DNA of 64,000 nt from Cephalotus follicularis (Eukaryota > Streptophyta > Magnoliopsida > Oxalidales > Cephalotaceae). The notes beneath the pieces were generated by a model, which was not told where the DNA came from, ran no database searches, and saw only the letters and a program-made list of their open reading frames with translations. Positions 1 to 64,000 of this stretch are shown here, piece after piece (the stretch's first letter is position 1; each line of letters opens with the position of its first letter). Both the position numbers and the translations under genes were made by a program. Location of the stretch: assembly GCA_001972305.1 (NCBI GenBank), contig BDDD01000894.1:204512-268511 (forward strand), given 5' to 3'.

Positions 1-790
1 AAGAACAAATCAAATATTCAAGGATTTTTATTGATAGAATTGAAACAATAACAATCTAGGCTTTGTTCTAACCCAAAAACCTTAAAGAGTTTAGCAACTA
101 AACATTGTAAAATAAAATTGATAAAGAAAAAAATAGGGTTTCTACCAGTCTCTCTACTGAATTTGCCCGGCCTTGCATTGTTTTTATACTACAAAATTGA
201 TCAAAAACAGAAATAAATCAATCCTAGTTACAAAATCTAGCAAAAAAGCTAACTTTCTATTTTTGCTGTAGAAGAAGATGTCGACGCCTTTGGTTGAAGG
301 TCAACGCGTTTGCAAAGAGTCGTGTTTTGCTGAGATGAAAGACATTGATGTTGTTGAGAAGACGTCGATGCGTTTTGGTCCAAAACTACAGGTCGAAATT
401 GCATAAAGACATCAATGCGTTTAGTGAAAGACATCGATGTCTTTCTTATAGCATTTGAAGGTAGGCTTGCAATCCCAGAAAGGACATCGATCTGCAACAA
501 AAGACATTGACGCGTTTACCACAAACCAAGAAAAGACATCGATCCTCATGAAAGACATCGATGCTTTTAACTCTCTTTCTACAGAATTTGTCAATTCTTC
601 AATCTTTAATCTTTCAAGCTCCAATTTGCACAACTTTGGGTAGTATTCATGCACTTTGGCCCTTCTACTCTTGTACCTGAAAATCAACATAACACAACCA
701 AAGTAGTCTATTCCAAGCATAAAAATATCACAAATGAAAAAATATCACAAATAAATCATTAAAAACAAAACATTCTTATGCTAAACAGAT
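1..790. other. Unassigned repeat-derived sequence with TCGA palindrome cluster
   Basis: I recognise no gene or complete element here. The minus strand can be read over about 590-720 as a short Lys/Glu-rich peptide, but there is no domain to support it. Positions 276-575 hold a cluster of GACATCGATG-type units (see separate entry). The segment is AT-rich and ends where an LTR-like sequence appears to start (TGTAATGG at 791). It could be the 3' part of another retroelement running on the minus strand. Confidence 0.4.
276..575. repeat. Cluster of RTCGAY-centred palindromic units
   Basis: Irregularly spaced units of the type AAAGACATCGATGTCTTT, or halves of it, recur here: for example around 276-290 (GATGTCGACGCC), 360-375 (GACGTCGATGCG), 425-445 (GACATCGATGTC) and 540-570. 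The full unit is a degenerate 18-bp dyad, AAAGACRTCGAYGTCTTT. The same unit occurs in the Sirevirus and plus-strand Tekay LTRs of this window. Reading through it gives repeated Asp-Ile-Asp-Val/Ala-Phe peptides, which I treat as a by-product of the DNA motif. Confidence 0.75.
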
Positions 791-923
791 TGTAATGGAT
801 TGTATTGGACATTGAGAGATGATTGGTTTGAGGTATTTCTATACCTATTGCTTTAGTATTGATCATATGCATGTATATTTGGGGTATTTTGGGCTAAGTT
901 TCAGAAAAGTTGGCTGGATTGAC

Positions 924-930
924 TATATAA
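924..930 (+). promoter_or_regulatory. TATA box (TATATAA) of LTR-like element X
   Basis: TATATAA is followed about 25-80 bases later by a CT-rich tract typical of plant retroelement leaders. Placement inside an LTR-like sequence supports a promoter. No transcript evidence is available. Confidence 0.45.
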
Positions 931-1462
931 GTCAATCCTTAACCTTTTTCCTTCATTCTCTCATTTGTCCATTCTTGTAATTCTCTCTCTATCCTTCTCC
1001 TTCTCTCTCCCTAACTGAGCAGCCTCCTTCTTCCCAGCAGCTCCGAATATGGTACTCCAATAGTAAATAGCCATTGTGTCTCACCTCTTTTCTTGCTTTA
1101 GCAAGATAGCATCTGGGTTTTCAAGTGCTTCCAATTGCTGATTGATTGATTGGTACCTCAACTATTGAAGCTTCATTTCTAGGTAGGATTTCTCTACTTG
1201 AATTGTTTATGGCTTGATCGATTGATTGCTTGAATTGAATGATTGAGTGATTGTATTGTATTGAGTTGTGATATAAGGGTTTTTAGAGTGAATCCTTGAT
1301 CTAATTGATCTAGGAACATTGGAATTGTAAATTAAAGGTTGTAACAAGTTTTACTAACCGTAAAAGAGTGATTTTAACCCTTGGTTTTCAAAGAATTGCT
1401 TTAAACTAGAATTTGTCGTAAGATCGGGTTCATTTTCTGTTGAAAAATGGTTTTTCCCAGCA

Positions 1463-1815
1463 CAGACATCGACGCCTAGCCCATTGGCGTCAACGCGTTG
1501 AGCTTCTGAAGATCCTTTTCTGAGGTTTTATTCGACGTTAGTGTCAACGTGTATATTTGGCGTTGACGCGTACAACTTTGGATTTCCTTTTCCCAGGAAA
1601 GACATCAACGTAAATCATATAAGCCATCTCAGTGTCGATGTTTTCTGCTTAAGCGTCAACGCCTTGATTCAAGGACATCAACGCCTAAACCTACTGGTTT
1701 TTAGAAACGCGATGTGCGTCGATGCCTTCTGCCAAAGTCGTTGATGCCCATCAGCCTATTATTGAAAGTAAATGTTAAGCGTCGACGCGTATGGCCATAG
1801 CGTCGACGCCTAACA
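1463..1815. repeat. TCGA/TCAA-centred motif cluster in LTR X
   Basis: Units such as GACATCGACGCC, GGCGTCAACGCG, GGCGTTGACGCG, AGCGTCGACGCG and GCGTCGACGCC recur every 20-50 bases. The central hexamer varies between GTCGAC, ATCGAC and GTCAAC, while the GCG/GACG arms persist. The cluster lies downstream of the TATA box, the same relative position as in the Tekay-type LTRs. Confidence 0.7.
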
Positions 1816-2016
1816 CCCTGAATTAGAAAATAGATGTTTTGAAGCTAGTTTTCAACTTCTCTTCACATGGCCGCTTGACCGGAGCCTCACTTGAGACATT
1901 CGTGTGACATCCCGTGTCACTTTTACCTGGTTGACGGGTAAAAGATGTGAGCATATTTATTTTTATTACAGTTATCAGTATTATTATATTTTAAAAAAAA
2001 GAAGAAGCAGAAGTGT

Positions 2017-2054
2017 GAAGTGCCGGGCGTTTTCTAGAAAACGCCAGGCACTTC
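2017..2054. promoter_or_regulatory. 38-bp hairpin upstream of LTR TATA box
   Basis: GAAGTGCCGGGCGTTTTC and GAAAACGCCAGGCACTTC form an almost perfect 18-bp stem with a 2-base loop, ending 8 bases before the TATA box. A second small hairpin (GGCGC-TTA-GCGCC) lies downstream at about 2090-2102. Equivalent hairpins occupy the same place in the minus-strand LARD LTRs. Confidence 0.75.
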
Positions 2055-2062
2055 AAACACCA

Positions 2063-2070
2063 TATAAAAA
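2063..2070 (+). promoter_or_regulatory. TATA box of LARD-type LTR
   Basis: TATAAAAA lies about 160 bases inside the LTR, directly after the hairpin and before a purine-rich leader. This is the expected layout of an LTR core promoter; the call is by sequence only. Confidence 0.55.
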
Positions 2071-2753
2071 GGACAAGGCATGGGCGCTTAGCGCCTGTGC
2101 CATTGATAAAGAAATAGAGGCAAAGAGCGGAAGAGGAGTCGCGTGGGAGAAGAGAAAGGGAGAGCAGTGCAGGGAAGAGAGAAGGAGAAAGAAGATAAGC
2201 GGAGAAAAGAGATTGGCAGCGGCAGTCTTGCTGTCGCCCGACGCCATCTTCGCCGTTTTTGCACCAAGTGAAAAGGTGAGTCCTTCAACCTCTTCTTCTT
2301 TGTCATCTTTCTTCTTCTACATTGACGCTTCTTCTCCATTGACGCTTCTTTGTGTAGCTTCAATTTCAGCGTCGCCCTTCCTCCGTTGTGATCGTCATTG
2401 GTGAAGGCTGAGTCAATTCAGTGGATTTGGCGCAGCAGTGGGTGGAATCAGTTGTCACAAGGAGTTGACAATTCAGTTTGACGGTGAAGAAGAGAAGGAG
2501 AAAAATCTGCTATTGGCAACAGAATCGTTACACAAACTGTTTCTTTTCAGGGATTGCAACTGATTTTTATGGATTATGTGAGCATATTGTGATAGTAATT
2601 GAAGTATATAAATGTGGAATTTTATTTATTCTTAGAATTCTTGGCTAAGTGTGATTTGGGGTTACTAGTACTAATTAATGGATTAATTGAATGTTATGGA
2701 AAAGCTATAATGAGGTGAAATAATAAGGATTAAGTTATTGGAGGTTAAGGGTT

Positions 2754-2754
2754 G

Positions 2755-2789
<35 letters not shown>

Positions 2790-2790
2790 T
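2754..2790. repeat. Compound (TA)n(GA)n microsatellite
   Basis: A run of TA dinucleotides passes directly into a run of GA dinucleotides within the LARD-type LTR. Confidence 0.9.
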
Positions 2791-5619
2791 TAATTTGTTT
2801 ATGTGTTATATGTGTAAGAATATGGAAGTTGATAAGAGGAGTAAGTATGTGATTAAGGAATTGAAAGTGACTAAGGACAACAGGAATTTCATAAACTGCT
2901 CACTAATTTTTTGCTCCTAGTTTTCTGGTTGTTTACGAATAAAGAAGGAATGATTTCTTGCTAAGGTTACAAGATATGAAGGATAATAGTCTTAGTAACT
3001 TGTGTTCATCAAGAAAGTTAAGAGACTTTGGCCTAATAAGTCATTATGAAGTAGTGATATATTGAGTGATAAATGGTAATGGTAAAACCTTTAGATGAAT
3101 GGTTGGTTGTTGTTGCGAACGATTGTATTAAGTTATTGATATCGGCATCTACAGTCGTCATGTTGCCGAAATGGCTTTTTAGACACTTTTCTAACCTAGA
3201 GTGGTCCGATTGACTTGAAATTTTAATGGTAGACCTTAGGATAGCTTTAAATAATACCTGTAAAGTTTTGTGCCAAACAGAGATGGTTTGGACTAAAAAG
3301 TGTGAAATTACGCTAAATCATTTTGAAACGGTGATTTTACAAAGGAACTTATAGCTGCGCTTATCCGTTTGAATTGATTTTTTAGAAGCAGACTCCTAGA
3401 TATGTTTAAGCACATTCCTAAAAGTTTGGTATCAAACGGATATGATTTTGGCCAAAAAGTCTTGTTTTTGCAGTTTTTACAGAAAAATAGTTCAAACCTT
3501 AGTTTTTCAAAGTAGCTCATAGCTCCGGTCATCCGTTTCACTTTATTTTTCAGTGGTAGACTCTTGGGTAGGAATAAACACCTTTCCCATTGTTTCACCC
3601 CCATTGGATGAGTAAAAATTATAAAAAGGGTGTTAACTTTTCTTTTGCGAAAAATTCGTTTAACAATGACTTTACAAAGGAGACTAAAGCTCAGCTTGTC
3701 GGTTTCACTTGTATTTCGAATGACAGACTACTGAGATCTTTTAATTATGATATAGAAAGTTTCACTTTAGTACAACATCTTAATGCATAAAGTAGCTCAT
3801 ACGTGTATTCATGTAGAGTTAAGGATTTGATCGATGATAGTGGAGCTTCTCGTCCATGACGTGGAAGACGATAGCCGAACTAGATTTCAGTATTTGGTGA
3901 GACGCAGATCCTGTGGATGATTTAGAGCATAGAGGGACTAGTATGCGAGAGTTATTAGCATTGATACTGTGAGTGGGACATTCCCTTTCTTTATTTTTGT
4001 TGTCTTTGAAACTCTTGTTTATATATGTGCCCTTTGTTTGTTATTGATGATCTAATCGGGATTTGAATCCCACATGTCTTATGTTGAGTTTATTATTGAT
4101 TGTTATGCGATAGACTCTGGGTGACTAGGTCACCTTCTTGTTTTTCTTTATGTATCATTGTTACCGTGTTTTTGTACTCTGATGCTGGGTACTATGTGGT
4201 CTGTGACATGTACTAATGGTCTAGGGTGAGGTGTACGTTTGACGCTCAACTCTCCTTAGCATACCCATTGGTCTATGACAGGGTGTTATGTGGGAATTGC
4301 CCCCGGGTTCCATACCTGGATCTGCGACATACTATTGTCTATGATGGTATGCTGAGTATGAGTGCAGAAGAGCCGCTCCGTCACTCACTTGACACACCAT
4401 ATTATTAGTCTGATGATATTTTTGCCAATGTGGCTACAGCCTGTGTGGCTGGATGACATTGATATGCTTACATGTATACCCATCGTGAGAGGTGGGGCAC
4501 GTGCTGCTTACCCGCATGCCCTTGGTGGTTATGGGGTGTGTGCTGCTTACCATAGGCACTCTGCACCGGTGTATGATGGATGATGTACACATCCTGTAGC
4601 CTATTGGCCTATATGTATATTATTGCTGCAGCCAGATTCAGTATTGCCATTAGATATGGCCATACGGGAGTTGACGGATATATGGAATTGACGGTGATAT
4701 GATATGACGACAGATGTACCAGCATATTCGGATGTTGTGATTTTCTTCATGGGCACAAACCTTGATCTTTTATTCATGATCATGTCTTTGATTCTTGATA
4801 TTCATGTATATTGATTTGTTGTGATCTTGTTATACTCGGATGACATTATTTTTGTTTGTGTTGTTATTCAGCGGGTATTCAGATGTTTATCTTGGGCTTA
4901 CAACCAGTTACAGTTATTGTATAATCATTTCCATTATTGAGTTGTGATCTTATATTTTGGAGTCTTATTGATGATTATGTCTTTTCATGGATTCTCTTAT
5001 ATTTGTAGCCTATACTTTTGATTTCCTCATAAATATATTTTGTTTCAGCACATCCAATTATTCATGGATGTAACAGGGAATGATTTGTCCCAACTCACTT
5101 AGTCATTTGGACTAACCCCTTCCCAGTTTTCTATTCAGATGATGGTGAGCAGTTGCTAAGTCGAATTCAATAGTGGATGGACCACGAGGGCAGGGCATGC
5201 TAAAAGGGTTTTCAACACATGCATAGTTTCACTACATTAGCATTTTAATTACGCATTATTTATGTTTTTAAATAAATGTTTTCCTTATGGTTTTGTTATA
5301 AAAGGGCAGAGCCCAATATATTTATGATTCATGCTTGCTGATATGGTTGCGGCAGAGCCCAACCTATACATGTTTATTAGTTTAAACTGTTGATTCCTCC
5401 TTCAGGAGTGCGGTTGCTGAGGGTTGAGCCCGTTTATAAAATGTGTTTTTCTTTACAGGGGGCATAGTTTGATAAATGGATACTACATGCCCGATTTTCA
5501 TAAAATTTTAAGAGTTAGAAACATTTTCAAGTTTTTGGAAAAAGTTCAACTTTATGATGGTTTTAAAAAGTTTTCAAATAAGGTTTAAGATATCACATGG
5601 AGGTTTCCGAAGGGAGGCT

Positions 5620-8600
5620 TGTCACACCCGTTTCCTACCGAGACGGATGTGAAAATCACATGGCAAGCCTCGTTTCAGAAACCACCACGTGATATCTTAA
5701 AATCTGAAGTTTCTTTAAAACAATTTCAACCATAAGTTGAGGATTCTAAAAACTTGAAAAATTTTCTAACTCTTAAAATTTTACGAAAATCGGGCATGTA
5801 GTATCCGTTTATCGGACTATGCCCCCTGTAAATAAAAAGACAGTTTATAATTACACTCCTGAATGAGGAATCAACAGTTTATAATGGGGCTCAACCCTCA
5901 GTAAACCACAATTTAAAACAGTAAACATAGGTTGGGCTCAACCTCAACCATTTCAACTAGCAATAAAAGTAAATCTATATGGCTTGGCCCTTTAAAAGCA
6001 AAACTATAAAGGAAAACGTTTATATGAAAACATAAGTAAATGCATAATTTAGATGCTAATGTAGTTATGATATGAATGTGTTGAAATCCTGGGAGCATGC
6101 CCTGCCCTCGTCATCCATCATCTACTGAACAGGTCTAACAATCATCCTGCCCTCGTGACTAAGTGAGTAGAAACAAAATACATCTCCCATAACTATAAAC
6201 CAAATAAAAGGAGAATAAAATAAGCTCAAAGTAGAATATAAAGTAAATCCACGGCATACAATGACAACAAATAAGATAAGATCCACAAAGATAGCATGAT
6301 CACAAAGGACAACAAAATCCTCAAGGAAATCAAGATCCACCCAGGATATCGAGACCACAAATGGATATCGAGATTACAAGGGATATCAATATTCTCGATG
6401 CGTAAACGAAATCCACAAAACAGATCCACAAGGGTAACAAGATCATTTCAATGCTTAATAATTAATTTCCACAAATATGAACATAGACATTAACAAAACG
6501 TCATGAATGAAACTCAGAAGTCAACGATAAATGTTTCACTAAACAATCTCAAGGTTCAAGACTTCCAAAGTACCATAAAATCAGAGTTCATGAAAATATC
6601 AATAATCGCGGATATGATCAAGAATATAAACTCATGCTGGATAGAATCAATAAATGAAAGAAATGAAAGACCATCATGGCTCCATGAAAAAACGCTCAAA
6701 CTCATCAAATGCAATAACGTAGGAATCCAAGAAACAATCTCGTTGATCAAGTCAAACTTATACAACACAATAGACTTGCAATGAAACAACAAGTGACTCA
6801 ACAAGGAGGTCCACTGAACAATTACCATACTCAAGGCAATAATCAAATGTATAAGAGTCACAATAATATCAAATTTTTAGATATCAAAGCATATAGACAT
6901 GATCATAACTCAAATGACAGTATCAATATCAAGAATGTAATATGTGCCCAAAAATATCATAAACATATAAGAGGATGCTGGTACCTATCATGTCACTGCC
7001 TCATATCCCCGCCAAATCACATGGCATCATATCATATCCCCGCCAAATCACATGGCATCATATCATAACCGCTGCAGCAATAATATCAGGCCAGTAGGCT
7101 ACAGGATGTGACCATCATCCATCATACACCAGTGCAAAGTGCCTATGGTAAGCATAACATCCAAACCTCGCACGAGGGGCCGACATATACCGTACGGACC
7201 CTAGCCCTCGCTGAGAAAACCCGCACGCACACTCAACCTCATCTGAGGGACCCGCGTGCAATATATATATATCAACAACCAATCACAGTCCAATATGAGG
7301 GTAATGGAGCAGCTATGCTGCACTCACACTCAGCATACCATCATAGACAATAATATGCCGTAGATCCAGGTATGGAACCCGGGGGCAGTTAACACATAAC
7401 ACCCCATCATATACCAATGGGTCTGCTAAGTAGAGTTGAGCATCGAACATATACCTCTCCGTGGACCGGTAATACAAATCAGAGAACCCGGTACCCAGCA
7501 TCAGAGTATATCAAAGTATAACAATATAACAATTCACGATATCACAAACGTGAGAAGGTGACCAAGTCACCCAGAACATCTAGCATATACCGCTCGGAAT
7601 CATATCACAGTGATGAATATAACAACAAAAGACAACCGGGATACAAATCCCAACCAATATCACCATCTCAAGGCAATAGGGCACATATGGAATGATATAA
7701 CTCTCAAACAATGAAGAAGTGAATATCACAATGAATCAACATATCGAATACGAGAATCAATACAAATCAACAAATTCAGCTCTCAATAGCCATCTCATAA
7801 TAGAATCCAAAAAGGGCACCAATATCATCAAGAACAAGTACAATGAGAGTAAGGGAAGAGAATCTCCCACTCAAAAACACATAGCTCTCACAACAACGAT
7901 CTCTCGAAATGGATAAAGATTTTCCAACGATACCCATAATAAGGTTCAACTATAACGATACAGAGATGGAAAGAATATAATAGCAATAGCAACAAAGTAC
8001 ATCTCCATAGGAGCCAAACAGATATACAACAGCAACAAAAAACATATATGTCCACAAGAGCCAATGCGGATATAATAACAAGGAGACAAGGTGGGTATAC
8101 AATCAATCAATGTGTCATATCAATATCAATGTTAAATTGGAATACCAATAGAGGGCTCAAAGAAAATGATTAAGGAATCGATTTCAAATCAACTATTAAA
8201 AAGTCATATCAATATGAACATTCAAACGAATACTAATAAAGGGTTCAATCGAAACAATAATGTAATCATCATAGAACAAGGGCTATCAACAAGTTAAATG
8301 AATCACAAACGTAAAAATAACAAATTAAGTATACATATTCATCATCAAAGAATTTCATGAATAATAATATAAGAGAAGGAGATGTTCTACTCACAATATC
8401 AGAGCCGATACTACCACGGACTAACCCCGTCAAGCTTTGAATCGACTATCGGGTTCTCGTCATCGTTTCAAAACTCTATCAACCGTCACACTGCATTAAC
8501 ACCACATATTCGTTACTTTCTTCACATATGCAGTTAACACTATGAGTCACCAGAGCTTTGGCCAATTTCCGGTCAACCTGCCAAAGTTCCAACGTGCAGC

Positions 8601-9427
8601 CACCACCGGCAGTGATCAACTCACATTACTAATCGAACTCACTGTGACATGCCCGGGAACGGGCAACCACCACCGACAGTGAGTTTGACTCATTGAGTCA
8701 ACTCGCCAGTCATCCAACAAATATAGCCACTTCACAAAAAGGTGTACACGAGGCCTGTAATATGCGTCTCCGACCGTAACTAGCCAAGAATCGGCGGCTG
8801 CCGCCGCGCCATAACTCCGGCCGAGATGCCATTGCTCCGGTCTCACCACCAGTAGCCTCCACAGCATTCAAGCTACTCATTGGTGGCCGAGACTCACCGG
8901 GAATCGGCACCAAAAGTGGCGGCAAAGGCGGCAGTGAGTCAACTCGCTCAGTTGTCTCAACCGCAAAAAATATAGCCGAATCACGCCTTAACCACCGCTG
9001 ATATGGGAAGAGGTGGTCTTTTAGACCATGACCGGCCCAACCCGCAATGAAAACGGCGGCGGAGGAGGGCTGGCAGTGTCGACAGAGAGGAAGAGAAGGA
9101 AGGAGAGAGAAGAAGAAAGGAGGGAGAAGGAGAATACCTAGCAGTGGTCACGTCGTCTGCCGTCTCCCCTTGCCCCCCGCGCCTTGCCGAGCTTCTTCTC
9201 CGGCGTCTCTCCCACTCTTTCGCGCTATCTCTCTGTCTCAACTCTCTCCGTCTCTGTTCTCTTCATTCTCGGGCGCATGGCGCCTGAGCCCCTCTTTTCT
9301 TTTTAATTTGTCTGGCGCCAGACCTCTTTTTTTTAAATAATAATATTATTATTATAATAACAATAAAAAATAATACTGTGCTCATGTCACGTACATCGAC
9401 CTCGTAAAAGTGGCACGGGGTGTCATA
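5620..9427 (-). mobile_element. LARD tandem array: 3' LTR (LTR-a)
   Basis: On the plus strand it opens TGTCACACCCG and closes with the mutated end GTGTCATA. The same 3.8-kb sequence is found as LTR-b (22222-49315 with nests) and LTR-c (53995-57723). Orientation is minus: the purine-rich tract before the LTR start lies at 9428-9445 on its right. Relative to LTR-b and LTR-c it lacks about 50 bp near 6150 and has a collapsed hairpin at 9310-9323. A 33-bp unit is duplicated at about 7000-7065. Short reading frames inside it are not conserved and are treated as noise. Confidence 0.85.
9310..9323. promoter_or_regulatory. Collapsed LTR hairpin (LTR-a)
   Basis: GTCTGGCGCCAGAC is a 14-bp perfect palindrome. 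The other two LTRs have a 36-bp hairpin here (49168-49203 and 57583-57618). The central 22 bases (upper stem and loop) are missing, leaving only the base of the stem, which fits replication slippage at a hairpin. Confidence 0.75.
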
Positions 9428-9961
9428 ATCTCCCCACATTAAGAAATTTCTTCCCCGAAATTTACTCACATTACATGGTAAAGCAATCTCTATTGCTCAA
9501 GTATCTGTACTAGTACTCCCTCAACATCGATACATGGAAGCTATCATGGATGCATTACAACTCTATAGATGAGTTGGTTATGGCCATGTCTTGCCTATTT
9601 TAGTGGAAGTCCTGCGACAAAGCTCGTCTGTAATGGATCTATACCGATACTTCATCGTCACTGATATAAATCATATGTGACATCTCTGTAAGTACCATTC
9701 TCGCCCAACCAGGCTTATCTTCAGAGTTCCGATGGAATACCGTTCATTAGTACTGATATGGTCACTCCTCAAAGTGGTCTAGATCATAAATGAGCCTAAT
9801 CGACAGAAATGAGTCGTTGGATAGGTTATCCCAGTATGACATATATCGCATCGCACCTTAGCTGTGTCCATGTCGATCATATAATGAAGTCCATCATGAC
9901 TTGCTCCCATAAGACGTCAACAACCACATGAACAACTCGTAAAGCCAACTGGCACATTTAT
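9428..9961 (-). mobile_element. LARD internal domain 1, 3' portion
   Basis: This is the part of the first internal domain next to the 3' LTR. The minus-strand end reads TTAATGTGGGGAGATTA immediately before the LTR, a weak polypurine tract. It contains a 5S rRNA-derived module (9668-9779). No reading frame resembles gag or pol. It is cut at 9961 by a solo LTR insertion and resumes at 20113. Confidence 0.8.
9668..9779 (-). ncRNA. 5S rRNA-derived module in LARD internal domain 1
   Basis: The reverse complement reads in the order of plant 5S rRNA: GAGTGACCATATCAGTACTAA near the start, then CATCGGAACTCTGAAG, GATAAGCCTGGTTGGGCGAGA and ATGGTACT. These correspond to the 5' domain, the loop before box A, box A and the start of the intermediate element. 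The 3' third has drifted. Sequence on both sides (such as TGATCTAGACC just before it) is shared with the other copies, so the module is part of the element and not a separate insertion. It is too diverged to call a functional 5S gene. Confidence 0.8.
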
Positions 9962-10129
9962 TGTAATAACCACAATTTCAATCCATTTACACTGTACTCT
10001 TGATGAATAAAATATGCAGTTACTTGAATTTTAATGTCTAATTGTTATATGAATTGTGATAGTGAATTCAATTGAGGTAATAAACTTAAGCAACCAAAAT
10101 CAGGCAAAACAGCTAACTGTTACAGGGTA

Positions 10130-10226
10130 AGAGTCGACTGCCTAGTTCATGGGGGAACATCCGGCTGTCATAGGGGAATAGTCGACTGTTTGATGCTAGG
10201 AATGCACAGTCGACTGCCAAGTGAAT
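10130..10226. repeat. CAGTCGACTG palindrome cluster, upstream
   Basis: Units include GAGTCGACTGCC, TAGTCGACTGTT, CAGTCGACTGCC and CAGTCGACTGG, spaced 20-45 bases apart upstream of TATAAA at 10496. The core is a perfect palindrome with arms CAG/CTG. Confidence 0.8.
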
Positions 10227-11287
10227 ACAGTCGACTGGAATGGCACAGAATAGGTGTCTGTGCATGCCTGGGTGATAGAACCAAGGGGAGTGCATGACGG
10301 GCAGGTGTCATGCGAGACAACAGCTACCAGAACATGCAAAAAAGGAATTCTTTGCATGTGCTCTGCAGACCTGCAACCTGCAAACAAAAATGGGAAGAGA
10401 GAAAGGTGAGAAAGAAGGGAACATGTGAGATAGAGAGAAGGAGGAAGGGAATGAAGAATTAATGACTGAAAACAGGATTGAGGATACATCTCCCTTATAA
10501 ACAGACATTGCCTGAGTGTTTTGAGAGTTAGAAAACACTGAGGATAGAGGGAGACTTGCTGGAGGATTTTAGGAGTTGCATTTGGAGGTTTGGGGTGTTC
10601 AAAGAGACTTGGAAGCTTTGGATTTTTTCCTGGTAAGTTCCCAAATCTGAGCTCACCACTGATGTAGTGATTTGTTAATATTGTAACTAGGAGTATGTTA
10701 GAATGCCTTCTGTTAACATGATTAAGGTTAGAAATTTCTGGAATTGAAATGGAATTGGTAAATGGTTCAAGAAGAGTTGAGATTGTAAGCTCTAATTTGA
10801 ATTATAGTTGTTGTTAGTTGTCCAGGTATATGTATACTGATCCCTTATGTATATATATACATCTTCTGTTAACACTTTAAGATCCCAGAATCTGAAATTG
10901 TAATATATTTGACAAAGAGTTCAAGGAGAAATTGTGAAAGGGGTAATTTTGAAGCTTACTGAATTATTGATGAGCTACTGTGGAGTAGTAATTGTAACCA
11001 GAATTAGTTAACTTACTGATTACATGACTGAGCCTTCGAGCATGCATTGTATAGATCATTTCTGCTGAGATTGGAAGGCTAAGTTGGTGAAAGAGCCTTG
11101 GAAACTCAAAGAGAGAAATCAATCCGAATTGATTTCGGGATAGCGTTTAAGGTAGGGGTAATGACATATTTTGGAAGATATATTATGCATATCATGTATG
11201 CTTAATTTTCTGTTTGATTGCATGTGTTATTGGGTTAGTATTTGGACATTAAAATGCATAACCTGCAACTGCCTGCCGTTTCTGGGA

Positions 11288-11408
11288 AAGAAGTCGACCG
11301 TTTCCATGACAGTCGACTACTCAAATGAACCAGTCGACTGTTAAGAACAAACAGTCGACTACTCAACCAAACAGCCGACTGTTCTTGGAAACAGCCGACT
11401 GTTCTGGG
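11288..11408. repeat. CAGTCGACTG palindrome cluster, downstream
   Basis: At least six units occur (AAGTCGACCGTT, CAGTCGACTACT, CAGTCGACTGTT, CAGTCGACTACT, CAGCCGACTGTT twice), spaced about 20 bases apart in the 3' half of the LTR. Confidence 0.85.
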
Positions 11409-11785
11409 TTGGAATTGTGATACAAGCCCTGATTAGACCTTCAATTGAATGTAATTTGACATGGCCTCCATATTGGATGACTGTGATAGTCAACCCTGGC
11501 CTTATACAACTACATTTCAGAATTTAAACAAAGTGTATACTCCTTGTGAGAATTTACAAGAGTAACTAGAGTATACAATAACTTGATTGAACCTTGGATT
11601 ATTGCTGTGCTTATTGTTTGTTGCATATGCTACTGTTATAAGTAATGTATACTATTTAGGGTGTTCATTAATGTTGACGATTTAGTCTCAATCTTAGTTT
11701 TGATGATAACATATTTGCATTTGACAAGTTTACTTGATGTGCAAGAAATTACAAGTTCAATACCAAAGCAAAAATACCATCTGCA

Positions 11786-12216
11786 GAAGAAGTCATCGAC
11801 TTTCAAGGAATAACATCGACGTCCGTACAGAAAGACATCTACTACTTTAAAGAAGACATCGACGTCTTTAGGTGCCAAAGTTACAAGACAATTTCGAGTG
11901 AAGACATCGATGCTTATCAGTAAAGACATCGACGTCCGTACGAAAGACATCGACGCCTTTTAATAGACATCGACGCCTTTCTAGAGCTACCTGCATTTCC
12001 CAGAAAATACATCGACTCCCACAGAAGAAGTCAGTGTGATGATCAAAGATTCAAATGCTGGAGATTTCCCAGAAAAGACATCGACTCCTTTAAAAAGACA
12101 TCGACGTCTTTTTAAATGAACAAGACCCGGGAAACCTGGAACGGCTAGTACATGCACTACCAACGGCTATCAACTACAAAGACATCGACGCCTTTTTGAA
12201 AGACATCGACGTCTTT
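11786..12216. repeat. AAAGACATCGACGTCTTT palindrome cluster in Sirevirus 5' LTR
   Basis: More than ten units or half-units of AAAGACRTCGAYGTCTTT are spread over 430 bases upstream of the TATA box. Examples are near 11858-11875, 11923-11960, 12070-12110 and 12178-12215. Arms are often complete on one side only (GACATCGACGCCTTT). Confidence 0.85.
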
Positions 12217-12307
12217 ATATCAGAAGACAAAAATCAAAGATTGCAACTACACATTCTTTAATCAAAAGCTTCCATGATTTATGCAACGGCTACAAATCCT
12301 TTGTGGC

Positions 12308-12316
12308 TATAAAAGG
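12308..12316 (+). promoter_or_regulatory. TATA box of Sirevirus 5' LTR
   Basis: TATAAAAGG lies downstream of the palindrome cluster and about 530 bases before the LTR end, a suitable core promoter position. The 3' LTR copy of this box is lost by truncation. Confidence 0.65.
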
Positions 12317-12839
12317 AAGATTGAAACCTCAGAGAACAGACACTGAACTACATCAATTCAACAAGAATCACACAATCAAGAGAAATATCAAATTCAAGCA
12401 TACTTGTGTAAAAAGCTCAAAGTGCTCTATATTGATCTACAAAGCTTCTAAGCTTTATTCTTTGAGATTATCTGAGTGTTTCATATTGAGAGCTGTATTT
12501 TTCATACCTACCTATTTGAGAGGTCATCTTGTAAACACTTTTATCATTACTTGTAAAAGAGGAGAATCCTCTAAAGCTTTGAGGTCAAGGTCTTGTGATT
12601 GAGGTCAATCACGAAGTTGTAGGTGTAACGAATTGCTGCCTTATTCAATTCGAGATAGTGGAAACTCAAGGAGCTCCCTTGGGAAAAGTGGACGTAGGCA
12701 AGAGTTAGCCGAACCACTCTAAATTTCGGAGAAGTTTTTCTTTCCTTGACTCTTTACATTTAAAGTTTTTAAATTTCCGATTTTACTTAAATATTCAATT
12801 CACTCTCCTCTTGTATATTTCAAGAGTGTTTGTTTCAAT

Positions 12840-12851
12840 TGGTATCAGAGA
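12840..12851 (+). other. Primer binding site (initiator Met tRNA) of Sirevirus
   Basis: TGGTATCAGAGA directly follows the 5' LTR. It matches the 3' end complement of plant initiator methionine tRNA except for the last base. Confidence 0.85.
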
Positions 12852-12894
12852 GGTTAATCTTATTTCTTAATTGTTAGAGATTACAAAGATCCTT

Positions 12895-14322
12895 ATGGAA
12901 TTGAATATGTCAAACAAGGAAAGCATGTCCATCTCAAAGCCTCCATTTTTCGATGGAAACAACTATAGTCATTGGAAGGGAAAAATGACTATATTCATTC
13001 AAGCTCTTGACTTCAACCTATGGGACATCATTATTGACGGCCCGAAACTTCCTCACATCATCTCGCAAGAAGGTATCAAAACCCTCAAACCGAGAAGCTC
13101 ATATACGGATGATGATCGAAAAAAGGTACAATTAAATGCAAAAGCAAAACACGTTATCATATGTGCCTTAAACTCTAATGAATTCAATAGAGTATCATCA
13201 TGTGCTACAGCTAAAGAGATGTGGGATAGATTAGAGGTTACCTATGAAGGTACCAACCAAGTCAAGGATGCAAAAATAAATATGCTTGTAAGAGAATACG
13301 AAATGTTCTCTATGAAGGAAAACGAAAACATTTCCGGTATGTTTGTTAGATTTACAAATATTATTAATTCCTTACAATCTTTGAATAAATGCTACACTAA
13401 TAGTGAAATGGTGAGAAAGATACATAGGTGTCTACCAAAAAGTTGGATGCCCAAAGTTACGGCCATAGAGGAAGCTAAGGACCTCAACACCTTGCCGCTT
13501 GAAGAACTTCTTGGATCACTCATGACACACGAAATGACCATCAAAAATCATGAGGATGATGAAGAACAAGACAAAAAGAAGAAGAAAGTCATTGCATTCA
13601 AGTCCTCTACACCGGACTCAAATGAAGAAGAAAGTGACGATGAAATGGCTTTAATCACAAGAAGATTCAAGAAGTATCTAGCTAAGAAAAAGTTTGGGAA
13701 CAAACATTTCAAGAAGACATTCCCATCAAAATCCGAAACAAAGAAGGAAGAAATAGTGTGCTTCGAATGTAATAAACCCGGACATTACAAGAGTGAATGT
13801 CCAAGATTGAAGAAAGCAAAGGACACTATCAAAAAGAAGAAAGCAATGCTTGCCACTTGGTCGGATAGTGATGAATCAAGTTCCGAAGAAGAAGAAGACC
13901 AAGAAGTAGCACAAATAGCATTGATGGCTATCAACGATAGTGATCAAGATGAAAATGAAGATGAAGATGAGAATGAGGTAAGTGAACTACTTGAACTTCT
14001 TGAGAAATTTAGCTTAGAAAACTCTTCTCTTAAAAAGACCATTAAATCTATTAATAGAGAAAATCCTAGTCTAAAACATGATTTAGAATGTTTATCTAGT
14101 AAGTCCTTAGATGATAAGATCACTTCCTTAGAAATAGAAAATGAGACTTTAAAAGTTGAAATTAATGCTCTCAAAAAGACCTTTTCAAAATTTTCAAATA
14201 GTAGTGAGAAACTTGATAAACTTTTAGGTCTTCAAAGATGTGTTTTCAACAAAGCTGGCCTAGGTTATGATGAGATGAATAATGTTAAACATTTTCAAAA
14301 ATATCTTGTCACATGTGCATGA
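12895..14322 (+). CDS. gag: Sirevirus Gag (capsid/nucleocapsid polyprotein)
   Basis: An open frame of 475 residues from ATG 12895; the frame is open slightly upstream but without another ATG. Residues about 14-30 carry the copia Gag opening PPFFDGNNYSHWKGKM, followed by the UBN2/retrotran-gag fold to about residue 220. A zinc knuckle CFECNKPGHYKSEC (CX2CX4HX4C) lies at 13759-13800, residues 289-302, and should bind RNA during packaging. The C-terminal third is acidic (runs of Asp/Glu) and then a predicted coiled coil rich in Leu/Lys/Glu, ending near GLGYDE, as in Sirevirus Gag. Unlike pol it has no internal stop. The frame ends where pol sequence begins in another frame, at the deletion junction. 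Confidence 0.9.
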   Translation: MELNMSNKESMSISKPPFFDGNNYSHWKGKMTIFIQALDFNLWDIIIDGPKLPHIISQEGIKTLKPRSSYTDDDRKKVQLNAKAKHVIICALNSNEFNRVSSCATAKEMWDRLEVTYEGTNQVKDAKINMLVREYEMFSMKENENISGMFVRFTNIINSLQSLNKCYTNSEMVRKIHRCLPKSWMPKVTAIEEAKDLNTLPLEELLGSLMTHEMTIKNHEDDEEQDKKKKKVIAFKSSTPDSNEEESDDEMALITRRFKKYLAKKKFGNKHFKKTFPSKSETKKEEIVCFECNKPGHYKSECPRLKKAKDTIKKKKAMLATWSDSDESSSEEEEDQEVAQIALMAINDSDQDENEDEDENEVSELLELLEKFSLENSSLKKTIKSINRENPSLKHDLECLSSKSLDDKITSLEIENETLKVEINALKKTFSKFSNSSEKLDKLLGLQRCVFNKAGLGYDEMNNVKHFQKYLVTCA

Positions 14323-16058
14323 TAGTATAGATTTTCATGAACCTTTGGTGGACCTAGATATAGAACCTAAGGAAAACTACCAAAAAGAACTCATAGATAA
14401 GACTTACAAGGTTGTTAGAGACCACCCACATGAGGATATCATAGGTGACATTCAACAAGGTATTAGAACTAGAGATAGAGCAAACACTTGTAACTATGTT
14501 GCATTCCTCTCTCACATAGAACCCAAGAACTTTGTAGAAGCAGAAAAAGATGCGGAAAAAGATGCAAATTGGATTTTAGCCATGCAAGAAGAGCTAAACC
14601 AATTTGATATAAACAAAGTTTGGTGTTTAGTACCTAGACCAAAAGACCATTCGGTTATAGGAACAAAATGGGTTTTTAGAAACAAGATGGATGATCCAGG
14701 AACCATTATTAGAAATAAGGCTAGACTAGTTGCCCAAGGCTATTCACAATAAGAAGGAATAGACTATGACGAGACTTATGCTCCGGTTGCTAGACTGGAA
14801 TCCATTAGATTGTTGCTTGCATTTGCATGTTTTAATAATTTCAAATTATATCAAATGGATGTGAAAAGCGCATTTTTAAATGGTTTTATAAAAGAAGAGG
14901 TATATGTTGAACAACCTCAAGGTTTTGAGGACCCTCACTTTCCAAATCATGTTTTCAAACTAAATAAAGCTTTATATGGACTCAAACAAGCCCCTCGTGC
15001 TTGGTATGAGAGATTGACAAAGTTTTTTTATTGAAAATGATTTTAAACGAGGAAATGTTGATATTACTCTTTTTACAAAGTCTAAAGGTAATGATCTACT
15101 TATTGTTCAAATTTATGTTGATGATATTATCTTTCGATCTACTAATGATTTTTTATGCAAGGAATTTTCAAATACAATGAAATCTGAATTTGAAATGAGT
15201 TTAATGGGAGAGCTCGACTATTTTCTTGGACTACAAGTCACACAAAACAAAGACGGGATCTTCATCAACCAAACAAAATATACAAAGGATATACTCAAGA
15301 AGTTTGGGATGGAGAATGCTAAAACGAGCAAGACACCAATGAGTACCTCTACTAAGCTTGACAAAGATGAAGAAGGTAAATGTATCGACCAAAAGCTTTA
15401 TAGAAGTATGATAGGTTCTTTATTATACTTAACCGCAAGTAGACCCGATATTTTGTTTAGTGTGTGCTTGTGTGCCCGTTTTCAATCCAATCCTAAGGAA
15501 TCCCATTTATTTGCTGTGAAAAGGATTTTTAAATATCTTGCATACACTCCTACATTAGGCTGATGGTATTCCCGAGATTCCAATTTTGATTTACATTCTT
15601 ACTCGGATGCCGACTTTGGTGGTTATAAAGTAGACCGCAAGAGCACTAGTGGCTCATGCCAATACCTAGGAAGCATGCTAGTCTCATGGTTTAGCAAGAA
15701 GCAAAATTCAGTAGCTTTATCTACCACTGAAGCTGAGTATATTGCAGTAGGTAGTTGTTGTGCTCAAGTTCTTTGGCAAAAGCAACAATTGGTTGATTAT
15801 GGTATATGTGTTAAGGATGTATCTATCAAATGTGATAACACTAGTAGCATTTGCCTTGCTAAGAACCCAGTCCATCACTCTAGGACAAAACATATTGACA
15901 TTAGATACCATTTCTTAAGAGAACACATAGAATGTGGTGACATTGTTTTAGAGTATATTCCCACCGAAAAACAAGTGGCGGATATTTTCACCAAACCCCT
16001 AGATGAGAATTCTTTTTCTAAGTTTAGAAGAGAATTAGGTTTATGTGAGATTGAATGA
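14284..16058 (+). pseudogene. pol: Sirevirus reverse transcriptase/RNase H, broken; protease and integrase missing
   Basis: The frame starts with a short linker, then the copia RT N-terminus (WILAMQEELNQF, KWVFRNKMD, ARLVAQGYSQ). A TAA stop at 14750-14752 is followed by the continuing RT (MDVKSAFLNG, ALYGLKQAPRAWYERL). A frameshift occurs in a T-run at about 15030. The catalytic YVDD is at 15114-15125. A stop at 15561-15563 precedes the RNase H part, which holds SDADFGG, STTEAEYIA and ADIFTKPLD. No aspartic protease (DTGAS-type) motif and no integrase HHCC or DDE motifs lie between gag and RT, so roughly 1.5-2 kb of a normal pol is deleted. The product cannot be active as it stands. Confidence 0.9.
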
Positions 16059-16164
16059 TGTTTATTATGTTTGAATGATAAGTTTGATTGAATGATAAAT
16101 TGATGTGATGATTGTTTTTGTTTATTGTTCTGTTTTTGCTTTGATTTTCTGTTCTGTTTTACAA

Positions 16165-16440
16165 AGAGTCGACTTCTTTTCTGGAAATTCTATGCTTTAC
16201 AAAATAAAGTCGACTTCTTTTCTGGAAATTTTTTTTACTTATGAAAATCACGTCGATCTCTTTTGAAAAACATCGGTCTCTTTGAAACACGTCGACTTCT
16301 TTTCAAAAACGTCGATGCTTTTTAAAACGCAGCGTTTTCTGTATCGATTTGTTTCGTTCATTTAAAGAACGCGTCGTCTTCTTTTTTATCACGTTGATGT
16401 CTTTTACTCAGAAATCGACTTCTTCATAAAAACGTCGATC
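16165..16440. repeat. GTCGACTTCTTTT motif cluster between pol and the env-like ORF
   Basis: Units AGTCGACTTCTTTTCTGG (twice), CGTCGATCTCTTTT, CGTCGACTTCTTTTC, CGTCGATGCTTTTT, CGTTGATGTCTTTT and CGTCGATCTC recur every 30-60 bases in the untranslated gap. They share the TCGA centre with the LTR units but have a one-sided CTTCTTTT arm. Confidence 0.75.
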
Positions 16441-16646
16441 TCATGTTCATTTCTCACCTTACACCCCATTTCTGAGTTTTTGAAAATTTCTACTCTCTCT
16501 GTTTTTCTGTCAAAAATCGTTCTATTTGGTCGTAAAACATCCTCTGATTCCTTCTCTATCTTCAAAAATAGTTTTCGTCCTATCCAAATCATCTGTTTTT
16601 ATCACTCTTGGTATTTGTCTCTTATGCACACCAACTGTTTGTAAAA

Positions 16647-17970
16647 ATGGTTAGATCAAAACTGTCTGCCAAAAAGAAGAGTGCTTCATCCTCTCAGCCA
16701 CCGAAATCTGCTAAAAAGCAGAGGCTTGAGATTAGAGAACCTTCTCCTGACCCTGCTCTCCAATCGGATTCTGAATCCGAAGAGCAAGTCCCTGTCCCTC
16801 TTAGGAATACTGCCTTTGTTGACAAAAGGGTTATGGGAGGGAGAAACATAGACTTAGACTTCTGTTCTTCTGAATTCTCGTTTGTTTCTTGGTTAGAGGA
16901 TCTCCATCTCATTCCTCTTGTTCAAATTTCTGACCCTTTTTATATTAAATCTGTCAAGGAATTTTATTCTAACCTTCGAATGGTTTCTAGCCCCAATGAG
17001 GAATTTGCACTGTCCTCATCTGTTAAAGGGGAGAGAATTTATCTAAATGCTAGGATTCTAGCATCTATCTTACACATTCCACACACCGGTTTATATGTCT
17101 TTGAACACAAAAAAATGGCCGGAGGTTGAGTGTTTTCACCCTGACCAAATTTTGTCAATTCTCTACCCTAATGATCCAAATGTTCATCCAAATATGGCTC
17201 TTACCACCAATAGATTATCTGTGGATCATAGGTTACTCCACCATCTTATTGTACATCAAATTCTACCCACCGGTGGAGGGTTTGCAAAGTTGTCTAGGAT
17301 GCAAGTCTTTCTCATGTGGTGCATGCTTTCCAAAATTGAGTTTTGTTTTCCTCTCCTCATGCTCACGACTATGGTTAGAGCATTCTCACAAAAGAAATCA
17401 GTTTTACCTTTCGGCTCTATCCTTACCAAAGTCTTCCAACATTGTCATATTCGGATAGAAGGAGAGATAACAACCAAATTGAAGAAAGAAGACACGTACA
17501 ACAAGAGTACTTTGAATCGGATGGGGTGGAAGAAACAGGAAGGGATTTGGACTTATTGCCCCAAAGTGGATCAAGGGCCAAGGATTGCTATTGAGGAGCA
17601 AGAAGAGAACCCTCCTTGGGAAGCTCAAGGAGAACCTGCACCAGCTCAGCCTCAAGCTCAAGGAAGCTCATCGTCTACTGATTATGACAGGGTGATGGAG
17701 TTCATGCATTCTCAATTTGCTTCCATGCAAGCCTCACTTGAAGATAAATTTCAACAAATCAACACGCGGCTCACTAGATTGGAGAACTATCATAAAATAC
17801 TTCATTCTGACTACGAAAATGTTGATGACACCATCTTCTACGATCTAAAAGTCGTTAAGAGGCGTCTAAAAAGAATGGAACGAAAGCTTGCTGACTCCAA
17901 GACTATTGATCGTTGTGAAGAGACTTCGGGCGATGAATCCGATTCCGATGCCCCTCCTCCTGCTGCCTGA
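16647..17970 (+). pseudogene. Sirevirus env-like / putative plant transposon protein ORF, one frameshift
   Basis: The ATG at 16647 lies in an AAAATGG context; the frame is open slightly further upstream. The N-terminus is basic/Ser-rich and then acidic (nuclear-signal-like KKQR). The middle (LHLIPLVQISDPFYIKSVKEF, RIYLNARILASIL) resembles the plant 'putative transposon protein' family found downstream of pol in Sirevirus-type and other elements. After an A7 run at about 17108-17114 the frame shifts by one. The second frame (17095-17970) continues with WPEVECFHP and ends in a coiled coil (SLEDKFQQINTRLTRLENY to RRLKRMERKLAD) and an acidic tail. No transmembrane segment or signal peptide is evident, so 'env-like' refers to position only. 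Function unknown. Confidence 0.75.
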
Positions 17971-18290
17971 TCTTGTTGTTGTTTCTATTTTCTATTTGTT
18001 GCTGTTTTTTGTTTTTAGTTGTGTTGTAATGAAAACTAAGTGTTTCTTTATTTTTTTTAAGACAATGTTTTGTTAATGAATTTATGATATTAATGAAATG
18101 TTTATGTGTTTATGAAATTGTGTTTGTAAGATGATGTTTATACAGTTTTATGAATTGTGTTGAATGAATATATATTTGATTTATGGTATAATTGTGTTGA
18201 ATGAATTATTGCCGATAATTATGTTCATTGCCGATATTTTGATATTTTTATGCATAATGTCTATATTCACTCTCTTTACCCTGGCTTTTA

Positions 18291-18433
18291 TTAAGGGGGG
18301 GCTAATGATTTCTGCCTTTTGTAGAACTTTTTGATGCTATACAAAAAAGGGGGAGAAATGCTAATGGCTCAAAAGAAATATGTTATGTTTGGGGAGAAAT
18401 GCTAATGCTTATGTTTGGGGAGAAATGCTAATG
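18291..18433 (+). repeat. Multiple polypurine-tract-like repeats upstream of the 3' LTR
   Basis: The unit GGGGAGAAATGCTAATG occurs three times (from about 18350, 18391 and 18417), preceded by a related AAGGGGGGGCTAATG at about 18293. Repeated PPT-like sequences before the 3' LTR are a known Sirevirus feature. They may serve as extra plus-strand primers. Confidence 0.7.
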
Positions 18434-18606
18434 CTTGAGTTTATGGATATGGGAGATTAAGACTAAGACTCATAACTCATTGCTTATTTGATATTGCTGA
18501 ACATCAAAATTGCTTACATTATAATTTGTCTCTATTGGTATTCTCTTATATTTTTAATTTGGTATTACTTTAATATATGCCTTTTGAGCAAATTTTTGTC
18601 ATCATC

Positions 18607-18620
18607 AAAAAGGGGGAGAT
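18607..18620 (+). other. Polypurine tract of Sirevirus
   Basis: AAAAGGGGGAGA lies immediately before TGTTGACG of the 3' LTR; it is the expected plus-strand primer. Confidence 0.85.
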
Positions 18621-19359
18621 TGTTGACGATTTAGTCTCAATCTTAGTTTTGATGATAACATATTTGCATTTGAAAAGTTTACTTGATGTGCAAGAAATTA
18701 CAAGTTCAATACCAAACCAAAAATACCATCTGTAGAAGAAGACGTCGACTTTCAAGGAATAACATCGACGTCCGTACAGAAAGACATCGACTACTTTAAA
18801 GCAGACATCGATGCCTTTCATGCCAGAAGTTACAGGACAGTTTCGAGTGCTGACATCGATGCTTATCAGTAAAGACATCGATGTCCGTACGAAAGAAGTC
18901 GATCCCTATCTGAAAGACATCGACGTCTTTAGGTGCCAAAGCTACAGGACAATTTCGAGTGAAGACATTGATGCTTATCAGTAAAGACATCGACGTCCGT
19001 ATGAAAGACATCGACGCCTTTTAATAGGCATTGACGCCTTTCTAGAGCTGCTTGTATTTCCCAGAAAATACATCGACTCCCACAGAAGAAGTCAATGTGA
19101 TGATCAAAGATTCAAATGCTGGAGATTTCCCAGAAAAGACATCGACTCCTTTAAAAAGACGTCGACCTCTTTTTAAAAGAACATGACCCGGGAAACCTGG
19201 AACGGCTAGTACATGCACTACCAACGGCTATCAACTACAAAGACATCGACGACTTTTTGAAAGACATCGACGTCTTTATATCAGAAGACAAAAATCAAAG
19301 ATTGCAACTACACATTCTTTAATCAAAAGCTTCCATGATTTATGCAACGGCTACAAATC
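18621..19359 (+). repeat. Sirevirus 3' LTR, truncated, with an internal tandem duplication
   Basis: It matches the 5' LTR from TGTTGACG to ACGGCTACAAATC, then stops just before the TATA box. About 430 bases of LTR are missing. Compared with the 5' LTR it contains an extra copy of a roughly 110-130 bp unit carrying palindromes and the phrase TTTCGAGTG...GACATCGATGCTTATCAGTAA (seen near 18845-18870 and 18955-18985). The palindrome cluster spans 18742-19282. Confidence 0.85.
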
Positions 19360-20107
19360 TCGTTAGTCGAGTGATAGGAGACATCACTGGCTACGGAGGT
19401 GGTCCTATGTGCCAGGAGTTTGCTAGAGTATCCACCCAAACTGTCTGCAATGCAGATCCTAATTGTTATTCTTCCCGCTAATGCCGGTAGTAATTGACCT
19501 GATCTATCATCTCTGGAGTGAGGGGTGATAGATAGGTGGTGCACAGTTGGTGCTAGGAGTTAGCGACATGTGACACCCAAACCACTATACTGATTTATTG
19601 TACCCTTGTGCGGTATTCTTGCATTGTACTGTCTATGGCCACTTGGCATGGTTGCTTATATATTGGAATACTTAACTATGTTATTTTCAATATAAAATGT
19701 CATACATGTTGCATTTATATATTCCTTAACATGCATTATCTTCCTACTTAGCCAAGTGAGGACAACGCTAACCCCTACAATTTCAGATTAAGCAAAGACG
19801 CATGGGAGGTGCTGTTGGAGCTTTTGGAGAGTTGCTATTTCTATTAAGGTTGTTATTCTTATGATGTACTGTAATTGTATTGAATGGTTTGCACTCCATG
19901 TTACGGTTGTACTTTCTTTATGTATGAGGATATCGCTGGATAGTACATGCACGTAGTATGGGCTGCGCGTAGATGACTTTTATTTGATAATCAAGATATG
20001 AATGCTTCCGCTTATATATTTGAACTATTATTTGGAATGCTGGATTAATACTTATTCCTGATATCACCACATATGTTGTCTATGTAATGGAATAATGGGG
20101 TGTGACA
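19360..20107 (+). mobile_element. Right part of solo LTR interrupted by the Sirevirus
   Basis: It ends GGGGTGTGACA. It carries the Tekay-LTR-like phrase AGCCAAGTGAGGACAACGCT at about 19750-19770 (compare AGCCGAGTGAGGACAAAGGC in the plus Tekay LTR), which fixes plus orientation. TSD-like TGTAT follows at 20108-20112. Part of this LTR next to the junction may have been lost together with the Sirevirus end. Confidence 0.7.
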
Positions 20108-21462
20108 TGTATGGGGTCAACGAGGCACACAAACATCATACGTGTCGAGCAACAAACGCTTGGACAGCGAATAAGGAACGAAGTCCCATGTCCATTTGAT
20201 ATCGCGTATCCAACTGCACGAGAAAGGTCTAGAAATCCACAACACGTCAAATGAGCAATGCATACTTGGAACACAAAACTACTATATGATCAGCCAACCT
20301 GAAAAGGCGTTGGCCAAAAATATTCCGAGGGACATTAGGATTCCGTTTCATAAGTATGCAACACGCCATCTCAAACGTAATCCACTAATAGCAAGTATGT
20401 CCAAAGACAAACCTGAAGAGGCATGCGTATCGATCGATCGATGAATCAATATGGAGCCAACCAAGCCATGCAACCAAAATACCACTCAAGCACCCAACGT
20501 ACACAAAGCAAAAGGTTATCCGAACGAACCACAATTCAAGAAGATGAATAGTCAATGCCAACCAGGCAGAAACATTGAGAAAATCCCATGCTAACATTGA
20601 TAGGCGTGATGTAAGAATGAGTAAAAACTTCAAGTGCTGACAATCAAGGCTAACGATCGAAGAATCGTGTACAAAATACACAAGCTCAAGTCACCATGAA
20701 GGCAAGTTGAACATACTGATGTCATCATGCGTACAAACGCCAGCACACGCAAAAGAACATGCACATAAATACACACACAAGCCTCGTGCAAGCACCACAT
20801 TATGCATTCACAATCGCTAAGCAAGCAGCAAGAAGTGCACATAATAGCATGTGAACCAACTCTTCGTGTGGAGAACGAATGCATCATCTGTATAAAATGC
20901 ACAGGGGCGCACATCAAGATGCACACGCAAAAGCCAAGTGCATGACAATTGCATCGCTAGCACAAGGGCACAACAATCATAGCATACTCTTCCACTTGAG
21001 AATATAAAGTGGCAGCAATTACTTGAAGTTTCGCTATTTCTCCACATTAAGTTGCTGATATGTTGAACATCTCGTTATCAAAACTGCGATATTTATCTTC
21101 ATGTGGTTCTACCATAAGTGCTCCCTCAAGCGACGACACACTTGGTATTTTTAGGTTGTATCACATAAGATGAACTATGGAATTCACAAGGACTTACGTT
21201 TAATGGCTTCATTATGCGACGGACATAACCTATCCCCATACATCAATGTTCCGTTGTCTCAAAGCGAGTAGTCAGTGCAGTTACAATTCTATCACCGACC
21301 ATCGCTGATCCGGTCCTGCAATATCGGTCTCTCCCGAAGAGTAGACGATAGGGCTCCCATGCGTAAGGCTGACAGGATCACGTGCAACGATTTGAAAACT
21401 CATCCAAAGATAAGTCAGAGAAGCACAAAACTTCTTACTCAAAGCATCTGTAATCGTGTTTG

Positions 21463-21540
21463 CATTGCGTTGGGGGATTCATCAGCGTAATTGTACTCTT
21501 TAATCATCTCCGTTGTAGCTCCGCTCGAGGTTTGAATCCC
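21463..21540 (+). other. tRNA-like B box region (antisense to LARD)
   Basis: GAGGTTTGAATCCCTG at about 21526-21541 resembles a tRNA T-arm/B box; the second copy (53302-53316) reads GGTTCGAATCC, an exact B box. About 45 bases upstream, AGCGTAATTGTAC vaguely resembles an A box. Acceptor pairing is poor, so this is not called as a tRNA gene. Confidence 0.35.
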
Positions 21541-22206
21541 TGTCTATAAAGACCTACATAGAGCCAATATTCGTCCACCAGAGATGATGTCTTCTAGACA
21601 TAGCCCTTATAAGCTAAATTATTTATTTTACTCCGCTAACGGTTCCACCAAGTACTCAATCAGAAAAGTATCATACTGGTTGCTTGAACCTCTCCTGACA
21701 ATTCGTCACTGTCAACGATTCGTCACTGTGAAGCAGTACTGGAACATATGCAAGAACCATAGAGTAGTTTTGCCAATGCATTTAAAGTGTTCTGTCGCGT
21801 ACATCGCGCCCGATAGTTCATAAAGTCTAGAATAGCCAAGCAATGGCTCACTAGAACTCTGGCTCAGACATATCAATTAATAAAGGGCTACAGGAAAGAT
21901 AACGTCATTACGGCTAACTCAGTCGCTACCAAAACAGAGATAACATCTTATAATATCTCTAGCCGTAGAATCCTTATCCTTACATCTTACTCTGTCTCTA
22001 CATGGGCTGTCTATCAGGTAATCGTCTATCAAGTAACCTTAAAAGATCTCACTATTTGTCCTACCCTGTACCCATTTTACCAACCACGGGGCATGCTACC
22101 GAACACATGACACTGATGCAATGCATGATATGCAAGAGTTTGTAAAACTTAAAACCACTTTTGAAAAACAATTTACAATACAAGCCTAGAGAATCTAAAA
22201 CCAAAG

Positions 22207-22218
22207 GCTCTAATACCA
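22207..22218 (-). other. Primer binding site of LARD element 1
   Basis: On the minus strand TGGTATTAGAGC follows the LTR end (GGGTGTGACA plus three bases). It is the Met-tRNA primer site with one change, and it sets the element orientation. Confidence 0.8.
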
Positions 22219-22221
22219 AAA

Positions 22222-22457
22222 TGTCACACCCGTTTCCTACCGAGACGGATGTGACAATCACATGGCAAGCCTCCTTTTGAAAACCACCACGTGATATCTT
22301 AAAATCTGAAGTTTCTTTAAAACAATTTCATCTAACCATAAGTTAAGGTTTTTAAAAACTTGAACATTTTCCTAACTTTTAAAATTTTACGAAAATCGGG
22401 CATGTAGTATCCGTTTATCAGACTATGCCCCCTGTAAATAAAAACACAGTTTGTAAT
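22222..22457 (-). mobile_element. LARD middle LTR (LTR-b), fragment 1
   Basis: It opens TGTCACACCCG and is cut after 236 bases by the minus-strand Tekay element (TSD GTAAT at 22453-22457 and 32355-32359). It resumes at 32360 with the sequence found uninterrupted in LTR-a and LTR-c. Confidence 0.85.
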
Positions 22458-23780
22458 TGTCACGCCCCGAATTCGGGAAGACAACATTAAAGCGGTAAGG
22501 CAATTAACACATAAATACAGCTAATGCAAATACCGTAAAATTTAAATTTTCCAAGGAACATTAGTTGCGGAAGCATAAAAATTCATAAGCTGTAACTCGT
22601 AACGTGCATCCCATACTACACGCTACTTAACACAAATCCGTCATTGTTAATAGCCCACAAAACGGACCGTGATCACAGTACAAAATAATACAACCCATCG
22701 ATAAACCAAACCCTAAGTACAGTACATTGTAGTCCTTTAACAACCCAGTTTATTACAAAGCATGAGAAAGTAAAACCAAGAACAAAACAACATAACATCT
22801 TGTTCTTCACTCATGCCAGTCCAACCGGTCCACTGCATCAATTTGTAAAGTAGGGGGTTAGCCTTTGTCCTCACTCGGCTAAGTCATAAAAGTAACTCGG
22901 GATCAACATTGAATGCATGTCATGTAATGTATGCATGAATGATGCAGTGCAGGAAATACCAGTTTATATATATATATATATATATATGAGAAATATATAT
23001 ATTTTAGCAATACAGTAAAAATGACAGTGGGTACATATATAAGGAAACATATGTATGCAAGAACAATACAGTTGTAACCCTGCCAGGACTACATCAACAG
23101 GCACAGAAATGTCCGAAGAGGACCAACAGGCAGTACAGTAAGTCCGTAAGAGGACCACAACAGGCAGGCAGTATATGTAACGCCGCCAACTCCTGACCTA
23201 ATGATACACTCCCACTCTGGTCCCTACTCCAGGCAACCGATCGAGGCAACAATACGGTACAGTGAGTCACCTAGCCAACTCCTGGCCCCTAGGTCAACCC
23301 TACCACTAGCCGGCGCTGGCAGCCTCCGCCATGGAACCAGTGGTTCAAGCGCAACCACATAGAAATTCACAGAGCAACCAGTGAATCAAATAGTAAACAG
23401 TGCAGTAAACGGTACAGTGGTGATCGTTTAGATCGACAACAGGCAGTTCATTTTCAAATATTTCTGAAAGTAATAAATATTTGAAAAATGTAATTTCAGT
23501 AGTAGAAATACCTTTGAACAATTAGTAGTGTAAATCGTTTAACGGTTCGTTCGAAAATACGTTATTAACCAATACATATTTTCATACTCAAAATAGCACA
23601 TTCTGAGTTCACATATGCATTTCTAAACATCACAACTTTAGAAATCATAAAGGATTTACAAACAGTAACCAAACAGGCAGTAAACAGTGTATATGCAATC
23701 CATACAAATGCTCTAATGCATCATAATCGAAATCGGGATCGTCGGGTATCAAAACCGTAAATCTGTCCAAACAAGACTCT

Positions 23781-23985
23781 GAAGCGTCGGCGTTTATTCC
23801 TTAGGCGTCGATGCTTATGTCCCTTAAGCGCCGACGTTCAGTCCCATAGCGTCAGCGCTTTTAGTGTCTAGGCATCGATATCTCTTCTCATATACGTCGA
23901 CATTTTAACGCATTCAACACATAGAACGCAGTTCACAGTACCAAGCGTCAACGCTTACCAAAGGCGTCGACGGTTTCATGCAGCA
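23781..23985. repeat. AAGCGTCGACGCTT-type motif cluster (Tekay-minus 3' LTR, downstream)
   Basis: Units include AAGCGTCGGCG, AGGCGTCGATGCTT, AAGCGCCGACGTT, AGCGTCAGCGCTT, ACGTCGACATT, AAGCGTCAACGCTT and AGGCGTCGACGG. Confidence 0.8.
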
Positions 23986-24742
23986 GTCGTCTTCTTCCTC
24001 TCAACATGACCAAACAGTGACAATTTCACCATAGTAACATGCAATCCTACATGTATACATCCCAGAAGATCAATATGCAATATCATATGACACATCCAGG
24101 ACAAGGTAGCATCATTTCAGTGACTAAAAACGGATCATCAAGCTATGAAATTCATGCATAACATCACTGAACATACACCAAGTATTGAACACAAAATACA
24201 ATTATGGCTTCCCCTACCTCTGGCCTCAAGTTAGAAGCCGAAAGTCCACCTCTTTTAGTATCCAACCAGTCACTACGAGCTTCCAGGTACGGCTTAAAGT
24301 TCCCTGGTTCGTCCCAGCAGTTGGTGTGCAAGCTCCAAGCTTCCTTTGCTCAACAATGGTGGTTGAGCTTCCTCTCTCAAGTTCTCCTACTCTCTTTTGT
24401 CACTTACAGTGTCACTGACCCTCTAGCTTTCTGTAACAGATGAGAGGGGTGAGAGGAGTCAACTTTTTATGCAGATTTCGTTGTGTCTTCTCTGCATGTT
24501 CTCCTAACTTCTTTTCCTCTCTAAAACTAGCAGCCTGGTGCAACAGGTGCCTAAACCCCCCCTTTCACAGGCCATGCACTCAGAGGTTGTCCCTCTGTCC
24601 CATGCCCTTATGTTACATGTAATTCTGGCATTAAGGGCATGCATGCCACGTTCTTAAAGCGCCTGCTACGATGCTTGAAAAGTGTCACGAAATCACCTCC
24701 CTCCGACACGTCCATCTGTTCTTATGTGTATGCAGAACACGC

Positions 24743-24857
24743 CGCAAAGCGTTGACGTTTACATGCAGGCGTCGCCGCTTATGTGTTTGAATTTAAGCGC
24801 GCGTTTCAACGGCTTAAGCGTCGACGCTCTAAATCCACGCGTCAACGCTTTAACCTC
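24743..24857. repeat. AAGCGTCGACGCTT-type motif cluster (Tekay-minus 3' LTR, upstream)
   Basis: Units include AAGCGTTGACGTT, AGGCGTCGCCGCTT, AAGCGTCGACGCTC and ACGCGTCAACGCTT. The same cluster lies at about 32049-32162 in the other LTR. Confidence 0.8.
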
Positions 24858-25048
24858 AAAACTGTGCCGTTTTCGATTTAATCCTACTCTTTTAACATTT
24901 CTTTAGCATTCTCTCTCCAAATTAACATTACAAGGGTTTGGAAAACACCATCAAAGTCAGAAAAATCCATCATTTTATTAATTCCACAATTAAAAGTACA
25001 CTTATATTGTGAAATTAGAACACACATGTAAAAGTCCCGGGCGTTACA

Positions 25049-25062
25049 TCCACCCCTCATTG
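25049..25062 (-). other. Polypurine tract of minus-strand Tekay element
   Basis: On the minus strand AATGAGGGGTGGA ends at the LTR start TGTAACGCCCGG. It is almost identical to the plus-strand copy (45302-45315). Confidence 0.85.
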
Positions 25063-25069
25063 AAAGAAT

Positions 25070-26520
25070 TTCGTCGTTGAAATTCAAAACGAGACTAGAA
25101 CAAGTGTGGGTAGCGTTCTCGGATATCCTCCTCACACTCCCAAGTTGCTTCATCCGGTCGGTGGAACTGCCATTGAACCTTGACCATGGAGATGGCTCAG
25201 TTCCTTAAAATCTGCGTCTTGCAATCTAGAATCCGTACAGGCAACTCTTCACAAGACATGTCATCTTGTACTGGAACAACATCATAATTCAGGTTATGTA
25301 ACGGGTCCGGGATATATCTCCTCAGCATAGATATATGAAAGACGTCGTGCACGTTCAACATTGCAGGAGGTAAGGCAAGCTAGTAGGCTACCTCCCCAAC
25401 TCTCTCCAAAATCTCAAAAGGACCAATGTAGCGAGGAGCTAATTTGCCCTTTTTCCCAAACCTTTACACACCCTTCCATGGTGAGACCTTTAAGAACACA
25501 TGATCGCCCACACTGAAGGTCAAAGGCCTCCTCTTAACACTGTCCGCATAACTCTTCTGCCGGCTCTGAGCAGTAAACAGCTTCTTTTTGATCATCCTGA
25601 TCTTTTCTAAAGTTTCCTCCACTAACTCAGTCCCGAGTAAAGGTCGCTCCCCGACCTTATCCCAACATACAGGAGATCTCCACTTCCTCCCATACAGTGC
25701 TTCAAAAGGTGCCATGCCGATACTGGAGTGATAGTTGTTATTATAAGAGAACTCTATCCAAGGAATGTGATCCTCCCATGTACCATCAAAATCAATAATG
25801 CAAGCCCGTAGCATATTCTCCAAGGTCTGGATGGTACGCTCAGACTGCCCATCTGTCTGAGGGTGGAAGGCAGTACTCAGGTTTAGCTTCATCCCGAAAG
25901 CTGTCTTAAACCTCTTCCAGAAGTTGGAAGTGAAGATGGCATCTCTATCACATACAATGCTGACTGGAACACCGTGTCGCCTCACTATCTCCTTCACATA
26001 CAAACGAGCTAGCTTGCTCGCAGAATCCGTAAGGTGTGTATGTAGAAAGTGTGCTGAGTTGGTGAGTCTATCCACGATAACCCACACGGCATTGTGGAGG
26101 TTCCGAGTCAGAGGAAAACCCGAAATAAAATCCAGCGTAACATGTTCCCACTTCCACTCTGGAATTGGTAAAGACTGTAGCAAACCTACCAGTCTCTGGT
26201 GCTCCGCCTTGATTGTCTTGCAAGTTAAACACCTTGCCACATACTCGGCGATCTCTCGTTTCATGCCAGGCTACCAGTAAGTCTTTTTCATATCTTGATA
26301 CATTTTAGTGCTACCAGGATGGATACTGTACAGAGATTTATGAGCCCCGTGAAGTAACTCATTCTTCAACCCTGGTTAATTCGAAAAACACACACGTCCC
26401 CGATATCTCAAAATACCATCAGCATGTACTCAAAAATCGGATTCCGAGTCCACGTTCTCCCGAATTCGTTACAACCTTGGATCGTGTGGTTGTCCATCCC
26501 TGATGTGATCCAGTAACACC
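25070..26520 (-). pseudogene. Integrase and chromodomain of minus-strand Tekay, broken
   Basis: On the minus strand an open stretch 26264-25464 carries the zinc-binding end (CLTCKTIKAEH) and the catalytic core: LDFISGFP (Asp 1), CDRDAIFTSNFW (Asp 2) and QTLENMLRACI (Glu), plus the usual NLSTAFHPQTDGQSERT. It continues with the GPF/Y-type C-terminus (KLAPRYIGPF) and a chromodomain of the Tekay type (PVRILDCKTQ, KVQWQFHRPDEATWE) to about 25070. Stops interrupt it at 26430-26432, after PWKGV (about 25464), within EVAY*LAL and after QILRN. The chromodomain would target integration to modified chromatin; the early aromatic residues are absent, as is usual for this group. Confidence 0.85.
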
Positions 26521-26522
26521 GG

Positions 26523-27320
26523 CTATACTCGCATGTTGGCCACAAAGATCCCCGGTGACTGATTGAACGGAGACCACTCTTGGAAGTCTTCTAACATCTT
26601 CCATTGCGACACCATCGCACTGGCAACCATAGCCTTGTGGCTCAAGGCATCAGCGACTACATTTGCTTTCCCCGGGTGGTACTGAACACTGCAATCATAA
26701 TCATTAAAGAATTCTACACACCTGCGTTGTCTCATGTTCAGTGTGTCCTGACAAAACAGGTACCTCAAACTCTTATGATCTGTAAAGATCTCAAACTACG
26801 CCCCATAAAGATAGTGCCTCCACTTCTGAAGGGCGAAGATAATAGCTGCAAGTTCGAGGTCATGAGTCGGGTAGTTTTCTTCATACGACTTTAGCTTCCT
26901 CGACGCATATGCAATCACTCTGCCTCGTTGCATCAATACACAGCCCAAACCCCTACCTGATGCATCACTGTAAACTGCAAAGCCCTCATTACCATCGGGT
27001 AATGCCAAGACAGGAGCAAAAACTAACCGATCCTTCAGTTCACAGAAGCTAGCTTCACAGTCTTCGTCCCAGACAAAAGGGGTCTTTTTCCGGGTCAGTC
27101 TAGTCAAGGGCTCGGCTATCCCTGAAAAGTTCTGGATGAACCTCCTGTAATACCCCACCAATCCAAGGAAACTGTGCACCTCTGTCACGTTCTTCAGTTG
27201 TGGCAAGTCTCGTACCACTTCAGTCTTTGACGGATCCACTGTCAAGCCTTCCCCAGATACGATGTGACCGAGAAAGACCACATGATCAAGCCAGAACTCA
27301 CACTTTGCCAAACTTGGCAT
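26523..27320 (-). pseudogene. RT thumb and RNase H of minus-strand Tekay, broken
   Basis: The minus-strand frame 27320-26796 covers the end of RT ([32 protein letters not shown]) and RNase H start ([38 protein letters not shown]). A TAG (CAG to TAG) interrupts after LYGA, then 26768-26523 continues RNase H ([16 protein letters not shown]). The plus-strand copy reads through the first of these positions with Gln. Confidence 0.85.
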
Positions 27321-28017
27321 ACAACCGATGTTCTCTGAGAACTTGCAATACTAGCCTCAGATGATGAGCGTGCTCGTCCTCACTCCTCGAATACACCAGT
27401 ATGTCATCAATAAATATCACAACAAACTGGTCCAGGTATGGTCAGAATACATCATTCATCAAGGACATAAAAGCTGCCAGTGCATTGGTAACACCGAATG
27501 GCATCACCAAGAACTCGTAGTGGCCATACCATGTCTGGAAGGCAGTGTTCTCAATGTCTCCATCCCTGACTCTCAGTTGGTAATAACCTGACCTTAAGTC
27601 GAGCTTGGAAAACACCCTTGATCCTTGCAACTAGTCAAACAACTCCTTAATATGGGGCAAAGGACACTTGTTCTTGATAGTTTCCTTGTTCAACATTCTG
27701 TAGTCGATGCAGAGCCTCATCGACCCATCCTTCTTCTTGACAAACAGTGCAGGCGCACCCCACGGAGAAACACTAGGTCGAATAAAAATCTTATCGATCA
27801 GATCTTGCAACTGTAATTTCAGTTCCCTCAATTCTACAGGGGCCATTCTATATGGTGCTTTAGAAATAGGAGCTGTACCTAGTATAAGATCGATAACAAA
27901 CTCCGTATTTCTATTCGGTGGCAAAGATCCCAAGTCATCAGGAAATACATCTGGAAATTCGCACACAACTAGAATTTCCTCCAAGCTCAAGCCTTTCTCT
28001 TTCCTTCGATCAATCAC
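27321..28017 (-). pseudogene. Reverse transcriptase of minus-strand Tekay, broken
   Basis: On the minus strand 28017-27631 carries the RT fingers ([51 protein letters not shown]). A stop follows KELFD, then the palm region [15 protein letters not shown] and [12 protein letters not shown] at 27442-27444 interrupts after MNDVF. The catalytic FIDD lies at 27403-27414, still in a readable frame. The same TGA codon is present in the plus-strand copy. Confidence 0.88.
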
Positions 28018-28079
28018 ATGGGCCAGATATCCCTCACATCCCTTCTCTAGGTATCTCGATGATCAAATAAAGGATATGA

Positions 28080-28494
28080 TCAGTGTCGAGAACCCTTTGT
28101 CTCCCTTGAACTGAAAAGTCGTTCCATCGGGCAGACAAAAATCCACAGTTTTATTGTAACAATCCCTACGAGCACGGTGTGCTGATAGCCAATCCATCCC
28201 AATATAACATCGAAGTCACAGATAGGCAGCACTATTAAATCTGCATACAAAGGAATGCCTGCCATAGACATCTCACAGCCTCTATATACAGAGTTGGTGT
28301 ACATCGAAGTCCCGGTCAGTGTACTCACATTAAGTATGTATGACATGCAGTCAGGGGCGACATCTAAGCAAGATGCAAAACGTGCAGATATAAAAGAATG
28401 CGGTGCTCCGGAATCCATCAATACTCTAGTAGAAAAACCATATATGTACAGGGTACCTCCAACAACAGAAGTCGACTTTGGAACCTCTGTTTGA
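28080..28494 (-). pseudogene. Aspartic protease of minus-strand Tekay
   Basis: The minus-strand frame from 28421 reads MMDSGAPHSFISARFASCLD; DSGA is the expected active-site triplet. The upstream part lies to about 28494. VILGWIG corresponds to the second conserved glycine-rich flap but carries changes, and the frame shifts near 28190. The protease would cut Gag-Pol. The plus-strand copy has lost the DSG. Confidence 0.8.
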
Positions 28495-29662
28495 GCAAGT
28501 ACAAAAACTCAACCTTTTGTGATGCCCTTGCCGGTGTCCTTCTTCTGTGACGGTCCCGTCGCTGCACCACTACAACTCCCCGGCCCAGTAGGTGCTGTCG
28601 CAGAACTCTTCGAACAGTCCTTCACTGAGTGACCAGGTGCCCCACACCTCAGGCGCCAACCATTGAACCTCCAGCAATCTTTCTGTTGGTGGCCTGTACG
28701 ACCACAAAAATAGCAACCTCCGGATCTAGCATTACTCCGTTTGTTGGGAGTACCCTGTGAAGCTGTCTGTTGAGACTTGTTCTTAGATGACTTCGTCGAA
28801 GAACCCCCATCTTACCATTTTGATGATGCCGGTCAGGACTGTGTAGGACTCTGTTTACTCTGCTGTGCGCGAGCTTTCTCAGCTCGGTCTTCGCTGGATA
28901 TTGTCTCCAACAGTCTTGCTTTCTGAGCAACCTCCACAAAAGTCAAAAGATCCATAGCTCTAATTCTTGATCGAAGATCCGGTCGCAGACCTCTCAGGAA
29001 TCTCCGAATCTTCTTCTCTTCATCAGCTACCAGATAAGGTGAATGTCTGGACAGCTCCATGAATCTTGCTTGATACTCTGCCACAGTCATCTCTCCCTGT
29101 CGCAACTCCAAGAGCTTCGTCTCTCATCGCTCTTGCTCAATACGCGGAACATAAGTCTCCAAAAACTCCGTCTGGAATCTGTCCCAAGTGTTGTCCAGTC
29201 TCTGTGATGCCCATTTTTCTTTGACCATTTCCCACCAATGAGTGGCCTCACCCCATAGGCGGTATACAGTAAACTTCAGCTTTTTAGTGTCAGTAAAGTC
29301 CATCACTTCAAAGATTTTCTCCATGTCCTGCAGCCATCTCTCAGCAAAAGTAGCATAAAGTCCCCCCAGAAGCTGAGTGGATTAATCCTGATGAACTTTT
29401 CAATGTCCCTTCCAAACTGGTTATTATCCTCTCCCGGGTAGTGATCGGGAGCTCTATGCTGCAGTCGATCTTGTGCATAGTACTGGTGCATCTCCTCCGT
29501 ATTAGCCCTATTAAAGGCCATCTGTTGTTGAAAATAGTCCGCAATCCGGGCCATCGGATCTCTGTCATCTTGGGGAATATTCATCCCTTGCGGAATATTT
29601 GCTTCCTCAGGGGCATTAGCTCCAACAGCTCTAGCTCTAGCACGTGTTCTCCTTCGGTCCAT
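28495..29662 (-). pseudogene. Gag of minus-strand Tekay, broken
   Basis: It starts MDRRRTRARARAVGANAPEE on the minus strand at 29662. The capsid region spans several frames (29303-29662, 29124-29324, 28833-29111), including LELRQGEMTVAEYQARFMEL-like sequence, so frameshifts lie near 29310 and 29120. Two zinc knuckles follow at about 28630-28725: CYFCGRTGHQQKDC is intact, but the second reads RLRC where the plus-strand copy has CLRC, so its first cysteine is lost. Confidence 0.82.
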
Positions 29663-29758
29663 TGGTTCCTATAAGAAGGTTGGCGGTTAGTCACGACTTT
29701 AGGAAAACAATTCATTAATTTCCAAGGAAATTATCCTACCTATGCATATATGGAATAT

Positions 29759-29770
29759 GCTCTGATACCA
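29759..29770 (-). other. Primer binding site of minus-strand Tekay element
   Basis: The minus strand reads TGGTATCAGAGC a few bases after the 5' LTR end, an exact initiator Met tRNA complement. Confidence 0.9.
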
Positions 29771-31082
29771 CTCTTGTCACGCCCCGAATTCGGGAAGACA
29801 ACATTAAAGCGGTAAGGCAATTAACCCATAAATACAGCTTATGCAAATATAGTAAAATTTAAATTTTCCAAGGAACATCAGTTGCGGAAGCATAAAAATT
29901 CATAAGCTGTAACTCGTAACGTGCATCCCATACCACACGCTACTTAACACAAATCCGTCATTGTTAATAGCCCACAAAACGGAGCGTGATCACAGTACAA
30001 AATAATACAACCCATCGTTAAACCAAACCATAAGTACAATACATTGTAGTCCTTTAACAACCCAGTTTAATAAAAAGCATGAGAAAGTAAATCCAAGAAC
30101 AAAACAACATAACAACTTGTTCTTCGAACATGCCAGTCCAACCAGTCCACTGCATCAATCTGTAAAGTAGGGGGTTAGCCTTTGTCCTCACTCGGCTAAG
30201 TCATAAAAGTAACTCGGGATCAACATTGAATGCATGTCATGTGATGTATGCATGAATGATGCAGTGCAGGAAATACCAGTTTATATATATATATGAGAAA
30301 TATATATATTTTAGCCATACAGTAAAAATGACAGTGGGTACATATATAAGGAAACATATGTATGCAAGAACAGTACAGTTGTAACCCGGCCAGGGCTACA
30401 TCAACAGGCACAGAAATGTCCGAAGAGGACCAACAGGTAGTACAGTAAGTCCGTAAGAGGACCACAACAGGCAGGCAGTATATGTAACGCCGGCAACTCC
30501 TGGCCCCACGCTACACTCCCACTCCGGTCCCTACTCCAGGCAACCGAGTGAGGCAACGGTACAGTATAGTGAGTCACCCAGCCAACTCCTGGCCCCTAGG
30601 TCAACCCTACCACTAGCCGATGCTGGCAGGCTCGGCCATGCAACCAGTGGTTCAAGCACAACCACATAGAAATTCACAGAGCAACCAGTGAATCAAATAG
30701 TAAACAGTGCAGTAAACGGAACAGTGGTGATCGTTTAGATCGACAACAGGCAGTTCATTTTCAAATATTTCTGAAAGTAATAAATATTTGAAATATGTAA
30801 TTTCAGTAGTAGAAATACCTTTGAACAATCAGTAGTGTAAATCGTTTACCAGTTCGTTCAAAAATACGTTATTAACCAATACATATTTTTATACTCAAAA
30901 TAGCACATTTCGAGTTCACATATGCAATTCTAAACATCACAACTTCAGAAATCATAAACGATTTACAAACAGTAATCAAACAGACAGTAAACAGTGTATA
31001 TGCAATGCATACAAATGCTCTAATGCTTCCTATGCGAAATCGGGATCGTCGGGTATCAAAACCATAAATCTGTCCAAACATG

Positions 31083-31290
31083 ACTCTAAAGCGTCGGTGT
31101 TTATTCCTTAGGCATCGACGCTTATGTCCCTTAAGAGTCGACGTTCAGTCCCATAGCGTCAGCGCTTTCAGTGTCTGGGCGTTGATATCTCTTCTCATAG
31201 ACGTCGATGTTTTAAGGCATTCAACACATACAACGTAGTTCATAGTACCAAGCGTCGACGCTTACCAAAGGCGTCGACGGTTTCATGCAA
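31083..31290. repeat. AAGCGTCGACGCTT-type motif cluster (Tekay-minus 5' LTR, downstream)
   Basis: Units include AAAGCGTCGGTG, GGCATCGACGCTT, AGAGTCGACGTT, AGCGTCAGCGCTT, AAGCGTCGACGCTT (perfect palindrome, about 31251) and GGCGTCGACGG. Confidence 0.8.
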
Positions 31291-32048
31291 CAGTCGTCTT
31301 CTTCCTCTAAAAATGACCAAACAGTGATAATTTCACCATAGTAACATGCAATCCCACATGTATACATCCCAGAAGATGGATATGCAATATCGTATGACAC
31401 ATCTAGTACAAGGTAGCATCATTTCAGTGACTAAAAACGGATCATCAAGCTATGAAATTCATGCATAACATCACTGAACATACACCAAGTATTGAACACA
31501 AAATACAATTATGGCTTCCCCTACCTCTGGCCTCAAGTTAGAAGCCGAAAGTCCACCTCTTTTAGTATCCAACCAGTCACTTCGAGCTTCCAGGTACGGC
31601 TTAAAGTTCCCTGGTTCATCCCAGCAGTTGGTGTGCAAGCTCCAAGCTTCCTTTGCTCAACAATGGTGGTTGAGCTTCCTCTCTCAAGTTCTCCTGCTCT
31701 CTTTTGTCACTTACAGTGTCACTGCCCTCTATCTTTCTGTAACAGATGATAGGGGTAAGAGCAGTCGACTTTTTATGCAGATTTCATTGTGTCTTCTCTG
31801 CATGTTCTCCTAACTTCTTTTCCTATCTCAAACTGGCAGCCTGGTGCAACAAGTGCCCAAACCTCCCCTTTCACAGGCCATGCACTCAGAGGTTGTCCCT
31901 CTGTCCCATGCCCTTTTATTGCAGGTAATTCTTGCATTAAGGGCATGAATGCCACGTTCTTAAAGCGCCTGCTACGATGCTTGAAAAGTGTCACGAAATC
32001 ACCTCCCTGTGACACGTCCATCCGCTGTTATGTGTATGCAGAACACGC

Positions 32049-32162
32049 CGCAAAGCGTCGACGTTTACATGCAGGCGTCGGCGCTTATGTGTTTGAATTT
32101 TAGTGCGTGTTTTAATGGCTTAAGTGTCGACTCTCTAAATCCAGGCGTCAGCGCTTTAACCT
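32049..32162. repeat. AAGCGTCGACGCTT-type motif cluster (Tekay-minus 5' LTR, upstream)
   Basis: Units include AAGCGTCGACGTT, AGGCGTCGGCGCTT, AAGTGTCGACTCTC and AGGCGTCAGCGCTT. Confidence 0.8.
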
Positions 32163-32359
32163 CAAAACTGTGCCATTTTCGATTTAATCCTACTCTCTTA
32201 ACATTTCTTTAGCATTCACTCTCCAAATTGACATTACAAGGGTTTGGAAAACACCATCAAAGTCAGAAAAATCCAACATTTTATTAATTCCACAATTAAA
32301 ACTACACTTATATTGTGAAATTACAACACACATATAAAAATCCCGGGCGTTACAGTAAT

Positions 32360-34701
32360 CACACTCCCAAAGGAGGAATCAACAGTTTATAATGGGGCTC
32401 AGCCCTCAGTAAACCATAATTTAAAACAGTAAACACAGGTTGTGCTCAGCCTCAACCATTTCAACTAGTAATAAAAGTAAATCTATAGGGCTCGGACCTT
32501 TAAAAGCAAAACTATCAAGGAAAGAGTTTATATGAAAACATAAGTAAATGCATAATTTAAATGCTAATGTCGTTATGCTATGCTTGTGTTGAAATCCTGG
32601 TAGCATGCACTGCCCTCGTGATCCATCATCTACTGAACAGATCTAACAATCATCTTGCCTCTATCTGGAAGGGGGAAAGAAAAAGGAGGGGGTTAGTCCA
32701 AATGACTAAGTGAGTAGAAACAAAATACATCTCCCATAACTATAAACCAAATAAAAAGAGAATAAAATAAGCTCAAAGTAGAATATAAAGTAAATCCACG
32801 GCATACAATGACAACAAATAAGATAAGATCCACACAGATAGCATGATCACAAAGGTCAACAAAATCCTCAAGGAAATCAAGATCCACCCAGGATATCAAG
32901 ACCACAAATGGATATTGAGATTACAAGGGATATCTATATTCTTGATACGTAAACGAAATCCACAAAACAGATCCACAAGGGTAACAAGATCATTTCAATA
33001 CTTAATAATTAATTTCCACAAATATGAACATATACATTAACAAAACGTCATGAATGAAACTTAGAAGACAACGATAAATGTTTCACTAAACATTCTCAGA
33101 GTTCAAGACTTCCAAAGTACCATAAAATCAGAGTACATGAAAATATCAATAATCACGGATATGATCAAGAATATAAACTCATGCTGGATAGAATCAATAA
33201 ATGAAAGAAATGAAAGACCATCATGGCTCCATGAAAGAACGCTCAAACTCATCAAATGAAATAACGTAAGAATCCAAGAAACAATCCCGTTGATCAAGTC
33301 AATACTCTACAACACAATAGACTCCCAATGAAACAACCAGTGACTCAACAAGGAGGTCCACTAAACAATTACCTTACTCAAGACAATAATCAAATATATA
33401 AGAGTCACAATAATATCAAATATCTAGATATCAAAGCATAAAGACATGATCATAACTGAAATGATAGTATCAATATCAAGAATGTAATATATGCCCAAAA
33501 ATATCATAAACATATAAGAGGATGCTGGTACATATCATGTCACTGCCTCATATCCCCGCCAAAACAAATGGCGTAATATCATAACCGTTGCAACAATAAT
33601 ATCAGGCCAATAGGCTACAGGATGTGATCACCATCCATCATACACGGGTGCAGAGTGCGTATGGTAAGCATAGAATCCAAACCTCGTATGAGGGGTCGGC
33701 ATATACCGCACGGACCCTGGCCCTCACCAAGAAAACCCGCACGCACACTCAACCTCATCCGAGAAACCCGCGTGCAATATATATATATATCAAAAACCAA
33801 TCACAGTCCAATAGGAGGGTAATGGAGTAGCTCTGATGCACTCACACTCAGCATACCATCATAGACAATAGTATGCCGCAGATCCAGGTATGGAACCCAT
33901 GGGCAGTTTCCACATAACACCCCATCATAGACCAATGGGCCTGTTAAGTAGAGTTGAGCGTCGAACATATACCTCTCCATGGACCGGTAATACATATCAG
34001 AGAACCCGGTACCCAGCATCAGAGTATATCATAGTATAACAATATAACAAGTCACAATATCACAAACGTGAGAAGGTGACCAAGTCACCCAGAACATTAG
34101 GCATTTACCGCTCGGAATCATATCACAATGATGAATATAACAACAAAAGACAACCGGGATACAAATCCCAACCAATATCACCATCTCAAGGCAATAGGGC
34201 ACATATGGAATGATATGACTCTCAAACAATGACGAAGTGAATATCGCAATGAATTAACATATCGAATACGAGAATCAATACAAATCAACAAATTTGGCTC
34301 TTAATAGTCATCCCATAATAGAATCCAAAAAGGGCACCAATATCATCAAGAACAAGTACAATGAGAGTAAGGGAAGAGAATCTCTTACTAAAAAGCACAT
34401 AGCTCTCACAACAATGATCTCTCGAAATGGATAAAGATTTTCCAACGATACCCATAATAAGGTTCAACTATAACGATACGGAGATGGAAAGAATATAATA
34501 GCAATAGCAACAAAGTACATCTCCGTAGGAGCCAAACAGATATACAACAGCAACAAAAAACAGATATATCCACAGGAGCCAATGAGGATATAATAACAAG
34601 GAGACAAGGTGGGTATACAATCATTCAATGTGTCATATCAATATGAATGTTCAATTGGAATACCAATAGAGGGCTCAAAGCAAACAATTAAGGAATCGAT
34701 T
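32360..34701 (-). mobile_element. LARD middle LTR (LTR-b), fragment 2
   Basis: It continues LTR-b after the Tekay-minus insertion, colinear with LTR-a about 5860-8175 and LTR-c about 54230-56540. It is cut at 34701 by the plus-strand Tekay element (TSD CGATT at 34697-34701 and 48029-48033). No conserved reading frame. Confidence 0.85.
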
Positions 34702-34905
34702 TGTATCGGCCGGGACCTTTGTTATGGTAATATTCCAACTTGAAATGTAATCTTATTATTGAATTAATGAGAATGGCATAATTTCTGACTTAGATGATGC
34801 TTTCAAAAATTTAAATGGTTGGATTTTGGAAGAGGGAATGTTTGAAATGTTAAATAAATGTTAAATGATGCAATAAGAGGCAAAACGGTATAGTTTTGGG
34901 ATAAA

Positions 34906-35062
34906 CGCGTCGATGTCTTTGGAAAGACATCGACGCCTATGGGAATAAAGGGCGCACGTGAATGCATGTGCATGCACGTCAATGTAGACGAAGACATCGA
35001 CACCCTCGTATGAAGGAGGAAAAGACATCGACGTCTAAGGAAGACGTCGACGTCTTTGAAGA
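34906..35062. repeat. AAAGACATCGACGTCTTT motif cluster (Tekay-plus 5' LTR, upstream)
   Basis: Units include GCGTCGATGTCTTTGG, GGAAAGACATCGACGCC, GAAGACATCGACACC, AAAGACATCGACGTC and GAAGACGTCGACGTCTTTG, the last a near-perfect palindrome. The same cluster is at 45509-45662 in the 3' LTR. Confidence 0.85.
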
Positions 35063-35800
35063 GAACATCAGTCACGTTATACACTGACAGAATAACATGC
35101 AAATGGGCAACTTTTGAGGCATCTTGACATGCACAAAGCGACGTGTTGATCATGCTGGTGTGTTTCCAGGCATGCTCCAAAACGTGTCCTTGACATGGTG
35201 CAGGAAAAAGAATATGCCATCTTCTTCTGCAACCTGCAGAAAGGGAAAGGAAAAGAGCCAAAAACAGGAAGGAGAGAGGAGAGCACGGGGGTGTGTGGAT
35301 GCATGTGAACCAAGAGAGAAGGAAAGGAATCCTGCCAGCATAAAACACCTCTCTCTTCCCCTCCTTCTCAGCTAAACACTATGAGAAAAGAGATAGAACA
35401 GAGAAAGAAAGAGAGAAGATAGAACCACCATTGTTGAGCACTTGGAGCTTGGACCTTAGAGCTCCTGGGATTGCAACTGTGGACGAATCTTGAAGCTACT
35501 GAGACCGGATTCCAGGACTTAAAGGGGTGGACTTTCTAGTTCCTAACTTGGAACAACAAGGTAGGGAAAAGTGATGATCTTATACATGCATTTTGAGTTT
35601 TAAGATAATGAAATGCCATTGATGAATTGCATGTTAATGGGTGAATTGAAATCCTTGGATTGTTGTTATGACTACTGTGATGTAAGGAGTGACCATGCAT
35701 GTATAAATTACATGAATATTCGAACTGGTTTGTGTGAAGGATGGATTGGTAATGGCCTGGTGTGTTAAAACCATGGAAATAACGTTCTGGGCTATATAGA

Positions 35801-36213
35801 TGTCAACGCCTACATAAGGACGTCGATGCCTTCGTGTGTGAATGCGACAGACGTCGATGTTTTGGTAAAACATCGACGTCTTTTCTGGGAAATTGCAGAA
35901 CCTTAGTGTTCATTGTGGACGGTGAAATGCCTGCTTTTGATCGCATGATTTGTTCATGAATTGATATTTGGTTACGTATTCTGATAACCAGTAGCATGCC
36001 TTACACTGTGAGAGGATGAGATTGTTTGTTGAGGATCGGATTCTTCCCCCTGGAATCAAAATTGTGAACTGGTACCTCCTGGTATCATAAAGACATCGAC
36101 GTCTTTGGAAAAGCATCGATGTCTTTGGTCCTAAAATACCTAGGAATAACTGCGCGAAATGTTGGCACCTTAGGGTAAAGACGTCGACACCCAGGGGATA
36201 AGCATCGACGATT
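35801..36213. repeat. AAAGACATCGACGTCTTT motif clusters (Tekay-plus 5' LTR, downstream)
   Basis: Two sub-clusters: 35801-35884 (ATGTCAACGCC, GACGTCGATGCC, GACGTCGATGTTTT, AAACATCGACGTCTTTT) and 36089-36213 (AAAGACATCGACGTCTTTGG, AAGCATCGATGTCTTTGG, AAGACGTCGACACC, AAGCATCGACG). Both recur in the 3' LTR (46403-46486, 46696-46822). Confidence 0.85.
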
Positions 36214-37448
36214 ATTCCCCTGTTTTAAAAGGTTTTACTCGAATGGGACCTGTTAGGCCCAAAACGACTCTAGAAACGATCCTAGGTGCATTCTAAGCAT
36301 ATGTTTGCATTATTACTGAACTATGAATTGCATTGTGGTTGATTGCTAAAAAGTGTTAACCGTTTTGAAAAGCTTGAATGATTATTATAATCATTAATTG
36401 TAAGAAAATGTATATTTGTCAAATATATATATTTTTTCAAATGACTGGGGAATGTATTTTTCAAAGACGGTGAAATGTTTAAAGGATTGGTTACAGAATT
36501 GAACTGTATTGTTTTAAGTTTTATAACTTATCACAAGCTGAGAACGGAGTAATATATTTTAAACAAATATATTTGATCAAGTCATTATATTTTATTGCTT
36601 GACTTGTACTGTACGGTGTTTGTGCTTGTTGATTATTAGCCACTGTGCTAATAACCTGTGGATTGTTCAGCCATCATGCTAAGCAATCTGTATGGAGGAC
36701 TTGCCCCAAACCGTTCACAAACAGGGATGGGGTATGAGTGCATGACGTTGGGGCCAGGAGGTGGCGACAGTCGTGACGTTTTGTTTGTCTGGTTCCTTTT
36801 GGGACATACTTACTGCTTGTGTTGATGTAACCTTATGGGGTTATACCTGTACTCTGAACATGCATATATTTTACATATGTATATTCTGCGATATATATAC
36901 TGTGATATATATATATATATACTGTATTGCATCATAATGCATTCATTCATGACACTCATTATCATATACCTCGAACTGCATTTATGAGTTTATTCACTTA
37001 GCCGAGTAAGGACAAAGGCTAACCCCTACTGTAACAGATTGATGGAGTGGGATTTGATATGGAACACGCAAGGAGACTTAAGGAGAAGACTGAATTGTTT
37101 CTCTTATTTTATGTGCTAGATTAATGAACAATGACTATGTTAATTGGATTTGTAAAGTGGATTTTATATATGTCATGTATTGATGCATACCGTGGTTTAT
37201 TTCATTGCGTACTGTATTATCACGCTCCGCTTATGGGCGATCGACAATGATGTTGGGTTTTATATAAATATTATGGGTATCACATAGTATGGTATGCGTG
37301 ATACATATTTAAATTCAGCTTATTTCATGTTACTGCTTCCACTGTTGCAAGTTTTTGATTATACATAAAATCGCATAAGCTTAATTATGTTGGTTGATTG
37401 CCTTTACCGCTTTAATGTTGTCTTCTCGGAAAGCGGGGTGTGACAGCA

Positions 37449-37460
37449 TGGTATCAGAGC
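37449..37460 (+). other. Primer binding site of plus-strand Tekay element
   Basis: TGGTATCAGAGC lies three bases after the 5' LTR end, an exact initiator Met tRNA complement. Confidence 0.9.
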
Positions 37461-37556
37461 ATATTCCAAATATGCTTAGCTAGGAAATTTTTCTTGGCAA
37501 TCAATAAATTGTTTTCCTAAAGTCGTGACTAACCGTCATCCTTCTTATAGGAACAA

Positions 37557-38670
37557 ATGGATCGAAGGAGAACACGTGCTAGGGCTAGAGCTGTTGGAGC
37601 CAATGCCCCGGAGGAAGCGAATATTCCGCAGGGAATGAATGTCCCCCAAGATGATAGAGATCCGATGGCCTGAATTACGGATTACTTTCAGCAATAGATG
37701 GCCTTTAATATGGCTAAGGCGGAGGAGATGCACCAGTACTGCAAGCTCGGCCGCAACATAGAGCTCCTGACCACTGCCCTGGAGAGGATAGTAACCAGTT
37801 TGGGAGGGACATTGAAAGGTTAATTAGGCAGAATCCACCCAGTTTCTGGGGAGAACTTGATGCTACTGTTGCTGAGAGATAGCTGCGGGACTTGAAGAAA
37901 ATCTTTGAAGTAATGGACTGTACTGACACTCAAAAACTGAAGTTTGCTGTATACCGTCTATGGGGTGAGAACACTCATTGGTGGGAGATGGTCAAGGCGA
38001 AATGGGAATCTCAGAGGCTTGATAGTACTTAAGGAAGATTCCAGATAGAATTCTTGGAGACATATGTTCCACGGATTGAACAAGAGCGTCGGGAGACGGA
38101 GCACTTAGAGCTGCGACAAGGGGAAATGACGGTGACCGAGTATCAAGCAAGGTTCATGGAGCTAGCCAGACATTCACCTTATCTGGTAGCTGATGAAGTG
38201 AAGAAGATACGGAGATTTCTGAGAGTTCCGCGACCAGATCTTCGGTCAAAGATTAGAGCTATGGAGTTGGGAACTTTTGTGGAGGTTGCTCAAAAAATGA
38301 GATTACTAGAGAGCATATCCAGTGAGGACAGAGCTGAGAGGTCCCGAGCACAACAAAATAAACAGAGCCCAACGAGACCAGCTTCTTCGAAATGGCAAGG
38401 TAGTGGTTCTCTGACGAAATCAACGAGAACAGATCTGGGCACGCTGCCACACAGGGTACTCCTAGCCAAGGGAGTAATGCGGGGACTGGAGCTTGTTATC
38501 ATTGTTGTCGTAAAGGCCACTTACAGAACGATTGCTGGAGGATGAACGGATTGTGTTTGAGGTGTGGGGAATCTGACCATTCTGTGAGAGATTGCCCGAA
38601 GAGTCTGGCTACAGCACCTACTGGACCAGTGAGTAGCAGTGGGGCTTTCACAATGAAGGGACACCGGTAA
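37557..38670 (+). pseudogene. Gag of plus-strand Tekay, broken
   Basis: The ATG at 37557 opens MDRRRTRARARAVGANAPEE, but stops follow soon (a TGA where the other copy has Arg after DPMA, and a TAG after YFQQ). The capsid part continues from about 38054 in another frame (LELRQGEMTVTEYQARFMEL). A frameshift near 38450 puts the zinc knuckles in a third frame: CYHCCRKGHLQNDC and CLRCGESDHSVRDC (about 38494-38595), both intact CX2CX4HX4C. Gag packages element RNA; this copy cannot make it whole. Confidence 0.85.
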
Positions 38671-38699
38671 GGGCATTGCGAAAGGTAGAGTTTTTACCC

Positions 38700-39900
38700 T
38701 TTCACAGACAGAGGTTTCGGAGTCTACCTCGGTCGTTGGAGGTACACTGTATATTTATGGTTTTTCTGCTAGAGTGTTGATGGACCCTAGAGCATCACAT
38801 TCTTTTATTTCATCACAATTTGTATCATGTTTAGATGTAACACCAGACTGTATGCCATATACCTTTATTGTGAGCACACCTACTGGAGTTTCCATGCATA
38901 CAGATATCGTATATAGGAGTTGTAAGATGTCTATGGCAGGCATTTCCTTGTACGCATATTTGATAGTATTGCCTATCCATGACTTCGATGTTATTTTGGG
39001 GATGGATTGGCTGTCAGCACATCATGTTTACATGGACTGCTACAGCAAGACTATTGATTTTCGTCTGCCCGATGGTACTGTTTTCCAGTTTAAGGGAGAC
39101 AAGGGGTTTTCTACACCGATTATGTCCTTCATCCGTGCATCGAGGTATCTCGAGAAAGGATGCGAAGGATATCTTGCTTATGTAATTGACCGAAGGAAAG
39201 AGAAGGGACTGAGTATCGAGGAAATTCCTGTTGCAAGTGAATTTTCGGATGTGTTTCCTGCAGACTTTGAGTCATTGCAACCAAGAAGGAATATGGAGTC
39301 TGTTATCGATATTATACCAGGTACAGCTCCTATTTCTAAAGCACCATATAGAATGGCTCCTGCAGAATTGAGGGAACTGAAATTGCAGTTACAAGATCTG
39401 ATCGATAAGGGTTTTATTCGACCTAGTGTTTCCCCATGGGGTGCACCTGTGCTGTTTGTGAAAAAGAAGGATGGATCAATGAGACTTTGTATCGATTACC
39501 GGATGCTGAACAAGGCAACGATTAAGAACAAGTATCCTCTACCACACATTAAAGAATTGTTTGACCAGTTGCAAGGGGCGAGAGTATTCACGAAACTTGA
39601 TTTGAGGTCGGGTTATAACCAGTTGAGGGTGAGGGAAAGAGATATTGAGAAGACTGCTTTCCTGACAAGGTATGGGCACTACGAATTCCTTGTGATGCCT
39701 TTTGGTGTTACCAATGCACCGACTGCGTTCATGTCATTAATGAACGATGTGTTTTGACCGTACCTGGACCAGTTTGTCGTTGTGTTTATTGACGACGTAC
39801 TAGTATACTCAAGGAGTGAGGAGGAGCATGCTTGCCATCTGAGGTTGGTTTTGCTGATTCTCCGAGAATAGCAGCTGTATGCCAAATTCAGTAAGTGTGA
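38700..39900 (+). pseudogene. Protease and reverse transcriptase of plus-strand Tekay
   Basis: One frame is open from 38774 to 39757 (327 residues). The protease active-site triplet, DSG in the other copy, reads DPR here ([11 protein letters not shown]), so it would be dead. VILGMDWL is the downstream protease motif. RT follows: [66 protein letters not shown] and [11 protein letters not shown] 39755-39757 interrupts before the catalytic FIDD (39785-39796), which remains readable beyond the stop. Confidence 0.9.
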
Positions 39901-40768
39901 ATTTTGGCTTGACCGTGTGATCTTTCTTTGTCACATTGTATCTGAAGAGGGCCTGGCGGTGGATCCATCGAAGATAGAAGTGGTACGAGATTGGCCACAA
40001 CCAAAGAATGTGACGGAGGTACGCAGTTTCCTTGGACTGGCTGGGTATTACAGAAGGTTTATCCAGAACTTTTCAAGGATAGTCGAGCCCTTAACTAGAC
40101 TCACCCAGAAGAAGACCTTGTTTGTCTGGGATGAAGATTGTGAAGCTAGTTTTCGTGAACTGAAGGATCAGTTGATTTTCGCTCCTATATTGGCATTACC
40201 TAAGGGTAATGAGGGCTTTGCAGTATATAGTGATGCATCGGGTAAGGGCTTGGGCTGCGTGATAATGCAGCAAGGAAGGGTGATCGCTTATGCTTTCCGG
40301 AAGCTAAAGATGTATGAAGAAAACTACCCGATGCATGACCTTGAACTTGCAGCTATTATCTTCGCCCTTCAGAAGTGGAGGCACTATCTGTATGGGGTGC
40401 AGTTTGAGATCTTTACCGATCATAAGAGTTTGAGGTGCCTGTTTTGTCAGGATACACTGAACATGAGGCAATGAAGGTGGGTAGAATTCTTTAACGATTA
40501 TGACTGCAGTATCCAGTATCATCCGGGAAAGGCTAATGTGGTTACGGATGCCTTAAGTCACAAGGCCATGATTGCCAGTACGATGGTGTCGCAATGGAAA
40601 ATGTTAGAAGACTTCCAACAGTGGTCTCCGTTTAATCAGTCACCAGGAATTTTTGTGGCCGACATGCGAGTACGGCCTGTGTTACTCGACCACATAAGGG
40701 ATGCACAACCACATGATCCTAAATTACAGCGGATTCAAGAGAACCTGGATTCGGAGTCTGATTTTTGA
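39901..40768 (+). pseudogene. RT thumb and RNase H of plus-strand Tekay
   Basis: The frame 39917-40474 carries the RT connection ([16 protein letters not shown]) and RNase H ([52 protein letters not shown]). A TGA at 40472-40474 (Arg codon in the other copy) breaks it. 40475-40768 completes RNase H ([16 protein letters not shown]) and stops at TGA 40766-40768, a codon that is also TGA in the minus-strand copy. Confidence 0.88.
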
Positions 40769-41638
40769 GTACACGCTGATGGTATTCTGAGATTTCATGG
40801 ATGGGTGGGTCTTCCGAATGATAGCGAGTTGAAGAGTGAGTTGCTTTACGGGGCTCATAAGTCCCGGTACAGTATCCATCCTGGTAGCACCAAAATGTAC
40901 CAAGATATGAAGAAGACTTACTGGTGGTCCGGCATGAAGCGCGAAATTGCCGAATATGTCGCGAAGTGTTTGACATGCCAGAGGGTCAAGGCCGAACACC
41001 AGAAACCGGCAGGACTGTTGCAGTCATTACCAGTGGCGGAATGGAAATGGGAACACATCACGATGGACTTTGTTTCTGGATTTCCACTGACTAGGCACCG
41101 TCATAATTCCGTGTGGGTTATTGTTGATAGACTCACCAAATCAGCACACTTTTTGCCTACACACGTCACTGATTCCGCGAGCAAGTTGGCTCGATTATAT
41201 GTGAAGGAGATTGTGAGACTGCACGGTGTTCTGGTGAGCATCGTCTGTGATAGGGATTCGATCTTCACTTATAACTTATGGAAGAGATTCTAGACAGCCT
41301 TCAGAACGAGATTGAATCTCAGTACTGCTTTCCACCCTCAAACAGATGGACAGTCAGAGCGTACCATCCAAACCTTGGAGGATATGCTTCGGGCTTGTGT
41401 GATCGATTTTGCTGGGACCTGGGAAGACCATATCCCTCTGATAGAGTTTTCTTATAATAACAGCTATCACGTGAGTATTGGTATGGCTCCATACGAGGCA
41501 CTGTATGGGAGGAAGTGTAGGTCACCCGTTTGTTGGGACGAGGTTGGTGAACGACCATTGCTTGGGTCGAATTTGGTGGAGGAGACTTCGGAGAAAGTCA
41601 AGTTAATCAAAGAGAAGTTGCTAGCAGCACAGAGTCGG
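40769..41638 (+). pseudogene. Integrase of plus-strand Tekay, split by a solo LTR
   Basis: The frame 40805-41293 has the zinc-binding HHCC (GAHKSRYSIHPG, CLTCQRVKAEH), the first catalytic Asp (MDFVSGFP) and second (CDRDSIFTYNLW). After a TAG at 41291-41293 the core continues (NLSTAFHPQTDGQSERT, QTLEDMLRACV with the catalytic Glu) to AAQSR, where the solo LTR begins at 41639. The reading resumes beyond it at 44806. Confidence 0.88.
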
Positions 41639-43799
41639 TGTCGCGCCCCGAACCGCGAGAGTAAACCCCCACGGTCCGACGTGCGAGATACATTCCCTTC
41701 AGTCCATTTAGTCATATAATTCATACTCCAAAAAGTGCTACAAATTTAAAACTTTAAATCCAAGTCAAATAAGCGGAAGAACCATTATATAACAGCGGAA
41801 TTAATCAATCCAAATAAATTAACTCTTAAAGTCTCCCGAAATTTCGGCATGAAGTATTCGTTTATAGGACTAAACCCCCTGTAAAGGAAAACTCATTTTA
41901 TATCTCAACACTCCCGAAGGAGGAAACAACAGTTTATCACAATAGGGAGGTCCTGTCTATATCTTTTACATCAACACCCATATCATAAGCACTGCCACAT
42001 GTCGGCAGGTCGATAGCTGAAATAAAACATCTCTAATATATCTTTAGATCTGTCTCTTATACATAACAAGTCTAACATCTCAATACAGCTCATTTATAAC
42101 TCAAGGACCTTTTACAACTCATATAAACAAACTCATATACAAGCAACTCCATAAACAACTAGCCAACAAAATCTGTTATAGAAAACCTGTCATCCTCAGC
42201 TTACCTTGTTGCAATCCATCACCTGTGCCTGAGCCTGACCCATTCCGCACACAGGGGAAATGGGTCAGCGACATAATGTCGTGTAGGTATACTATGCTAT
42301 GCATGCAACAGTATAATAGTGATATGCGTGTAACAATATATCAATGTATGTCATGTAGTGTATCAGCATAATAGTGATATGCGTGCATCAGTATATCAAT
42401 GTATGTCATTTAGTGCATCAGCATGTGTATGGGGTCCGCTCAATGTATATGGGTCCACCCAATGTATGGGGTCCGCTCAATGTATATGGGTCTATCGTTC
42501 CTGACATTCACGACGGAAATAAATGTCAGAACGGGTTATCTCGTTAGTCTCTTACAATACAACCAATAATCCATCCCGTAGTTGTGACCCAAAATCATGT
42601 GTGTTTTTAAATAATAAAAATAGGGACCATTTTGTAAAGGATCTCATGGGATCCACATCCGTCAAAACATGTAATATCGTTTCTGTAATCATGCATCATT
42701 TTTGTGTCCATAATCCATTTTGTAATCAATCTTTCATATATCATTTGGTTGGTCCCTATCGAAGTTGTAACGAATGGAAAGGAAGTCCGAATGGGAGTAT
42801 CCGTGCCCAGATGTCCCAATGGAAGCACCCGACCATTCTAAAATCCATAAAACAATGGCGAGGAAGTCCAAATAAGATATCTGCGTCTCGATATCCCAAT
42901 GGAACTATCCTGACCATTTTGAAAAACATTTAGAAACCATTTGCTAAAACTCTTTTATTGAGTACTTTCCTTAAAACTTCACTTTGAACATCGATTTAGA
43001 AATCAAAAGTGATACATAAGGATTTCCATAGGTTACAAAGCCTTAGGGAGGCTTTCTATGGAATTCGGTTGAAGATAAAACCATTTCGGATGGAAAACCA
43101 TGTAAAACAGTGTGTTTGGGCTGAATAGGGCACTAAGCGTCCATGCTTAGCCCCGGGCGTTAACAGTTTTAAAAGCACAAGATAAAGTGTCAACGGTTTG
43201 TTTTAAAGCATAAGGCGTCGACAGTTTTGATAGAAAATGTAGTTGCAAAAGTGTTCGTAAATCATTGGAACTATGTCCAAATAGTTCAAAGCCTTTTAAA
43301 ATTCATCCCATAGCCCGTGAATTAAGAGAAGGCAAGAACTCATCTCCTCTTAATTCAATATCGAACCCTTATATCATGTGTCATATGCAATATGCATATC
43401 CATCCGTATACTTGCATATATATATATGTATATACAATCATGCATCCATGCAAGTACAATTCGTACACATATCAATCCAAATAATCATTTAGAATGCATG
43501 AATGCAATCTAAGCAATAGTATAACCTACCTCGTAGCAACTGAGCTTGTAAAGCTCGGAAATCCTCTATCCTTGATCGTTTTGCTCATCCTTGATCGTTT
43601 CGTTATCCTACATGTACAACACATTTCCGTTACACTCTACGCACGGAAACCAAGAACAACCGTTATCGGACCTTCGGCCAGTTTTCGGCTAACTCGCTTA
43701 GCTCCGGCGAAACCCAAAAACAAGTTCCACATTGGACGATATGTTCAAAACCATCGGAGGCTCATCGTGACTCGTCGCGAAACGCGCTGTCACAGCCGG

Positions 43800-44125
43800 C
43801 AATGAGTCAACTCACTGAGTCAACTCGCCGAACTTCAACAGTTTCGGTCAACACCCAAAATCGCCTTAACCGACCTTAAAATCCTTCACCCAGTCCATTG
43901 GTGGCCGTAACTCATCGGGAATCGGTGCCGAAACGCCCAGTCACGGCCGGCCAGTGAGTTCAAGTCACTGAGTTGACTCGCCGGTCATCCTCAGCTCCGG
44001 CCAATGCCATAAAACGCATCACAACCACCATATCAACACACCTAAAGCCTTAACTCGCCGAGACTCGGTGCGCATTGCGTGGTCTCAGGCGACAGCGGGT
44101 CCACTCGCTGAGTCGACCCGTCAGT
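43800..44125. repeat. TGAGTCA/TGACTCA repeats in solo LTR
   Basis: AATGAGTCAACTCACTGAGTCAACTCGCCG (positions 43801-43830), CACTGAGTTGACTCGCCGG near 43966 and CGCTGAGTCGACCCG near 44107 recur about 150 bases apart. The same phrase occurs once or twice in each LARD LTR (for example 8690-8708 and 48540-48562). TGAGTCA is a classic bZIP-type binding sequence. Confidence 0.6.
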
Positions 44126-44462
44126 TTGATTTCGGCCGTTTCCGGCCAAATGATGCCAAACCAGCCACTGAAATGGGTTTATCCGGCCTCCTAGGTGAAG
44201 ACTCGACCCACCCGCGACGCTAACCGGTGGTGGAACGCACGGCAGCGGCGTGACAGGGGCGACATCGAGGAGAAGAAAACGGCAGAAAAAGAAGAAAAAA
44301 GAGAAGAAGAGGAAACGAGGCATACCGTCGGGGTGGAGTCTCTGACCGGTGAGCTCCTGGTCCGGCGGCGTCGTCTTCTCCGGCGCCGAGCTCTCCCTCT
44401 CTCCCTTTCTCTCCCACTGCTCTCTCCCAACATCTCTCTCTCTCGTCTGTTTTCTTTTAACA

Positions 44463-44492
44463 GACACGGGCGCCTTATGCGCCCGTGTGTCT
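44463..44492. promoter_or_regulatory. GC hairpin in solo LTR promoter region
   Basis: GACACGGGCGC and GCGCCCGTGTGTC pair around a short CTTAT loop, next to CT-rich leader sequence. Position and form match the hairpins of the LARD LTRs. Confidence 0.7.
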
Positions 44493-44800
44493 CCTTTTCT
44501 TTCTTCTAAATTTTGCTCCCCTTCTTGGTATTGCCGGTCAAAATACTAAGGCACGGGTCCCGTTTAATCCGCAAACGGCAATATTAATTATCCGAAAGGG
44601 TACCAAAATAATCGCAATAAAAATGCGAACATAGGGACTTATTGTCGCGCATTAAAAATGGGCTTTATTAATCATTTCGGGCCTTATGATTTGCGGCTCC
44701 AATACGCGATGCCTTTTATTAATTCGGGCTCCATTGGTTCAATACGGTCATACACTGTACCAATATTAAAATAATTATTTATAAAATTTGGGGCCTTACA

Positions 44801-45270
44801 GTCGGCAGAAGAGCTATGTCGACAGTGTGAAGAGAAGGCCTTTAACCTTCAATGTTGGAGATTCTGTGTTTTTGAAAACATCTCCGTGGAAAGGGGTGCA
44901 AAGATTCGGGAAGAAGGGCAAGTTAGCGCCACGCTATATTGGTCCTTTTGATATTCTGGAGAGGGTTGGGGAGGTAGCTTATCAGCTAGCCTTGCCTCCT
45001 ACTTTGTCGGGCGTACATGATGTCTTCCATTTATCGATGCTACAAGGTTATATCCGAGATCCATCACATGTCCTGGATTGTGTCTCGGTTACGGTGAGGG
45101 ATGTTCTTTCCTGCGAGGAGTCACCTATGAGAATCTTGGATTGGAAGACACAAGTATTGAGGAACCGGACCATTCTGATGGTAAAGGTTCAGTGGCAATT
45201 TCATCGACCGGATGAAGCGACTTGGGAACGTGAGGATGATATCCGAGAACGTTACCCGTATTTGTTTTAG
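44801..45270 (+). pseudogene. Integrase C-terminus and chromodomain of plus-strand Tekay
   Basis: After the TSD, the interrupted protein resumes (SRQKSYVDSVKRRPLTF) and is open to TAG at 45268-45270. It carries the GPY/F-type module (KLAPRYIGPFDILERVG, VHDVFHLSMLQGYI) and a Tekay-type chromodomain (PMRILDWKTQVLRNR, KVQWQFHRPDEATWE). This segment has no internal stop, unlike its counterpart on the minus strand. A chromodomain would guide insertion to heterochromatin, consistent with this nested landscape. Confidence 0.9.
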
Positions 45271-45301
45271 TATTGTGTTAATTTCGAGGACGAAATTTCT
45301 C

Positions 45302-45315
45302 GAATGAGGGGTGGA
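45302..45315 (+). other. Polypurine tract of plus-strand Tekay element
   Basis: GAATGAGGGGTGGA abuts the 3' LTR start TGTAATGCACG. Confidence 0.88.
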
Positions 45316-48028
45316 TGTAATGCACGCGATCTTCGTTATGGTAATATTCCAATTTGAAATGTAATCTTATTATTGAATTAATGAGAATGGCATAACTTTT
45401 GACTTAGATGATGCTTTCCAAAATTTAAAAGGTTGGATTTTGGAAGAGGGAATGTTTGAAATGTTAAATGATGCAACTAGAGGCAAAACGGTGCAGTTTT
45501 GGGATAAACGCGTCGATGTCTTTGGGAAGACGTTGACGCCTATGGGAACAAAGGGCGCACGTGAATGCGTGTACATGCACGTCGATGTAGACGAAGACAT
45601 CGACACCCTCGTATGAAGGAGGAAAAGACATCAACGTCTAAGGAAGACGTCGATGTCTTTGAAGATAACATCAGTCACGTTATACACTGACAGAATAACA
45701 TGCAAATGGGAAACTTTTGAGGCATCTTGACATGCACAAAGTGACGTGTTGATCATGTTGGTGTGTTTCCATGCATGCTCCAAAACGTGTCCATGACATG
45801 GTGCATGCAAAAGAATATGCCATCTTCATCTGCAACCTGCAGAAAGGGAAAGGAAAAAGAGCCAAAAACAGGAAGGAGAGAGGAGAGCACGGGTGTGTGT
45901 GGATGCATATGAACCGAGAGAGAAGGAAAGGATTCTTGCCAGCATAAAACACCTCTCCCTTCTCCTCCTTCTCAGCTAAACACTATGAGAAAAGAGATAG
46001 AACAAAGAAATAAAGAGAGAAGATAGAACCACCATTGTTGAGCACTTGGAGCTTGGACCTTGGAGCTCCTGGGATTGCAACTGTGGATGAATCTTGAAGC
46101 TACTGAGACTGGATTCCAGGACTTAAAGGGGTGGAATTTCTAGTTCCTAACTTGGAACAAGAAGGTAGGGGAAAGTGATGATCTTATACATGCATTTTGA
46201 GTTTTAAGATAATGAAATTCCATTGATGAATTGCATGTTAATGGGTGAATTGAAATCCTTGGATTGTTGTTATGACTGCTGTGATGTACGGAGTAATCAT
46301 GCATGTGTAAATTACATGAATATTCGAACTGGTTTGTGTGAAGGATGGATTGGTAATGGCCTGATGTGTTAAAACCATGGAAATAACGTTCTGGGCTATA
46401 TAGATGTCGACGCCTACATAAGGACGTCAATGCCTTCGTGTGTGAATGCGACAGACGTCGATGTTTTTGTAAAACATCGACGCCTTTTCTGGGAAATTAC
46501 AGAACCTTAGTGTTCATTGTGGATAGTGAAATGCCTGCTTTTGATCACCTGATTTGTTCATGAATCGATATTTGGTTACGTATTCTGATAACCAGTAGCA
46601 TGCCTTACACTGTGAGAGGATGAGATTGTTTGTTAAGGATCGGATTCTTCCCCCTGGAATCAAGATTGCGAACTGGTACCTCCTGGTATCATAAAGACAT
46701 CGACGTCTTTGGAAAAGCATCGATGTCTTTTGGTCCTAAAATGCCTGGGAATAACTGCGCGAAATGTTGGCGCCTTAGGGTAAAGACGTCGACGCCCAGG
46801 GGATAAGCTTCGACGCTTATTCCCCTGTTTGAAAAGTTTTTACTCGAATGGGACCCGTTAGACCCGAAATGACTCTAGAAATGATCCTAGGTGCATTCAG
46901 AGCATATGTTTGCATTATTACTGAACTATGAATTGCATTATGGTTGATTGCTAAAAAGTGTTAACCATTTTGAAAAGCTTGCATGATTATTATAATCATT
47001 AATTGTACGAAAATGTATATTTGTCAAATATATATATTTTTTCAAATGACTGGGGAAAGTATTTTCCAAAGACGGTGAAATGTTTAAAGGATTGATTACA
47101 CAATTGAACTATATTGTTTTAAGTTTTATAACTTATCAAAACCTGAGAACGGAGTAATATATTTTAAAAAAATATATTTGATCAAGTCATTATATTTTAT
47201 TGCTTGACTTGTACTGTACGGTGTTTGTGCTTGTTGATTATTAGCTGCTGTGCTAATAACCTATTGATTATTTAGCCGTCGTGCTAAGCAACCTATACAG
47301 AGGACTTGCCCCAAACCATTCGCAAATGGGGATGGGGTAAGAGTGCATGACGTTGGGCCCAGGAGGTGGCGACGGTCGTGACGTTTTATTTGTCTGGTTT
47401 CTTTTGGGACATACTTACTGCTTGTGTTGATGTAGCCTTATTGGGTTATACCTGTACTTGGAACATGCATATATTTTACATATGTATATTCTACGATATA
47501 TATACTGTACTGCATCATAATGCATTCATTCATGACACTCATTATCATATACCTCGAACTGCATTTATGAGTTTATTCACTTAGCCGAGTGAGGACAAAG
47601 GCTAACCCCTACTGCAACAGATTGATGGAGTGGGATTTGATATGGAGCACGCAAGGAGACTTAAGGAGAAGACTGAATTGTTTCTCTTATTTTATGTACT
47701 GGATTAATGAACAATGACTATGTTACTTGGATTTGTAACGTGGATTTTATATCTCTCATGTATTGATGGATACCATGGTTTATTTCATTACTTACTGTAT
47801 TATCACTCTCCGTTTATGGGCGATCGACAATGATGTTGGGTTTTATATAAACATTGTGGGTATCACGTAGTATGAGATGCGTGATACATATTTAAATTCA
47901 GCTTATTTCATGTTAATGCTTTCGCTATTGCATGTTGTTGATTATACATAAAATCGCATAAGCTGAATTATGTTGGTTGATTGCCTTTACCGCTTTAAGG
48001 TTGTCTTCTCGGAAAGCGGGGTGTGACA
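45316..48028 (+). repeat. 3' LTR of plus-strand Tekay element
   Basis: 2.71 kb, colinear with 34702-37445 with scattered substitutions and a shorter TA run. Palindrome clusters lie at 45509-45662, 46403-46486 and 46696-46822. It ends GGGGTGTGACA, followed by TSD CGATT (48029-48033). Confidence 0.9.
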
Positions 48029-48033
48029 CGATT

Positions 48034-49315
48034 TCAAATCAACTATTAACAAGTCATATCAATATGAACATTCAAACGAATACTAATAAAGGGTTCAATC
48101 GAAACAATAATGTAATCATCATAGAACAAGGGCTATCAATAAGTCAAATGAATCACAAACGTAAAAATAACAAATAAGTATACATATTCATCATCAAAGA
48201 ATTTCATGAATAATAACATAAGAGAAGGAGATGTTCTACTCACAATATCAGAGCCGATACTACCACGGACTAACCCCGTTAAGCTTTGAATCGACTATCG
48301 GGTTCTCGTCATCGTTTTGAAACTCTATCAACCGTCACACTGCATTAACAACACATATCCGTTACTTTATACACATACGCAGTTAACACTGTGAGTCACC
48401 GGAGGTTTGGCCAATTTCCGTTCAACCTGCCAAAGTTCCGACGACACCCAAAACAACCCCTAAAACAACTAATCAACTCACATTACTGATCGAACTCACT
48501 GTGACATGCCCGGGAACGGGAAACCACCACCGTCAGTGAGTTTGAATCACTGAGTCAACTCGTCGGTCATCCAACAAATATAGCCACTTCACAAAAAGGT
48601 GTACACGAGGCCTTCACTATGTGTCTCTGACTGTAACTCGCCGAAAATCGATGGCTGCCGCCGCGCCAGCGTTCCGGCCGAGATGCCATTGCTCCAATCT
48701 CACCACCAGTAGCCTCCACAGCGTCCAGGCTACTCATTGGTGGCCGAGACTCGCTGGGAATCGGCACCAAAAGTGGCGGCAGCGAGTCAACTCGCTCAGT
48801 TGTCTCAACTGCCAAAAATCCAGCCGAATCCGTCCGAATCACGCCTTAACCACCGCTGAAATGGGAAGAGGTGGTCTTTTAGACCATGACCAGCCCAACC
48901 CGCGATGAAAACGGCGGCGGAGGTGAGCCGACAGTGTCAGCAGAGAGGAAGAGAAGGAAGGAGAGAGAAGAAGAAAGGAGGGAGAAGGAGAATACCTGGC
49001 AGTGGTCACGTCATCTGCCGTCTCCCCCTACCTCCGGCTCCTTGCTGTGCATCTTCTCCGACGTCTCTCCCTCTCTCTCGCACTATCTCTCTATCTCAAC
49101 TCTCTCCCTCTCTGTTCTCTTCATTCTCGGGCGCATGGCGCCCGAGCCCCTCTTTTCTTTTTAATTTGTCTGGCGCGTCTAGCGCCTTCTAGACACGCCA
49201 GACCTCTTTTTTTAAATAATAATAATATTATTATAATAACAATAATAAAAATAAAAAATAATACTCTACTCACGTCATTTACATCGACCTCGTAAAAGTG
49301 ACACGGGGTGTTACA
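48034..49315 (-). mobile_element. LARD middle LTR (LTR-b), fragment 3
   Basis: It resumes LTR-b exactly after the Tekay-plus TSD and runs to GGGGTGTTACA. It contains the complete hairpin at 49168-49203 (arms GTCTGGCGCGTCTAG and CTAGACACGCCAGAC) and a second GC hairpin around 49130-49145 (GGGCGCATGGCGCCC). Confidence 0.85.
49168..49203. promoter_or_regulatory. Full LTR hairpin (LTR-b)
   Basis: GTCTGGCGCGTCTAG, a short CGCCTT loop and CTAGACACGCCAGAC form a stem with one mismatch. In LTR-c (57583-57618) the arms read GCATCTAG and CTAGATGC, a paired change that keeps the stem. Confidence 0.75.
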
Positions 49316-49791
49316 ATCTCTGCCCCTTAAGAAATTTCGTCCCCGAAATTTACTCACAGTACATGGTAAAGCAATCTCTGTTGCTCAAGTATCTGTACTA
49401 GTACTCCCTCAACATCGATACATGGAAGCTATGATGGATGCATTACAGCTCTATAGATGAGTTGGTTATGGCCATGTCTTGCCTATTTCAGTGGAAGTTC
49501 TGCGACAAAGCTCGTCTGTCATGGATCTATACCGATACTTCATCATCACTGATAGAAATCATATGTGACATATCAATAAGTACCATTCTCACCCAAGCAC
49601 GCTTATCTTCAGAGTTCTGATGGAATCCCATTCATTAGCATTGATATGGTCACTCCTCAAAGTGGTCTAGATCATAAATGAGCCGAATAGACAGAAATGA
49701 GCCGTTGGATAGGTTATCCCAGTATGACTTATATCACATCGTACCTTAGCAGTATCCGTGTTGGTCATATAACGAAGACCAGCATGACATG
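49316..49791 (-). mobile_element. LARD internal domain 2, 3' portion
   Basis: Homologous to 9428-9961. The polypurine tract on the minus strand reads AAGGGGCAGAGAT just before the LTR start TGTAACACCCCG. It contains the second 5S-derived module. Cut at 49791 by a solo LTR. Confidence 0.82.
49553..49660 (-). ncRNA. 5S rRNA-derived module in LARD internal domain 2
   Basis: The minus strand contains AACTCTGAAGATAAGCGTGC followed by TTGGGTGAGAATGGTACT, very close to the plant 5S box A/intermediate-element region (only a few changes). The 5' domain (GTGACCATATCAATGCTAATG) is also recognisable; the 3' third has drifted. It is the same module as at 9668-9779, but box A is better kept here. Confidence 0.82.
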
Positions 49792-51825
49792 TGTAACGAC
49801 CCCGACCCGAGCTCGCTAATAGCTCAAAGTGAACTCCGAGGATCGGTTGCGTTACGTTGGGTGTGAAACGTTACATCCTTTGGTACTATTTTCTAAAAGT
49901 ACACTACATCATAAACTCATGTCTTGCAACATCATACATAATCTCAAATTCAAACTTTATACATAATCATCTTATATAAAGCTGTCATAACCATATCGTT
50001 GGTCTACGTTACACAGGAGCATCCTTCTACATAAACATATAATACAACGGAAAAACTTTGTTCTTATTACATATCAAAACATTTATGCAAACATCATTGC
50101 ATAGCCTTTCTTTCACAAAAACTCCTTCTTAAGAGCTTCCTCTAAGCTCGTAATCTCCATTCATTCATTTCCTGAAAACATTTTCTTTGAAAACAACATT
50201 GAAAGGAATGAGCTCAAAATAGCTCAGTAAGGTGTTTTTATAATAAACACATTTCATCATGACATTTTTCTAGTCAATACATATAACTAGAACATTTCGT
50301 AAAGCATATCACTTTTCTAATTACAAACTCATAATTAGAACATTTCATAAACATAGAAGTCATAAAAACCTTAATGAACCCTTTACACCGCTTCACCGGG
50401 GCATTATGCACTTCCCGACTACTATCCTTACATCACATGCATGTCCGTGAGCATCTCGCTCCATTCCCCTTGGATCGCAATCCAAGGGCGGTTCATTCAT
50501 CATTTACTTTGAGTGATCAGATCAAAGAAATCACAAAAATCATTTCATAACATTTCTTTCACAATTCATAAACTTTTCTCTTCATTTGAGTAATTGACTC
50601 AAATAAGTTCATAAAAACAATTTTGCATAGCTTTGCGAAAACTGATAATTCATATAGAAATAAGTATTTTCAGTGAAAACTTAAAACATAAACATTAAAG
50701 TAGACATATTTACGAATTTATAAAACTCAAGATCATAACAATTGGTTGAGAATTGAATCCGTTATGAATTTTTGAGAGTGGTTGGTTCCATATGAAAACA
50801 GGACATGAGCAGTAAAATGAAACATTAATTCTCATCAAGAATTCGAAAGAATTTAGAGATACATAAAACATAACAGTTAAAGAGGACATCTTAAGGTTTT
50901 CAAAACATCCAACCATTTAATTTTTCATTAAGAAACGTGCAAGATATGATTTAAAGAAGTTGCTGCATAACCCAGGAATAAAACAGTACCCAGACAACAA
51001 TTTAAAACATTAATTTTCGTCAAGAAATAGATAGAATCTTGAAATGTGCAAAGCATAAAAGTTAAAGAGGACATCCTGACATTTCCAGAACATTCAACCA
51101 TTTAATAATTCATCAAGAATTGGGGAAGATATCAATAGAACAATCTGCTGCATAACTTTGAATCAAAACAGAGGAAGCTTTGACATAAATGGGTATAGGA
51201 ATTCCTTACTTTGCTTTAGAATTTCTTTCTCTTTTGCTCTCCCACGAATTCTTCACTTTACTCTCAGTAGGAGGACTTTCCTTCTCAGCTAAAATGACTG
51301 AGTTCAACCCTCTTTTCCATTAAATAGAAGGATTACTTGGGAGGCAAGTCTTCTCCCCTTCTCACACAACTCAACTCTCTCTCTTGGCAGCCCATGTGCT
51401 CAAATTCAACCAATCCAAGTGATTACACTTGCTAGATCATCTGATAACATCTCATATCATCCTTCCCTGTCCTGCCACGTGTCAAAAATTAAATATTTTC
51501 ACTCACAAAATGACAAAATGTCAGATTTTGCATTTTGCTGTAGCTCAAAGCGTCGACGTTTTCTTACAAAGCGCTGACGCTTTCTATCCTGACTAAAGCG
51601 CTGACGCTTTCTTACAAAGCGTCTCCGCTTTAAGTCTTCGTCCAGGTCAAGTGACACACTTGACTTCAACGCGTCGACATTTTCAATTAGAGCGTCGTCC
51701 GTTGCCCAAAGCGTCGACTCTTTCTCGTAAGGTCATACTACGGGTCCCTTGAACTATTTGCCAAAATACATACTAGCAATCATTTTTCATAATTAATATC
51801 TTACATGGAAATTTGGGTCATTACA
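49792..51825 (-). mobile_element. Solo LTR, 2.03 kb
   Basis: TGTAACGACCCCGACC...GGGTCATTACA with exact TSD ACATG (49787-49791, 51826-51830). AGCTCAGTAAGG near 50225, the reverse of the usual leader phrase, suggests minus orientation. One palindrome cluster (51545-51728) lies near its minus-strand start. No internal domain. Confidence 0.88.
51545..51728. repeat. AAAGCGTCGACG motif cluster in solo LTR
   Basis: Units AAAGCGTCGACGTTTTC, AAAGCGCTGACGCTTTC (twice), AAAGCGTCTCCGCTTT, GCGTCGACATTTTC, GCGTCGTCCG and AAAGCGTCGACTCTTTC. They are similar to the Tekay-minus type but flanked by AAA/TTT as in the Sirevirus type. Confidence 0.78.
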
Positions 51826-53245
51826 ACATGCTCCCATAAGACGTCAAAATCACATGAACCACTCGTAAAGCCAACTGGCACACTTATGGGGTCAACGAGG
51901 CACACGAACATCATACGTGTCGAGCAACAAACGCTTGGACAGCGAATAAGGAACGAAGTCCCATGTCCATTTGATATCTCGTATCCAACTGCACGAGAAA
52001 GCTCTAGAAATTCATAACACGTCAAATGAGCAATGCATACTTGGAACACAAAACTACTTTATGATCAGCCAACCTGAAAAGGCGTTGGGCAAAACTATTC
52101 TGAGGGACATTAAGATTCCGTTTCATAAGTATGCAACACACGATCTCAAACGTAATCCACTAATAGCAAGTATGTCTGAAGACAAAACTGAAGAGGCATG
52201 CGTATCGATCGATCGATGAATCAATATGGAGCCAGCCAAGCCACGCAACCAAAATACCACTCAAGCGCCCAACATACACAAAGCAAAAGGATATCTGAAC
52301 GAACCACAATTCAAGATGATGAATAGTCAATGCCAAACATGCAGAAACATCGTGAAAATCCCATGCCAACATCGATAGGCGTGATGTAAGAATGAGTAAA
52401 AACTCCAAGTGCTGACAATCAAGGCTGACGATCGAAGCATCGTGTACAAAATGCACAAGCTCAAGGCACCATGAAGGCCGGTTGCAAATACTCATGTCAT
52501 CATGCGTACAAACGCCAGCACACGCAGAAGAACATGCACATAAATACTCACACAAGCCTCATGCAAGCACCACATTATGCATTCACAATCGCTAAGCAAA
52601 CCACAAGAAGTGCACATAATAGCATGTGAACAAACTCTTTGTGTGGACAACGAATGCATCATCTACATAAAACGCACACGAGTGCACATCAAGATGCACA
52701 CGCAAAAGCCTGGTGCATGACAATTGCATCGCTAGCACAAGGGCACAACAATCATAGCATACTCTTCCGCTTGAGAATATAAAGTGGCTGCAATTGCTTG
52801 AAGTTTTGATATTGCTCCATATTAAGTTGCTGATATGTTGAACATCTCGTTATCAAAACTACGATATTTATCTTCATGTTGTTCTACCAAAAGTGCTCCC
52901 TCAAGCGACAACACACTTGGTATTTTTAGGTTGTATCGCATAAGATGAACTATGGCCTTCACAAGGACTTACGTTTAACGGCTTCATTAGCGACGGACAT
53001 AACCTGTCCCCATACATCAATGTTTCGTTGTCTCAAAGCGAGCAGTCAGTGCAGTTACAATTCTATCACCGACCATCGCTGATCCGGTCCTGCAATATCG
53101 GTCTCTCCTGAAGAGTAGACGATAGGGCTCCCATGCGTAAGGCTGACAGGATCACGTGCAACGATTTGAAAACTCATCCGAAGATAAGTCAGAGAAGCAC
53201 AAAACTTCTCACTCAAAGCATCTATAATCGTGTTTGCTTTGCGCT

Positions 53246-53325
53246 GGGGGATTCATCAGCGTAATTGTACTCTTTAATCATCTCCACGCAGCTCCGCTCG
53301 AGGTTCGAATCCCTGTCTATAAATA
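53246..53325 (+). other. tRNA-like B box and TATA-like sequence (antisense to LARD)
   Basis: GGTTCGAATCC at about 53302-53312 is an exact tRNA B-box consensus, preceded about 40 bases upstream by AGCGTAATTGTAC. TATAAATA follows at about 53318. Stem pairing for a full tRNA is weak. It may be a SINE-like or tRNA-derived remnant. Confidence 0.4.
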
Positions 53326-53979
53326 CCTATATAGAGCCAACATTCGTCCATAAGAGATGATGTCTTCTTTCCATAGCCGTTATATGCTAAATTCTTTATT
53401 GTACTCTGCTAAAGTTTCCACCAAGTACTCAAGCAAAAAAGTATCATACTAGTTGCTTGAACCTCTCCTGACAATTCGTCACTGTCAACCATTCGTCGCT
53501 GTGAAGCAGTACTGGAACATATGCAAGAACCATAGAGTAGTTTCGCCAATGCATTTAAGGTGTTCTGTCGCGTACATCGCGCCCGATAGTTCATAAAGTC
53601 TAGAATAGCCAAGCTATGGCTCACTAGAACTCTGGCTCAGACATATCAATTAATAAAGGGCTATAGGAAAGATAACGTCATTACGGCTAACTCGGCCGCT
53701 ACCAAAACAGAGATAACATCTTACAATATCTCTAGCCTTAGAATCCTTATCCTTACATCTTACTATGGCTCTACATGAGCCGTCTATCAGGTAGTCGTCT
53801 ATCAAGTGACCTTAAAAGATCTCACTATTTGTCCTACCCTGTACCCATTTTACCAACCACGGGGCATGCTACCGAACACATGGCACTGATGCAATGCATG
53901 ATATGCAAGAGTTTGTAAAACTTAAAACCACTTTTGAAAAACAATTTACGATACAAGTCTAGAGAATCTAAAACCAAAG

Positions 53980-53991
53980 GCTCTGATAACA
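53980..53991 (-). other. Primer binding site of LARD element 2
   Basis: The minus strand reads TGTTATCAGAGC, the Met-tRNA site with one substitution, just after the LTR-c terminus. Confidence 0.78.
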
Positions 53992-53994
53992 AAA

Positions 53995-56900
53995 TGTCAA
54001 ACCCGTTTCCTACCGAGACGAATGTGACAATCACATGGCAAGCCTCCTTTCGGAAACCACCATGTGATATCTTAAAATCTGAAGTTTCTTTAAAACAATT
54101 TCATCTAACCATAATTTAAGGTTTCTAAAAACTTGAAAATTTTTCTAACTCTTAAAATTTTACGAAAATCGGGCATGTAGTATCCGTTTATCAGACTATG
54201 CCCCTGTAAATAAAAACACAGTTTATAATCACACTCCCGAATGAGGAATCAACAGTTAATAATGGGGCTCAACCCTCAGTAAACCACAATTTAAAACAGT
54301 AAACACAGGTTGGGCTCAGCCTCAACCATTTCAACTAGCAATAAAGGTAAATCTATAGGGCTCGGCCTTTTAAAAGCAAAACTATAAAGGAAACCGTTTA
54401 TATGAAAACATAAGTAAATGCATAATTTAAATGCTAATGTAGTTATGCTATGCATGTGTTGAAATCCTGGTAGCATGCCCTGCCCTCGTGATCCACCATC
54501 TACTGAACATATCTAACAATCATCTTGCCTCTATCTGAATGGGGGAAAGAAAAAGGTGGGGGTTAGTCCAAATGACTAAGTGAGTAGAAACAAAATACAT
54601 CTCCCATAACTATAAACCAAATAAAAGGAGAATAAAATAAGCTCAAAGTAGAATATAAAGTAAATCCACGACATACAATGACAACAAATAAGATAAGATC
54701 CACAAAGATAACATTATCACAAAGGACAACAAAATCCTCAAGGAAATCAAGATCCACCCAGGATATCGAGACCACAAATGGATATCGAGATTACAACGAA
54801 ATCCACAAAACAGATCCACAAGGGTAACAAGATCATTTCAATGCTTAATAATTAATTTCCACAAATATGAACATAGACATTAACAAAACGTCATGAATGC
54901 AACTCGGAAGTCAACGATAAATGTTTCACTAAACAATCTCAGAGTTCAAGACTTCCAAAGTACCATAAAATCAGAGTACATGAAAATATCAATAATCGCG
55001 GATATGATCAAGAATATAAACTCATGCTGGATAGAATCAATAAATGAAAGAAATGAAAGGCCATCATGGCTCCATGAAAGAACGCTCAAACTCATCAAAT
55101 GCAATAACCTAAGAATCCAAGAAACAATCCCGTTGATCAAGTCAATACTATACAACACAATAGACTCGCAATGAAACAACCAGTGACTCAACAAGGAGGT
55201 CCACTGAACAATTACCATACTCAAGGCAATAATCAAATATAAAAGAGTCACAATAATATCAAATATCTAGTTATCAAAGCATAAAGACATGATCATAACT
55301 CAAATGACAGTATAAATATCAAGAATGTAATATATGCCCAAAAATATCATAAATATATAAGAGGATGTTGGTACCTATCATGTCACTGCCTCATATCCCC
55401 GCCAAATCACATGGCGTCATATCATAACCGTTGTAGCAATAATATCAGGCAAATAGGCTACAAGACGAGATCATCATCCATCATACACCGGTGCAGAGTG
55501 CCTATGGTAAGCATAACATCCAAACCTCGCATGAGGGGCCGACATATACCGTACGGACCCTAGCCCTCGCCGAGAAAACCCGCACGCACACTCAACTTCA
55601 TCCAAGGGACCTGCATGCAATATATATATCAACAACCAATCACAGTCCAATAGGAGGGTAATGAAGCAGCTCTGCTGCACTCACACTCAGCATACCATCA
55701 TAGACAATAGTATGCCGTAGATCCAGGTATGGAACCCGGGGGCAGTTTCCACATAACACCCCATCATAGACCAATGGGCTTGCTAAGTAGAGTTGAGCGT
55801 CGAACATATACTTCTCTGTGGACCGGTAATACATATCAGAGAACCCGGTACCCAGCATCAGAGTATATCATAGTATAACAATATAACAAGTCACGATATC
55901 GCAAACGTGAGAAAGTGACCAAGTCACCCAGAACATCAAGCATATACCGCTCAGAATAATATCACAATGATGAATATAACAACAAAAGACAACCGGGATA
56001 CAAATCCCAACCAATATCACCATCTCAAGGCAATCGAACACATATGGACTGATATGACTCTCAAACACTGGAGAAGTGAATATCACAATGAATCAACATA
56101 TCGAATACGGGAATAATTACAAATCAACAAATCTGGCTCTCAATAGCCATCTCATTATAGAATCTAAAAAGGGCACCAATATCATTAAGAACAAGTACAA
56201 TGAGAGTAAGGGAAGAGAATCTCCCACTCAAAAAACACATAGCTCTCACAACAACGATCTCTAGAAATGGATAAAGATTTTCCAACGATACCCATAATAA
56301 GGTTCAACTATGACGATATGGAGATGGAAATAATATAATAGCAATAGCAATAAAGTACATCTCCGTAGGAGCCAAACAGATATGCAACAACAACAAAAAA
56401 CATATATGTCCACAGGAGCCAATGCGAAAATAATAAAAAGGAGACAAGGTGGGTATACAATCAATCAACGTGTCATATCAATATGAATGTTCAATTGGAA
56501 TACCAATAGAGGGCTCAAAGCAAACGATTAAGGAATCGATTTCAAATCAACTATTAACAAGTCATATCAATATGAACATTCAAACAAATACTAATAAAGG
56601 GTTTAATCGAAACAATAATGTAATCATCATAGAACAAGGGAAGGAGATGTTCTACTCACAATATCAGAGCCGATACTACCACGGACTAACCCCGTTAAGC
56701 TTCGAATCGACTATCGGGTTCTCGTCATCGTTTTGAAACTCTATCAACCGTCACAATGCATTAACAACACATATCCGTTACTTTCTACACATATGCAGTT
56801 AACACTGTGAGTCATCGGAGCTTTGGCCAATTTCTGGTCAACCTGTCAAAGTTCAGACGACACCCAAAACAACCCCTAAAACAATTGATCAATTCACATT

Positions 56901-57723
56901 ACTGATCGAACTCACTGTGACATGCCCGGGAATGGGCAGCCACCATCGGCAGTGTGTTTGACTCAATGAGTCAACTCGCCAGTCATCCAACAAATATAGC
57001 CACTTCACTAAAAGGTGTACACGAGGCCTGTACTGCGTGTCTCGGACCGTAACTCACCGAGAATCGGCGACTGCCGCTCCGCCAGAGCTCTAGTCGAGAC
57101 ACCATTGCTCCGGTCTCGCCACCAGTAACCTCCACAGCGTCCAGGCTACTCATTTGTGGCTGAGACTCACCGGGAATTAGCGCCAAAAGTGGCGGCAGAG
57201 GCGGCAATGAGTCAACTTGCTCAGTTGTCTCAACCGCTAAAAATACGGCCGAATCACGCCTTAACCACCAGTGAAATAGGAAGAGGTGGTCTTTTAGACC
57301 ATGACCGGCCCAGCCCACGATGAAAATGGCATCAGAGGAGAGCCGGCAGTGTCGGTAGAGAGGAAGAGAAGGAAGGAGGGAGAAGAAGAAAGGAGGGAGA
57401 AGGAGAATACCTGGAAGTGATCACGTCGTCCGCTGTCTCCCCCTGTCTCCGGCGCCTTGCCGAGTGTCTTCTCCGGCGTCTCTCCCTCTCTCTCGCGCTA
57501 TCTCTCCGTCTCAACTCTCTCCCTCTATGTTCTCTTCATTCTCGGGCGCACGGCGCTTGAGCCCCTCTTTTCTTTTTAATTTGTCGGGCGCATCTAGCGC
57601 CTTCTAGATGCGCCAGACCTCTTTTTTTTTAAATAATAATAATATTATTATAATAACCATAAAAAATAATACTATGCTCACGTCATGTACATCGACCTCG
57701 TAAAAGTGACACGGGGTGTCACA
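53995..57723 (-). mobile_element. LARD 5' LTR (LTR-c)
   Basis: Plus strand TGTCAAACCCG...GGGGTGTCACA, 3.73 kb uninterrupted. Compared with LTR-a it lacks roughly 120 bases near 56640 and a small piece near 54795. It has the complete hairpin at 57583-57618. The exact TSD AGGCT follows (57724-57728), matching 5615-5619, so it is the right end of the tandem array. Confidence 0.88.
57583..57618. promoter_or_regulatory. Full LTR hairpin (LTR-c)
   Basis: GTCGGGCGCATCTAG and CTAGATGCGCCAGAC pair with a short loop. The inner stem GCGCATCTAG/CTAGATGCGC is perfect. Confidence 0.75.
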
Positions 57724-57728
57724 AGGCT

Positions 57729-57773
57729 TGCCACATGATTTTCACATCTGTCTCTGTTGGGATGGGTGTGACA
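57729..57773 (+). mobile_element. Tail of the plus-strand LARD-type solo LTR
   Basis: TGCCACATGATTTTCACATC...GGGTGTGACA is the reverse complement of the LARD LTR's opening bases. It completes the LTR that began at 1903, 52 kb away. ATTCA follows as the right TSD. Confidence 0.82.
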
Positions 57774-57778
57774 ATTCA

Positions 57779-58936
57779 AGCGTTTGAAAAATAGTTTTCA
57801 ATGATTGCATGGACATTTTAATTGATTGATTGGTGTCGTGAATCTAATTTTGGAACATTGGATGCACATTCCCATTTCTCCATTAGACATCACCACTTTT
57901 TGCCATTGTACTGATAGATTGATTGTATTGTATGGATCCTATAGAGCGACCTTATGGCTCGCATTGGCATGTTAGGCTGTTGACTCTCTCCACCTAATTC
58001 GTCGATCGTTTCATTTATTGTATTGTCCTACTGACGAGCAATATTGATTGATTGACAATTGATGCTCCTCTACGGCTGTAGCTCTCCGACGGTTGAAGCT
58101 CCCCGATGGTTGAAACTCATCGATATTGTATTGACCCAGCCGTAGGTTGGAAGATCTATGAGTCCCAGACCTGATCAGTCTGAGACAAGTAGATAGATCT
58201 CCCAACCTTTTTGAAGGATTTGCTTCCGTGGGATTGATCATTCTCATTGATTGACATTGTATTGACCCGAGGTCACATGCTCTATAGGATATGATTGATT
58301 GATTGGGTGTTTTATACACCACCATTGAATGTCTGCCATTGATTGATTGCTATAGATCCTATCCATATGCGCTGTTATGGGCTAGTGTGATATGGATAGT
58401 TAGATCGCCAATTGTATGCATGCATTTTCCATATCATGCATTGATATTGTACACAGAACAATTATATTGTATAATCTGTCACAAATATTGCACCTTGTAC
58501 ATGCATACATGTTGCATAGGGGTTCTATTTAGCCTTGTGGCTAGCCCCATCCTACGGGATGGGGCTGTGTGTGCATTCTTGTGTGGCACAGGTAGGACAG
58601 CAGGTAACAACGAATAGAAGAATTGAAGATTCGATTTAACCACATGACCATTTTGTTTTGACAGAGCATGTATTGTAAACTGTATTGAAAAGGGTGATGT
58701 TTAGTATTGTATTGTATCATTTTACAGATGATTGTAAGTTGTGATGGATTATTGATGCAGTAGTGATCGATAATGGTCATGGTTTCGTAAGAGAATTATG
58801 TTGTATCTTCCGCATATTGAGATGTATTGTAAAGTTTTGGTTTTCCGCATTTTTATATTGCTAGTCCCGACCACTTTATTGTGTATTGGATTGAGAATAA
58901 TGCCACATGTTCATCCTCTAGGCGCGGGGTGTTACA
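57779..58936 (+). mobile_element. Right part of LTR-like element X
   Basis: It continues the sequence interrupted at 1902 and ends GCGCGGGGTGTTACA at 58936, a typical LTR terminus. It is rich in ATTGATTGATT words, shared in style with 1200-1260. No reading frame is supported. The next bases AGAT (58937-58940) repeat those before 791. Confidence 0.55.
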
Positions 58937-59761
58937 AGATGTATGGTGACAAATTTTGGTGTAAGAGCTGTGTCTAGATGACATCCCCTATTGCGAAAGA
59001 ATGTCATCTTTACACAAATCTTTAAGGACAGGGATCTGAACCTCAAACAGGGGTCAGATCATTGCACGTGAACTTGTCAGCCTCAGGCATGGGAGTTCTA
59101 TTGACTACTCTTTGGGTGAGATCGATATTGCAGGACAGGATCAGTGATGTACAGTGATAGGATCGTAAGCACACCGACTACTCGCTTTGAGATAATGGAA
59201 CGCTGATATATGGGGACAGGTTATGTACGTCTCACACTGAAGCCGTCAAACGTAAGTTTTTGAGAAGGCCATGACTTATCTTATGTGATGCAACCTAGTA
59301 GTGCCAAGTGTATCATCACTTGAGGGTGCACTTCTGGTAGAACAACATGAAGAGAAATAATGTAGCTTTGATAACCAGATGTTCAACATAGCAGTAAATC
59401 AATGTAGAGCAACAGTGAAACTTAAAAACTATTATAGCTGCTCTATATTCCCAAGCGAAAGTGTGTGTTATCATTTATTATGCCCTTGTGCTATTGATGC
59501 AAATTTGATGTGCGCTCGTGTGCATTTTGAGCACATGATGCATTCATTGTCCACACGAAGAGTTTGTACTTGTGCCTATTGGTGAAAGTATTGGTTCTCT
59601 TGATGTTTCCACATGATTGACGTTGACTATCATCGTTTTGATTTGTGGTTCGTTTAGACAATCTCTTGCTTTGTGTACGTTTGGGTGTTTGAGTGGTATT
59701 TTGGTTAGGTGACTTGGCTGACTCCATGTTGATTCATCAAACTGTCAATGGGCATGCCTCT

Positions 59762-60043
59762 TCAGTTTTTGTCCTCGGGCATATTTGCTATTGGTGGGTT
59801 GCGTTTGAGATCCTGTATTGCATATCTATGAAACGGAATCCCAATGTCCCTTGGAAGATTTTTGCCTGATGCCCTTTGAGGTGTTGGGTTGGACATGTAG
59901 TAGTTCTTGTGTTCCAAGCATGCGTTGTTCATTCTACTTTGTTGTGGGCCACTAGACCTTTCTCGTATAGTTGGATATGGTATATCAAGTGGGCGTGGGA
60001 TTTCGTTCCTTATTCGCATGTCCAAGAGTTTTTCACTCGACAC
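59762..60043 (-). other. Weak antisense reading frame shared with LARD internals
   Basis: The minus strand gives about 93 codons from a GTG, with no ATG at the frame start. Parts (NLPRDIGIPFHRYAIQDLKR) are recognisable in the same frame at 20196-20444 and 51971-52219 (NIPRDIRIPFHKYATRHLKR). One-base indels break the remainder. It runs antisense to the LTR orientation. The function, and whether it codes at all, are unknown. Confidence 0.3.
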
Positions 60044-60263
60044 GTATGATGTTCATGTGTCTCGTTGACCCCCCAAACCTGTCTGCTGGCTTCAATCGGT
60101 GGCATGTGGTGTTTGACATCATGTGGGAGCATGTCATGATAGACTTCGTCACATGACCAACATGGGCACAGTTAAGGTATGATGCGAAATAAGTCATATT
60201 GGAATGACCTACCTAAACGACTCAATTCTATCGATCTAGCTCACTTGTGATCTAGACCGCTTG

Positions 60264-60379
60264 GGGTGCGATCATACCAGCACTAATGCACCGGATCCCA
60301 ACAGAACTCCGCAGTTTAGCGTGCTTAGGCAAGAGTCATACTAAGATGGGATTTGCTATAGGATTTCCTCATGCACAGG
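60264..60379 (+). ncRNA. 5S rRNA-derived module, best preserved copy
   Basis: It begins GGGTGCGATCATACCAGCAC and continues through ATGCACCGGATCCCA, CAGAACTCCGCAGTT, TAGCGTGCTTAGGCAAGAG and TACTAAGATGGG, in 5S rRNA order and spacing and over nearly the full length of about 118 bases. Box A is close to consensus. The box C end (GTGACC in 5S) is altered to ATTTGCTA, so a functional gene is doubtful. No 5S spacer or tandem array surrounds it; the flanks belong to the LARD internal domain. Confidence 0.88.
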
Positions 60380-60380
60380 A

Positions 60381-60889
60381 AAGACTTGACTATGACTGAC
60401 TCAACAAATCGATGCATTTTCTATTGACTCGGGTTATCGACGATGTAGGTTGCTTGGCAACGTTACATGGAATCATCAAGCTTCATATGGCTTCAGTAAG
60501 TATCGTGCTGGGTTTGGAGACAAGGTCTACTTCTCGATTTTTTTTTCCCACTTTTCAAAGTGTCTTGGGTACTAGTTCAAGGGTTAGTGTAGTTAGTGTC
60601 CTCAGACTTTCAGGCAGTCAGCTTTATAGCAGTTGAGTTTATTAAAGGTACATCACAGGCACATGCACCATACCCTAGAAGTCATCTCTAGCCTTGCATT
60701 GCATTCATAGGGATTATTGAAATTTTGTATATACATATATTCCTGCAAGGGTATGTACCCAATATTCTTTTCTAGCATATAGAGAATTGGGGTGGTAGGG
60801 CAGACGAAGTGTAAGTCCTAGTAGACCATCGAAACACTTTTACGTTAGCTAGAGGGGTCATATACTTTACACGTTGTGAGATAAAAATT
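60381..60889. other. Unassigned sequence
   Basis: No domain, LTR terminus or repeat of this window was recognised. A T9-type run occurs near 60540. It joins the 5S-derived module to the pararetrovirus relic. Confidence 0.4.
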
Positions 60890-63262
60890 TAAAATCATTG
60901 ATAAAGAATAAATTGTGTAGAACTATGTCTTCACGTACCATTAGCGGTTCAGAAACTAGTAATAATTCAAATAGAGAAAGAACTAGATGAAAGAATAAAA
61001 CAATTGCAAAATTTGAAACCACCAAACAAAAAAAGTTTGTAACAACTGTTATTATTGTAGAAAACCTAATCATATTGCAAAATATTGTCATACAAGATTA
61101 CAAATTAAGAAATTAGATGAATCTAAAACTCAATCTAATACTCTTAAAAATATTTAAAAATCTCATGAAATAATTTCTCCCACATATTCTGAAATAAAAC
61201 ACCAAACAATTAGAATTAATAAACCATATGAAATCAATAAATATATAATAAGAGAATATTTTCTTCAAACAAAATATTTACGAAAAAGATACAAATTCTT
61301 TAAAAAATATTCTGAAAATGAACAAAATGATATTCGAACAACATGGTATAAGTACATGACTAAAATCAAGACTCATGTTATGTTTTTCGATTATTTACCA
61401 ATTTATATTAATTAACAAGAAAATAAAAAATATTTTGAAGAAGAAAATAAAATTTTAGAAAAAGAATATAAACATTCTTCTACCAATCAAACCTCAGACA
61501 ATGAAATCATTAAAAATAATTCCCTTCAAACAAATACATCTACCAATAACCCATAAGAAAGCAATAATAAAACTGAAATTTTAGAAAAAGAAATTGAAAA
61601 TTTTAAAGAAAACAAAAAACTTGAAATTAAACATTTCCTTGAAAAACAAACTAACAATAATAACAAGGAATTCAAAATCTTTATGGATCAAACTACTGAT
61701 AACGAAGTTTTTAAAAACATTCATCCATTGTCTAAAGAAGTTGAAATTAGTAAAATTCAAACAACTCATTTACAAATTTAAAAAATTGAGACACCATTAA
61801 CTACACATGAAATTGATAAAATTAATGAACAAACGTTTAAGGAAAAAAATGAATGTTTCAAACATCCAGATTCTTCAATACAAATTCAGCAAATTAATAA
61901 TTCTTTTTCAGACTCTGAACAAGAATCTGATGATTCTAACATTAAAATTCACAACTGTAAAAAATATTTTGAAGGATAAAAAATTTTAGAAAACAAAGAT
62001 TTCGAAAAAGAAAATGAAACGAATTTAAAAAATTTTAAGAATATTGAAAATCAAGAAATGGAAGAAGTCCATATACCAAAAATTCAAGACAATAAACAAA
62101 AAATTTGTATGATAAATACTGATAAACAAAAAGAATCTAGTTTATTATTACAATTAGTTGATAAAATTGATAATCTAGAATTAAAAAGAGAGTATTTATT
62201 AAAATTAAAAGAAATAATAAACATTGAACCTACAACATCAACTGATCAACCGTACACATTATAAAAAATATTTCAAAAATTTAATAATCCACCATCACAA
62301 AGCTTAACATTATAAAGATTTGCAAAAAAAAAAAATTAAAGACACTAAACAAGAGTTACAAAAATTTAAAGAAAGAAACAAATTATACATTTAGAACAAA
62401 TATTATTACAAAACCATTCGTCTTCCTCTTCTTCTGATAAAGAAATTGAACCAAATGACCCTATTGATCCAGAAATTCTAGAAGAAACATCAACCAAATT
62501 TACCAATTTAATAGAAAGAATAACATACCAAAAATGACATATTAACATCACCATTATAATTCAAGATTCTTTTAAACTTCAAACAATTGCTCTAATAGAT
62601 TCAGGTGCACAAATGAAAAAGATTAAATGAAGTAAAATGGCTGGAATAAAATACTATTTTTGAAAAGATTAAATCTTCATATTAACCGCTTTTCATTTAT
62701 TGTATAACATATTAACATTACGATTATAATTCAAGAGTCTTTTAAACGTCAAACAATTGTCTACTTAATTCTTAAGTCAAACTCTTCTCTAACGTAATCG
62801 CGGATATCGCTTCATCCAAGCAACATTCAATCAAATACCAATGACTAAAGAAATTAATCTTTTAAAAGCATTATCCGTGTTTAAAGAGAATTCAATAAAC
62901 TTGATAAAAATAAAAGAAAATCATTTATATTTTATGAAGAAAGAAATATAAAATCAGAAACTTGAACAACAATTACAAACTTTACAAATTTTAGAAAAAA
63001 ATAATTCATTAAAAAATAACATAACCAATCAACTTTGTTCAGACCTTCCCCATGCCTTTTGGCACAGAAAAAGACATGTGGTATCTTTACCATATGAAAA
63101 AGATTTATCTGAACAAAACTTTCCCACTAAATCAAGACCAATTCAAATGACACATGAATTAATGAAACATTGTAAAAAAGAAATTCAAGAATTACTGAAT
63201 AAAAATTTAATTAGTCCTAGCAAATCCCCTTGAAGTTGTGTAGCCTTTTATGTCAATAAAAA
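60890..63262 (+). pseudogene. Endogenous pararetrovirus (Caulimoviridae) relic, truncated
   Basis: A strongly AT-rich, Lys/Asn-rich reading with many stops. A CX2CX4HX4C zinc knuckle lies at 61047-61088 (coat-protein type). A Glu/Lys-rich low-complexity region follows, then a protease active-site-like DSGA at 62598-62609 and, at about 63040-63262, the N-terminal part of a caulimovirid reverse transcriptase (SRPIQM...LLNKNLI...SKSP). A TGA at 63231-63233 replaces the Trp codon there. The RT ends at 63262, where an LTR begins, so the catalytic part is missing. Coat/protease/RT order fits the family; the genus (florendovirus- or petuvirus-like) is a guess. It cannot express an intact product. 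Confidence 0.8.
62538..62759 (+). repeat. Direct repeat of about 52 bp flanking the protease motif
   Basis: CATATTAACATCACCATTATAATTC...AAACAATTG at 62538-62589 recurs with a few changes at 62708-62759. The DSGA motif lies only after the first copy. Confidence 0.8.
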
Positions 63263-64000
63263 TGTAATGCCCGAAAATTCGATTTCATGTATTATTGTAA
63301 TCCTCGATGTAGTTTTTACCTTGAATTAATAAAAAATGAATTTGTTGGTTGGTATCTTGGATTTAAATTAGCTTAGAGCATTTAGAAGTGTGATTCTAAG
63401 TATAATTTTGGGAATTTTGGCTTGGAGCTACTGGGAGGCTCAATGATACTGGAAAGGAGACACAAAGTGGTGGACTTCCGATTTCTAACTTGAAATCAAA
63501 GGTAGGGGAAATGGTAGAGAATTCTATGCATGCATTTTGAGTTTAAGAGTAATGATATTATTATAAATGAATGGTGTAGTTGTTTGGCTGTGGATTTCTG
63601 TATTAATGTTGTGTTACTGTTAATGAATAACCTGACATGCACACTGAATTTTGGATGGAGTTATGGATTGGTTTTCATGCAATACCATGTTTGGATATCG
63701 TTTGAATTATGATGAAAACGGAGAATAATGCATGAATTGAGTTGTATTTGGGACCATGATATGACTACTGGTGATATTCTAGGAGCTGAATACGTGTGGA
63801 TAAGTTTCAATTGCTTGTTGAATGGATTTAGAAGTGAATTACTGGTACTATCCAGCCCAGGACAGTCGACTACTCGATCTTCCAGCCGACTGTCAAGTAA
63901 GAACAGTCGACAGTGCATGCGTTTTTGCCCAGAACAGTCGACTGTTGGGGAAGAACAGTCGACTGACTCAAGGATCCAGCCGACTGTTATGGAAAAACAG
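63263..64000 (+). mobile_element. LTR inserted in the pararetrovirus relic (left part, runs off the window)
   Basis: It begins TGTAATGCCCGAAAATTCG directly after viral RT sequence. The stretch about 63430-63560 resembles the Tekay-plus LTR (for example ATGCATGCATTTTGAGTTTAAGA and AAGGTAGGGGAAATGG, compare 35560-35605). The palindrome cluster at 63862-64000, however, is of the CAGTCGACTG type, as in the solo LTR 9962-20107. Confidence 0.72.
63862..64000. repeat. CAGTCGACTG palindrome cluster at window end
   Basis: Units GACAGTCGACTACT, CAGCCGACTGTC, ACAGTCGACAGTG, ACAGTCGACTGTTGG, ACAGTCGACTGACTC and CAGCCGACTGTT recur about every 20-25 bases up to the window edge. Confidence 0.85.

Follow-up and report, generated by a model that had tools for sequence, protein, structure and literature searches.

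The 5S rRNA sequences known from LTR retroelements are, as far as the available portions of the literature describe them, confined to miniature elements, whose LTRs contain them and use them as promoter. Cassandra is a TRIM with 5S sequence in its LTRs (PMC7215508, PMC10853983), 5S-bearing TRIM LTRs are described in PMC7215508, PMC10886601, PMC10853983 and PMC12786077, and the last of these terms Cassandra an exception among LTR elements. The element reported here carries its 5S sequence in the body of a large LTR element. To the extent covered by these accounts, it resembles Cassandra in being a plant LTR retroelement without coding capacity, in its TGGTATCAGAGC-type primer-binding site (PBS), in containing 5S-derived sequence and in forming tandem LTR-internal-LTR arrays. 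It is set apart by the description of Cassandra itself, which is ~0.6–0.9 kb long, has its 5S sequence midway along each of the two LTRs and retains boxes A, IE and C, whereas here the 5S sequence lies in the internal domain of a ~7–10 kb element and is cut inside box C.

Three further systems are comparable within what the accessible parts of the sources relate. Ajax, a nemertean TRIM, also combines partial 5S sequence with a non-autonomous LTR element, but it is small, belongs to an animal, and holds only the promoter part of 5S, in the LTR (PMC10886601). SINE3 likewise has a 5S-derived piece in a retroelement; however, it is mobilised by non-LTR elements and is without LTRs, PBS and polypurine tract (PPT) (PMC10886601), whereas the present element has LTRs, a PBS and a 5-bp target-site duplication (TSD). 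LARDs such as Sukkula share LTRs, PBS, PPT and an internal domain encoding no protein, but their description in the available text of PMC7215508 includes no 5S module. No publication describing 5S sequence within the internal domain of a LARD was found in the open-licence PMC literature.

The window analysed is a 64,000-nucleotide stretch of the Cephalotus follicularis genome (contig BDDD01000894.1, positions 204,512–268,511). Self-comparison, termini and target duplication delimit a tandem element on its minus strand:

5620..57723, minus strand: tandem non-coding LTR element, LARD-like, with the order LTR-internal-LTR-internal-LTR
57724..57728: target-site duplication, right copy (AGGCT on the plus strand)
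53995..57723, minus strand: LTR a, the 5' LTR of the tandem
53980..53991, minus strand: primer-binding site X, TGGTATCAGAGC type, 1 mismatch
49316..53994, minus strand: internal domain X, non-coding, containing an inserted stretch (49792–51825)
22222..49315, minus strand: LTR b, the central LTR of the tandem, interrupted by two nested elements of the Ty3/gypsy type (22457–32354 and 34711–48028)
22207..22218, minus strand: primer-binding site Y, 1 mismatch
9426..22221, minus strand: internal domain Y, split by an insertion (9962–20103) that includes a copia element
5620..9425, minus strand: LTR c, the 3' LTR of the tandem
5615..5619: target-site duplication, left copy (AGGCT on the plus strand)

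The termini of the element are TGTRACACCCCG...GGTGTGACA, with the target duplication AGCCT at both sides. This 5-bp duplication flanking the whole of 5620–57723, together with the termini, indicates that the tandem behaves as a single insertion, within which several nested insertions of the Ty3/gypsy type and copia are carried. The three LTRs are 93.8–94.6% identical pairwise over the 2.3-kb segment that was compared, and the PBS is of the type that we take to be primed by initiator tRNA-Met. The internal domain is ~2.6–2.7 kb long, of which ~2.3 kb between PBS and 5S module are non-coding: in this long upstream part of X and Y, all six sense frames contain 31–43 stops in ~705–722 codons, and the longest open stretch (132 aa) is without a Pfam match.

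The 5S-derived modules of the window are found at the following places:

49579..49657, minus strand: 5S module X, 5S nt 1–79; nt 82–87 likely follow ~60 nt later, at ~49511–49516
9691..9769, minus strand: 5S module Y, 5S nt 1–79; nt 82–87 likely follow ~60 nt later, at ~9623–9628
60264..60350, plus strand: 5S module of locus c4, 5S nt 1–87, 79/87 identical to a host 5S gene

5S-like sequence is confirmed at all three. With the Rfam 5S model, 60264–60379 on the plus strand scores 42.3 bits (gathering score 38), 49553–49657 on the minus strand 31.4 bits (E 0.005), which is under the gathering score, and 9665–9769 on the minus strand 18.4 bits (E 7.7), which by itself is not significant. In direct alignment to Citrus 5S, a reference composed of published oligos (Table 1 in the available part of PMC13342924), the three places score 144, 90 and 88, against maxima of 36, 34 and 34 in 500 shuffles each. 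Among 854 segments of 300 bases covering both strands, all seven that score above 34 overlap these places. The initial annotation had named the lack of a significant covariance-model hit at 9668–9779 and 49553–49660 as speaking against its reading; with Rfam such a result was obtained at 9668–9779, but it is overridden by the direct 5S alignment and the shared flanks.

Modules X and Y, which have their flanks in common, are in sense orientation between the PBS (53991 and 22218, minus strand) and the PPT/LTR start, in agreement with the counterparts that had been proposed for both internal domains of the tandem. In domain X, 342 bases separate module nt 1 (49657) from the start of the LTR downstream of it (49315). 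The description of the 5S sequence as near full-length has to be revised, since the module comprises nt 1–87 and is, in X and Y, also interrupted by ~60 nt (~49517–49578 and ~9629–9690, minus strand). This extra stretch was seen in one of 31 flank-selected copies from elsewhere in the genome (L098), and in Y its ends bear a 7-base direct repeat, TTACAGA. Compared with the host 5S gene L001, c4 differs at 6/79 positions, X at 18/79 and Y at 18/79; 14 changes are common to X and Y and none of them occurs in c4. As X and Y lie within one insertion, they are not independent copies. Open frames across the module are short, the longest (78 aa) lying beside c4.

The third module, which the initial annotation had assigned to the same element, belongs to a separate and older relative of the tandem element:

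58926..58936, plus strand: LTR-end-like sequence GGGGTGTTACA of c4
58952..60520, plus strand: older related locus c4, homologous to domains X and Y from the PBS-like site to beyond the 5S sequence
58957..58968, plus strand: PBS-like site of c4, TGGTGTAAGAGC, 2 mismatches

Beyond the 5S sequence, the homology of c4 yields tail scores of 67.5 and 71.6, where 1000 shuffles reach at most 54.6 and 53.4. A PPT, a 3' LTR or an LTR pair was sought at c4 and none was recognised. The common flanks and placement originally claimed for all three copies are thus borne out for X and Y, and for c4 with respect to the homology but not to a PPT or 3' LTR. Further along the plus strand, 60900–62400 is A-rich, with frames that suggest a zinc-knuckle capsid relic; from reading it, our impression is of a remnant of an endogenous plant pararetrovirus or a retroelement.

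The C. follicularis genome (1.577 Gb) was searched with X, module included, and with c4; loci resembling X are referred to as type I and those resembling c4 as type II. The best 40 of 1395 candidates were scored for X and the best 40 of 1285 for c4, candidate counts not being copy counts, and every one of the 40 spans the module in both cases. The two lists share no place; where they have a contig in common (C894 and C496), the positions on it differ. A query of flank sequence that lacked the module, taken from one element, was likewise evaluated for the best 40 of 1388 candidates, and the module is at the expected spot in 36 of these 40 places. Five of the 40 were already known with module (X, Y, C1623, C5408 and C7378); among the other 35 stretches it is present in 31, in sense orientation in all 31, with L082 and L091 having the first ~45 nt only. 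In the remaining four (L074, L088, L094 and L103) no module is recognisable, and the sequence at the module spot did not align as flank, which fits loss or interruption. The internal domain of this large non-coding LTR element regularly contains the 5S-derived module. Module and element are inherited together, and the genome-wide search proposed in the initial annotation therefore upholds its statement that the module travels with the element.

The surroundings of the module are similarly regular. Upstream, the non-coding domain is found in 29 of 30 X-query loci, the exception being X itself with its intervening insertion, and an LTR-start motif occurs ~330–430 bases after nt 1 in 23 of the 30 (at ~257 in L026, unmatched in six). 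Locus L052 is a complete single element of ~7.3 kb with the same layout as the tandem's units, i.e., a 5' LTR (356–3029), a PBS directly after it with one mismatch, an internal domain of 2.7 kb with the module, then the PPT and a 3' LTR (5756–7694), flanked by the TSD GCGGG. In L050 the TGGTATCAGAGC PBS is exact. The attributes of a LARD, i.e., LTRs, PBS, PPT and TSD, are present in L052 and in the tandem element (TSD AGCCT), and the long internal domain without coding capacity in X and Y. Those of Cassandra are not: X, Y and L052 have the module in the internal domain, flanked by the PBS on one side and the PPT on the other, and not inside the LTRs, box C is intact in 0/60 and box A in 12/60 copies, and L052 is far from a TRIM size below ~1 kb. 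The architecture, with an internal module in a large element, differs from that of Cassandra, as was pointed out initially. Neither relatives of the flank pattern nor matches to a plant 5S 17-mer were found in viral and prokaryote collections.

The junctions of the module were analysed in 39 type I copies and 21 type II copies (20 loci fetched of 39 new places, and c4). The module starts exactly at 5S nt 1 without spacer and ends at nt 87, inside box C. The commonest base in type II agrees with host 5S at 84 of the 87 positions of nt 1–87. Its agreement with the sequence upstream of host 5S genes is at chance level (4/20 positions), the spacer being absent, and past nt 87 its agreement with 5S is down to 10/32 positions. 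The 5S likeness ends at the same point, nt 87, in the eight aligned copies among the 31 flank-selected ones. For c4, a weak colinear match to nt 88–110 was obtained (P 0.019; local test P 0.11), and X and Y show no likeness to the 3' third of 5S (P 0.85 and 0.56); in view of these values and of the type II agreement, the sequence past nt 87 is taken as not 5S. Furthermore, every state of the type II commonest base at nt 1–87 occurs in host or Citrus 5S (0/87 exceptions), compared with 11 exceptions in type I, which implies that the founder was a faithful, intact 5' fragment of 5S RNA, cut inside box C.

The best reading of the module is that of an inherited passenger, 5S sequence in a new location within an LTR element. 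It seems likely that 5S nt 1–87 was copied into the LARD-like internal domain once, by a template-switching reverse transcriptase, and has probably been carried as a passenger since. During minus-strand synthesis, the enzyme would have switched from element RNA to 5S RNA at about nt 87, run off the 5' end of the 5S RNA at nt 1, and returned to the element RNA. A 5' end at the start of the RNA, the missing spacer, the cut 3' end, the sense orientation and the tRNA-like patch described below fit template switching onto packaged RNAs. The left-part module haplotypes are interleaved on the flank tree, where branch support is uneven, and this mixed placement also fits exchange between co-packaged element RNAs.

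Other sources of 5S sequence have to be weighed against the same junctions. A Cassandra LTR, or 5S gene DNA acting through gene conversion, would each be a plant source bearing 5S, and the interleaved haplotypes indicate that exchange seems to occur; however, the Cassandra core keeps boxes A, IE and C according to the available part of PMC10853983, where box C is cut in 60/60 copies here, and gene DNA should have brought 5S spacer, which is not present, so that this origin is very improbable. The entry of a 5S-derived SINE, or of a LINE-made 5S retrocopy, into an ancestral element and its subsequent inheritance is unlikely. An exact transcript start with 3' truncation also fits a SINE3-like head, a LINE-made retrocopy whose tail has since disappeared would resemble the product of template switching, and single 5S matches do exist outside the arrays, one of them (L001) followed by CCCCCTTTAAAAAAA. 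Against it, inspection by eye revealed neither an A-tail following nt 87 nor a target duplication around the module, and the tRNA-like patch is better explained by exchange inside particles. Regarding the host 5S matches themselves (L001–L008), these consist of diverged arrays (contigs C24, C252 and C789) and scattered single places, which are perhaps retrocopies; the sequence after the L001 match is an A-run.

The tRNA-like patch is marked by AGAGTGG in the middle of the 5S sequence and occurs in 8 of the 31 flank-selected copies (L082, L085, L086, L089, L092, L105, L106 and L107). In L089 it reads ATCAGAGTGGCGCAGCGGAAGCGTG, presumably the 5' end of a plant initiator tRNA-Met, the kind of tRNA taken to prime the element. 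The six aligned patches, one base longer than 5S, match this presumed tRNA 5' end at 25 (L089), 24, 24, 23, 23 and 22 of 25 positions, compared with 18 for the same 25 positions against 5S (counted by hand, the extra base being included in the tRNA match). Of the eight patched copies, L082 and L086 match it in part only. The letters ATCAGAG of the patch are also present in the TGGTATCAGAGC PBS type. We take ATCAGA, CGCAG and AAGCGTG to be common to 5S and initiator tRNA-Met in this region, and between such shared motifs a reverse transcriptase could slip from one RNA to the other. On the template-switching reading, one subfamily would later have undergone a further switch that put the primer tRNA's 5' end in place of 5S nt ~38–60. 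Scans of literature and viral sequences for the patch returned nothing.

Junctions and patch look like footprints of a reverse transcriptase that uses other RNAs of the particle. In a broader version of the template-switching reading, which we regard as speculative and unlikely as a whole, the internal domain would be a site where packaged Pol III RNAs enter while the element is being reverse-transcribed: 5S rRNA to begin with, and later the element's primer, initiator tRNA-Met. In one subfamily the box A region of 5S would have given way to that of the tRNA, and the resulting 5S/tRNA hybrid would have spread with the family and may have served as a new kind of internal Pol III start. The element offers a testable case for the entry of small-RNA modules into LTR elements, a step that necessarily precedes anything Cassandra-like. 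It also calls for caution with 5S-like hits in large plant genomes, which can turn out to be cargo of retroelements.

As to function, the module could be, or recently have been, a Cassandra-like Pol III promoter, whose short RNAs would begin at 5S nt 1, close to the internal domain's 3' end. The intact nt 1–87 of the founder is compatible with this, box A is intact in 12/21 type II and 11/31 flank-selected copies (the latter a hand count on aligned rows), and in both X and Y the first T4 run is met 360 nt downstream of nt 1, immediately inside the 3' LTR. The module, however, ends inside box C, of which no intact copy was found among 39 type I and 21 type II copies, box A is intact in 0/39 type I copies, the upstream bases match host 5S genes at 4/20 positions only, and the flank-selected set exhibits no additional constraint on the module; altogether, a promoter role is unlikely. 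The notion that box A is well kept in two copies does not agree with one mismatch in X, three in Y and one in c4, nor with the type I count.

In the flank-selected set, shared polymorphisms amount to 34/75 sites in the flank, 15/34 at nt 1–34 and 18/45 at nt 35–79, and singletons per site to 0.39, 0.26 and 0.60, respectively; the post-module tail, with 58/95 shared polymorphisms, aligns poorly and is not relied on. Between the types, 8/79 changes in 5S compare with 10/130 in the flank (p 0.61), and the divergence of the module is at least that of the flank. Two results point weakly in the other direction: c4 agrees with host 5S at 52/53 positions of nt 1–53 versus 27/34 of nt 54–87 (p 0.005), two of the seven differences in the latter being states also present in Citrus, and the type II founder state has 0 changes, although half the flank divergence predicts 3.3 (P 0.035). 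Entry of the module a short time before the divergence of the two types would also account for both.

Preservation as a structural RNA, with a 5S fold and a 5S-binding protein aiding the element RNA, is highly unlikely. It drew on a block from nt 35 to +255 with few shared polymorphisms in the module-query sample (24/221 versus 68/164 in 40 loci, p 4e-12), a contrast that vanished in the flank-selected sample. Helix II/III pairs are kept in 13, 10 and 8 of 15 cases in the three window copies, which is not above simulation, and folding z-scores, at 0.43, 0.37 and -0.14 for the modules and 0.53 for the block, do not exceed expectation. The block was seen in module-query samples of 22, 40 and 38 loci, the first of which left out 8/30 loci with an interrupted or incomplete upstream part, and singleton density in the 40 loci was similar, at 0.51 per site in the block versus 0.63. 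Selected by flank, the block has 76/142 shared polymorphisms versus 49/109 to its left (p 0.20); the contrast is therefore an artefact of locus choice by a query including the module, and the block as a conserved unit is withdrawn. Window and genome copies revealed no constraint on promoter boxes or helices, the sites at which the initial annotation had suggested testing whether substitutions are avoided. Among the roles initially offered for the module, ancestry is favoured, and the sequence comparisons lend no support to the idea that the module now serves as a Pol III promoter or as a structural RNA.

The nested element 34711–48028, which we take to be a Tekay-like chromovirus, encodes gag, protease, RT and RNase H, with a chromodomain match under the Pfam cut-off. 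The last ~55 bases preceding the PPT of the LARD-like element are similar to those of this nested element (score 50 versus a shuffle maximum of 36), whereas the other nested Ty3/gypsy-type element fails the same test (29 versus 37). Judged by this likeness, a Tekay-like chromovirus is a possible helper type for the LARD-like element; the chromovirus differs in being coding and in having no 5S match above shuffle level. Stretches resembling the LTR of the tandem element are located inside it at 41820–44502, and it has thus perhaps itself been hit by an insertion.

The tandem element sits within a solo LTR of its own kind that is older and on the plus strand (1903–5619 and ~57729–57773, duplication ATTCG/ATTCA); it cuts this LTR ~45–50 bases before the LTR end. 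The 2.03-kb insertion in domain X (49792–51825), starting with TGTAACGACC on the plus strand, is probably a solo LTR of a different family, and the copia gag protein in the window is 95% identical to a C. follicularis protein.
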